From: Ptychodera flava
Taxonomy: Eukaryota; Hemichordata; Enteropneusta; Ptychoderidae
Length of the DNA stretch: 64,000 nt
Assembly: GCF_041260155.1 (NCBI RefSeq)
Contig: NC_091931.1
Span: forward strand, 29,012,541-29,076,540
Reading direction: 5' to 3'
Part shown: piece after piece, positions 1-64,000 of the stretch
Numbering within the stretch: position 1 is the first letter of the stretch
Layout of the letters: each line of letters starts with the position of its first letter
Notes under the pieces: generated by a model
What the model was told of the DNA's origin: nothing
The model's database searches: none
Seen by the model: only the letters and a program-made list of their open reading frames with translations
Translations under genes and position numbers: made by a program

Positions 1-1290
1 CAACTCACTTAGTATTCTCATCGAACGGACAATGTCGGGTTTCTAGACCTTTCGGCGCAAAGTCGTTTCGGCCGCACAATTTCCGACCCCAAGACGTTTA
101 GGCAACGCGACCAAAGACGTTTCGGCACTATCTGGTTGGGGGACCTCGTGCCAAATGTTACAAATCAAACACTGAGAAGTAAAGTATCAGCATTCACATG
201 CTTTAAAGTTTGTGAGAACATGGTGAAAAACCGTCGAAAAGAGTTTCATATCATTTTCAATAGCAATAGCCGCCGACACTGTCAAAGTTTGAAAAGCGGG
301 GCCTAAACGGCACTGTAAAAGTCAGACTGGTCAAAACGCAAAGGTCACGCTTATGAATATGACTGGTCTGTCAGTTACTAATAAGTTTGAAGGGAAAAAA
401 TGAATCGTAACGGGGGTGTCGAAATGTCTTGGGGCCAAAAGAAGCCGAAACTTCGGCCGAAAGAGGCCGAATGTTGCTTGAATGTTGAAGATGTGAAGGG
501 TGTCTGTTGCGGTATTCAAGTGTTCCCGCTGTCACTAAGGCCGCCAGTGGAACGTACCATTTATGTATACGGGACAGCCTCTTCAAAGATGTTTAACATT
601 ACGAAACTTATCCACCACTCCTGGTGCTTTCAAAGCACAAAAATGTCCCAGATAAAACATTTAGTGCATGGGCCATTTGTGTAATCTGAAATTGTACCGT
701 CAACAATGTCATAAGTGTGACCTTGTCCGATTGTGTTCGATAAATTGTGATCTTTTGGGAGCGGCCACCCCTATGAGAAAAACGGTAAGACCCACCTTTC
801 GACGCCTAATTGCCAGGTACACACTATGGTCTTGACCCACGCAGTGAACGGTAGGTGCTAATGGGATTTTCACAGCGTATGTTGTCCAAGTGCATGTGAA
901 TACTGTGACGCTGCTTGCTTAGCGTAATCCCTTGTCAATCAAGACTTAACGGTAGTCTCAAACGCCAAAATGTACACCTGTGCCTCTCGTACATTTTTAT
1001 TCCAAAATTTCACCCAAAAACAGGAACTTCACGACCAAGATATTCTACACACAAGGAAGATCATATTATAGGAATACTTTTAAGGGATAAAAGAAAAATC
1101 GTGTTTTTGACTCAAATACCAAAACAAAGGCGGAAAGCTACCTTAAGTACGTACATACATACAGACAGACAGACAGATAGACATGCATGCATACATACAT
1201 TTGCTTTTACAGCTTTCAACCTCCAACAGCCGACCAAACTATTAATATCAGCTTGTCCAACTTGATACTACTGTTTATAATAATATAAAC
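1..1290. other. Gene-free left edge with short tandem tracts
   Basis: I find no convincing exon here. Positions 35-135 repeat a short motif around ACGTTTCGGC several times, and related GCCGAAA motifs recur near 430-475. Positions 1148-1200 are a TACA/GACA-type microsatellite of the kind that ends the dispersed repeats seen elsewhere in the window. The text around 1000-1030 vaguely resembles the body of that repeat, so this may be a worn copy. Open frames of 94 and 116 codons overlap these repeats and show no recognisable protein motif. Confidence 0.5.
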
Positions 1291-1295
1291 AAGAA

Positions 1296-2861
1296 TTAAT
1301 TACATTTCAATTAAAGTAAACATGCATTGCTTATCAAGATTACGTCATAAAAAACAGCACATCTGTCACGTTATAAAGAATCTTCAGTTGGTTATCTTTA
1401 TCAGTATTTTCATCCTATAAACCAAGCACATTTTAACTCTCAACATTGCAAGTAAGTTCTGTTGAATAAGTTGAGCCTGTAGGTACTCAGAGAAAGCGCA
1501 CCGAAGAGACAAATGTTTGCAACCTAAGAAGTTCAAGGTCATCAAAAGCATTATAAGGAATCATGTAACACTCTGTAGCTCGAACTTTCAACCTTACATT
1601 TAGATACATAGACGATGTCATTTCATTGAATAACTCTGAATTCAGTAAATATCTCGCTATGATTTATCCTCCAGAATTGGAGATTAAAGAAACTACAGAA
1701 ACGGCCTCTTCTGCTTCATATCTGGACATTTTACTTGAATTTGACTCTAATGGTCACCTTTCTACTAGGCTATATGACGAGAGAGATGATTTCAACTTTA
1801 GTATAATCAATTTTCCACACCTCATCAGTAATATTCCACTCTCACCTGCTTATGGGGTATACATTTCCCAGCTTATTCGATATGCAAGAGCATGCAGTTC
1901 ATATGATGATTTTGTAGAGAGACATGGCCATCTCTCTTACAAACTGTTAAATCAAGGTTACACCAGAGCAAGACTTGTCTCTACATTCAAACGCTTTTTT
2001 GGCAGGTATCGCAAGCTGGTAGATAAATACAATATCTCTCTTCGACAAATGATCACTGATGGCATCGGTGACATGGGGCCTTAGTTAGTGACCACTACCT
2101 ATCTGACTTACAGATTGATATATGAGGGTGCCACAAGTGGGTGGGATGCGCTTACTATTTTCGAAACACCTGACATCACTTCTTGGTCTTTTGGCCAGAG
2201 GTCCATATATCTTTCTTTCATGAATTTGACTTTGTTTGTGTACCGTCTATTTACTGTCTGTTCTGTGCTGTTTTGTGTCTCTGTTTACAACTATTGTCTT
2301 ACAAATTCTGACCTAGTGTTATTGGATTATGGATTGGTATGATTGCGATTATTGCACTGTTTACACAGATTGCACAATTGCTATAAATAGAACATGAATC
2401 TTATAGCCCAGCTTTACCATAAAAACCCTATCACTTTGACCACTCTTTTAATTGACCACTCTATTTTTTTCCTCAAAAAGTAATTTTATTTTATCCTTAC
2501 TAAGTCGACCATAAATGGAAATTGGAACTTTCTCTATCTCTATTTATTTGACCAACCTATCATGACAAACTGTTATGAGCAATTTCTTTTAGATAACATA
2601 CAGAGAACAATACATGACGGTACAGAATATGTCAAAGTTGGGATTCAGGAAAGTTGCCTTTACATGTTTTAATCATCCAAGATGGTAAGCATTTCACTAT
2701 GAACTGTCAAAAAAGTTGAATTTTCTAATAGTTCTACACTAAAATTATATTGGCTTGTTGATTTCCTAATTAATTCAACTATTTAAAATCATATTAATTA
2801 CTTTTTCTGGGTGAATTGATAGGGTGTATACAGTACAAGATTTACAGACAATGCAAGTCAT
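1296..2861 (+). mobile_element. 0.8-kb interspersed repeat, interrupted by a retroelement fragment
   Basis: The stretches 1296-1572 and 2354-2861 align end to end with 62728-63490, at roughly 85-90% identity by eye. The right-hand copy lacks the 780 bases between them. The extra segment here (about 1573-2353) carries a reverse-transcriptase tail and its 3' untranslated region. The simplest reading is that a 5'-truncated retroelement inserted into a non-autonomous repeat; loss of the same segment from the other copy is the alternative. No clear terminal inverted repeat or target duplication of the 0.8-kb unit itself is visible, so its class is open. Confidence 0.6.
1571..2084 (+). pseudogene. 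Reverse transcriptase C-terminal fragment (Penelope-like or related non-LTR type)
   Basis: The frame reads into FRYIDDVISLNNS at 1603-1641, which is the catalytic YxDD box of a reverse-transcriptase palm. It continues in frame to a stop at 2082-2084. After the box come SASYLDILLEFDSNG, LYDERDDFNF and YGVYISQLIRYARACSSYDDF, a run I recognise from abundant retroelement polymerases of cnidarians, lancelets and other marine animals. The finger domain upstream is absent, so this is a 5'-truncated copy with its natural C-terminus. The exact clade cannot be settled without a phylogeny, and no endonuclease domain is visible. About 270 bases of apparent 3' untranslated sequence follow before the host repeat resumes. 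Confidence 0.75.
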
Positions 2862-2989
2862 AATCAGTTAAAACATCAATTACCGTCTAACATTGCATCA
2901 TTCCTATAAATAACACCTCCGCATGGAACAGCACAATCATAATCTGCTCATTCACACAGGCACTACTTGACTTTGAATGAATGACCTAC

Positions 2990-3220
2990 TACATTTCACC
3001 TGTGTACCAAATTTGAAAGCATGGCAAAAGTACCTCAAAATTTGCAAATTTTGCCATGAGTTCTCCGAGTCATCTTCATGTCACTCCTAGGAACCTGCAC
3101 ACCCAATTAGAAAGTAATGGTATACACAGTTTCAAAGAAGATTTTTTTAACCAAAACTGGCAAAAATTGCCTAAAAATATGAATATGCAAAGTTTGCCAT
3201 AATTTTGATGAATTCTATTT
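2990..3220 (+). repeat. Dispersed repeat, left half, interrupted by transposon
   Basis: The text runs 'ATTTGCAAATTTTGCCAT ... CCTAGGAACCTGCACACC ... GATTTTTTTAACCAAAA', the body of the repeat best seen at 62330-62715 and 63490-63895. The copy is interrupted at 3220 by the 6.4-kb transposon and resumes at 9608. Joining 3217-3220 to the text after 9607 restores the order seen in the uninterrupted copies. Confidence 0.65.
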
Positions 3221-3240
3221 CAGTCGCACAGATCGCCAAA
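3221..3240 (+). repeat. Left terminal inverted repeat
   Basis: CAGTCGCACAGATCGCCAAA, identical over 20 bases to the reverse complement of 9588-9607. A GGAA shortly inside both ends is the only further similarity. Flanked on the outside by ATTT. Confidence 0.88.
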
Positions 3241-3872
3241 AAAAGGAAGTATCATGAATATTAATTTATATGTCAAGGGTCGTCTATTGACCAATCAGAA
3301 CTGTGCGCAAACAATGTGCGCAGTGAACCGTCATCGATAACACATGGTTTTGACACGTATGATCACAGCATCAGAAGTTGCCGTAGTACCCTGTACAATT
3401 TCAACGTTCAGTGTGTATACTCGGTAAGTGTTTTTCCCAAGGATTCTAGATGTTTATTGTGCGCATTAAGCTAAGATAAGTAGTGTTATTCGATGTATTC
3501 GGCTATTGATGCGGAGAGTGTCTTGCTCACTTCGCTATCGCAGTATCGCGAGTTCAGAGCAGTACAGTACTGATACGCTAGCCTTGACAGCAAACGTCGT
3601 ACTAATAAGGGTTTACTTATTTTGAAGACGGTCTTCATCGATATCTCCACATTTCAAGAATATGCTTGATCCTCTCAGAGTTCTCCAGAAACATTTTTTC
3701 GGACATTATTGTTAATCGTGACCCTCAACATGCTCAAACTTGAGACAATTTGCGGAGTGATAGCTGTGAGGTGTCTGCAAGCCCTACAGTACTAGATCCG
3801 AGAGTCACGCCGTCAAAACATATCAAACATGAGTATTTTTGTCAGACTGAGACATTGCCAATACTCACAAAG

Positions 3873-4858
3873 ATGTATCGTGTATTTTTTGTCAGATTTA
3901 TGTCAATGATGGCCGAATTGGATGAACGTGTAACAATCAAAGTCCGTAGCACAATAAGTGGGTAAGTTATTTGAGCATGTCATCATACACTTGTCTTTTG
4001 AATTGTCAATCAGCGCCGCAGTTTATTGGTGTCGAGTTTACAATTTACAACCCTTTGCTTTCCTCCATCGTCAAACTATTCAGTTACTTTTTCGTCAAAA
4101 AAGTCACAAAAATAGCTTTGTGAAATTCGTGTAATTTTTGTAACACAATTGCTAGTATTTTCCTAATTTGTTGACACTCACTTAATGTACTTTGTTCAGG
4201 TATCACTTTTTCCACATTCGTCCCCATGTGGATGTGCCACTGGTTGTGAAGAAGGAGGACCACAACAAAAAAGATCCAAAGGCCATGTCAGTCACCATGC
4301 CAACACTAGATTCAATTCCAAGTTACCTTCACGATGCTGTCACCCGAGAGGCTGATAAGAGGTACCCCAAACCCCAAGTCATACACGATATAGCTGGCAA
4401 GCAAGTAGGCCGTGTACCAGCCAATCTTTGTGCTGCATTCAGGAGAATACTTGCAGGTGGCGAGGCCTCTATTACATGGTATGTACCTGGGCATATCTAT
4501 CATACAGTTGTCAGATCCAATTCAAAGATTGGCAATCAGCACTGCCTTGCTCATTCAAAACACTAGAGTTGTGATTCTGTTTTAGAGTTGATCTAAGAAA
4601 TTCTGAAATTTTGTTCATTTCTTTTATTGTGCTGTTTGTTTTCCCAGCTGCTACTTCTGGACTGTACAGCGAAGTCAAGTACCACCAGCCCAACAGAAGT
4701 ATCAACGTGGTCACAACTTTGACAGACGAGGAGGTGGAGCTGTTTGTACCTGTAGATATGATGTTGATATACCTGTGGCAAGACGGTGCACAGTATTGAA
4801 CATGCTGCAAGATACCATTGATAAGATGGAGGGTGATGACTATATTGAGAAGGAATAA
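3873..4858 (+). CDS. HIRAN-domain protein of the transposon (3 exons)
   Basis: Exons are 3873-3961, 4200-4478 and 4648-4858, joined at GTAAGT...CAG and GTATGT...CAG introns with matching phases. The product has about 192 residues (183 if translation starts at the ATG at 3900). The spliced text gives three HIRAN hallmarks. ISGYHFF opens the domain, PLVVKKEDHNKKDPKAMSV matches the L-x-V-x2-E-x2-N-x2-D-P-x-A block, and GKQVGRVPANL matches the G-x2-VG-x-[VI]-P block. An insert of about 30 residues rich in charged residues separates the last two. The C-terminus is basic, then acidic. HIRAN domains in Rad5/HLTF-type proteins bind DNA 3' ends, so a role in handling transposon ends is possible but inferred. 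The frame is unbroken, unlike its partner. A non-coding first exon may end at the GTAAGT at 3424. An AATAAA overlaps the stop codon. Confidence 0.78.
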
Positions 4859-4859
4859 A
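4854..4859 (+). terminator. Poly(A) signal overlapping the HIRAN stop codon
   Basis: AATAAA includes the TAA stop of the HIRAN gene at 4856-4858. A 3' untranslated region this short would suit a compact mobile element, although further AT-rich text downstream could supply another signal. Confidence 0.45.
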
Positions 4860-5204
4860 AAGACATAGCTGACAGTCATGCTATCAACAAACTTTTATTT
4901 CAGAACACTAAAGAAATTTATACTAGAATAGAACATGTTTTTTCAGTTTGACTATATAAATACATATATATTTATATATATATATATATAAATATTTATA
5001 TATAAGTATAAAATATTTGTGTTTACCCCTGTTAACTTGCTTTTATATAATCACTGATTGCACAAATTATCTTTTTGAAACTGGAACAATCATTGTTAAA
5101 ACGTTTTTGATTGGTGCTTCTAATTTTCAAATCACTTCTCGTAAAATACCTTATATATGATTAAACTGTAGAAAAAGAAACCACATCAAAATACTTGTAA
5201 AAAC

Positions 5205-5262
5205 TATACTATACTATACTATACTATACTATACTATACTATACTATACTATACTATACTAC
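5205..5262. repeat. (ACTAT)n pentanucleotide microsatellite
   Basis: About 12 copies of ACTAT in tandem, in the space between the two convergent transposon genes. A TA-rich tract also lies at 4960-5010. Confidence 0.95.
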
Positions 5263-5661
5263 TCCTGTCCTTTGCACACAAGGATCAGAATGACAACATG
5301 TTGTATTTGCAAATCCCTGACAGAAAACTTTAACTGGAATGTAAATTGGTTTTTGTTAAATGTTTCTTAAATTGATATGAATAAATATAATAAAGTCAAC
5401 ATCAGTTTTGTACTCTTATTGACAAGCAAAACCTAAAAAGTGAAAGATATGGCACTTCAGAAAAGGCAAAATAAATGTCCAGGAAATAAAACGGAACTTG
5501 AGTACTAAGTGTTTGACTGAATCTTGGAAAAAAGTACTGCTGAGAAAATTGTCCTATTTCACAGCCCGTGTATGACTGAACATCCTAGAACTTTTTGGGG
5601 TATGTTGTAGTGTCTTTTAACACCACCTTTCTACAAAAGACATGCTACATCAACATGAACA

Positions 5662-8600
5662 TTACATGGAGCAACTGTTCAATTCGAAATTTGCTAACTC
5701 GGTTTGGTAGCTATTTACATGCTCCCTGCATCTGTTCAAAAGTGACAGCAGTAAGTCCTTTCTCTTTGCTTGGAAGAGTTGTTTCTGAAGATCAACCTGT
5801 ACTTCATTTGGCAATACAGCGAGAAGGATATTTATTTCTTGTTTCAACTGATCATTTGTTTTATTTTCATCCTTTGAGTTATTTATTTCCTCCTCCTCTG
5901 TTATACAAATTGGGTTAACATGAGGCATGCGTTCAGGTATTTTTTTTGGACGAGGTAATCAGTGATTATCTTGAACCGCCTAGACTTTGCAGTGCTTTCG
6001 AAGTGAAGCAATTCAACTGATAGATTGTTGCCAGCAATTGAAACAAGTTTCCTATTAGGAGTTGGCATCAGATATTTGCTTCTTCGCAGCAATACTCTAA
6101 ATTCCTGCAAATCATATTCATAACTGGGACGATATCTAGGCCGAGACTCATAATTATTGAGGGAAAGCGTTTCAAAAATTACCATTCTTAGCTTGTTTAA
6201 GCTTTCATAATTAGTAATTACACGTTCCCAAAGCTCTGAATTTGCTGAATGTCCAACAATCCATTTCTTCACATTTTGTTATACTCTTCCAAGGCAAAGT
6301 CTAGCCCTTGGTGCTGGTCTGCCCTCCTGACCTGGATACAGATTCATACAATGGTAAGACCGATGCCAATTCTGGTGGGTAACATAACCTATCGAATTCA
6401 TCCAATGCTTCAAGAACAGCATATTTAGGATGTCTACGTCCATTGAAAATTGAAGAAGCTATTTGGCGACCAACCCTCATCAAAACAGAGTCATTGTTTC
6501 TGATGCCTTTGCGAAACATTAAAATGGCCATCATATGATTGAGCATGACCTCTGTGATAAAACAATAAGTTTCATCATTTTGTTTTTGATGAGTTACCCA
6601 CAGCATGAAGTTGGCATATGTGTATTCACTTACAGTGCTATCTCTTACAAATGAGTACAGTAACTCATCCCATACACCGTCGTGAAACTTGAGAAAATTG
6701 CCAAATGCTATATGATGGTCACTGCAGTTTTTTTAAAAAAGGAGTGCTTTCTCCGTCTCGAAGCCTTGCGTTTCACCAAAATCCTTGTACAAGATAGGCC
6801 AGTACATTTCTTCAAATGATTTCAGAATGTTCATCTCCTCATGGCCAGGGCCAGTTCTTAATACAACCCAATCAAATTCACCCTTTCCATTATAAATGAC
6901 TTTCTTCACCAAACCCCATGGCAACCCATCACATCTCACAAGAACCCACTCACCTTTACCATTAGCAGTATATTGTTTGACCCCAGCATGTTTTCCTATG
7001 GCTTGTAAAACTGCCTTAACAGCATCAATGCTAGCAGGATTGACAAACACAGGTTCAACTAGCTGGATTGCAGCTTTTCTCACTTCATCTTATCATTTAC
7101 CTCTTGTTTAACCCCACAACTTGTTTTATCATACCCAGAGTATGTATGGAATTTCAGCTGGGTGGGATGTGATTTCTTTCTGCTCTCTTTGATAATTCTT
7201 GTGCTTATATGATCATCATTTCTTGCCATAGCTTTTATTTCTTTGGCTATCCAAATGTCACAGGGAATACACTTCTTTGTCTTTTTATTATATTTTCTGT
7301 TGCACCTAGGACAAATTTTGAACTCTTCATTCTCAAGTTGCCTTGTTACTTTTATGGCACATTGTCTTTACCATCATTTTTATCAGCCAAGGCAATCGTT
7401 AACCGAGACTGAAATGATGATTTCATTTCCCTGTGTAAAATACTTTGCATTTCTTCACTTAACTCTTTCATTTGATGTATCATTTCTGTTGAAGGGATTT
7501 TCCAGTTTGACGGCTTAAGGTTTGCATTTTCCTGAAGTGTTGAATTAGGGTCAAGCTGACATACAATTATATTTGTCAGGATATCAAGAGTTTGTTTATT
7601 ACCCATGCGTGATAACCATGTTTTCATTTGTCTTTGTTCATTGTCAAATGCGTACTCAATTAATCCATCAGGTGCAGGTGGACAAGAACTTTTCATTGTT
7701 TTCAACCAATTTCCTAAAGTATCACAGCCTGCCCCTGCTGAGCAGTGCCCAATAATATTTGTTGATAAGTCACTTTTTGTTATTGAGTGATTGACAGCTT
7801 GCACAGCAAAGGTAAAATTAGAGACATAATTCAAGTTTCGAGCAGCATACAAATTGTCTATAGCCTGGAGACGGAGAACTTCAGTTTTTCTTTTAAGTCT
7901 GTCAGTAGATGTGCTCATTCCCAAACCCCTTAGACTGTTGCTTTGGCTGTCAATGACTCAACAAATGCTCTAACAACTTTGTTTCTTTTTTGCATTTCAT
8001 CACTAACAATTAAAGCACATAAGTTGTCAACATTTCGCCTGTCTTTGCTATTAACAGACTTTACAGTTTCCTCTAATATGTTCCCATTTTCTATGTCGGC
8101 AATTGTTTTAACTGCAGCAATACGTTGTTCCTGAGTACTATAAAGTGTTTGTTTTTCAAGATGGAACTTGGTATTTTCAGAGCGTAAGTTAGCTACTTCA
8201 TCCCTGAGCTCATCATTCTCTTCATGGAGGTCATCAATGTCTTTCAGCAGGTATTGAAGTTGGTCCTTGAGGTCTCTTACTTGGTGTTCAGTCTCAGAAC
8301 ACTCCTGACAATATTTTGCTTGAAAAACATCACCTGAATAACGTTTTTTGGAAGCGTCATCAAAATTGAGCTGTTTTCGAGATGCACCTGTGTGGACTTT
8401 TGGAGGAGGTGGACTGGTAGTTGGACTGTTGCAAGTTTTATTTGGGCTTACCCCTTTCCTCTTAGTGGCTGTTGTTTGTCCTCTCTGCATCAGTGGCATG
8501 CAAGAAAACGGAAAATTTATTCCATAAAATAAATTTGTAACTGGGTAAGGCAGTCTACTTACATATGCTGCGGTAATATTTAGCATATTTATAGAAATCA

Positions 8601-9134
8601 AACATTTCGTCAATAAATGTAGAAACTGCAGAAAAAAAACAATGTCCATAACAAACCATGGATGCTCTGTTGCTCTGTTTTGGTAAACGTTAATCATAAT
8701 GTTTGATGTAGAAAACCAATATCTGTATGAGAGTTCATGTTTCGAAACGAAGAGAAAACACAATAATGTTCATTAAATTTTGATCACGGTCATGTATTTT
8801 CACGTTTAAGCGGTAAAGCTTTTATAGGTATACTGCGAACACAATCCGTGGGAACAATATTCGGTTTACTTAATAGCCACGTTCACGTTTACTTCCGCAT
8901 TTGAGGCTTACCTTCGATTGTGTATCGGGGTCAACGACGGTACAAGTCACAGTGTTTTGCGTGAACTCCCGTTTACGAGGAGCTTTATTCACACAATTGC
9001 GGCAAATGTTGGTGCCATGGGCACCCAGCCCCTTAAAACCGTCCATAATTGACTTTGGCACATAGCGTGCAAACGCCTTGGTTTCCTGAGCAGCGTCCGT
9101 CCCGGACCACTGTGAATGGAGCGGGTTTGCACAT
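5662..9134 (-). pseudogene. Putative transposase: coiled coil, zinc ribbon and CDG/GHxEMN core, decayed
   Basis: Exon 1 is about 9134-8912 (donor GTAAGC), and exon 2 begins at 8484 after a CAG acceptor, in phase. The N-terminus has paired CxxC motifs (CTLC, CRNC). Next come a proline/serine linker and a coiled coil (HEENDELRDEVANLRSEN, about 8280-8170). An N-terminal globular region follows, then a zinc ribbon (KICPRCNRKYNKKTKKCIPC, near 7310-7240). The core reads WVLVRCDGLPWGL, FDWVVLRTGPGHEEMN and CSDHH, then RRHPKYAVLEALDEFD. The spacing of an Asp after a beta-strand followed by GHxEMN recalls an RNase H-fold transposase, which is inference. I recognise the family as a large, unnamed expansion in corals, lancelets and other marine animals. 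This copy has a stop near 6733 and frame changes near 9050, 7925, 7345, 7095, 6300, 6275 and 5940, mostly at A or T runs. It is therefore either decayed or affected by homopolymer errors. Confidence 0.72.
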
Positions 9135-9587
9135 TATTTTACAAATCGGCCATGCTTTCCCTTGTTCAGACCTCGCGTACACTGTCCAACTCCAGCTGCA
9201 GCTACCAACATAACCAAAACTACTACAACAAGATGTCCTTTCAGCATATCTGGAGGGATTGCAGATGTGTCACCATCATCATCATCCTGGAATGAGGGGG
9301 CTGGGGCCATGGCAAGACCGGCGAGAACGATTGGCTGTTACCAGAAAACGGCACGGTGGATCTCCAAACGGATCGGCAGATCGGTAGAACGCCTATCCAC
9401 AAGTCTGTGTACAAAAGCCTGGACGTTTCAACCAATCAGATTTTGTTTAACAGAACTTAAATCTGGGGTATGTGTATTTTCGATAGGACAAATATCTGCT
9501 GGTCAAAAAGCAGTGATGTGATTGGTTAGTAGTTTTTACTGGCACGTACTTGCCGCCCGAGGGCGTATTTTACTATCGCTTTCCATA

Positions 9588-9607
9588 TTTGGCGATCTGT
9601 GCGACTG
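9588..9607 (-). repeat. Right terminal inverted repeat
   Basis: Reverse complement of the left end, 20 of 20 bases, ending at 9607 and followed by ATTT. The 450 bases inward to the start of the minus-strand gene contain no other coding signal and probably act as its promoter. Confidence 0.88.
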
Positions 9608-10110
9608 ATTTTGAGTTATCACAAGGCACCTGCACGCCAAATTTAAAGCGATCTGACCATTGGTTTAAGAGAAAAAGATTTTTTACTAAAATGGCAAAAA
9701 AAAAAGAAAAAAATCATTAAAACTATAAGCATCAAATATTGACATCAAATCTGTATGTTTAAATGAGTTGGCCTAAGGTACCTAAAAATTTAATATGACA
9801 ATGATCAGATGAGTAATTCCTGAGTTATTGATTTTTGACCATTTTCGCCGGTTTTTCTACCTCATTCGCATATTTATGAGACTAAAAAGTTCATTTTAAA
9901 AACGGCACATCTAGACCATACGGCATCACTACACCAAAAATCAGCTTAATACGTGCAGCGGTTGGTGAGTTTTTGCGTTGGACGGACAGACATCCATACA
10001 TACATACATAAATATAGACAGACATCTCACATACAGTAGACTTTTTTCAACCATATAACCTCCCAATTGCCATATATGTATGGCAAATGGGAGCTAATAA
10101 ATCGATATAA
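9608..10110 (+). repeat. Dispersed repeat, right half with terminal hairpin
   Basis: The copy begun at about 2990 continues here: TGAGTTATC, a 'CACCTGCACGCC' block, 'GATTTTTTACTAAAATGG', then GGACGGACAGACATCC and a CATA microsatellite near 9965-10020. It ends in a palindrome, CCCAATTGCCATATATG followed by its complement and GGGAGCTAATAA, near 10069-10100. Every better copy in the window has this same order of body, GACGGACAGACA tract and closing hairpin. Confidence 0.65.
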
Positions 10111-10705
10111 TTCGACCCTGTTATTTATAGCGGTTTAGTAACGAGTAGTACCAATTTTTGAGTCAGCCATTTGACTTCTCCTTATCATACTGTCACAGTG
10201 AAGGACCAATGCACTAGACTCTCAATCCACACATTAATGACTTTTGAACTTTAATAATATAATTAATATTAATAATAATATCTGTGACCATTTTAACTCA
10301 AAAAACCATTAGCGAGAACACTAATCTGTGTAATTCTTTTGTTTTCAATGTTATCTTTAAGTTGGAGGAGAGATAAACACTGCACAGCATACTGTTACTT
10401 GACTTCGTGTACTTAAGGATATACGATCGGAAAAATATAAGCGTACTGCGCCGATTGCCACGCAGAAATGTATCCATAGTAACCGGCGAGAGCAAAGTGA
10501 CGTTCCGAACGTTTTTGCGCTGTACAAAATGTCGTCTGCAGGTAAAGGAAAATCGCGCCGAGAAAATGTTCAGCGTGCCCTCAAAAACACACTTGAAGGT
10601 ACGAGAATTCAGCAAAGAGATAAAAAAATTCAACATGACTGTAGCCTGTACAGCGTAAGTCAGAAGTGTGACGTCTGATTCACTATACAGAGGAGGTCGT
10701 GGTTA

Positions 10706-12556
10706 GGGATGGACCATTAGACCTTGGGAGGGGGTGGTCACAATGAAATTGTGAAATTTTTTTTTTTACGATTGTAAATTTCTGAAATTTTTTTTTTCCA
10801 ATTGAGATTAGCTGTGCAATTTTTTTTTTCAGAGTAAATTTTCAGATTTATAATTTTTTTTAGTTCGTCGCTGTCAGAAGATAAAGAGGGCAAAGATGTG
10901 GTGCCAAGCACCACATGCAGCAATGCAAGCGGTCACGGGGGCAGGTCAGGAGAGGGGTGTCCCCCTCCTGCCGTTGGAGCTTCTGAAAAATAGAGATAAA
11001 ATGGTGTTATTTGGTGCACTTGGGGAGTATTTTTGCGGGGAGTGGTCAGGAGGGGTGTACCCCTCCTGCCATTGGAGCTTTTGAAAAATAAAGATTAAAA
11101 TGGTGTTATTTGGTGGCACTTGGAGAGTATTTTTGCGGGAGGTGGTCAGGAGGGGGTGTCCCCCTCCTACTGTTGGAGCTTTTGGAAAATAGAGATTAAA
11201 ATGGTGTTATTTGGTGGCACTTGGGGAGTATTTTTGCAGGGGAGGTCAGGAGGGGGGTGTCCCCCCTCCTGCTGTTGGAGCTTTTGAAAAATAGAGATAA
11301 AAATGGTGTTATTTGGTGGCACTTTGGGAGCATTTTTTTCGGATTACACATCTTCCTCTGAAACATGGTCTTCTTGCTCCTCAGTAGCTTCCTATAGTTT
11401 GAAAATTGACTATTTTGGTTTCCTGGCTTCCCTTCCTACTGCGTGGTGAAATGGCTTCATTCACCCCACCAAACATCATGCATATCTCATGATTTACAAT
11501 TGATTTTGACAAGCTGAGAAGCTAAAATAAGCTAAATAATATAGTTAAATTTGCATATTTGTGTTTTTAGAGCAATTGTTGCCCTTTTTTGATCAAAACA
11601 TCTATTTCTCTGTAGCAGCATGTCTAAATGATTGGATGTGTATAGATGTGTTGAGATTTCAATATTTGTCTTTTTAGGGCAATTTATGCCATTCATGGTC
11701 AAAAAATCTGTATTCTCTGAAAGGGCTTGTCCAATTTCTTTGAAATTTGCTACACAAAAACGATTATTCATGCAGATTTATTCAGTATTTGCTATCGAGA
11801 AACTTTCAAAGTTCAACCCCTTTTGTGTGTTTTTGTGTTGGGATTTGTTGGATAGATGGCATTCTACGTAGTGTATTGTTGAATGTTAAAACATGTGTTG
11901 CTGTTGTTTTTTGAGGCTGTTTTTGAGAAAAAAGAATTGAAAATGCCTTTTAAAAGCAAAATAATACATAATGACTTGATATGTGTTTTATCATTATTGA
12001 CGTGTTTCTACTTGTTCACCCATTCTTGCATTCATCATTGCAATAAAATGCTGTGAAAAAAATGAAACTGATGTGGCCTGCATCTGTTTACCTTGATCTT
12101 AAAAGGCAAATACAACTTTCTGTCTTGACAACCATACCATAGTTTCAATGTTTTACCTAGTGTACCTGCTTGGTTTGTACGCAGGAAACAAGTAGAAAAC
12201 AGGTTCTATAATTTCATAATTTTCAAGTGATCAGAATACAAAAGTCCTGAAAAGATAAGATAATCACAACTTCCAGTATAAGGGATACAGTCACTCTAAA
12301 TGTATAAATTAAAATTAAAAATGTTCCGGGAGGATGTACTAAAAAATACAGAAAGTTGCTTTCTGTCGGTAAAATCTAAAAAAAATTCAAAATTTTAAAG
12401 ACTTTTGCAGATTTTTTTTTTACACCTTTGTCTTCTTATTTATTTTTTTTTTATTTTGCAAACTAGTTTGAAGATTTTTTTTCCTAACTTTCTGCTCTGA
12501 AATTTTTTTTTTTCTGTTTTTGACCACCCCCCTCCCAAGATCTAATGGTCCGTCCC
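10706..12556. mobile_element. PIF/Harbinger-like non-autonomous element nested in the TTAA element
   Basis: The ends are GGGATGGACCATTAGACC and the inverse GGGACGGACCATTAGATC, each followed by a TGGGAGGGGGTGGTCA-type stretch. TTA stands on both sides (10703-10705 and 12557-12559). A 3-bp TTA/TAA target duplication with GGG-starting TIRs is the PIF/Harbinger signature. No transposase frame is present. A second, truncated copy in opposite orientation lies at 30735-31796. The interior carries a roughly 100-bp minisatellite and AT-rich sequence. Confidence 0.7.
10930..11340 (+). repeat. ~100-bp minisatellite, about 4 units
   Basis: Units contain GGTCAGGAGGGG, GTGTCCCCCTCCTGC, TTGGAGCTTTTGAAAAATA and TGGTGTTATTTGGTGGCACT. 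The GGAGCTT block recurs near 10976, 11073, 11176 and 11277, giving a period of about 100. The related copy at 31490-31560 has only one unit, so the array expanded after the two copies separated. Confidence 0.85.
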
Positions 12557-13563
12557 TTAGGCCTATAATCCAAATGATAGTGTCGCTAGTAGACCTACCG
12601 GAGAATGGAAGAATGACCGTCGCATTGTCGATTGAGTGTACTAGCCGAAAATCTGACACTTGTGTCAGTTGCGGGCTTGCCTTTACGATTGTCATCGTGT
12701 ATTGGGGAAACGCCAAGTACACGGCCTCGGCTCCTGGCTCCACGTAGTGTGTGACACTTAGCCTGCAGCGAAGTCAACCTAATCCCCACCGATAAGCGTC
12801 ACGGCAATAAATATTACGTGATTTTTTGTATGCTGTATTAATATATAGACTCTAAAAAGTAGAAGAACCTAAAAGTCTTTGCTTTGTTCTGTCATTTCCC
12901 TCTCATTAAAGTTTACAGGTAGGCTTGAATCATGACCATGCCTGGACAAGGCCACTGCAGGTAGCCACTGCAGGTCAGCAGCATTTGAAGAGCGCCCTCG
13001 CGCGACGAACCCGGGAGAGCATGGTTTATCGCCAGAACCTGTAAATCATAGTTACATTTTGCAAAATTGTGAAAAATCGAGCTCGGTGACCTACTAAACA
13101 AAATGTGGTTTTGAAAAATTCACAAAAAGAGCTATTATTTAGCAAAGTTTGAGAAAATTGACATTAGTAGAAACTATCAATAATTAATAAATTACCCTCT
13201 CCCATTCCTAAAATTTGGGGCATATTTGTTGCAATTTTGGTTAAAAAATAAATATCATGAATTTTTAACTCAATTTAATGTAAGTAAAATCTTCAAAGTA
13301 GCTTAGCTTTATAATTTCTTTATTCTTTACAGTGTAAACATGAAAAATGCAATCATGATATAAATATGAAAATGATGACCTGTTTTATTGATTTTAGTGA
13401 TTTTGTGAAAAACCTTGAATTTTTAATGTCATTTTGTAAAAAAAACAAGCGCGGTGACCCATCTTTTTTCCCAGTTTTGGACTATACACATATGTAGGTA
13501 TTCAAAAATCCCCATTTGAAAAAATTGACATTACTTTTACTTTTTCCGATCGTACATCCTTAA

Positions 13564-16500
13564 AGGATATAAAACTATCGCAGTTGGTTTTCATGATATC
13601 ATGAAATGAAGACAGTAACAGTAAAAGTGTCTAATAATGAAAAACTCAAGACAAACGTAAAACACCTCGTTCGGACGGAAGGTTTTTATAGTCCTTGTTT
13701 CATCTAGCTAGTGATTTATAGTACCACAAACTTTGGGTTGGTTCTGACAAGAAGTATTTGGTTATCACCTAAATATTAATCATCTACTTGGTTGTGAATT
13801 TTGGACATCGTTTTGGCTTGAGGACAAATAAGACATGGGACATCTGATAGTTTGTTGTACACTAGTCTGAAAACCCTTTCGTGCACTGATTTAATTGGTG
13901 TTACCTGGCCTATCTCAGTCAGCCAAACATCATTCTCGAGCATACGAATAGTCTTTGCAAGCCATTCATTTACACTTCAGACTACTGTCTGTTTTTACAT
14001 TTTCATTCGAGTATTCACATTGAAACATAACGTGGTCTTGATCAAAAAATATTTGAACGAGGGTTTTCAGTTAGCTATGGGGACTTTTACCTTTTATGGG
14101 CTTATAAATTTCAGTTAATACCTTATTTTTACCGAGTGTACCATTTTTCCTTTAGTACATATGCACTATCTAGCGTTATGTACGTCCCATACAAATGAGT
14201 GAAATTACTAAATATTGGAGTTTGCATCGCTTCAAGTTTCAGACATTTTGTAAGTGACAGTTTCTTCTTATGAATTCACCTTGTCACGGATGTTTATGAA
14301 GTTCTTTTATTGACATATTTTAGTGTTTCGATGTGTAGGGCTGGTTTCCTTAAGCTGTTAATAATGTTATATCACATGGGTTTCTGTCCAGATAAACAAG
14401 TTGTCCTTAAGACAAACAAATCTGGAGTTTATACCCACTGAATGAATACGTTCTGCCTGGACACCTCAAAAATACCAAGGCAACGGATATGTGTTCACAA
14501 CACGTTGATCTCAGTGTCTTGAATTTAAACCCCAGCTGGCAAAGGTCCAGGATCGTGAATAACTATAAGGTGTTAAAAAGATTGTGAGGTACTTCTGTCT
14601 TTTGTTCTCCTTTGAATTGCAATTGTTTACATAGGTCAGAGGCCAACGCCGGGAGAACAACAGGTTTCGCACATTGACATCAAACACAAAAACAACCAAT
14701 ATGGTATTGTTGTTAGTCGGTATTTTTCCTAGTCACCTAGGTCATTTCACGTTCTAATCATCGGACTTTCCTGTTCTCGGTATTTGCATGCGTGAGTGAG
14801 AGAATCTGTGAGGCTTGAAAACGTCGCCACTTTGGAAGAAGCAAACACAATTGTTTAGTTGTGTAATTTGGAAATTCAAATGCACTAGATTGAATGAGGC
14901 TGGTGAAAATACAACTTGCATAGAAGACGTACGGGATCTTGTCCCTTATGACGCTGATAGTTGTACCCACAACGATGCTATTTAATTCTTCTGTTTGTAG
15001 AATAGTGAATCCAACTTTCCAAGTGACGCAAAATTGGTTCATTTCATGCAATTAATCACAAATTCCCTTAGACCATTACACAATATCGCGAGTGATACCG
15101 AACAATGATAGAAAAACCTATTTCATACATTATCGAATGCAAGGGTAATAATGTTGAAATTACAAACTGATCAAAGCATAAGATAACAAGGAACATTTAC
15201 TCGATATTTTTCAAGCTGTTAAATATTTCAGGGTATTTTATCACAAGGTTGCAAATAATTAGTGCATGTGAAAATTGAAAGAAAAACAAATTACAAGAAG
15301 AACGAAGAGAAAATAAACGGACTTTTTATAAGTCCACATTGTCTGATTGTGTGCTTTTAAACTATAGGAAACACGAATTAGAATTAACATAAAACCGGAC
15401 GTCCCGGACACAGTGAAAGAAAACACATGTTGAAACGATATGGAAACATACAACTTACAAAAAATTCATGTTGCCAAAATAGAGCCTAGTTATGCTAGAA
15501 GAAATCAATCGATATACGTTTTATAATTTTTGCAGAGCCATTGTACTTACCTTCACTTGAAGACATGGTCCTTCTACACTAGGCCGTTCAAGCCGAATAA
15601 ACAGTCGAATTTAATCTTCTCCGGGAGGCCACTTGGAAAAAAGGAAGACAATCATATGTAAATTTTAGGATGATGTAAGTAAGAACTTGCCAAATTTCCA
15701 GCCATATACTTAATGTACTTGTCGTTTCAAATATATATTCCCCGTCTGAAACATGTAGATTGACGCGTTCTCTATTCTATATCAATGTGACCAGTGAATG
15801 CTAGTTGAAACTTTGTCACTATGACACCATGAAGTCACACATTTACAACACACATATGCACACGCGCACATAATGCACATAACACACCCATACATCGGGC
15901 AAACGAAATGCTGATAATTTGGACCATCAATTAAATTCCTGAGCAATTCTTCACATATCCGACTGTATCTATTCTTTGACGTTAAACTGCACATCGTAAT
16001 TCATATTAACATATTCGGATGCTTGTTCACGTTCCATCGCTGAAATTTAACTTTCGTTTTAGTCCTGTGCATGTTTAACAAAGTAGGATACAGCGATGAA
16101 CGCATTTTTCTTGCAAACGAAGAACCTCTCATGTATCTCCTGTAGCCGATTTACAAGTTCTTTGATCACAAATGTTGTAAAACAGATGAAAACATCTACC
16201 TGTTTGGTAGAATTGAGTCCGTTCGTTCACTTTCGGTTTGAATTCTAGCTGAAAAATTCACGTCTTATTTGCGAGGGCCTGTCACCAGCTGTTCGGCTTC
16301 ACTTAGCTCAACATTGTGTGTGAATTTACAGGGAAGATGAAAACGACTTCTGGCATTTCTCTAGTCAAGAGAAATGTACAGAAATAAACAAAACAAAAGA
16401 CAACAACAACAAGGGACTAGGCGTTTATCTGGGCACGTTTGACCACAATACTATTCTGTAGGCAATTATGATTCACAGAGGCAGTGTGATATGTCTCAGT

Positions 16501-17669
16501 TATTTGGTGTTTGCTACGAATTTCAAGGCGCTGATGTATCTTACACTTTAGGGTTGGATAGATATAGTAGGCAATAGTTGGTGCTAGAGTGCCCAGTTAA
16601 TGGTGGCCTGTTCTATAGTTTGTGACCGGGTATACAGTCGTTCGTGGAAATGATTGCAGCAACTGGTATATACCATACCAGACCGGCCGCGACGGGTGGT
16701 GTGCAGAAATGTTTCTTGGCCACCGGGTAATATGCAAGTTTTTTGTGGGTCACAGTATTAGTGCAAAGATGTTCGACAAACCAGTCGCAAAGACGACGTT
16801 TTGTTTCGCCAATATAATAGTATGCTGCAGCGTTTACGGCTAGTACAGTAAAACAACATATTGGCCGACGTGCCCGTCAGTTCGTCGGAAACCTTTGTTT
16901 TAAAAATGTTAGGGCAGGTGCTGCAAACTTGACGGCCACATAATAATATGTTGGTTGTGCGGTGGCAATTCGGTTAAATTGGAATGAACAAGCCGGTCTT
17001 GATTATTGGAGTCAAGTCGAAATGCCACGATAGGTGGGGGATGCAGAAAAAATATGACGGGTGTTGGATGACTTACGTAAAATAGAAAACTCCTCGAAAA
17101 TGATTTACAAATACTATGGTTTAAAGGGTACGTGGTCAGTTAACACCGGAGGAATGAGATCGCGCTGGGAAGGGCTGGTTGCCACAGTCCGTCCACCCAC
17201 GTGGCCGAGGCTATTGCCACGCGCGTGGCAATGGACACTCCGTTAATAAAATGCTTTCTCTTCTGCTAATGGTTTGACGCGCTGCTAGCTGTGTCATATA
17301 TAGAGTAAGTATAACCCCATGCAATAGACAAAGTACTTGCATATGCTAGTGTCTAACGGGTATTAAAAGTCCTTTTAATCTGAGCAAATTGTCTCGAGTG
17401 CATATAAATTGCATAGTAGACGACGAATCGCCACTGACGGAGACTGTAATACGTGGAGAAATGAAACCGATATGTCTGAAACAGTAGAAGTAATTCCATC
17501 TCAGTGTGAAAATATGACACAAATTCAACTCAGTTCAAATTTTAAACTGGCCACTGCACTCTAGTATCAGCTGCAATGAATGTTCAATTCATCGCGTTCG
17601 ATCTTTTCCTTATATTTCATTGTTGTATCCTATTCTTCTTGCATTTCCAAGTTACTCCAATGTGTTTTA
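13564..17669. other. 4.1 kb without a recognisable gene
   Basis: Only short open frames (60-97 codons) occur, and none has a domain motif or a convincing splice-bounded exon. Positions 16600-17260 are somewhat richer in GC, with GGCCGAC/GCCACGCG patches, but carry no conserved protein signal that I can see. No tRNA or rRNA pattern was found. Confidence 0.4.
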
Positions 17670-17705
17670 GTGCTAACGAAGGGTTGAACCCGAAACGTCC
17701 GTGTT
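17670..17705 (+). ncRNA. Possible hammerhead ribozyme remnant of a retroelement
   Basis: CTAACGA, a GGGTTGAACCC mini-hairpin and CGAAACGTCC follow in the order of a hammerhead core (CUGANGA, stem II, GAAA). One core base differs from consensus (CTAACGA instead of CTGACGA). Penelope-like retroelements are known to carry such motifs. Stem I and the cleavage triplet are not obvious, so this is a suggestion only. Confidence 0.3.
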
Positions 17706-17953
17706 TTTTTATCCTTTGCAGTTTACAAGGGTTTTTATTTCCCGCTGGTCGGTCAGTATTTTATTGTATCATATCGATAGACAGTCACTGTCTATGATTC
17801 TTCCTTCAGACTTCACGACAGCAATCAACGCAGTCATACATTATATCACTTCGTTCGTGAATCGATACACGACGGCCGCTGGGCGGTATGCTTCTGATGC
17901 ATATCACACAGTGGGCGTCGTGCATCGATTCACTACTACAGTCGACTGTTTTA

Positions 17954-18688
17954 TCACCCCTATTTGTAACAATCAACCCTATTTGTAACACTAACCCAAT
18001 TTGTAACAAAAGTTAACCCAATTTGTAACAAAACCTAATTTTCAAAAAAACTTGGCCGTATTTGTTGAAATCTTGATGAAATTATGCATATTTGTATTTT
18101 TGGGGGCAATTTTCTTTTTTTTCCTTGTCGAAACTCATTTTTTTGAAACTGCTCGTCAGATTAAATTTCGTTGTGCAGGTTCCTAGGGATAATATGCCTA
18201 CTCGTAAAAGATAATCAAGTTGAGCAGATACATTTCCAAATGTTTGTTTTGGGTAATTTTCACCAATGTGTCACCCCTATTAATTTTGTAACAATCAACC
18301 CTATTTGTAACAAAAGTTAACCATAGGGTTAGTATGATTTCTGTCAGAAAACAAGATGTTTTAACATTTTGACCGAAATTGGTGAAAACTACCCCGAAAC
18401 AAACTATTGGCATGTATCTGCACGACTTTATTATATCTTACGAGTAGGCCTCTTATCCCTAGGAACCTGCACAACGAAATTTAATCTAACGAGCAGTTTC
18501 GGAAAAGATGAGTTTCGACAATGAAAAAAAGAAAATTGCCCCCGAACATACCAATATGCATATTTCATCAAGATTTCAACAAATACGGCAGAGATTTTTT
18601 GAAAATCAGGCTTTGTTACTAATTGGGTTAACGTTTTACAAATTGGGTTAGTGTTACAAATAGGGTTGATTGTTACAAATAGGGGTGA
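17954..18688. mobile_element. Long-arm hairpin (foldback) element with TA flanks
   Basis: TCACCCCTATTTGTAAC starts at 17954 and its inverse closes at 18688. TA stands outside each end. The two arms, about 17954-18267 and 18374-18688, are inverted copies over roughly 310 bases, with motifs such as AACACTAACCCAATTTGTAAC in reduced form and GTTCCTAGGGATAA. The roughly 100-base loop holds a third, short copy of the terminus (near 18272-18325). There is no coding capacity. TA targets fit Tc1/mariner-type mobilisation. Confidence 0.72.
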
Positions 18689-18701
18689 TACAACTGTGCA
18701 T

Positions 18702-18725
18702 TATATATATATATATATATATATA

Positions 18726-18773
<48 letters not shown>

Positions 18774-18781
18774 TATATATA
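18702..18781. repeat. (TA)n microsatellite
   Basis: About 80 bases of almost pure TA, directly after the hairpin element. Confidence 0.95.
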
Positions 18782-18789
18782 TGAAAAAC

Positions 18790-21700
18790 GGGGATTTCCG
18801 GTTTCCTTGTGATTTACATGTAAGCTTAACGCTTGTCAGTGCAAGGACATTTAAAATATTCAAGTGAAGATAAATAATCGCAACTCACGTGCATATAAGA
18901 TTTCTGAAAGTATGCCGTTCCGATAGGAAACCTACCGAGTTTGAGTACGTAGATCAAAATGAACGTCACCCGGTAGGCTGCAGACGTCCCCAGTAGGTGA
19001 TGGTGTGATCGGGCCGTCGAGTGGAGTGAAGGCCGACCGGTTGTTGCAGCATAACTTAAATGTGCCAGCACCCCTAACTCTTTGTATATTGCACTGTGAC
19101 CTGACCTTTTTTCTGCAGTGAGGGAGCTTTCAGTTACTATGGCTGCAAGCCGCCGACGACCCGACTCCCACCGGCAATCTGTTACTACGGCCGGGGACAC
19201 CTGGGGGTTTGAAAAATACTACTATCTGACTATGAGGGTCACTTGATTTCAAAAAATGTTAACCGACTCTTTTGAGTAGGTAGTTTTTACAATTTTAACA
19301 CACACACATAATTTGACAACCCATGTAATCAACGTTCCCTCAACATTGTCCCCGTGTTAAAACTGCCAAGCAGAATAACTTCATAGCGAGCGTCTTTCTG
19401 TATCCATAGCTTTCGTTTCAGTTGATTACATGTGTTGCCCAGCTTAGGGGTGCTTCCGAGTTCAGCGCCAATTATTTACGGAAATACCGAGAAATAAAAA
19501 TAGAAATGTAATTGTACCCCGCTTTTTGAGAAAAACCTATCAAGTATAGTATTACTCCCCAATCGTTGTACACTTTGACGAAAAAGCCACGTTAAAGCAG
19601 AAAGTGCTTTTGATATATAGAAATATCTTGACTTGATACGAAACGAATCTCACCGTGTAAGCTTACGTGTTTTAAGTGACGCTGACAACACTAACTTGTA
19701 TAAAGAATAGTCATTCTCGGGCGATTTCGCGGCCCGAAGACAAAATATGTTTGAGTCACAGGGATTCGAGGGAGAGAACCTCAAATATATATTTTCGATG
19801 AGGATAGCTCATGTGCTTTATAATGGATTCTGAGGCACTGATACTGATACAATTCAAATAAATGCTGAGTAGACGTACGAGAATACATTGGAATTCAGTC
19901 GAATTCAGTCTAGCAGCTGTGCATCGTCATCATGATTCAGCCGCACCAAAAAAGGAAGACAAAAACCTCAAACTTCATATCTGAGGAGTAAAACTTCTCT
20001 GAAGAAAGTGCTACATAACATTCAGCATCTTTGATCTCTTGCTGCAGTATGTGCGTCTCTGACATAATTGCAATTAATGCCGAGTCCCTTTTTTGATCTG
20101 CTACTGAGTAAAACAAAACAAAACAAGATTCGGCTCCCGACAATATAAGCGAAGAGGGACTGATTCAGTCTGTTCTGAGAGAGAAAGTGTCTTCGGGCGA
20201 CGGCGTCTGGAAACTGGGCTATATGAAACAAAGCTACAGCGGATTTTGAATCTTTTGCGAGTCTTTACTGTGTACAGATCCAAGATGACTGTTTTCTTTA
20301 TGTAACTAACACAAGTCACAAGATTCCGAATGAATATCACTACAACAGAACGTTTTTAAAGTATTCATCCGTACACTCTTAGGCCTACTTGACGTCTGCA
20401 GCAGCCAGATATTAAAGGGAACGAGCTGTTGATCGCTACAATCTGTGTACAACCTTCTAGAACCCTCATTTCCTGCACGCCCATTGAATGGCTCCGTGGC
20501 GCTCACACTGAACAACGGTGCGGGTGCAATTTATGTAATGACGGATCAGACATGTCATTTGAACAGTCACAAACTTTTACTCACCTTCAGAAGTCTCTCT
20601 GTAATATGTTATGTTGAAGGTCATGAATTGCAAAAGAAAAGTACACTGGATTGTGGTTGATGGCCGAGGCGTTTACTTGAAATACACTCATACTCATGTA
20701 CGTGATTATTTTGGGACGCTTGTGAATATTACAGTCTATTGACGTATTGGAAGCGTTCTGAGAATAGCTTTCTCAGGAATTACCAGGAATATGAACAAGG
20801 GAGCGAGAACACTTCTTTCTTTTTCGAAAAATTAAAAGTCTTTGTCATTTGGACTTCTAGCGTTATTGTGCGCTTCGAGGAATTGTTGTGGAAAATACCG
20901 ATCAATGGCTCTTTTCATTGAAATTGAAAACACTGAGTGACGTATCTTCCCCTGTCGCTGTCATAAAAGGCAGATTTTGTGACCTCTTGTAGGGCAATCA
21001 CTAAATTTTGGAAACATTGAAGTTAAATAAATTTATTCAATTTTCAGAGGACGAGAATATTTTCCATTATAAAATATCACCCTACTCGTAATCAGCGCAC
21101 ACTCTATTTAATTTGTTCTAATGACAAGGGAGTGCCAGTGGACGCTCAGGTATGGTCTATAAATCGAACTGTCGAATTCTCGGGTGCTTGCTGTCCTCCT
21201 GAACAGATAGAGTATAAAATCAGCCAAGGTATGTTTAATCGGCTAATGATAATCTGCGAAATGACGAAATGGCGAAATCACGAGTTTTTTCCAAATAGCA
21301 AAATGAAGAAATGAAGAAACTACACACAGAGAAATTACCTCCCAGCTATGCTTTATAATCGTCTCCTACTGTTACTAGTACAACATTACCTGTAATACGC
21401 CATGTTGAACAGATTCACTGAATTTGACTTTATTCAGATGAAACTCAGCAGATTTGCTTATAATTTCCAACCTGCATGGCATACACATGGGTTTTGGAAT
21501 CCACCGTGCAGATTGCAGTGTTCACCGGGTATTTCGGCTTAAGACCGACGGCTTGCAGACTAAATAAAATTCCGATCATTAATCATCCGGAGAAAATGGG
21601 ACCACTAAATAATTACCACACCACCACAATGAGTCTTTACGAGAAAGTATTATAATTTTAAGATTCTCTCATAGAAATAATGAATTAAATCATTACAAGG

Positions 21701-23190
21701 ATTTCATATGAACCAATGAATAGCTGTGCCATGTTGAAGGACGGGACAAGAAGTCGGGAGGGGCACATCGTAACCACTGCCAGGGCTGAACACTTTTGTG
21801 CTTCTGACATGTGTAATCATGCACAGACTGACGGGTCATCTAGGGTCACGATAGCCAATCACTGTCCCTTTGGAAATGTGCTCTGTCGTATTCATTTTGG
21901 CCCTTGTGAGTACTCGTAACAAAATCATGATAGATTGGTATTGGTAGCTTCCAACAAAACATTGTACTGACGTATTCAGAGCGTTCTTATTGTACTCTCT
22001 TATGGAAATAGCATGAATATGACAAAGGGTTTGATGACTAATGATCTTTGCGTACCTTGGTAAACAACGTCTCGATGCCAAGACGACCTCAGTTCATTGT
22101 TATGAACCTACTTTTAATATTCACATTCAACAGTTAAAGTCGGGGATGACCGAACAAAGTCTTTGATAACGAAAGAAAGTGTGAATTTACCAACATTTGA
22201 AGTACAAGAACGTAATGCCTAGTGTTCAGCCATAGGGAAAAAGTCATTTTTCGATTTTCACACACACAAAAAGTAAGCAGGCACTTCGTTCACTCCTCAG
22301 GCTTCAAAACGAGTCCGAGCAAGCAGCAGAAATGTAATGTTTTGTCAAAATATTTCCCCTTAAACAGTATCTGAGAAGCATTCTAGGAAAATCAATGCTC
22401 CCCTTCTTGCCTACCCATCCTTCTTTACGACACTCACGCGTACACTGCGTCTCAAAAACGCGGAATAAAATAATTTTGCAGTCTTTTGACCGAAAGGGAT
22501 TACAGACAAAGTGCCATCTCTAACCGTTAAATTCTGTCCGTTGCTGTAGTCGTTACACGTTCATCACATTAGCGTGGCATGGAATATTTTGTATACGTTT
22601 TACAAAAAAAACACCATTCCGTGAACCGCAGTCTTTTGTCGCGAACAGTACAAAAGGAGAAGAAATGTGCGGACAACTTAGCAAGTCCACGTGACCTGCT
22701 CGGTCATCTCCACTGACCTGCCAGGTTAAAATATTGATAAGTGACTCTCGCATAGGATAGGGACGACTTGAACTTGATAATGAAGGGAATATCTCGTTTC
22801 CGTGAAGACCTTGAGCATTCAGCAGGGAGAGATTTCGTTTGAAAGGGTACATAATATAAGTCATATTTAATAGTTGTATTTGTCAGTCGTTTTCGTTATC
22901 TTGCTGTTATGACCAAAGATGTACACGACAAGATTAAGTATCAATGAAAGAGCGCGAAGAGCTTAATAAAAATTGGGAATGAACAATGATGTTGCTGTAA
23001 CTTTTGCCATCCTTAACAACGTCCCTCGGAAAACGCCACACTGGCGAAGATTTTCCTTTTCAGAATAAAATCTTAGGAGCTTTCAGTGGGACCATTTAAT
23101 GTCTGGTATTTCGAATGCCACCCAGAAACTTATTCTTCTTATGGAGGAAACCTTCGTTACTTTTACATGTAAAATGTTAAAGCTGCTGTT
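18790..23190. other. 4.4 kb without a recognisable gene
   Basis: Open frames are at most 124 codons and show no family motif. Positions 18960-19200 are locally GC-richer. No clear inverted-repeat element, exon or RNA gene could be supported. Part could be regulatory or intronic sequence of a gene outside the window. Confidence 0.35.
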
Positions 23191-23197
23191 TCTTTAA

Positions 23198-23540
23198 GGT
23201 AGTAGGCACCTTGAAGGTGAAAGACTTAAACTTTTGCTCAAACTTTACTCCAGGAATATATCAACCATTCTCTTTCAAAATCAAGAATAAAAATCACGAA
23301 TAACTGTGCAAATTGTGGTACAAGAGAAACAAATTACCTAAAATTTACCGAGATTTGAAATTCAAAATGGCCGCCATCCCTGTGTTAACTCTATGGGAAA
23401 ATAAAATTTTCGATTTTCTAAAAACTAAGACGGTGAAAAGTTTTCTTACATCAAGAGCTTTAAAATGAACACCCACAAGTGGTGTATCAGAAAAAAATTG
23501 TAACAGTTTGAGAGTCAGCTGTATCGGTCCCCGACGTGTA
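23198..23540 (+). mobile_element. TTAA-type MITE, decayed copy
   Basis: Follows TTAA at 23194-23197 and begins GGTAGTAGGCACCTTGAA. It aligns along its length with the complete copy at 45089-45440, including AATGGCCGCCATCCCTGTG. The far terminus is no longer recognisable. Confidence 0.65.
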
Positions 23541-23789
23541 ATAAGGGACATGGACAACAAAATTATGTGATGGTAGTTCTTGGTTGGAATCTAAAATGGC
23601 GAGACTATTTGAGCGTTTTCAAAGGAAATGCACCTTCAGTTTTTGAGTTCACAATTACTACCTGGTATATATTTGAATTACTCCATTGCATTGCTCCTAT
23701 AAACAAGAATAAGGCAGTATGTACTGCCTGTGGTATGGATTTCACTTCCAAACACCAAGAGACAACCTATCCACCTGCTGCACATTCCT

Positions 23790-26700
23790 TTATAGGAGAA
23801 CTTGTACATTTTGGGTATACAAATGATTAACAATACTATGATAAGCCTCTACACCACTGGTCTGCCCATGATGTGACATCTTCCGTACATCAGTTACAAA
23901 CATGGTCTTGGTAAGGAGTTCTACGGCTTTGACCTTCACTTCAGTATCTATAAATAAAATATGCAAGCTCAAAGAGTTATCAAAATGTCAGACAAAGGCT
24001 CATCATGTGTAATGGATCTGGCTACTCTCTTTCTTTTTGTTGGGTATGGGGATTGCAGATGTAAGCCACTCTGCACACCAGTGGATTTATGACGGGGTCT
24101 CATGCTGCATTTTTCACATGGCGGAGTGTATTTCTGTAGAAAAAAAGGAAAATAAATCAATACATTTCTAAAGGAATTTCATATTAAATTTCACAAACAA
24201 TGCTATGAAGTTGTAGCAGACTATTGGAAAATTACACAGATCAGTAATGAATGAAACCATGGTCGGTTGAAACATATGTGCCTGAATTTGATATCATGAT
24301 GTCTTGCTGTTGTGAGTCTACTTGCCTTTGTCAGTTGACAAAGGATGTCATTTCGCTTGATTGCAATTGTTCTGCAGGCTGACTGATGACAGTTGGTGAT
24401 TCATCAGTTTGGATTGGCCATGGCTCTGCACTCGCTGCTTCTTGTAATGAACTGACAGCAACAGCCACCAATCTCTTCCGTTCACGTTTAGCAGCTGCAG
24501 CTCGGGGAGTGGGTACGCTGAGGTGAGGAGATGGACGAAGTTGAATTGTGGGTACGGCATCTGCAACGAGCATCAGTCTGGTTTATAAAAGAAAAAATGT
24601 TACAGCCAGTGACCCAGATTATTGGTGAACTTTGTGAACTACAAAAAAAGAGAGGGAAATAAAAACCTCACAAAGTCATAAAAAAACAATTAGACAAGTA
24701 ATAACATTGATAAGAATAGTCCTTCCACAACACGTCTCAAGTGCATTTGAGTACAACGAACACTAAAATAACATTTCAAATTTTTCTAAAACAAAAAATA
24801 GTTAAAATAGTTGAACTGAAATCACAATGCTGTTGAATAATGTTTTCACTTTTCTAAGAAATATAATTTGGTTAGCATCAGAAAAAAAGTTTTTCAGAAG
24901 CAAGTAATAAGGTAGTGAAGGTTAATTTCTTCAGTTGTTTTGTAGGACCAGAAAGCTGAACTTTGAGAAAACATGCCCTGTTACACGAAATGTGTACAGA
25001 TTTAATAAGAACCACGTCCTATTTGTAAAATCGCTTTCACCTTACATGTATCAATTTGCTCTACTCAGGCTGTATCTTGTGAAGCTGTGTATTGTCCAGT
25101 CAGAAAACAAAAGGTCATGTACAAACCTCTGTAACGATTATGATAACAATGTGCCAGAAATGTTTGAAAACATTCCTGGGATTAGCACGTGAACAGTCAG
25201 CATTTTGACGCAAACCTGAGTAGGGGCATGCAGGAAGGGAGCTGTGATATCGTGCAGCGGTACTGTGGCGTCACAGGCGCTCCTTAGCTGGGTAGTCTGC
25301 TAAATAGATCGATTTTCGGCTCAATCTATCGATCCCGTAGTCGATATGCACACCACTGCAACCTAAATGGCGGACATATCGACTACGGGATCGATAGATC
25401 GAGCCGAAAATCGTTCTATTTAGCAGATTACTCAGTTATTAAAAGAGCGCCTGTGTGTGACGTCTATCGAACGCGCTAAGGCATATGTACACATGTCTAT
25501 ATGGCACAAGACCACTAATTAATTTCCCATAGGCCACCACAGTAGCGTTTAGCTCGATTTTCCTATTTTAAAACATTCAGCGGCACGAATCCTCTTAACA
25601 GGTGTTAGGTCAATGTCAGCTTGACTACTGATTAATTTTTCGTGTGGGCAAGTCCACGGAAATTTTGAGATAGCGATGAAAATAGCGCCCTCAGTGGTGT
25701 TTTTGACAAAATTCAGGCTTATTGTTATGATTTCTATGGAAGACCGGTCACGACATGCGACATGCGACCTGCGACTTCAAAACTGCGACCTGCGTCCTGC
25801 GAGTTTGAAACATGCGACCTGCGACTTCGGCATTTAGACCTAGGTGTAACCTGCGACTTCACAACAGCGACCTGCGTTTTGTCAAACTGCGACCTGCGAC
25901 TTCACAACTGCGACATGCGACAACAACACGTAACGTTTCATGGTGTTTTCCTCAGTATTAGATTGGAGGCGTCTTGCGTGAACTTTAATCCTTTGAGCGC
26001 CAAAGTCTATTTTTGTCCCCTTTATATAATAAACCCCTGTCAATTTTTCTCCAATTTTTGCAAAAATTTTGGGAAAAACCTGTAGCCAATGAAATGTGAT
26101 GTCGATTTGGTCCCAAATTATCAAAAAATTACAGAAAATTCATACAATTGGTAAAATTTTGCACTAAAATTTTGGTGGGAGAAAATTACAGCGCTCAAAG
26201 GGTAAAACGTGGAAAGGAGATTTAACGTTCAACATCGATCAATTAATAAGCCATTGCTTTCGCTTTGGTAAATCGTTCACCAAGTCTGGCAAAACTCAAT
26301 TCATGTACACACCAGTTCACTCATTTTCATCTGGAGAGATAATTTTATGACGGAAATGTTGACAGTACGTGTTAATGCATGGAAAATAATATGCTACGTG
26401 ATCTAGGCATTTATATGTTTATATTATAATTTCAAATTATTTTAGATATTCTTCGTCTGCCTTACCTCGCTTCTTTCCTTATGTTATCGACAAACCTTTT
26501 GATTTTTAGATATCTCTGGTATTTATCCTCATTTCACTGTGGTATAACCATCTAGCTGTCTGTTTAATTCATTGTCCCCCTGTATCATAACTGCGTCAGT
26601 GTCATTGCAAACATTCGAATTTTCAGTTATTGTCGTTCATTTTCTAACATTTCCAGTTTTGTTACAATTCTCCAGTGATTGATCATCGGATGTTGCCATC

Positions 26701-29449
26701 TTTTCGTCTAATTTCATTTTTACTTTTCGTCAAAAAATCGAATTGATCCAACTTTTGTTCAGTTGGAAAAATAAAAATATTCTTACTGGTTAACTTCGGA
26801 CTACATTTGTCTACACAAATAACATATGCAAAGTAAAGCAGTTAAAATAATACTGATATTGATAGAAGTGCAAACATATTTGCTAACCATGAATAGCCAG
26901 TGACCGACTTTCTTTATAGATAACGCGAGTTAAAACTGTAAAACAGGACATAATTAAACCCTCTACAATCCTACTTTCAGTCTTTATGCCTAATATGTAC
27001 ATACTATAATATGTACATATTATTTTTTGTGTGTATATAATATTTTAGATCATGTAGGCAGAAAAGTTCCAGAAACTATTAAACACTGATGTAGACGTTT
27101 AAAACCCTATTGCTATTGCATTATTTCAGATCGGTTTGCCTTTCGTAAGAAGGAAAATAAATTTGTGCTCTTCGTTTGTGGAATTCTCTACCGTCACAGC
27201 TTCATGCACTTCTATCGCTGGTTGAATTCTTTCGCTGGCCGATTTTTGCGTAGGCCAGCGGTGCGAAAATAATGCTCTGGTCGCGAGAATGCGGTAAACC
27301 GGCTGTTTTAATATAGTGCAATGGTGTCCCTCGTGTTTTTCAGGCTCGTGTTCAGAGCAATGGTGCGAACAAATCAAGACTGATATCGCAGTTTGACAAA
27401 CACGCAGGACGCAGGTCGCTGTTGTGAAGTCGCAGGTTAGGCCTACACCTTGGTCTAAATGCCGAAGTCGCAGGTCGTATGTTTCAAACTCGCAGGACGC
27501 AGGTCGCAGTTTTGAAGTCGCAGGTCGCATGTCGCATGTCGTGACCGGTCTTCCATAGATTTCTATTAGCCCTAGAACTCCTCATATTACCACCAAATAC
27601 TTCAGCCATTATTCACAACAGTCTGCATTTTGATTCAGGCAGAAAAATATCTTTACAAAAATTATTGACGTTAAAGTTCAAACTAAACAAGCATCCATAC
27701 AGATATCAAAACTTCAAGGTCTGCACTATTTTTCTTCCGAACTATAACGAACCCGGAAGTGAATTCAGTTCAGTTCAGTTCAGTTTATTTCGCTAGAAAT
27801 ATAAACTTACATTCACTCAAAAGACACATGGAAAAAAAAATAAAGATAGAGAAATTGGTACAGAAATTAGTGGGCTTGTGCCTTATGGGGTGCATAGGCG
27901 CAGCGCGGAATAGAACATAGGTGACTGTGTTCGTAATACAGGGGCATTAGCTCTGCGTGGCATTTGTCAAATCATACGCGTCCACATTGAGGATACCGCG
28001 ACATTGGCACTGTAGGCATTATCGGATAATATTATCTAAGTTATCTAAGTTAGGCAGATGCCCGACATGCTGTTTTATCGGGTAATATCCGATAAAATCG
28101 ATAATATCGTCTAAAATCTAAGTAAGAGTCTAAAATTAGACGAGTGGGGAAGAGGCAGATGCCTGACATGCTCTTTTATCGGATAATATATTGGCCACTT
28201 CCCCACCTGCCTAATATTAGACTCTAACTTAGATTTTAGACGATATTATCGATTTTATCGGATATTATCCGATAAAACAGCATGTCGGGCATCAGCCATA
28301 CCTCACTCGTCTAATATTAGACACTAACATCTAAGTTAGAGTCTAATATTAGACGAGTGAGGAAGAGGCAGATGCCGACATGCTGTTTTATCGGATAATA
28401 TCCGATAAAATCGATAATATCGTCTAAAATCTAAGTTAGAGTCTAATATTAGACGATTGGGGAAGAGGCATATGCCCGACATGCAGTTTTATCGGATATT
28501 ATCGGATAAAATCGATAATATCATCTAACTTCTAAGTTAGAGTCTAATATTAGAAGCAGACGGGTGGAAAATTCTAAAAACGCTGTTTTATCGGATAAAA
28601 TCGATAATATTATCCCTATTAGATCACTTTGGTCTCATGTTCCTGGAACTCTCTAACTTAGACATTTGTGACGATATTATCCGATAATAAAGAAAAAACC
28701 TATGTCGCGCCTTCATGTCCACATTGGAGGCGCATAGCCGTAAAATAAACAGCCTTGCCAGGCATGCCAAGCTAGGGCTCATACGTTTTTTCAATGAAAC
28801 ATTCTATCGCTCACGTGAATGCAACTGTGGATTTCTGATACTTTTTCACAGATGAATTTCTTCGGCAATGTGAGCTTAGGTCTGCAGTAATTGTATAACT
28901 TATACACTGAATTCGTCGTCAAGTGTGAACGGTATGACATCGTTCGCAGCGAAAAGTACATTGGGCGATGTTGCGCATGCAACACTAGCTCTGCGTGACA
29001 GGGCCATATGTTACTGGGTCTACGGTGTTACCGAAGTTATACGGCCACCCACTGAGGCCGTGTAACGCAGAGCTGATGCAAAACATGGTTATTGGCCACA
29101 TAGAAATGTTTGGAAAGCAATCACAGCTGACGTTCGTTGTCTTCAGTTACGTAGAACTCCCGGGGTAGAACTACACCACCAAAATAATTTAGCAAATCAC
29201 TTTTTTATTACTAATCTTATAAATTAGGGCTTACCTTCTGGAAAATCCGTGATTGTATTCCATGCGGTTGGCAAAACAATCGTCAGTGAAGTGTTTGTAG
29301 CAAAGCACGCTCGTGGCTACAGGAGTAAAATTAACCCGCTTTGCTTTCACAAACTTGGTCCATTTTCTCGCCAGATCTTCATCCTTCGGCCATAGAAACA
29401 ATTTTGATACTGAATGAGAACAATGCATAGCGACACAACGTTTAGGCAT
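23790..29449 (-). CDS. THAP-domain gene with transposase-like C-terminus (transposon-derived, incomplete)
   Basis: Exon 1 (29449-29235, donor GTAAGC) encodes a THAP zinc finger. It begins MPKRCVAMHC (C5, C10), then W20, P21, W30 and LCYKHF (C50, H53), with FTDDCF following. Exon 2 starts at 24577 after CCAG. The phase-correct join reads SRRLMLVADAVPTIQL, restoring the AVPT[I] box that closes THAP domains. Downstream, acceptors at 24133 and 23947 open exons reading KYTPPCEKC...RHKSTGVQSG and KMSHHGQTSGVEAYHSIVNH. The second matches the QTSxLExxHSxxNH block of THAP-bearing transposase-like proteins of marine invertebrates. Exon 2 meets a stop near 24331, and the frame after 23790 is also lost soon after an FSYxGM-like remnant. 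Full function is therefore doubtful. THAP domains bind DNA. The 4.7-kb first intron is packed with later insertions. Confidence 0.68.
25272..25455. mobile_element. Small foldback element (184 bp)
   Basis: Two arms of about 75 bases, running from CACAGGCGCTC through GATCCCGTAGTCGATAT, are inverted around a roughly 30-base centre. The blocks GATTTTCGGCTC and GTAGTCGATAT are nearly identical between arms. Lies in the THAP gene intron. Confidence 0.75.
25735..27557. mobile_element. 1.8-kb TIR element with GCGACCTGCGACTTC subterminal repeats
   Basis: TATGGAAGACCGGTCACG begins at 25735 and its inverse ends at 27557. GATTTC flanks both sides (25729-25734 and 27558-27563), suggesting a 6-bp target duplication. 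Each end carries about 170 bases of a degenerate tandem motif around TGCGACCTGCGACTTC, in mirror orientation. The interior is AT-rich, has no transposase, and contains a piggyBac-like MITE. The superfamily is uncertain; short TSDs of about 6 bp occur in several. Confidence 0.75.
25989..26212 (+). mobile_element. piggyBac-like MITE, copy 1
   Basis: Starts after TTAA (25985-25988) with TCCTTTGAGCGCC and ends GCGCTCAAAGGG before a mutated TTAA. Members share GCCAAAGTC, TGTAGCCAATGAAATG and a GGTGGGAAAAATTACAGC end. The TTAA target and CCCTTTG termini fit the piggyBac superfamily. Nested in the 25735-27557 element. Confidence 0.75.
27765..27860 (-). repeat. Possible retroposon 3' tail (reverse orientation)
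   Basis: On the minus strand the text reads AATAAACTGAACTGAACTGAAC, here shortened: a polyadenylation-like AATAAA followed by a CTGAA pentamer tail. Such tails are common at the 3' ends of LINE/SINE copies. No coding part is attached. Confidence 0.3.
28018..28688. mobile_element. Cluster of alternating inverted units (foldback satellite)
   Basis: The region is built from units of about 120-170 bases carrying CTGTTTTATCGGATAATAT, AAATCGATAATATCGTCTA, TCTAAGTTAGAGTCTAATA and GAGGCAGATGCC. At least four units lie in alternating orientation (forward near 28050, reverse near 28200, forward near 28330 and 28470). The whole is bounded by ATTATCGGATAAT-type ends. It has no coding capacity. Confidence 0.7.
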
Positions 29450-30176
29450 TGTTACAACTTTTTACAATGGATTGAGAGAATGCTCTACTGTCCCGGGGCC
29501 TCCGCACACTGTGGTTCAACGTTCTCTAAACGACGTCATACCCGATATTTGCCAAAGATTACGGAATATTTGTTGCTAAGGGCGTTGCTGGGGCCTATAT
29601 TCGGAACTTGGAGCGCAGTTTGGAAAAACTCCTGTGCAATTTTTTTTTGACAATTTTATTCATCAAAATAAACAAGCAATAACAATTTCAGCCTTACTCT
29701 TCACAAGACCTTTATCATGTTTAAAGATTTCAGCCTTGAGGCACCGCTTCGTATTACTGTTTATTCTACCAATCAGCTGAGACAATCTGCTAAATCAGTA
29801 TCATGTGCCTAGCCTCATAGACTTTTCCCGCCAAAACTGCTATCAGCAGGAAATCTCGTCTCAGAGTTATTTCTAGCACAGTCAGGACTGTGTTTCTACC
29901 TTCAACAGGGTAACTTCACGTCACTAGACTCCACGCCGATATTTTACTAGTGTTATGCTTCACTTTATGTAGCCACTGTCTTTAATAGTTTTCGGTAGTA
30001 TAACATACTTTTACTTTATTGTCATAACACTTGTCACACCTATTATAGGGTGGGCAATGGTTGTTAAATGACAAAAAGTGATCAAAATGTGAGACAAAAC
30101 CTAACTAAACAAAGGCAGAGCTCCAATCTCCCGAATGGTCTTATTCCATACGTTTTGACTTGCCAGCATTTATCGA

Positions 30177-30200
30177 GGGGGGGGGGGGGGGGGGGGGGGG
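30177..30200 (+). repeat. Homopolymer G24
   Basis: 24 consecutive G bases. This could fold as a G-quadruplex, and its length in the assembly may be unreliable. Confidence 0.9.
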
Positions 30201-30734
30201 CTGGTTCAAAAACTGGGTGCATGGGAAATGGTGACCCTGCCCTAAGCTTTTGATGTAAGGACATTCAGCAGGTCGGAGGCCAGTATCATTTGAATGTACA
30301 GAATGATCCAATGATGCACCATACACCCAGCGTTGGCGGCGCTTTAACAATACTCACACCATGGCCAGTCATGGCCCTTATGTGTGAGCAGTCTAGCAGT
30401 TCCGCATCTTGCGATACAGGATCAGGAACGCCACAAATCAGCAAATGACGCTTCAAGTTCCCCAAGACACTTGTGAACTGTACCGTGTAGAAAGCAGCTG
30501 ACCCATACACTTTACGAATGTCTGTTTGTCTCCCTGCATTTTTTAATTTTTCATCGATACCACGTTGCTAAATCATAGACAGTTTCTCTACTGTCTATGG
30601 TTAAATGCTGTATACTTATTTTTTTTAATCTGTGATGCTGGTCAGGCCTATCGTGGTAGAGTATAGAATCTCTTTGAGGGCGCACTCTCGACGATTTACC
30701 TGTAAAACTCCATATGGTCGGATTTCCGGGTACA

Positions 30735-31796
30735 CATTTTTTTCACAGCATTTTGTTGCAATGATGAATGCAAGAATGGGTGAACAAGTAGAAACACGTC
30801 AATAATGATAAAACAACATATCAAGTCATTATGTATTATTTTGCTTTTAAAAGGCATTTTCAATTCTTTTTTCTCAAAAAACAGCCTCAAAAAACAACAG
30901 CAACACATGTTTTAACATTCAACAATACACTAAGTAGAATGCCATCTATCCAACAAATCCCAACACAGAAACACACAAAAGGGTTGAACTTTGAAAGTTT
31001 CTCGATAGCAAATACTGAATAAATCTGCATGAATAATCGTTTTTGTGTAGCAAATTTCAAAGAAATTGGACAAGCCCTTTCAGAGAATACAGATTTTTTG
31101 ACCATAATGGCATAAATTGCCCTAAAAAGACAAATATTGAAATTTTAATACATCTATACACATCCAATCAATTTGGACATGCTGCTACAGATAAATAGAT
31201 GTTTGATCAAAAAAAGGCAACAATTGCTCTAAAAACACAAATATGCAAATTTAACTATATTATTTAGCTTATTTTAGCTTCTCAGCTTGTCAAAATCAAT
31301 TGTAAATCATGAGATATGCATGATGTTTGGTGGGGTGAATGTAGGCATTTCACCACGCAGTAGAAAGGGAAGCCAGGAAACCAAAATAGTCAATTTTCAA
31401 AACTATAGGAAGCTACTGAGGAGCAAGAAGACCATGTTTCAGAGGAAGATGTGTAATCCGAAAAAAATGCTCCCAAAGTGCCACCAAATAACACCATTTT
31501 TATCTCTATTTTTCAAAAGCTCCAACAGCAGCAGGGGGACACCCCTCTCCTGACCTCCCCCCCTGTGACCGCTTGCGTGGCCGCTTGTGGTGCTTGGCAC
31601 CACATCTTTGCCCTCTTTATCTTCAGACAGCGACGAACTAAACAAAAATTTATAAATCTGAAAATTTACTCTGAAAAAAAAATTGCACAGCTAATCTCAA
31701 TTGGAAAAAAAAATTTCAGAAATTTACAACTGTAAAAATATTTTTTTCACAATTTCATTGTGACCACCCCCCTCCCAAGGTCTAATGGTCCATCCC
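30735..31796 (-). mobile_element. PIF/Harbinger-like element, second copy, truncated
   Basis: Reverse-orientation relative of 10706-12556. It ends at 31796 with GGTCCATCCC followed by TTA. At the other side homology stops at 30735, so about 500 bases of the far end are missing. It contains one minisatellite unit where the first copy has four. Confidence 0.75.
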
Positions 31797-31799
31797 TTA

Positions 31800-31912
31800 G
31801 TGAATGCGATGTAGTTGATTAACCGCGATTATCTTTCCTGACCGCTATGTGTTGGAGTTATCGCAAACTCGTCTGATATAAAAAAGACAAAATTGAACCC
31901 CCACAAATGAAA

Positions 31913-31943
<31 letters not shown>

Positions 31944-32600
31944 ACAAAAACCAAACCCCCAAACCGCCATCATAAGAGGTAGTTGCAGGTAACTTCGCGT
32001 GTTCATGCTATCAGAGGTATGTCCTGTTTTAATCTGTACGCCAAAATCCAAAAGGATAGATCGGGCTCTATTTGAGCATAATCTGCTACAACTGTGATGT
32101 ATATATACTCAGCGCAGACATTGGTTATATTTGGTCAATTAAGCAATAAAGAGCAGAGCCAAGTCTTCATTTATTTGCACAACAAGAAACCAAACACCCC
32201 CAAAACAAACAAAAACAAAACAAACAACAACAAACAAAAAATCTTTCGCCATTGTGTATATATCCAAACGAATTGTAAACCACACGGGAGCAGATTGTCG
32301 AGGCATAAACTTGGTACATGGTTAGATATTCCATAGCGTCTAAAACATCGAGGAAAATTTATAATAATACAGATGATAATCTTTGTAAGGTAATATATGA
32401 AGTATAAGCCTGTAACAATTTTTACCGTCCAGATATTGATGTTCAACGATTTTTTGTTACTAAAATACATATCGGTCAATGTTATTATATTGCGTACGGT
32501 ATTACATACGCATGTGAGCGTTAAGGCGAAACTGTATGCAACTCCGTGTCTGTGAATCGTCTTGGACCGTAAGTATGTACACACGGTATTAAACTTAAGA
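31800..32600. other. A-rich, gene-free stretch
   Basis: Two AAAAC-type tracts (31910-31960 and 32195-32240) dominate. No exon or element boundary could be supported. Confidence 0.45.
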
Positions 32601-32788
32601 TTTTGCCTCGGGCTGTGGGTCGGACGCGCGGGCGTCAGAAATGCATCTGTCAGTAAGGCGACAATTTGCTTGAACGACCAGGTAAGTATTAATTAAAGGA
32701 AAGGGCAGCTAGTTGTTTACTTATATCATAAATAATAGAAGCAAGACTTTACTTAATGCTCACTTATACATGTTTATATAAAGAACAG

Positions 32789-32969
32789 TGCTGCCTCCGC
32801 AGCACAGGCAGTTTCTGCAGTTGTATACGCATCTTCAACAAGTGTCGGGTTTAAATAGGGAAGAACTTGAAACAGAGTTGCACCTGAACGCAAGTTCAAG
32901 GCGTCAGCATTCCTACCTCAGCGATCACTCCATGCACGTTGAAGTTCCGTGGAATAACAATTTTCAGGA
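32789..32969 (+). CDS. Candidate upstream exon of the GIY-YIG gene
   Basis: Bounded by an AACAG acceptor and a GTAAGT donor and open throughout in one frame (QFLQLYTHLQQVSGLNREE, then SDHSMHVEVPWNNNFQ). It ends two bases into a codon. Splicing to an acceptor at 34807-34808 gives GAT-GTA-GAC-ATG, which continues in frame into MTSRDTAGSS. If used, translation could start at the ATG at 32932. A possible 5' exon lies just before the GTAAGT at about 32682, but it carries a stop in this frame and would be untranslated. No domain recognised. Confidence 0.42.
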
Positions 32970-33164
32970 GTAAGTGGTTGGATTCTTCGATAATTTGCAC
33001 GTGCACTTTCTCAGGAAAAATTGAAACAAGTTGAATAGCTAAAACTTTAAGCACCGTGTGTAAAATTTATTCCAATTTAAGTATTGAGACTGGTCGGCGG
33101 TGACCTGGGAATCAGATTTTTCTCAATATAGCAACAAAAAGAAAGAAAGAAAGAAAGAAATATA

Positions 33165-34290
33165 CCTTTTAGCTCACGTGTTCTCATATACTTGAGCTAA
33201 CCGATATCTGTCTGTCTTTCTGTTGGCGCGATATCTCAAGAACGTACGGTAGATGGTATTGGAATGAAGTCCACCACATGCATTCTGTTTAGGAATGGCA
33301 AAAAGCGACTATAGTTTTGATAGGTGTGGCTTGCATATTTTTGCCTAATAGCATAATTACTGTGATTTTAGAAAAAATCTGATATACATGGAGAACCTGA
33401 ACGACTACACACAATTTGATGAGATTTGCTATAAATATTGATCGTATTAGGATCTATCAACCATGAAAGCTGTTAAGGGGGGACATGAAAGATAATTACT
33501 AATTTTCATATTTAATGAACTTTCCTAATTAGGGATATATATCTTGATTGACTCAACCAAAGTTGACGAAACTTAGTATGAATCGAAGATACTATGGTCT
33601 TATATCATTGAAAATGATTCAGCATTTTTACTTCCACTAATTACTAAGTTGCATATTTAACGATCTTTCTGGATTAATTTTCTTAAGTTGACGAAACTTG
33701 CTGTGTACATTGAAGATTCTCTGATATAATGCATTCATTACTGAAATTTATTGTAGACGTTTACTCCAGCAAATTACTTATTTGCATATTTAACAAACTT
33801 TACAGATCAAGGATGTATATCTGAATTGACTCGGTCTAAATTGACGAAACTTGTACATTAAAAATGCCATCATATAACATTATTGAAAGGCATTTAGCAT
33901 TTTTACTTCAGCTACGGTAATTACTAATTTGCATATTTAATGAACTTTCCTTGTTTGATATACACCTAAATAGACTTCATCAAAGTTCATGAAACTTGCT
34001 ATGTACATTGAAGATAGTATGATATCACATTATTGAAAATCATTCAGCATTTTTTAAAGTAGATGATTACTAATTTGCATGTTTTCTGTTAACTTTCCTG
34101 CTTAGGGATCACATATATCTGGATTTACTTGATCAAAATTGACCAAGCTTGTTATGTACATTGAAGATAGTATGGTACAACATTATTGAAAAACATTTAG
34201 CATTTTTACTTCAGTTAATTACTAATTCCATATTTAACGGACTTTCCTAATTAAGGATATATATTTGAATACACGACAAAACTTGATGAA
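33165..34290 (-). repeat. Dispersed repeat relative with ~145-bp tandem units
   Basis: Opens with a TAGCTCACGTG ... CTTGAGCTA hairpin (about 33171-33200), then CTGTCTGTCTTTCTG and ATATCTCAAGAACG. This is the reverse order of the dispersed repeat. It then runs through about six units, each containing ACTAATTTGCATATTTAA, TTGACGAAACTTG and CATTATTGAAA, at a spacing of roughly 140-147 bases. Lies in the intron before the main GIY-YIG exon. Confidence 0.7.
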
Positions 34291-34815
34291 TCTTCTATAC
34301 TGAAACACGGGAGCAGTTTCAGTTCATATCTGGTTACTGTATGAGTTTTGTACGGGCGCGTACAAAATTCAGAGGCAAGCTCAATATCATGCATTGCGAT
34401 TTCATCTATGACACTTAAATACATCTTACTAATAGTGAGATCCAGTTTGTTCCGTATAGTATTTGATCCGTATACACAGACGAACAGAGCAGACTGATAT
34501 ACAGACGAACACTGTTGTTTTATCGCAGGGACCGTAGAGTTAGAGTGATACATAGCGTAATACACAGCCCTGCCACGCAGAGCTAGAGTGATACAGTAAC
34601 CTTGAATCCTTGCTGCGCAGTTCCGTGCGGCCGTTGTGTGCGTGTGACACGAGACCCCTTGTTTGCTCAGTTCAACGAGGCGTGTACCTTTGTGTCCTGC
34701 CAAAGGTCAAAACATCAGCTGCCCGTGGTTTGTCCCGTGGTTAGGTCACACAGCCTGTATCTGCTGGTTTCTCGGTCTCCGGACACTTTAATGACACCAT
34801 GCGCACAGTGTAGAC

Positions 34816-37800
34816 ATGACCAGCCGAGACACTGCGGGTTCTTCTCTGTACAAGGACTACGTGGACGTTCTGGCGAAAGTCAGGCAGTTTTACGGTCGGC
34901 TTGAATTTGACGCGAGGAAAGGTACCAGCGATTTCCGTGAGTTGCAGATGATACTGGGGTCATCCAGTAATGGCGATGGTCCGATTGAGTCCACGCTGGA
35001 GCAAGTCTACAAAAGTTTTGCACCGCCGCACAGACTCAAGCTTGACTTCAGGTACTCGAGCAAGGAAGTCCTTCTGAAACAATTGCGAGACCTTCTGGCT
35101 TACGAGAAACGCGACCCGAAAATGGAAGACAAACTGAAAGTCCTCGTGGACAAGATACTGCAACTCAGGTACAAGGACGGGTTTTGCATATCGGGGCCGA
35201 ACGCCCTCGCAGATGCTTTACCAACGAAGATACCGGGCTATGTCCACGATATGTTGTTAAACCACCAGTTGGATATAACTTGGGAGACGGAGTCGGGCTT
35301 TCCGTCGCATAGCGAGATCTTCCGTAATCCGCCAGTGTTGGCCTGGAAACTCCGAAAGGCGCTGACGATTTACCAAATATTCAAAGAGAGGGGTCAAATT
35401 CACGACCACTACCAACTCGAAAACCTGTGTCCCCCGATTTACGCCAAAACGATGGCCTGGCGATCTTGGTACGAATGGACATTCGTAAACAGTGGGCAGG
35501 AACTACCCGAACTGCGCACAGAAATCGGAGAGTTGCCCCATTGGATCGACAAGGAAATCCAGGATTTCCTCAATGCAGAGTCACAGGAGGAGTGCTACGT
35601 CCACGGAAACTTTGCCGTGTACTGCCTTGTTTTGAAGGATGATTTGTACGGGAAGAGGAGGAGCGCTGGCAAAGACAGTAAGAAAGGGCAAAGGGAATTA
35701 CAGGTGAGGGAACCAACGACGGTGCCAATGAGAATAAGTAATTTTCAAGAGAAAAGCAGACAAGGGTTAAGGGGATATGTTGCCAATACGACAACTTTCT
35801 TCTCAGGTATCGACCATTAGATATTTCGAGGGAGTCGTCGCAAAGTGGAAAAATCTGCCCACTGGGACACCTTCAGCAGTTGTACCTCCTCATAGTCCAG
35901 TCAATCTACGAGATTTTGGCACCTAACCCACCACAATTGCAACAGAATTTTTTTCTTCAGAATGCATTTCAGAGAGGTACCCAGAACAACATATTAAAGT
36001 TTACTCGAATCCACCTTGGGGAAATATGTCTAATTTGCATAAATCAAATATGGCTGCCAGCCATCCAACAAAATAGCATAATTGGCCATATATCACATGT
36101 TAAACAAGCTTTTTTCAGTGATTTCAAAGTCTGACACTAGTTATTTGGCCCAGGGAATCATTTTGGAGGTATAATGTTTCATATAGGCACTTCATTAATT
36201 TGCATAATTTCAATATGGCGGCCAACATTCTTACAAAAGACATTTTCGGTCATATACTACATATTAAACAAACTCTTTCAGTAATTTTTAAGTTAAAAGT
36301 ATATTTCTTTGGTATGGACAAACGTTTTTCGAGATGCAATGATTTGAAAAGGTAATTTGTTAATTTGCATAAATCCAATATGGTGGCCAACATACCTACA
36401 AAAGACATTTTCTGTCATATACCACGTATTAACCCTTTGGGCGCCAAGGTCTATTTTTGTCTACTTTATAAGATGTACCACAGTCATTTTTTCTGCCTTT
36501 TGCCAAAATTTTGATAAAAAAATGTAGCTGATGAAAAATGATATCCATCTGGTCAAAAATTATGAAAAAAACGTACAGAAAAGTTCGCAGAAATTGGTAA
36601 AATATTGCATAAAATTTTTGTGTAAAAAATTACAGCAGTCAAAGGGTTAAACAAGCCATTTCTGTGATTTCAAAGTTAAAAGTATATTTCTTTGGCATGG
36701 ACAAACAATTTTCGAGATGCAATGATTTGCATACTTAGGTATTTCGTTAATTTGCATAAATCCAATAGGGTTGCCAACATACATACAAAAGACATTTTCT
36801 GTCATATACCACGTATTAACCCTTTGGGCGCCAAAGTCTATTATTGTCAACTATATAAAATGTATCACAGTCAATTTTTCTGCTTTTTGCCAAAATTTTG
36901 ATAACAAAATGTAGCTGCTGGAAAATGATATCCATTTGGTCAAAAATTATGAAAAAACGTACAGAAAAATTCACAGAAATTGGTAAAATATTGCATTAAT
37001 TTTTTTTGTGTAAATAATTACAGCAGTCCAAGGGTTAAACAAGCTATTTCTGTGATTTCAAAGTTAAAAGTATATTTCTTTGGCATGGACAAATGATTTT
37101 TGAGGTGCAATGATTTGCCTTGGCTCTTCGTTAATTTGCATAAATCCAATAGGGCGGCCAATATACCTACAAAAGACATTTTCTGTCATATATCATGTAT
37201 TGAACAATCTATTTCAGCCATCTTGAAATTTAAATATATTTCTTGAGCATGAATAAACACCTTTTGCGGTTCAATGTTTGTAAAAGACACTTTGATAAGT
37301 TTCAGAAATTAAATATGGCTGCCAAATTAATGACCAAATAGTTTCTTATATAAATAAGGTTCTGTAGAGATTTTAGCAACCGGAATATCAAAAAAAAAAT
37401 GTTAAGAGGGCACTGCACCAAATGCAGCGTATTTTGCTCAAAATAATTTTTTTGCAAATATTCATCCAATTTGATTAATTTGTTAACCCAAGATTAAAAA
37501 TTGGTTAGGCTCACCTTTTAGCTTGGCAAGCAGTCGTAAGTTGCATAATATAGAAGGGGTAATTTATGCAAATTTATGCAAATCGACCGATTTTCTGCTT
37601 CTCTTCTATCTGAATTTCGAGAATTGCAAAGAATATAACTCTAGTCTGGCTGGGTCAAATTTTCTGAAATTTTCACATTGTTTTTTAAACGCTATATAAC
37701 AGAACAACTATTTTGTTTTGCAATAAAATTCTGATGCAAAAAATGTCAGACTCTTAAAAACTTGATCAACACATAAACTCACAAAAAATTGAAAATTGCA

Positions 37801-40800
37801 TGCTTAGGAAAGGCTTAAAATTAATTCAAACAACTCATCAGCCCAACAGAATCCAACTGTTACACGATACAAGCATGTACATCTGGAAAAATGACACTTG
37901 GAAAAATGACTCAAGATGTACTTGTTTGTATTGTGTAATAGTTGGATTCTGTTTTTGGATTAATTATAAGCCTTTGCTAAAGCATGCATTTTTCAGATTT
38001 TTTTGAGTCTATGTGTCAATAAAGTTTTTATGAATCTGACATTGTTTGCAATAGTGCTAAGTTTCAATTTGTGTGTATTATGGCATTTTTTATTTTTGTC
38101 AAATCATTTTTTCTCTTTTTTAGCTTTGTTGTGTTTATTGTATTTTTGCTGTTATGTGTGATGACTTCTTACCTGTCATCTAGGGGATCTTATAAAGATG
38201 CACCCATCCATAAGAAGGGGGTTCAGTCTCAATTAAAAACTAAAGATTTTGAACACGTCGTTTTTTAACAGTAAACTTTACAGACTACATGTTTTGACAC
38301 TGTACAGTGTTAAACACCCATACAAATTACGAAAATGCCGTACACAGATGAATCCAATGTTATTAATGTTATCCAATTATACGGTGTCGCTCAAATTTGA
38401 TCTGAATTTGTACATACCAAAGATCAACAATAAGTGTTGTTTCTATCTGTTCAGTGCAGGAAAATTCTACGTTGATGTTATGACAATGATTTCTGCACAA
38501 CCAGAAAAACAACAAGAAATATTTAAACCAAAAAAACAAGAATGACAAAGTAAATAACGTCTGAAACTTTAGGTACTGGAGGTCAACTTTAGCAACATGC
38601 ATAGCAGAGAATGTTTCAACCATGGATGTACAAAAATAGACATCCATGGTTTGAGCAGGTCTGTTAATATATCACAGTTCATGAACAATCACAGGAAATG
38701 AATAATAAGCTGTTTCAGTTACTGCCACCACTCCCGCACATAATAGGTACCCTGCATACAAATAGGTTAAAGGTCAAAAACCTCTTACTCAGATGTGTGC
38801 GCTGTTTCAGTTATTGCCACCACTCCTGCACATTTGCAGGATTTCCCCCTTTTCTGACCTCATTTGCATATTTTTGACACTGAAACAACGTCACATCTCA
38901 ACCCCTGCATCTACCTGTACACCAAATACTGAGATATGGTAGCTTTGTTGGTATGAGAGCCTTTGCGTGTGACGGACATACATCCGCACATACATACCTA
39001 CATACAGGCATACAGACATACAGACGCCATAGACTCACCATATAAGCTCTTTTTGGTATTTATATCAATACCAAATATGAGCTGAAAATGAATATCGAAG
39101 GACTTAACAGTTTCTTCTTTATAGTTTCCTAGTGCTAAACACTATACCGAACCCTTATTTATATTAGAAGCTATTAAGCCATGGGGCATTAATATGGCAG
39201 CCATATTTAATTTATGCAAATTATCAAAGGTTCTTTGTAAACATTGAACCACTTAAAGTGTTTCTTCATACCCAAGAAAAATATTAAAAGTTTAAAATCA
39301 CTGAAATAGCTTGTTTAATGCGTGGTATATGACCGACAATGTCCTTTGTTGGAATGTTGGCCACCATATTGGATTTATGCAAATTAACAAATTACCTATT
39401 CAAATAATTGCATCTCGAAAATCATTTGTCCATGCCAAAGAAATATACTTCTAACTTTAAAATCACTGAAATAGCTTGTTTGATACGTGGTATATGACCG
39501 AAAATGTCTTTTGTAGGAATGTTGGCCGCCATATTGGAATTATGCAAATTAATAAAGTGCCTTTATGAAACATTATACCTCCAAAATGATTCCCTGAGCC
39601 TAATAAGTAGTCTCAGACTTTGAAATCACTGAAATAGCTTGTTTAACATGTGATATATGGCCAATTATGTTATTTTGTCGGATGGTTGGCCGCCATATTT
39701 GATTTATGCAAATTAGTCATATTTCCCCAAGGTAGATTCGAGTAAACTTTTAATATGTTGTTCTGGGTACCTCTCTGAAATGCATTCTGAAGAAAAAAAT
39801 TCTGTTGCAATTTGTGGTGGGTCTAACCCTATTTTGACTGGACTAACAATATCGGTAAAAAAAATATTCGCATATCGGAAACAAAGACAGTTACATGCCT
39901 GTAACCACAGTCGCTTGGTGGGCTATTCAGCTCTGGGACTATTCGCCCCATAGACGAGTGTACAGAAGCGAGAAACCACGTCACTTCTGTACACTCGTCT
40001 ATGGGGCGAATAGTCCCAGAGCTGAATAGCCCACCAAGCGACTGTGCTGTAACTGTTGAAAAAATGTGCATGTGTTTCACCCTTTAAAAATCATGTCAAA
40101 TCTTGGAACGGTTGGAAAAAAATTCAAGTCCGCACTCTGAGCACCCATCCCTATAACGTTTGTTCGGGTACTTGTATAAACTGTACAAAATTTCCTGTTC
40201 TTCACTGCCGTTGTCAATGTATCGACCAATTGCACCGTTAATTTGACCGGCACGTTCATCAGTGGTGTTTAAAGGTGGTCGACCCCCTGTCCGGATACTG
40301 TAGATTGCTTGGCCACCAAAGAGGGCCAGGGGCAAAAGCATAGTTCCATCGAGTTATTTAGTTTTTAATTATAATAGTGGATGATGAATTAGATGAAATC
40401 TATACACGCGTAGCCAACAGTGTTTTTACGCCGATACGTGACCTCACCTTCATGATATGATGTGGTGTGACGAGCGTGACGTGACGTGACGTGCGACGTG
40501 ACATGACGCGATGTGATAATTACTATATTTTTGTTTAGCTCATCATATAATGCAATTGAATGATCAACTCGTTTGCATGGAGTCCTATGATCAATTCTAA
40601 ACTTTCACTTTCATTTTCGTCGTACGATATGACAAAATCCAATCATAGAGTAATGTTGTTTAAATCTGACACAGAGTCACTACGAAGGTCGCGTGAACTA
40701 CCCGATTTACGATGTTGGTGGCTAGGATATACCCAGGGGCACGTCAACAAGCCGATTTCGGAATTTTGTACTCACCAGAGATGTGTAATATTCATTACAT

Positions 40801-43800
40801 TATTGTAAAATAATAGAAGAAGGTGAGGGGAAGGACAATCGAAATTTATACTTTAAGATCATCATGATCTCAAGTCGTCCCGACAGAAGTTGTGGGCAGA
40901 TACACAACTTAACTGGCCTGAATATCTAAAACTCCACATCTTGTCCCGTTTTTGTGTCAGGTACGCTCTGTTCAGCGGTGTATATATCGCGAAAAAAAGC
41001 AGCCTTGTTTTGATTAATCTGACAGATGCACCTTTGATGGCGAGACCTGACCAAATATCATCATTAATATTTAGCTAGATGTCGAGATATTGCATACATG
41101 TCAGTGGTATCATCAAAGCATTCAATAGTATCTATATGTGCGAGGGTCATCGGGGATCAATTTTGACAGCTTAGCTAGCTAATGCAAACAAGTTTTTTGC
41201 ATCGCATCTCGATAAATACTGGGTAGTCAGGACAATCGCGAGTGTCCATCGATAAACAAACCAACGGGCCGGTCCCATACTTTGAACCGTTTTGGAGTTC
41301 GGCTTGCAAGATGACAAAGCCCTGCCCGGGGACGGAGAAGACACCTCTGAGCTTTCCTGGTGAGATAAATCTTACTCTTCTCTGATTATGGCAATCCACA
41401 CATAAATTGCAGATGACTAAAGATGCTTCTTGAGCACAGAGAGAGGTGTGCTGGTCGACATTTAATTTCAGTGTTAAGCAAACCATTTTATAGGGAAACA
41501 GTATAAGCCTTAATTTTGTGTGTCGCATGTTTCTCTTTTCCACTTCAAGTTATTTACCTTTTTCACCGCTAAATCATATATAATCAACATTCTCTACAGA
41601 GCTGGAGACCAACTGATCGATGCGAGAAATTTCTGAAACTTTTTTGGAAATATTAATTTTGCTGCAAACCAGTCAGTAATGAATTGTGACGGCCAGTCGC
41701 AGCTCCCCCTAAGCCATCATACTGTCCTCCTTTTTTTAGCTTTGCACAAAATCACGTATTTTAAGGTCTTCGACTTCAAACTGACAAATGTACACAGAAT
41801 TGATCGAATATCTCTAAGCGGCAAATGTTCAACACGCGATGCCGGGAACAAGACCCCCGCAAACAACAACAACAACAAACAAACAGCGATAAACAACAAA
41901 AACGTGATCAGCTTTTCTACACAAGGGTACCCTGCCCGGACAGGTATATTTACGTCAAAGGTAAAATAAAGAGATCGCCATGTCAGACAGTTGTTGTAAG
42001 CTTATCATATCTCTGCACACTTCCTGAACTCTTACTAGTACTGCATTACGAGCGGGATACATTCCGTAAATAAATATTGCCCTTGAGTTATTATTATGAC
42101 ATCAACATCGATACGGCCGGTGCACGTGGAGAACAAAGTTACATTTGCGCATGTCCGTAGTTATCTCTCTTGTACATGTCGCTCTCTGGGGACAACGAGA
42201 TAAGGGTGTATGCTTACCAGTTGGTGTGTCGAAAAGGAAAATAAAATTAGCTCCTAAGGCCGCAGAATAAAAATAAGGCATCAATGAAGTTTTTCGCATC
42301 TGAGAAACAAACAAATCATCAAAAAATTTTCAGTATGTTGAAGTGAAAGTGGCCACCATCTTCTGCGGTAACTCTGGGGGAGAAATAAAACTTTCAAGAT
42401 ACATAACAGCACGTTGAGCGTTAGTCAGGATTTTAACATGAATGGTTTTTCATGTTCCGACAGCGTAATGTGTGCGCGCTCTTATTTTCAACTTTTCCAG
42501 CCACATCTCAGCAGGTTTTCCCCCAACATTCACCCTCAAATATGTACTGGTCAACCCCTAACGGGTCATCATTTGACCATTCCAGGAGGAGCATACTCGG
42601 CAAAACTCTCCACGCACAGAGCGGCACTATCATAGAGTCAGTGGAACGCTTATTAAAATACCGATGTGAGTTAATTATTATCAATGAGTAAAATTATGTC
42701 AAATTTGCAAATGGCATACCGACAAAAACACAAGAAAATGGAATAAAGACAACAAACAAGCGGATCGTTCGTTGAAATGTATCACAAACATCTTAGCAGA
42801 TTAATTGTGAGACATCACGTAATCACGTTACTATGAAAACTTCATTTCTATATGAAAAAAGGAGCATTTTAAGCAAGAAGTTTTCTTGTTTGTTGTTTTA
42901 CTTACATTTATATGTTGTTGTTTTTTTTGTAATTCAATCTACCGTCTTTAGGGTGAGCCAGAAATGCTTTTATTGGTATAGTTCGGTATATGTGTATGCG
43001 TTGTGTATATTGGTCAAGTGTCTCAGCCTCGTCTTTTCAGTCTTTTGGAGTGGACGAAGGCCAAACGACGAGATGCTAGACTAGTGTGTATAGACAATCT
43101 GCCTGTACACATCAAGAAAGCTCTTGTTCTGTGCCAGTTGATTTCTAATCCTAGAAGTCGCCCAAATACAAAGTGAAAATGTACGACAACTAACTGCCAA
43201 CAGCCAGGCAGGTGCTTTCAACTGAGGTCATTGAATTCACCACGATACAAAGTCCTAAACACCGAATACTAAATGTATAATTGTTTACTCTTTGCACACA
43301 AATTGATGGTATTGACACATTCATAACAGACAATTACATATGGAAGTGAAAAAATTCCGTTCATTATTTGTTATTACCAGGACTGGTAACATAGAATTAC
43401 ACCAGAGTTGTTATATATTTCTACATACACTTATTTCACACTGTAGTCTGTTTGTTATTTTCACTGGTCCTCCGGTCAAGTAAAAAAACTTGGAGGTCCT
43501 GCACTTGACTCACACACCCACTCATATCACTTCGTTTCGTCATCGGCTCTGTTCTTTCCTCTCTATCAAAGCCGTGTCCTCATGCGTACAATGCTTGTTC
43601 ATAATACATGTAGTGATATCAGTGCACCACGGCGTGAGGGATCTGCAGATAATCGCAACCAGACATTCAGGTAACTTTAAAATGTTCCCTGTCTGACCAA
43701 ATAATACCTGCCTTTTTACATGTAATAAATGTCTTTCATACTGTATACCCCTACCCGATCTCAAGAATATTATTTCAACCAATCCATGGGAAGGTAACTG

Positions 43801-44341
43801 TAAACTTCACTTTTCCAGTGCAAATATACTCCAGGCAGACATGCATGCAGGCAGTTCTTTCCTTCTCTGCCTTCGTCAATGCACGTGTGGACGTGTAATA
43901 CCTCATTCAAACGATTTACAAGACTACTAACACGTTTGCATCAAGTCACTTTATACATAACCAGCTAATCTGCTGAAAAATGCAGTCAATGCTGTATCTG
44001 ACAGTGTTTTAAATTTTTTCTTTCAGCTGTACATCGGCAGTGCTGTCCACGGTACTCTTCAACGCTGGATCCATGATTCCCACGCGCATTGCAAGGCGGT
44101 GTCGGCGGTCTTGAAACACCTGAGGAGTTGTCCGGGCGACACCTTCCTTCCTTACCCGGGTCCCGTCAGTACCATGGAAGCCTGCCTAGCCCTGGCAACC
44201 CTGCTGGGCAAGCAGGCAGCCATCTTTATAATCAGTAGCTACGGCAACAAGGAAGGGATGCTTCGTCGAGAGGAAGATCTAATAAGGCGGCTTAATTTAT
44301 CAGACATGAGACTTGGTATGAACTATCCAGCTGATTACTAA
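34816..44341 (+). CDS. Protein with C-terminal GIY-YIG nuclease-like domain (2 main exons)
   Basis: Exons 34816-35703 (donor CAG|GTGAGG) and 44027-44341 (acceptor TTTCTTTCAG) join in phase 0, giving about 400 residues. Residues 1-260 are an unrecognised, mostly helical, charged region. The C-terminus reads NFAVYCLVL (265-273), then LYIGSA (297-302), TLQRWIHDSHAH with R309, and RREEDLIRRLN...GMN with E378/E379 and N395. This is the order of a GIY-YIG domain: [GA]-x-Y strand, YIG strand, Arg helix, metal-binding Glu and late Asn. The first glycine is replaced by Ala, and the spacing between the two strands is longer than usual because of a basic loop at the exon join. GIY-YIG enzymes cut DNA with a single metal ion; activity here is inferred. 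Missing the splice would give a 334-residue form without YIG. The composition is GC-richer than its surroundings, as expected for real coding DNA. Confidence 0.68.
36433..36646 (+). mobile_element. piggyBac-like MITE, copy 2
   Basis: CCCTTTGGGCGCC ... GCAGTCAAAGGG between two TTAA (36429-36432 and 36647-36650). The neighbouring tandem unit at about 36262-36275 shows the same site without the insert (CATATTAAACAAAC), a natural empty site. Confidence 0.85.
36820..37034 (+). mobile_element. piggyBac-like MITE, copy 3
   Basis: Same element, same TTAA position and same flanking unit text as copy 2 one tandem unit earlier. The pair arose by duplication of an already occupied unit rather than by two insertions. 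Confidence 0.85.
38700..39075 (+). repeat. Dispersed repeat with terminal hairpin
   Basis: Body with CATTTGCATATTTTTGACACTG in shortened form, ACCTGTACACCAAATA, then GTGACGGACATACATCC, a CATACATACAG microsatellite and the closing palindrome AAGCTCTTTTTGGTATT ... ACCAAATATGAGCT. Confidence 0.7.
39906..40046. mobile_element. Near-perfect foldback element (141 bp)
   Basis: Two arms of about 62 bases, from CACAGTCGCTTGGTGGGC to GAGTGTACAGAAG, are perfect inverted copies around a loop of roughly 15 bases. The identity implies recent origin or gene conversion. Related to 44478-44684 through the block GGACTAT[GT]CGCCCC[AG]TAGACG. Confidence 0.85.
40047..44026. other. Rest of the 8.3-kb GIY-YIG intron
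   Basis: Holds a GTGACGTGACG minisatellite near 40463-40510, ACA-rich text at 41855-41885 and ordinary AT-rich sequence. I saw no further exon that fits the phase between the two main exons. Confidence 0.45.
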
Positions 44342-44477
44342 CCTTTCCAGGCCAGTTTCTACGTAAGCAGGGGTCCACATGCACCACTGAGATCGATGGA
44401 GTCGGGTCAAACCATTGTGGTGAAAGGGGCAATGTCTGAAAAAGAGAGTGTATGATTATTCAGTCTTTTCACATTCT

Positions 44478-44684
44478 CCTGTGATCTATTCCGCTCTTGG
44501 ACTATGCGCCCCGTAGACGTGTACATTTGCTTGAGAAAAACGTCGAAGATGACATGGTGGCATAATCCCTGTACGAAATAGCCATTTGATTTCCTGACTT
44601 GGTTTTTCTCAAGCATATGTACACACGTCTATGGCACGCGTGCGTCTATTGGGCGCATAGTCCACGAGCGGAATAGATCACAGG
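44478..44684. mobile_element. Foldback element (207 bp), related to 39906-40046
   Basis: The arms run from CCTGTGATCTATTCCGCTC to a GCTTGAGAAAAAC block and are inverted with about 85-90% identity. The right arm has an extra GGCACGCGTGCGTCTATT insert. The centre is about 55 bases. Lies just 3' of the last GIY-YIG exon. Confidence 0.78.
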
Positions 44685-45088
44685 GGACTGTGGTCTTTTC
44701 GTGTGAGTTTTTGATCATTGAAGCTGAAATACTTGACCTTGAGTGGTGCTGTGAATGCGACGTCGAGTAGAGCAGCTTTTGCTGGATTACGCCAGCCCTG
44801 CTGTGTAGACTCCGCTCTGAATCTGATTCAGCTGTCATGAACTGAAAGTCAACCAAAATCAAACGTTTTGCATGACATGAAGACATACACAAAAGGCTGT
44901 TTCAAAAATAACTCATTTTGTATTCGTCAGCTTGAACCAAGTCTGTAGGTACATCTCATTCCTCTATAATTTTCAAGTCCAGTGTCATTCATATAGATGA
45001 TCTGTCATTTTCTTCCATGTGTTCGGTCACAGGTACCTGAAGTTGTCAGCTCTGTTTGTATACTCCACGCACCTATGTTTTTGGTTAA

Positions 45089-45440
45089 GGTAGTATGCGC
45101 CTTGAACAGGGAAAGACTTAAACTTTTGCTCAAACTTTCCTCATTGAATCTTTGAACCATGCTCTTTCAAAATCATAAATAAAAATCGGGGTTCACCGTG
45201 CAAATTTAGGTACCAGAGAAACAAATTACCCAGATTTACCAATATTTAAAATTCAAAATGGCCGCCATCCCTGTGTTAATTACTTTATGGAAAAAAATAT
45301 AATTTTCGATTTTCGAAAAAATAAGACGGTGAAAAGTTTTTACATCAAGAGCTTGAAAATGAACCCCCACACGTGGTATATCAGAAAAGAATTGTAAAAG
45401 TTTGAGAGTCAAAGTATCTGTCCACGAGGCGCATTCTACC
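45089..45440. mobile_element. TTAA-flanked MITE, complete copy (352 bp)
   Basis: GGTAGTATGCGCCTTGAAC at the left and GAGGCGCATTCTACC at the right are inverted termini between TTAA 45085-45088 and TTAA 45441-45444. The decayed relative is at 23198-23540. The internal AATGGCCGCCATCCCTGTG is shared. Confidence 0.8.
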
Positions 45441-46123
45441 TTAACTTTACATATTGTAACACAGAAGGGCGAGGTCATGTACAGTCTGGCTATTTCGGGT
45501 TAGAACCTGAAATCACCTAAACGCTGGTTAAACTAAAAGCTGAAAGATGCCTTTTATTTTTTATTTTTTGAGGATTAATTTATAATTTGCCATTTGACTG
45601 TTTGTACAAATGGACATGTCACTTTGAAATAATTGCAGGTTTCTGTTTGTGAGTGTCACTGTTGAAAAACTTATTTTGCGAGAGGTTTGAGTTTTACTTT
45701 GGGTTTAAAAGTTTGAGATTTGCCGTACATGTGCCATGGTTTGAGTAGTAGAGTCCCAGGACAGCATAGAAACTATGCAGAGACATCTAATGCACAAATT
45801 CCAAATATTGCAACTATTTTCTCATTTACTTTGATCTGCTTTCTCTTGAAGCCTCGCCCCAGTACATTTGACAATATACTTTATTACTTTATACTTCTTT
45901 GTGTAATCTTCACACTTGTTGAGACACTCAGTAGTGAGCATGCAATGCCTCAGGTACTGGGCATCACTATTGTTGAATTCAAATAAATTCAAGTGAATTC
46001 AAGTCAATTCTCAATGATTACAGTTCACAAAAGATCAAATTAATTTTCCAGCTTTGATGACAAGCTGCGCAGTACTTGACATCAACGTCAGCATGCTGTA
46101 GGCAGTAAACCAGGGGATGCAAG

Positions 46124-46126
46124 GAT

Positions 46127-46191
<65 letters not shown>

Positions 46192-46226
46192 TATTTTATA
46201 TATAATATATAAAATACAATATTATT

Positions 46227-46270
<44 letters not shown>

Positions 46271-46507
46271 TGAGAATCAAGGAACTTGTAGTTGTCACTC
46301 TACAGGCTGTTTCATGCGCTAAGCAATCATCAGGATTGATGATGATTGCTTAGCGCATGAAACAGCCTGATGATTGACTGATGATTGCTTAGCGCATGAA
46401 ACAGCCTGTAGAGTGACAACTACAAGTTCCTTGATTCTCAGTATTACCGCCCTGCAGAAATGCATTGAGCACTATACTTTGCCTGCATTACAAGCAAACC
46501 ATTTTCG

Positions 46508-46601
<94 letters not shown>
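46124..46601. repeat. TA microsatellites around an inverted repeat with hammerhead-like motifs
   Basis: TA tracts at about 46124-46262 and 46507-46601 frame an inverted repeat (46269-46443). Its arms read ACTGAGAATCAAGGAACTTG ... TACAGGCTGTTTCATGCGC and back. The core CTGATGATTGCTTAGCGCATGAAAC, here named by its parts CTGATGA, TGC/GCA stem and GAAAC, occurs three times: once inverted near 46300-46333, once near 46340-46362, and once at 46378-46402. The CTGATGA plus GAAAC order is that of a hammerhead ribozyme core. Confidence 0.6.
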
Positions 46602-46603
<2 letters not shown>

Positions 46604-47405
46604 GATCATTAGAGGTGACATTTACTGAGGTTTACTGAGGTTGAGCATTATTATGAAGATGGCCATCACAAAATATATAAAACCTAGTGTCTGTTGTCGG
46701 TATAATATTTGCCTTGAAATGGTTTGAGCTTTCTAAAACCTGAAGCAGACAGATTGTCATGGTTTGCAGAGATAATGGTGCTCAAAACAATCTCCATCGC
46801 TTTCTTACCAAAGGTTATACATTCAGTACATCAGTAATTTCTTTTGAGTCAACCATTTTTGCACAGATGTGCGCAGCAATTTTTTTTAAATACTTAAGTA
46901 TGACCTTCAATTATATTCTTGGCCAAAGCTTATAATCTTTAAAGTTCAATGATATATTCTGATATCCAATACTTTTAAGTTGTTTACATTTAAAATGCCT
47001 GAAAATGCAAGTAAGAGACTTATACTCTCAGTACTTAAGTCAACTGAACTCAGTGTATCTCTGTGTAATTTAATGGCAGCGATAAGATAAAATGAAATCT
47101 ACAGATGTTGTAATTTCTACAAAACAATGACAACAACATCAATAGTACATCTGGATACGCATATTGAAGGCCTGTACTTGTCAATTATCATCTTCATACC
47201 AGTCTTTTGAGTCTAGAAAACATTTTTGTATCAATCTGCATTGTCATGACAACACACTGATGTAGATAATTACACTGACACAATCAAAGAATGCACACTT
47301 TATAGCACGTTTCCGTATTCTGTGATTAACTCACTGTTAATTCTGAAGAGAAACTGCATTTTACTGGCTTCGTACAGCCTAAACTATTGTACTGCTCGGA
47401 ATTAA

Positions 47406-47620
47406 TCCATTGAGTGCTGTAAATTTTCCCACCAAAATTTTGTGCAACATTTCATCGATTTTATGAAATTTTTCTGTAATTTTGTTGATAATTTTGGATC
47501 AAATGGACATCACATTTCATTGCTTACAGTATTTTATCAAAATTTTGGCAAAAATTTTGAAAAAATTGACTGGGGTATATTTTATAAAGGCAACAAAATT
47601 TGACTTTGGTGCTCAAAGGG
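47406..47620 (-). mobile_element. piggyBac-like MITE, copy 4 (reverse)
   Basis: TCCATTGAGTGCTGTAAATT after TTAA, ending GGTGCTCAAAGGG before TTGA (a mutated TTAA). Same family as 25989, 36433, 36820 and 61368, in opposite orientation. Confidence 0.8.
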
Positions 47621-47699
47621 TTGAGATTGAATTTATGGCTATAAAACTGAATTGTGCAATACTAGGCAAACTGTTCTTACAAGAGAGTTTATCCCGGTA

Positions 47700-50600
47700 A
47701 TAAAAGTTTTAAATTTCAGTGCAATTGAATGTTTTGTACCCAATAATGTGGCTATAACAAATTTTACCTTTCAGATCATAATTTAATTCAAATGCTTACA
47801 AGTCTATATCAAGCTGTTTTTACTTCCTGTGTGCTTGAGAACTTTTACCAGTACTAATTAAAGTGGTTCTGAAAGTACGTCAACATCTTGCAGCTTATCC
47901 GATACTGCAACATTAAGAATTAAAAAAAAAAACAGAAGTGTTTTTGTATATTTTGAAGTAAGTCTGTAGTGCAGTGTTTGTGATTCTAACAAAAGTGACC
48001 CCTATCTAAAGAGCTCCATTCTACTGAATCAAAGTTTGTGAATATTCTGAACTTTTCCATTGATGTGGCCAAAAGTAGTACTTCACTTTTCAATAGGCTT
48101 TGAATACATGGGGTCGAACCAAACTAAGAAATGAATGAGTGGGGCGGGGCAAAGTTCATCGTAGAGAACTAAAATGTGAATTACACATTTTCTTTGAAGA
48201 GGTTGTTTCAGAGTGTTTGTTTTTCTCTTTGCTTTGCGTAAATCTACTGGTACCAGGACTACGTCCTTACGGTAGTCATTCAGCCAATATTTTGTGGATA
48301 GCTTTGTGATTTATGAATTATTTTCTCATTAGACAGCTGGCGTACAGCATACCAGACACCGTATACTCAGCTAATCATGCTGATTTTCACTGCTAAGAGT
48401 TATTGCTGTTTCAGATCTGAGCTGTACAAGGTTTTAAATCCGTGTGTTAATGTGATTGGAGTTGTTAACTGATCATGTTTGTGAAACATTACATATTAAG
48501 TATATGCATTTAGTGTTGACATTTAGGAGTAAACTTTGATCCACTTCCAAGGATTTAGAGTGCAGTTTTGTTTCCCCATACTTCAATAGTGAAAAACAAA
48601 CACAAAAATTGAATAAAATAAATACACTCAACCAAAAGCTGTTGATTCAATCTTTAGTTCTGTATAAAGAAAAATGTTGTGTGTGGCAGGGTTTAGTTAT
48701 GCACACAGACCTTGTTTGTATAAAAATACACATTTTTCTGCTCTCTTTCCAAATGTGCCTGACAGATCATATTTCTGTTTGCTTGGCAGCGGCAGAAGTG
48801 GGTACAATCGACTGATGCAAATCAACTCAGCTCATGTGTGTGTAGATATTTCTCTATGCAGGATATTTTGTTTCAGTGCTGAAGTGGAAAAAATTTTGCT
48901 GAAAACTTTAAATATTTGTTCTTGTTTCAAGTTTGAAACTGAAGGAAACACTGTAACAATAATGTTGTCACAGGGAAATGGCACTTTTTCAAAGTACACG
49001 CTTTGGGAGACGTAAATAAACCTCTGTATATTCACCATGTCTTATGCAGTATCTACGCCAGCATTATTTCTGCTCGGTGAGTTGTAAATAGCAAAGTCTA
49101 AAGTGATGAATGTATGCAATATCGAGGAATTTGTGATCTTAAAGCAGTTGGATTTGCAACTGCACAGTCATGCGCATTAAGTTCAACTTGCTGGTGCCTG
49201 TAAATGCTAAATTTACGTACTTTTTAAGTACTCGTACAGTAATCCCATCAAAATGTAACCATGGAGTTGATTGATCCCAAACGCAATATTATCCAAGTCA
49301 TTTATAAACGTCCTTGCTTTCATCAAACAGGTAATCACACATTTATGAGGTACACTTACAGAAAGGACACCATGCATAAACTTTGACCTTCACACTATTT
49401 TCCAGCATTCACTCATTCAAACTCTACATTTTATGGCCGAGCTAAACTCTATAGTTCTTCAACCAATTGCCAAAAACCTGCCTAATTAATACATGTACAT
49501 GAACACTGCACTCTTACTGGTTTATCAAAGAATTTGTTCCAATGCTACAGCATACCTGAAAGCAAATTTTCACACCAAATGAAATTTAGCTGAGATTTTA
49601 GGAAGTAATGGTTAATTTTGTTGACGGTGATACTTGACAGAGTACAGTATGGGAGATGGCACTCATCTGGCATATTTGCAAGCAGATTAGGGTATTCAGT
49701 CTTGGAACAAAATAACATACTGCTCCTATGTGTATACCGGTATTTTTACAACCCGATGGGTTCTGTTTGGGCAACAAAGCTACAAGTACGTAAACAACTG
49801 AATCATACAATGACTAGGTAATATTAGTAGTGATGGAATCATCAAAGTTGGTGAATTTTCCTCTCAGGGCTACTACGTGCGCATAATTTTCAATCCTTTG
49901 AATTCCTACAAGAAAAAAAGCCTCTTCAAATGGCAATGGGAATTAGTGACACTGGCAAAAGCCTGCTGTTTACAGAAAATGAGCAAGTTCTTATTCCACT
50001 CCCACAAAGAATATTGATGTACATTTTATTGGTTTCATATGGTGATATGAAAGTATTAGCAAAGGGAACTCTGGCTCCTTGTTTGTTTGTTTATGCGTGT
50101 TTGTTTATTTGTTACATATTATTTCCATATCCAGTAAAGAACCAATAATGAGTTGTATTTGTTTTCATGTTTGTCAATAAAGGTCTTTGTTTGTTTGTTT
50201 ACGAGTCTGGTCAATAAGTGACACATTAAAAAGTTTCTAATACAATCCCACCTATGAAACTAGAAAGCATTTGCAAGCAAAAGCGAAGTTCCAGAGACCA
50301 GAGCAGCGGAAGAACAAGAGAATGTGTGACAAAGATAGGTGCAGAATGAAAGAGTGCTTTGGATTTTAATATTCAGGGCTGATAGCAGTAAACACCAATA
50401 CAACTAAAAGCAAGGCAGTCCGGGGAATTATAGTACACAGATTACAAATGCCTACATGTACGGTAAAAACGCAACAGATACATACGGGGGCGACAACGCA
50501 CGGAAATGTTTATCAGACGACATTCTCGCGAGCAAGAGCAATAATTTTCGCTCCGCTGACCAACGCAAAAATCAATCGCTTGACGGGTAGCGCTGAGTTG

Positions 50601-52870
50601 TTGCCGTAAAGAGGCGAGTGATTTACAACGATGATCAGACGAGAGGAAACATCGGACCTAGGCCGTTGAAATTGAGCCACATGCATTTTCATTTGATTAA
50701 AAGCACAGACTAAAACAATTTTCATTGCTATGTCGCTGTTTTCACAAGATACTGACCGTTTGATCTTGGAAAGTTGAGTTGCTTTTACGTGCAGCCAACG
50801 CATGCCGGAGCGTGACAGACAGTACGTTCACTATGAATGCCTAGCTCTGCATGGCAGGGCTGTGTGTTACCGGCGTTAAACGGCCTCAGCCCCGCAGACT
50901 GATATAGGAAAAACCGCTGGTGACTCCTCAGAAATACGGCGGGCAGTTTCTCCGCCAAAACAGCCGATTTTGAGTCCAAATTTTACATTGATCATCGTTT
51001 TCGAGCACACCCACCTCGCCTAGGTACACGATGTGCCCAGCCGCGCTTGTAAACTTACGGAAACCCTAATTTTCTGTCTCTGTGCGGGCGAAGCGAAATA
51101 CGCCGCCATTGTTAATGTCATTCAACCCATGAGCATTCGGGCGAAACAGTATAGCCACGTACGGCGAGTATTTAGAGAAAAATAAAATCAAAAAGCAACA
51201 AAAAACAAAGCGAAAGAAAGCTAGAATTATTAATAACTGAACGCTATATGATAGTTGAGCAATGCCAAATAAAAAATAAATAAATAAACACACAAGAAAT
51301 GCCCGTAAAACCCGTCTGAGCTGGGCGATGACGTCATAAGCGTGTTGCAATGCATTCTGGGTAATTAAGGTAAAATTTGTGTATAGCATGTTCTATGGTA
51401 GTAATACCGGAAATAGAGAAAGAAAGAAAGAAAGAAAGAAGGAAGTGAGCAAAAACTAACAGTTCCAGAGCTGGTCTCTGGAACTAATAACGCATACCCC
51501 TTCTTTGCCATGAGTAAGCACTCATGTGAGTCCACCACTCTCACTACATACCCTTTTAAATAACTCACAGGGAGTGCATCTCTGCTTGCCAGTTTGCCTA
51601 CTCCTATTTTCAAGTTCAGCAGAAATAACAAATAAATACCTGACAAATAAAATACTGCTCGTAAGCAGAGAACATTACCTGCACTTTACTGTCTTTTATT
51701 TCACTCAAAGCTCTCCTTCAACGAAACCTTAGTACCACACTTTAGTGGGTTATCACTGAACTCCTTTACAATAAACCATAGACGTTTATCTTGCTCTCCC
51801 CACAATTTTCAAAAAGTGTTGTTAGCCCTGGGTGAAGTGGAATACCTTACGTATATACTGTAAGTTCCCCATACATGATATTGGGTCAAGCTGTGTCATC
51901 ACCACTAGGGCTGGAACTACCTGTTACTGTATCAAAATAACAAGTTTTGCCGCTATAGCAACTGAAAACAAACACTACAAATAATGTCAAGCAATGCGCA
52001 TGAGTAATAAGAAAATTTGCATGTATATGGGAGGATGAGAGGGCCCAATCCCTGGAGTTTTTAATTTTCCCCTTTAAGGTAATATTCCACCTTAAAACAA
52101 TCATTGAATCACATAATGGTGACAACAGGATTAGCCTTTAGAATACATACACTAATCCTATTACTGTAACAGTTCTTATTTGTATGTATGTTTCTTACAG
52201 GCGTTCTTGCTGTTCTCATTTGTCAGTCACTGCAAAAAATGTACAATTTTAAACAATACTTTGTTTCAAAATTTTGCTTTTATTTTTTTTTTAATGACTT
52301 TTGATCATTTTTACATGTGTAGCACACCGGAAGTTCTGGAGACATGGCTTTTTACAAACTTTTTACAGACTTTGTTGTAATAACATCAAATGATAGTATA
52401 AATCAAAAAGAACAGCAGAGCAATGGAAACTGACATCATCTTGCGGCAGAAAGCATATGCTGTCTGAACTGAAACTTTGATAAAATTTGTCCACAGAAAC
52501 CAAACAGGCTAAAATTAAAAGGCACTGACTCTGTCGCATCACCTGACAATGTATCTTTTGTAGGAATTGCATTGATAAATGAAAAGATGATGAAAATTTC
52601 CAGGGCTGGGGTATTTTCAAGCAGTCATGTAGAGGTAAATGCATTCCGTATATAATTTCCCAAAACACTCCTTTGGTGTAACAGTGGGAACTGTGATGCA
52701 GAAAACCTTTACTCTTTGTACTAGGATACAAATTTAGAAAAAACATCATTTTGTACTCTTAAAGTTTGAGGGACATTGCCTGCCCATTGCAAATGCATGT
52801 TTATTACAACACAATCACATCTCTATCCCTGAAGTGATCTGCCTTATTCATTTTTTTTAAAAACATAAAC
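47700..52870. other. 5.2 kb intergenic, no supported gene
   Basis: Short frames up to 113 codons show no motif. 50030-50205 ends in TCAATAAAGGTC and a TTTG run, resembling the 3' tail of a non-LTR retroposon. 51461-51485 is a small perfect hairpin (AGTTCCAGAG ... CTCTGGAACT). 50840-50880 repeats the AGCTCTGC[AG]TGGCAGGGC motif also seen near 28990 and 34565. Confidence 0.4.
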
Positions 52871-52875
52871 CACTC

Positions 52876-52881
52876 TTTATT
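52876..52881 (-). terminator. Poly(A) signal of the AtuA-like gene
   Basis: AATAAA on the minus strand, about 95 bases after the stop codon at 52976-52978. Confidence 0.6.
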
Positions 52882-52975
52882 GTTTTGAAGAATTGTAACT
52901 TTGGTTTTGGAATTGAACACCCTGCTTTGGTATAAAGCTACTGTATTTGTACCGTACACGTGCAATTACGTAGAT

Positions 52976-55900
52976 CTAGGGTCCTGAACTTTCTTTCTTT
53001 GCCAATGTTGGTAAGTCTGGAACATTTTCAATCTTGAAATCAAGAAACATCTGTCCATAAGCCTTCCCCTGAGAAAAATGAGAGAATAAAAATGCATGTA
53101 GGATGTAAAATTATTGTTACATTTCTTTTGCTTTTATGGTAATCCAACTGAACTTGACAACAGATTCCCACACCATGTTGAATTTCCACACTTTCCATCA
53201 ATAACTGGCACATACATGAATTGAAGAATGTTGGACCTGGGATTATTTCCATGTGGAAAGTACCAGTACATGAATATGGAATTTGTATTCTAACCTGTGC
53301 ATCACATCTCAGAGAAGCTATTCCGCCGCCTCCCAGTGCGTTATCCAGCACAAAGTTGAAACCATACACTCCTGGAAGCTCGTATCTGTGAGGGAATACA
53401 AAAATAGCGTCAATGACACTGTAGCTCCCATCCTGGACTATTTAGTGTTTGTTCTCTGGTCAGATATTTGAACATGTGTGAAAGGGATAAAGTGCATGAA
53501 GTGAAAATACTTAAATGTAATGTACTGGAGACAGTGAAATATGTTTAATGTATTAATTCAGAATATAAAATGGAAAAAATACAGAATTAGATATATCGAA
53601 TACTGTGATACAACCATTAACTCAACAAGTCATTTACAATGACATAGTCCCCACTTGTAATAGGAGTATTAGTCTTGATGGGGCAGGAAAATGTGGTTAT
53701 TAAGAAGTATCACTGGAGTGTATATGTTGAGATCTATGGGCACATAGGTCTATGTCGTTGTTCCCAATTTGAAACACATGAGGCATGTCTAAGTTATGGT
53801 TCTAAATCGGGAAAAAAGATCAGACCTCTAGCAGTATTGGCCAGCCAAGAAATACATATGCGCATAATAAATGAGGTACAAGATGTGACATCTTAAGGTC
53901 TAATATCCTATCAAAATTGCAGGGTATAGAACTTGTGGTTACTGAAATATGCATATATATGTATAATCAACGTCAAAGGTCATCGAGGTCACATGACATT
54001 TTTAAAAAAAAATTATATGCTAATTAATCCCTATATGCCAAAAAATCAGATCTCTAGCTCTATTCGCTTGCCCAGAATTAGATGTGTACATAATTAATGA
54101 GGTAAAGCGTGTGTTGTCATAAGGTCTCCCATCCTACTAAATACAAAGGACATAGTACTTGTGGTTACTTATTTATTGACATAAACATATATTTTAGGTA
54201 AAAGGTCATCGAGATCACATGACATTTGGTCAAAAAATTTCTCTCCTATAGTTATCCCTATATACCAAAAATCAGACATCCAGCTCTATTGGCTCGCTCA
54301 GAATGAGATATGCACATAATTATTGAGGTACAGTATGTGGCGTCATAAGGTGTCCATCATACCAAACATGAAGGGTGTAGCACTTGTGGTTACCGAGTTA
54401 TGGACAAATATGTACATTTGAGGTCAAAGGTCACCGAGGTCACGTGACATTTTGTCAAAAAATTGTTTTGCTAAGTTATCCCTATATACCAAAAATCAGA
54501 CCTCTAGCTCTATTGGCTCGCTCAAATTAGATATGTACATAATTAATGAGGTACAATATGTGGCGTCATAAGCTGTCCCATCATACCATACATGAAGGGT
54601 GTAGCACTTGTGGTTACTGAGTTATGGACAAATATGTATATTTGAGGTCAAAGGTCACCGAGGTCACATGACATTTTGTCAAAAAAATTGTTGCTAAGTT
54701 ATCCCTATATACCAAAAATCAGACCTCTAGCTCTATTGGCTCGCTCAAAATTAGATATGTACATAATTAATGAGGTACAATATGTGGCGTCATAAGCTGT
54801 CCCATCATACCATACATGAAGGCTGTAGCACTTGTGGTTACTGAGTTATGGACAAATATGTATATTTGAGGTCAAAGGTCACCGAGGTCACGTGACATTT
54901 TGTCAAAAAAATTGTTTTGCTAAGTTATCCCTATATACCAAAAATCAGACCTCTAGCTCTATTGGCTCGCTCAAAATTAGATATGCACATAATTAATGAG
55001 GTACAATATGTGGCGTCATAAGCTGTCCCATCATACCATATACGAAGGGTGGTAGCACTTGTGGTTACTGAGTTATGGACAAATATGTATATTTGAGATC
55101 AAAGGTCATCAAGGTCACATGACATTTTGTCAAAATATCCGAGATATCTGCGTGAACGGATGGACTCACGGATGGACGAACAGACGGACATGACCCAATC
55201 TATAAGCTCACTGGACTTCATCCGTGGGGACTAAAAATTGTGTCACTGCATCCTTTTTGCAATATGAATACGAATGAGAATACGATGAGAAACTAAATTT
55301 TTATTTTTTGTGGCCTTATACATGGGAGTCTATGGAGATCTGCCTTAAACATGGGAGTCTATGGACGTGTAAACTAAAAATATGCAAATTTCACCACGAT
55401 TTGCCCAAATTTGGTAAAGGTCACTCCTATGCACTTCCATACCAAGTTTCAAATCAATCGGACTTGTGGTTTAAGAGCAGGAGATTTTTTGACCAAAAAT
55501 GGGAGAAAATTACAAAAAAATTCATGAAAAATAGCAAGTCCAAGATACTGACCCAAGATGCGCACAATCATTTCATGTCAGCCCAAAGTACTTACATGCT
55601 AATTTTTCATGTAATCTGCTCAGTGGTTATTGAGTTTTTTCAATTTTGACTGTTTTTACATTTTTCACTTAATTTGCATATTTTTGGCAATGACAACTTC
55701 ATTTGAACAAAATCTCATCTACAGCCCATCATCCATGTACACACCAAATATCAAGATGAAATGTACAGCGGTTTTGGAGTTTTTGATGTTGACGGACAGA
55801 CATACAGACATACAGACATACAGACATACAGACATACAGACGTACAGACATACAGACATACATACACACAGACATTTCCTAGCCTATAAGAATAGCTTCC

Positions 55901-58900
55901 ATTGCCATATATACATATGGCTATGGGAGCTAAAAAAGGATGATTGCAACGTTTAAAAGTGACTACTGTAAGTGTAACGGCTGTGTATTGGACGTTCAAG
56001 TCAGGGTTACAGAGAACGCCACATTAACCTGTCAAGCCATTTAGAAAAATGCCTTATAAAACAGAGAGTCATTTGGCCAGATAACAAGTAAATTGGCGGT
56101 CAACTTCAGTGGTCTGGTACAGCGATTGTAATACAAAAGTCAGCAACTCTTGCAATAAAATTGATACTGATACTACAGGCTGCGTAAACATCGCACAGTA
56201 GTACAAACCATTTCTCTCATTGTGTATCTTAGAAAATAAACTGAATCGAATGAAGAATAATTCACGATTGACACCAATTGAGATTACCCGCTGATTTTAG
56301 TGTTTGCAATTGCTGTACCCAACCAGTGAAGTTGATCGCCAATTTTTTTGTTATCTGGTCAAATGACTCTGTTTTACGAGGCATTTTGCTATATGGCTTA
56401 ACGGGTAAATGTGGTGTTCTCTGTAATAGACACAACACATGTATACTAGAGCAATAATGTACCCCCTCCAAGCCCATAATGGACTCAAGCAAACTTCGCT
56501 TTCCATAATTTACGCAGTGAAGGAGTACATTATGGAGTGCAAAGTGTGTTTGGGTCCATTATGGGCTGAGAAGGGGTACATTATTGCAATTATTTTATAG
56601 TTTTGGCAATGCCAGTCAATTTGTAGATGAAGAAAACATCTGGGGGCCACAATGCTGGATAATTTGATATATTATCAGTAATAATTTAGGGGGATGGCAT
56701 CACAAAATTCCCTGGTATTGAAAAAGCTATAATATAATATGTATACCAGGGTACTTGCAGTTATTACTAGTACTTGCATATATTTTCTACTAAAAATAAT
56801 CTTTGTTGAATTCAGTAAACTGTGTCTGTTGCTATCTCTTTTTCCATGATGTCACAAATCAGAAATGCAAGAGTTTACCTTGGAAACTTACATGCGGGTA
56901 CTTTATAATCTATTTAGGTTGATGTACTTAAGTGACTCCACTGAAGTGTTTATTAGTTTAAAATGTTTTCACACAGTAACATTATTCAAGCAAGTCCAGC
57001 CATTCTATTCAAACTGGCAATGTTATAAAGTGAACTTTGTTGTTGCTTGGAATTGCTTTTTATCACCATAATGCTGCTACAAGAAAGGCAAAATAATAAC
57101 AGCGTTGATGGCCTTAATGCAAATACCTGCATTGGTACTGTTAACATTTTCACCCCACTTTTCTTTGTAAAGGTCCAACTTTACCATTGAAATCAACAGA
57201 AGTGGATCAAACCATGGTGGTAGAGGAGTTAAACTAGGTATGTCCAATGCATTATGAGTGTACATAATGTTATAGAAAGAATGGGCGATGCGCTGACCAT
57301 TAACGTTTATTTATGGGCAAGGGTGAGAGGAAAGCCAAAAATTAATGGGCGAGGCTTGCCGAGCCCGTTTATTTGGCTTTCCTTGAGCCCGCGCCCATAA
57401 ATAAACGTTAATGGTCAGAGCGGAGTCTGTTATTTCCATTATATTATCAGCGAACCCAAGAAAACCATCAAATTTGCGAAACTTTCTGGAGCGAACAACA
57501 ACTGGAGCCCAGAAACTGAGCAATACGCGATGCACTGTGACCACGCGCTGTAAAAAATTGGCAAATCCGGAGATGTTTTCAGAAAAAAGTATCTCAACTT
57601 GACCTACAAGTGCTCCATTTTATTTTGTGATTGATTATGATTTACCTTTGAGCTGTAAAGTTACGATACTTTGAGTTGTTAATCTTATGATTCATATTCA
57701 CGGGCATGTAAAAAAACCATTACTGTGTATTTGTGGTCAGTCATGTGGTTCAGCTCGACCAATCAGAATGTGATGAGCCGGGCATGGTAATATAATGAGA
57801 GATGGATACATGTATTTGTAGAGTAACTTTACAGCCCCCAACTTTGCATGTACCTACCTTGTGACACTCTTTGTCTCTCTACCATCTGGTGCGTCGATCA
57901 GGTGATCAAAATACTGTTGAACGGCTTCTTCTGTGAGTGCCTGACGGAGGTAAGGCACATAAAACGGATGGCGGGCTACAACTCCTGTTGAGGACAATAG
58001 ACAGACACAATGAATCATATTCTTCAAGCAAGTTCATGTAAATTGAATCTCCTGGCTGTAACCCATTCATATCTCAAAAACGTACACTTTCAGATACTGT
58101 TGAGCACTTCCAGACACACAATACAATATAGTCCACCAACTTGTACAGCTGTTATATTAGTTTCATAAGGCTACTGGTTTGTGTTCGTTCAAAATGACAC
58201 GTTGTCATTTGGATTTTAATTATCGTACTCAAATTAGTTCGGAACACTGGTGTGAAATATCCTCATATTACAGCAATTCATATGTGTTGTACATGCATTG
58301 TAAAGATTGTATATTCTTTGATACGTGCAGATATATACAGTATCACATATGTAGATCAGCTGTCCATGCAATTTATGTCATATTTTTACAGTCTAGTCTT
58401 GCCTCATATTCAAAGACTGAAGGATATCAATGTAGGCACTCTGTATGCCCTCATTTCAAACCTTCCCTATTTCTGCTCTAATTCAGCTTCATTTAAAACG
58501 TTACATACAGTTCACACTGTACCATAGTTATGAATATTCATATTCACAAAGCTTATGCTGTAAAGTCCCTTGGGACGCATCGTGATCTCCCTCTACCCTG
58601 GCACTACACTGACTCCAAATCTACTATCTCCAGACACAGCCAGCCAGTGATTGTCCAACAAAACCGATGTCTAACCTATATTGCATGTGTTTCCCTTGTC
58701 TCCACTCCTGGTGTATGCCAGGTCTCCCAGGCAGAAAGTATGGGTACCCGTTTCAAGCTTGGTTCCCTCTTCTGTCACTGACTCCTGGACTTCATCTTGT
58801 GTACTCTCTGGGACAACTGGACTTGTAATGGTTTCCTCATGTTCATCACAATGAACTTTAACCTTAACAGTAGCATGACAGCATGAACAAAAACAAATTA

Positions 58901-61900
58901 CAACTTGCATTTGTCTTTTTTTTCTGATGTCTAAGTAAAGTGATCCACGGGCAAGGCTTGGCCTTGCTTGTTTACTAGTTACAAAACAAAATGACATATT
59001 AAATTATATCTTATTAAATTGGCTTTTGAAAAATTGATACTGATCGTTTTCTTGGCAAAAAAACCATTCTGCTAACATTGATTTGAACTATTCTGCATTT
59101 CAAAATACAATAGTCGCGCCAGCGGCTTACTGACTACGCATGCGCTTATTCATAATATACTATGCGAGTAACCGGAAGTGTACCCTTCTTTCATGGGCGC
59201 CGCCATGTTTTTTTTTTTGAGTACTCGTAAATAAACAAATACGAAACAAATTACTATTATATAACATGCCTTTTATAAAATATACCTCTTTTATTAGCCA
59301 GTAAATGTTATTATGCACCTTGTCGCTGATACAAAATATCGTTAATATAGATAAAGGGAGAAAACTGTCGTGCATATGAACGGGGGCATACGCAAAGAAT
59401 GCTGGGATTGAATTATAGAAGAGCGCCCCTTGTGTCAATAATTAGATTCAAAAATTGCCAGTTTTTAGACGGAACGCTATAGTTTTCAGCTTGCAAGTGG
59501 AAGGTGGGCAGTGCGGTTACCATTGCAATGATAATGATTGCATAATACGTCCCTTGTTTAACGCAATAGGCTGTTATCATTGTAAAAATTGCCAATTTTT
59601 GCCAAAATTTTTACACGCTACAGAAAATCTATACCTGCCCTGCTGCAGGGTTTGACGTCGTGTACGTACGTGAACTGCTTTCATCAGAGGGAAACTGGGC
59701 ATAGTTGTCATATAAACGTTTATGAAGTAACAATTACAGTTTATCATGAATCAATACAAATAACATTGCCAATCTTAACCCCTGGCGCGACACCAAGGGC
59801 TGAGCCCTATATAATATTACATTTTACAAATGTCAAAAAAATGATACATTTTGCAGAAATCTGTAGAATTCTAGGGGTAACAGTGACCAAAAAATACTAA
59901 ATAAAAAAGTTGCTGACATTACGATATATACAACTTTTCTATTCCGTACTGACTTTTTGATGCCCATATCATGATGGTGCTTGTATGCTGCCATGAACAC
60001 TAACACATTTATTGGCTGTACATAATATGAAGCGATATTCATTGCCACTTCAATGTACTGAAATATTCAAGTTCCCACATTGGTGAATGTCTTCTGGTAT
60101 TGTACATGTACTTTGTTCAGAGCTACATGTAAGTATACACTTGATTTCTTGCACAGTGTTATGTATGACTGCAATGTGACATGCACAACAACTTGTATTG
60201 ATGTTTCGTACAAATAATCTGAAATTAAAGTTTGAAACTCACTATATTTTGTATTACTTGCCACAAGAAGACCAAAAACATGTCATGAAACTACAATAAT
60301 TTACCTGAAGTTTATCCTTAGGATACAAGAATGAGAACAGCTTCAACACAGGAGATCTGTTGACAAACAAACATTTAGCTTTTCATCTGAGAATCAAATT
60401 TTACAATACATGATATATGTGGACATCTTTTGATCCCTCCACTCTAAAGGCTATTTGTTTGTGAAGACATATGTTTCTGGATAACACAGGTTCTAGAAGT
60501 AACCAAGGCCCGACACTCTTTGAAAGATGTATTTGATGGGTTTCAGCAAAGCAATGCCCCGTAATAAGAACAATTTCATGTGCAAGGGTGAGTTTACAAA
60601 GGTGCAAAAAGTTATACATTATTTTGTCAAACAAAATTTGAAACTCAAACCTATAAATATTATCAAACAACACAGAATGATACTACGATAAAGTGATGTA
60701 TTTCCAAAAGCAACGTTGCAAGCAATATGTACCATTTCCCTGTATCGCAAACAACATTTTGCATGAGAAATAAGTACTTTAGATTGTTTCAAGAGTATGA
60801 GTAATGAAATTTGTAATCTACTTACACTCTTGGCCTTCCACCAACCAGTGTCATGAATCCTGGAGCTGTAGACAGAAAGTAGAACAAGGGTGTCCATTAG
60901 TGTGATTTCTGGTATATAAATGCACAAGTTAAATGTTGATGTTAACAATAACAGCTGCAGCTATTTCATATCATGGACAGACGTAAATGAAGTGTCCTCC
61001 ACAGCTTGTAAAAACAGGTGGGTCCATTTACATAACAATACATAATTTGCATATCCTCTTGTTGTGAAAATGTATTGTTTTATACATGTTGTTAACATAT
61101 GAATAGATTACTTCAAAAACAGGGGGATGGCCCACCTCTAAAAATTCACTGTGGAGATTCCTGAAATGAAACATGTATATGTGTGTAGCTGCACTGTTTG
61201 CTGTTTGAGACTCTCTCAACTACCATAAGACTGAATAACTGGTCCAACTCCGTACCTTGCGTCATTAATTCATTGATTTTAGAGATACTCCTAAGTTTTA
61301 ACATGAAAAGTTCATCTCTCATATAAATACAGTGTTGAAATTTTTGTCATATAACCCATGTCATTAACCCTCTGAACACCAAAGTCAATTTTGGTCACCT
61401 TTATAAAATATACCCTAGTCAAATTTTTTTACGTTTTTGCCACAATTTTTTTAAAAAACTGTAGCCAATGAAATGTGATGTTCATTTGGTCCAAAATTAT
61501 TTAGAAAAATTAACAAAAGTTCATAAAAATTGGCAAAATGTTGGATTTAAATTTTGGTGGGAAAAATTACAGCACTCAAAGGGTTAAGCCTCTCCTTCAA
61601 GGGGAAGTTACAGGACTGTAGGTGCACAACAGGCCTAGGGGATGACTGATGATGCAGTCATTTGCATACACTGGACTGGAGTTTTTGAATTCTCACAACA
61701 TCGCTTTGACCGTATGAGAAATTTGAATAATCATGATCGGCACTTACGTGACATATGCAAAGAGGGGTCAAATGCTCATACAGGGAACACATTTTGAAAC
61801 ATATGCGTTCTCCGACAAAAATTGGAAAATTTTTTTCAGTTTATTTTCAACTCAAGTTTAGTCACTATAAATTCACAGACTTCATATGCAAGATTCAATG

Positions 61901-64000
61901 ACAATGAATGCCTGAAACATGGCAAAATTATGGGATTCTGGGACAAAACACGGCACGTCCAATCAGTAGCATGGCTTTTTGACATTTGCACAGATTTACG
62001 ATAATCCGACTTTTACAGGGGAAGTTCCTGTTTCAGTGAATGTTAGAACAATCAGTAAACAAACATAGGGCCAAAGTCCCTGAAGCTACTATAGACATGG
62101 ATACAAAATTAAGTATTTCTTGACTGTATGAAATTATCTCACTAAGGTCATCCTAGGGACCTGTAACACAAATATTAAAGCTGTCTGACCAGCGGTTTTG
62201 AAAAAACAAGCGACTCAACAGTTGACAGAGCTCTGCTGTGTTATGTAGAGAATAACCTTTTGTGACACATGTATTGATGAAGAAGGTGGATATCTTTGAT
62301 AGCTCATTTCAGGATGGCCTGACCAAAAATGGAAAAAAAAATTCCGTAAAAATACAGATTTGCATATTTCATCACAATTTTAACAAATCTAAGTTGGGTT
62401 ATCCCTAGGGACCTGTATACCAAATAACAAAGCTGTCTGACCAGTGGTTATGAAGTAGAAGATTTTTTACCAAAAACGCCTTTTTTGGTGCTAATTTGCA
62501 TATTTTCAACAATATCAAAAATAAATCATATATTTTATCCACACAACAAATATCAAATCAGTAGGTACTGCAGTTCTTAAGATATTGACGGACGCCTCAC
62601 AAACGGTCATACATACATATATAATACATACATACATACATACATACATACATACTGACAGTGCACGCCGGACAGATACCCATCCCAATAGCTTCTATAG
62701 ACTATATTAGTCGCTAATAAACGAGAGTTAATTACATTCTAATTAAGTAAACAAGACTTGCTTAAATCAAGATTTTCATCATAAAAAACAGCATATCTGT
62801 CAGGTTATACAGAATCTTTAGCGGTTATCTTTTTATCAGTATTTTCATCCTATGAACCAAGCACATTTGAACTTTCAAATTAATATTGTAAGTAAGTTCT
62901 GTTGAATAAGTTGAGACTGTACGTACTCAGAGAAAGCACACTGAAGAGACAAATGTTTGAAACTTAAGAAGTTCAAGGTCATCAAAAGCATCATGTAACA
63001 CTTTCATTGCACTGTTTACACAGATTGCATAATTGCTATAAATAGCACATGAGGAATCTTACAGCCAAGCTTTACCATAAAAACCCTATCACTTTGACCA
63101 CTCTATTTTTTTCCTCAAAAAGTAATTTTATTTATCCTTACCAAGTCAACCAAAACTTTCTCTATCTCTATTTATTTGACCACCCTATCATGACAAACTA
63201 TTTTGAGCAATTTCTTTTAGATAACATACAGGGCACAATAAATGACGGTTCAGAATATGTCAAAGTTGGGATTCAGGAAAGTTGCCTTTACATGTTTTAA
63301 TCCTCCAAGATGGTAAGCATTTCACTATGAACTGTCAAAAAAAGTTCAACTTTCTGATAATTCTACACTAAAATTATTTTGGCTTTGATGATTTCCTAAT
63401 TAATTCAATTATTTAAAATCATTTAATTATTTTTTTCTGGGTTAATTGATAGGGTTTATACAGTACAAGAATTACATACAATGTAAGTCAAATTTTGATC
63501 AAAAATGACAAAAATATTCCTTAAAAATACACATTTGCATATTTCATCACAATTTGAACAAATCTAAGTTGGGTTATCCTAGGGACCTGTATACCAAATA
63601 ACAAAGCTGTCTGACCAGCGGTTATGAAGAAGAAGATTTTTTACCAAAAACGCCTTTTTTGGCATTAATTTGCCTATTTTCAACAATATCAAAAAATAAA
63701 AAAAATAGTTTCTCAAAATCATATTTTTCATCTACACAACAAATATCAAATCAGTAAGTACTGTGGTTCTCAAGATATTTGAGTGGACGGACGCCTCACA
63801 AACGGACATACATACATACATACATACAGACTGACGCCGGACGCCGGACAGATACCCATCCCAATAGCTTCTATAGACTATAGTCTATAATAGCTAAAAA
63901 TGCTAGATATTTGTGCTGAGGAAAAGTAAAGACTGTAAAATGGTCAACTGACAAGCATATACACATATACCTGTAGCCACTAAGTACCATTCATAGAGTG
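52976..64000 (-). CDS. AtuA-family protein, 3' seven exons (5' end outside the window)
   Basis: Exons in gene order are (64000)-63971, 60865-60826, 60356-60305, 58862-58676, 57984-57858, 53385-53295 and 53068-52976. All have GT-AG borders and compatible phases. The product reads LYEWYLVATAPGFMTLVGG, RPRVSPVLKLFSFLYPKD, then LAYTRSGDKGNTCNIGVVAR, HPFYVPYLRQALTEEAVQQY, RYELPGVYGFNFVLDNALGG and GGIASLRCDAQGKAYGQMFL, and ends in SSGP. RSGDKGNxxNIG, the RYELP...NFVL..ALGGGG block and the DAQGKA.GQ.L ending are hallmarks of the AtuA (acyclic terpene utilisation, DUF1446-type) family, whose C-terminus is a separate ferredoxin-like domain. Bacterial members sit in terpene or leucine-type carboxylation operons, and the animal role is unknown. 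The N-terminal part, probably the larger half, lies beyond 64000. Introns are swollen by repeats. Confidence 0.85.
53818..55240 (+). repeat. ~218-bp tandem array, about 6 units, with dispersed-repeat ending
   Basis: Units carry CCTCTAGCTCTATTGGCTCG, TACATAATTAATGAGGTAC, TGTGGCGTCATAAG, GCACTTGTGGTTACTGAG and GAGGTCAAAGGTCACCGAGG, with the CTCTAGC block near 53825, 54050, 54278, 54508, 54725 and 54945. The last units are nearly identical; the first are diverged. The array closes with GACGGATGGACTCACGG and a TAAGCTCACTGG ... GGGGACTAAAAA end. Intronic in the AtuA-like gene. Confidence 0.85.
55290..55945 (+). repeat. Dispersed repeat with hairpin end
   Basis: ATGCAAATTTCACCACGATT, GCACTTCCATACCAAGTTTC and GATTTTTTGACCAAAAATGG lead into GACGGACAGACATACAGAC repeats (55788-55865). 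The closing palindrome is AGCTTCCATTGCCATATA ... TATGGCTATGGGAGCTAAAA. Confidence 0.75.
56007..56425. mobile_element. Inverted-repeat element (419 bp)
   Basis: TTACAGAGAAC at both ends, inverted. The arms of about 125 bases share AAGCCAT, AAATGCC, AAAACAGAG, CCAGATAACAA and AATTGGCG blocks. The centre is AT-rich and non-coding. Confidence 0.65.
56451..56587. mobile_element. Foldback MITE (137 bp)
   Basis: GCAATAATGTACCCCCTCC and its inverse close the element. The arms also share AGCCCATAATGGAC. Internal GGAGTACATTATGGAG echoes the ends. Confidence 0.72.
57294..57419. mobile_element. Foldback element (126 bp)
   Basis: CTGACCATTAACGTTTATTT and GGAAAGCC blocks are inverted around a GGGCGAGGCTTGCCGAGCCC centre that is itself palindromic. 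Confidence 0.75.
61368..61583 (+). mobile_element. piggyBac-like MITE, copy 5
   Basis: CCCTCTGAACACCAAAGTC ... GCACTCAAAGGG between TTAA (61364-61367) and TTAA (61584-61587). Matches the other four copies, including TGTAGCCAATGAAATG. Confidence 0.85.
62130..62715 (+). repeat. Dispersed repeat, copy left of the 0.8-kb repeat
   Basis: A short partial start (GGTCATCCTAGGGACCTG near 62148) is followed by a full body from about 62330. Then come GACGGACGCCTCACAAACGG in shortened form, a CATA microsatellite and AGCTTCTATAGACTATATT at the end, a damaged version of the AGCT hairpin. Confidence 0.75.
62728..63490 (+). mobile_element. 0.8-kb interspersed repeat, uninterrupted copy
   Basis: Aligns with 1296-1572 plus 2354-2861. 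The junction AACACTTTCATTGCACTG (62998-63015) marks where the left copy carries its reverse-transcriptase segment. An 83-codon frame (63049-63300) is only partly kept in the other copy, so coding function is unlikely. Confidence 0.7.
63490..63895 (+). repeat. Dispersed repeat, copy right of the 0.8-kb repeat
   Basis: Very close in sequence to 62330-62715 and complete to its hairpin (AGCTTCTATAGACTATAG, complement, AGCTAAAAATG). Followed by about 75 bases of intron and then the 63971 donor of the AtuA-like gene. Confidence 0.8.

Follow-up and report, generated by a model that had tools for sequence, protein, structure and literature searches.

The 6,387 bp element described here is a real insertion of a terminal inverted repeat (TIR) DNA transposon (class II), situated in the 64,000-nucleotide stretch of DNA that was analysed as a whole (the window). 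Our best explanation, to which we assign a probability of roughly 0.6, is that a formerly autonomous TIR transposon entered a middle repeat with a 4 bp duplication of ATTT, that its long minus-strand gene encodes the transposase, and that its small plus-strand gene encodes a HIRAN-like partner. The analysis covers the one copy of the element within this 64-kb window.

Element ends and target site duplication

The features that define the insertion are as follows.

3217–3220, unstranded: left copy of the target site duplication, ATTT (read directly and from the empty-site alignment)
3221–3240, plus strand: left 20-bp terminal inverted repeat (inverted-repeat comparison)
9588–9607, minus strand: right 20-bp terminal inverted repeat (inverted-repeat comparison)
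9608–9611, unstranded: right copy of the target site duplication, ATTT (read directly and from the empty-site alignment)
62322–62475, plus strand: paralogous repeat without the insertion (empty site), 72% (joined-flank alignment)
63493–63649, plus strand: second paralogous repeat without the insertion, 72% (joined-flank alignment)
55371–55820, plus strand: more diverged repeat across the junction, about 66%, 7-bp join preferred (joined-flank alignment)

The two ends form a perfect TIR (20 of 20 positions identical), whereas 100 shuffles gave a chance expectation of 0 for an inverted repeat of 20 bp. Both termini begin with CAG, and the identity between the two ends breaks off at base 20. ATTT is read directly on either side. 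No further copy of the 20-bp TIR was present in the 64-kb window with up to 3 mismatches allowed, and the sole similarity between the element and the rest of the window (DNA, E ≤0.01) is an AT-rich repeat near 4950–5025. The G+C content is 0.385 inside the element, compared with 0.379 and 0.376 in its surroundings.

The flanks of the element are part of a middle repeat that has other copies in the window. From 400 bases of either flank, with a single ATTT between them, we built an empty-site construct and aligned it to the remainder of the window. Three paralogues span the flank junction without the insertion, and because the joined flanks match these paralogues across the junction, the element is firmly shown to be an insertion, most likely with a 4-bp duplication. 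The join was tested by taking 0 to 9 bases off the right flank and rescoring the alignment each time. For the repeats at 62322–62475 and 63493–63649, the top score was reached with exactly 4 bp removed (131, versus 124 at 3 and 128 at 5), while the diverged paralogue at 55371–55820 scored best at 7 bp (85, versus 77 at 4 bp). The two repeats that favour 4 bp resemble each other and are thus not independent support for this length. A 4 bp duplication of ATTT, supported by two of the three paralogues, is the most likely.

An earlier note on this DNA had described inverted ends perfect over 20 bp, ATTT on both sides, and a TIR transposon with a 4-bp target duplication. The first two are borne out by these data, and the third is strengthened by the empty-site paralogues, which are new evidence (best join 4 bp in two of three).

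Gene content and layout

Within the element we located the following features.

3291–3295, plus strand: CCAAT, possible promoter element, 70 bp from the left end (motif search)
3873–3961, plus strand: HIRAN-like gene exon 1, with the first ATG of the model (gene model)
4200–4478, plus strand: HIRAN-like gene exon 2, carrying the HIRAN match (gene model and Pfam)
4648–4858, plus strand: HIRAN-like gene exon 3 with the stop; protein of 192 aa (gene model)
5662–5958, minus strand: large gene open piece, C-terminal end (open frames, Markov test)
5904–6278, minus strand: large gene open piece, after the core (open frames, Markov test)
6304–6732, minus strand: open piece with CSDHH and the region that follows, preceded by an in-frame stop at 6733–6735 (open frames, motifs)
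6736–7089, minus strand: open piece with the CDG and GHEEMN motifs (open frames, motifs)
7083–7367, minus strand: open piece with CPRC...CIPC, a possible zinc knuckle that may bind zinc (open frames, Markov test)
7355–7957, minus strand: open piece between the coiled coil and the zinc motif (open frames, Markov test)
7933–8484, minus strand: large gene second exon, coiled-coil-like (acceptor; weak coiled-coil-type Pfam matches, none over cutoff)
8912–9133, minus strand: large gene upstream exon piece with ICRNC, 5' start provisional (splice-site reading)
9521–9525, minus strand: CCAAT, possible promoter element, 82 bp from the right end (motif search)

Facing inward, the two genes together take up about 82% of the element, from 3873 to at least 9133, a layout that resembles that of an autonomous element. 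Between the left end and the start of the HIRAN-like gene model there are 652 bp; the large gene begins no further inside than 9133, which puts its start at most 475 bp from the right end. CCAAT lies near both ends in matching orientations. The motif is common (71 and 75 per strand across the window) and is found three additional times in the end regions examined, so the terminal CCAAT carries no weight on its own. An AT-rich repeat (4953–5010) and an ACTAT microsatellite of 11.8 perfect copies (5203–5261) separate the 3' ends of the convergent genes.

A coding origin of the minus-strand gene is clear. Counting only stop-free runs of 90 aa or longer in the region 5662–8769, we obtained 1059 residues for the minus strand (about 95 of them upstream of 8484, the inferred acceptor) and 101 for the plus strand; in 300 Markov samples this count averaged 51 and never went above 337. 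One clean intron is evident, with an exon ending at 8912 and the next exon starting at 8484 in the same phase. The frame then changes six times (near 7930–7957, 7352–7367, 7080–7089, 6278–6304 (twice), and 5904–5958), and an in-frame TAA (6733–6735) lies between GHEEMN and SDHH. Because the open pieces at the frame changes overlap or sit within 25 bases of each other, these changes are not introns. The in-frame stop falls at a run of 7 T then 6 A, and one frame change falls at 8 T (5940–5947), so placed that both could be assembly errors; the remaining frame changes are away from long homopolymers. The broken frames make the activity of this copy doubtful, and it is probably dead, or at least no longer autonomous, unless the assembly has indel errors.

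Two convergent spliced genes had been proposed for the element. The convergent content was found, together with an intact three-exon gene on the plus strand and, in the minus-strand gene, the CDG, GHEEMN and SDHH motifs and one intron. However, the latter gene is broken by the six frame changes and the stop, which had gone unreported, and two working genes are not confirmed.

The large protein as candidate transposase

In order, the large protein presents ICRNC, a coiled-coil-like stretch, CPRC...CIPC, and the CDG...GHEEMN...SDHH core. It is the evident transposase candidate, since no open frame inside the element besides the two genes exceeds 143 aa, and by position and content a transposase is the best reading and a probable one. 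Its place in the element and the order of its acidic motifs suggest that it may be an RNase H-type nuclease.

No piece of the large protein gave a Pfam match that reached its cutoff, and the coiled-coil-like region gave weak matches to many coiled-coil families, none above cutoff. The Pfam transposase and integrase models matched neither the pieces nor the X-joined protein, which from the CPRC motif onward gave nothing at E ≤10, and no helicase or nuclease domain, including XPG, was found by Pfam in any piece. The GHxEMN motif resembles that of DUF6589 (PF20231); this identity was rejected, as the X-joined protein did not match the family at E ≤10. NCBIfam gave no match at E ≤1, and Rfam gave none across the window. 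Of the solved structures in the Protein Data Bank, six matched the core at E ≤5, and the best of these, topoisomerase 4 subunit B (E 0.046), was not used. Residues 65–96 of the core (32 residues, in the minus-strand piece 6736–7089) match phrog_6644, a PHROGs family of unknown function, with an E of 0.00072. This match is unexplained and probably due to chance.

Relatives of the large protein numbered 0 in viral contigs and prokaryotic genome contigs, and tblastn with the 262-aa core found nothing at E ≤1 in either plasmids or phages. These searches covered viral, prokaryotic, plasmid and phage sequences and no eukaryotic ones, so absence from them says little. A looser phage search with a 118-aa piece (E ≤10) returned 48 records, and 19 of the best 20 of these 48 fell at dihydrofolate reductase genes, with a best E of 1, which we attribute to chance. 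A gapped CDG/GHxEM DNA pattern occurred in two viral contigs, where the second motif was out of frame in one and a stop lay between the motifs in the other, again chance. Two viral contigs contained the first 17 bases of the TIR, with no inverted partner in the parts examined. The HIRAN and DUF6589 profiles each matched 0 of 2 viral records; among 14 control genomes, HIRAN was found in 1 and DUF6589 in 0.

The HIRAN-like protein

The plus-strand model, built from sequence alone, comprises three exons with GT-AG introns and an unbroken single frame of 192 aa. The open frame of exon 2 matched the Pfam HIRAN family (PF08797) with an E of 0.015 and 15.6 bits (curated cutoff 24.7), a partial match across profile positions 26–78 of 96, while the full 192-aa protein gave an E of 0.054 and 13.8 bits. 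The match is split by an insert, and a 97-aa construct with both ends trimmed and a 24-aa linker removed reached an E of 0.00029 and 21.0 bits. In nine shuffles of the exon-2 frame, HIRAN was never matched, and other families appeared at E ≤0.15 in two (best 0.024). Little can be concluded from the E-value by itself: in the Pfam scan that gave the exon-2 match, another piece hit the unrelated POTRA2_Toc75 with comparable strength (E 0.014). No solved structure matched the protein at E ≤1, and its relatives in viral contigs numbered 0.

The earlier note had named HIRAN before any search was made, and for this reason we consider the protein probably, though not certainly, HIRAN-like. The searches support that identification weakly: HIRAN is the sole Pfam match at E ≤1 for both the exon-2 frame and the full protein, but every score lies below the cutoff of 24.7.

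Surroundings of the element

To the left of the element, the stretches 1285–1551 and 2351–2864 have diverged copies (86–88%) at 62717–63493. The same flank holds a 171-aa open frame (1569–2081) with a YIDDV stretch, which resembles a Penelope-type reverse transcriptase; the frame had no Pfam match at E ≤0.1 and no solved structure below E 0.7. A 101-bp tandem array of four copies occupies 10936–11337, with related inverted sequence about 20 kb off at 31193–31797. A protein-like stretch occurs twice, in opposite orientations and some 1.5 kb apart, together with CGACCTG-rich arrays (25753–25921 and 27469–27539), and a 341-aa open frame at 34795–35817 had no Pfam match at E ≤0.1. Further along, two minus-strand frames match the AtuA ferredoxin-like domain (53043–53441, E 2.8e-7, over the cutoff; 58674–59003, E 1.2e-4, below it) and are perhaps exons of one host gene; between them, a 226-bp unit is repeated in tandem in 5.9 copies (53815–55135).

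Proposed mechanism and alternative explanations

If the long protein, with its zinc motifs, coiled coil and CDG...GHEEMN...SDHH core, is the transposase, it would bind the 20-bp ends and then cleave and rejoin DNA through RNase H-type chemistry, the metal being coordinated by the D of CDG together with later acidic residues. In HLTF and Rad5, the HIRAN domain binds DNA ends, which it protects or hands to host repair. By analogy, the HIRAN-like protein may bind the DNA ends that arise in excision or insertion and protect them or pass them to host repair, and would thereby act as an accessory factor, the partner of the transposase.

A further proposal, which we make tentatively and judge rather unlikely, is that the element represents an unnamed superfamily of animal cut-and-paste transposons, in which a CDG...GHxEMN...SDHH catalytic protein without a Pfam transposase match would be accompanied by its own HIRAN end-managing protein. 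The earlier note assigns the minus-strand protein to a large family of uncharacterised proteins of marine invertebrates; if this proposal were true, the spread of the superfamily would explain that family. Should these termini and both genes recur together in other copies, a group of invertebrate genes so far uncharacterised would have to be reassigned to transposons, and HIRAN, a repair-type end-binding domain, would have become a dedicated transposition partner.

Three other explanations bear on the reading of the element as a formerly autonomous transposon. The genes may both be captured passengers of a non-autonomous element that was moved by another transposase, as the break in the long gene, the single copy seen in the window and the putative nature of the nuclease would allow; yet the two genes fill about 82% of the element and face inward, and the plus-strand model is still intact, and we think this improbable. 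The long gene may instead be intact, its breaks being indel errors of a long-read assembly, and the element possibly a working one. The homopolymers at the in-frame stop and at one frame change agree with this, as do the 20/20 identity of the ends and the unbroken HIRAN gene model, but the other frame changes are not at long homopolymers. We consider this account unlikely, if less so than the capture of passengers.

The third explanation, that the element belongs to a superfamily already named, with a transposase too diverged for Pfam or absent from it, is a serious possibility, although one we would place well short of even odds. Academ is the first suspect, and the 4-bp duplication fits that group; the second is the hAT/P/MuDR/Kolobok/Dada group. 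Accessory DNA-processing proteins are described for Kolobok lineages (PMC9587614) and a helicase for AcademH (PMC10799480), and Academ is described as amplified in bivalves (PMC10294476). In addition, SDHH is preceded by C, and the resulting CSDH would fit C/DxxH, the signature between the second D and the last E in the hAT/P/MuDR/Kolobok/Dada group (PMC9587614, PMC10045372). Shuffles of the 261-aa core contain CxxH in 11% and C/DxxH in 41% of cases. Against a named superfamily stand the absence of a helicase or nuclease domain match from every piece and of any Pfam transposase match, with Academ compared by description only. If the element does prove to be Academ or a member of another named group, it would bring a new gene pairing to that group.

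Comparison with known systems

Literature searches for HIRAN with Repbase, or with transposons and invertebrates, returned no such pairing. The combination of 'HIRAN domain' with 'transposable element' returned only work on viral elements in a marine basin; among the matches listed, 'HIRAN domain' with 'transposons' gave plant TDP1 and CoCoNuT restriction systems, and HIRAN with transposase gave polymorphic toxins. DUF6589 was not found in the literature searched, and the available parts of the main texts of PMC12730594 and PMC12220107 mention neither HIRAN nor Academ. Within the limits of these searches, the results agree with the earlier note, which knew of no named superfamily with such a pair of genes.

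The likeness to the HIRAN of HLTF and Rad5 (PF08797) consists in the partial profile match of the exon-2 frame. Here, in contrast, the domain would form a small stand-alone protein that has no other Pfam match and scores below the cutoff.

Among transposon groups, Sola and Chapaev make 4-bp duplications; Ginger has TGT ends and Chapaev CAC ends. In PMC10045372, 4-bp duplications are described for Ginger1 and part of IS481EU, and TNT/TGT ends for IS481EU. The element has the 4-bp duplication in common with Ginger1, IS481EU, Sola and Chapaev, but differs in that no Pfam transposase or integrase model was matched, and in its CAG ends, which are unlike the TNT/TGT of IS481EU, the TGT of Ginger and the CAC of Chapaev.

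With Kolobok, the element shares the character of an animal TIR transposon with a duplication of about 4 bp and a second protein beside the transposase (PMC9587614). That source describes lineages with accessory proteins (KolX, KolobokP, KolobokD, KolobokE and KolobokH), and HIRAN is not among the accessories in the part available. It gives canonical Kolobok as TTAA-specific with 5'-RR termini, in contrast to the ATTT target and the CAG ends of the present element; for KolobokP it gives duplications of 3–5 bp and long terminal direct repeats of about 450 or 660 bp (PMC9587614). Canonical Kolobok and piggyBac are ruled against by the duplication of ATTT rather than TTAA. KolobokP was rejected as well, since no such long direct repeats stand among the best 20 of 28 repeat families of 2800–10000, the longest of these 20 being 35 nt.

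Academ is an animal group with target site duplications of 3–4 bp and lineages that carry extra DNA-processing domains; AcademX carries an XPG nuclease. The element is like Academ in its short duplication and in pairing with an accessory DNA-processing domain, a role held in AcademH by a helicase (PMC10799480). It differs from AcademH and AcademX, in a comparison made by description only, in that neither a helicase nor an XPG domain was matched. Academ remains the most serious named candidate.
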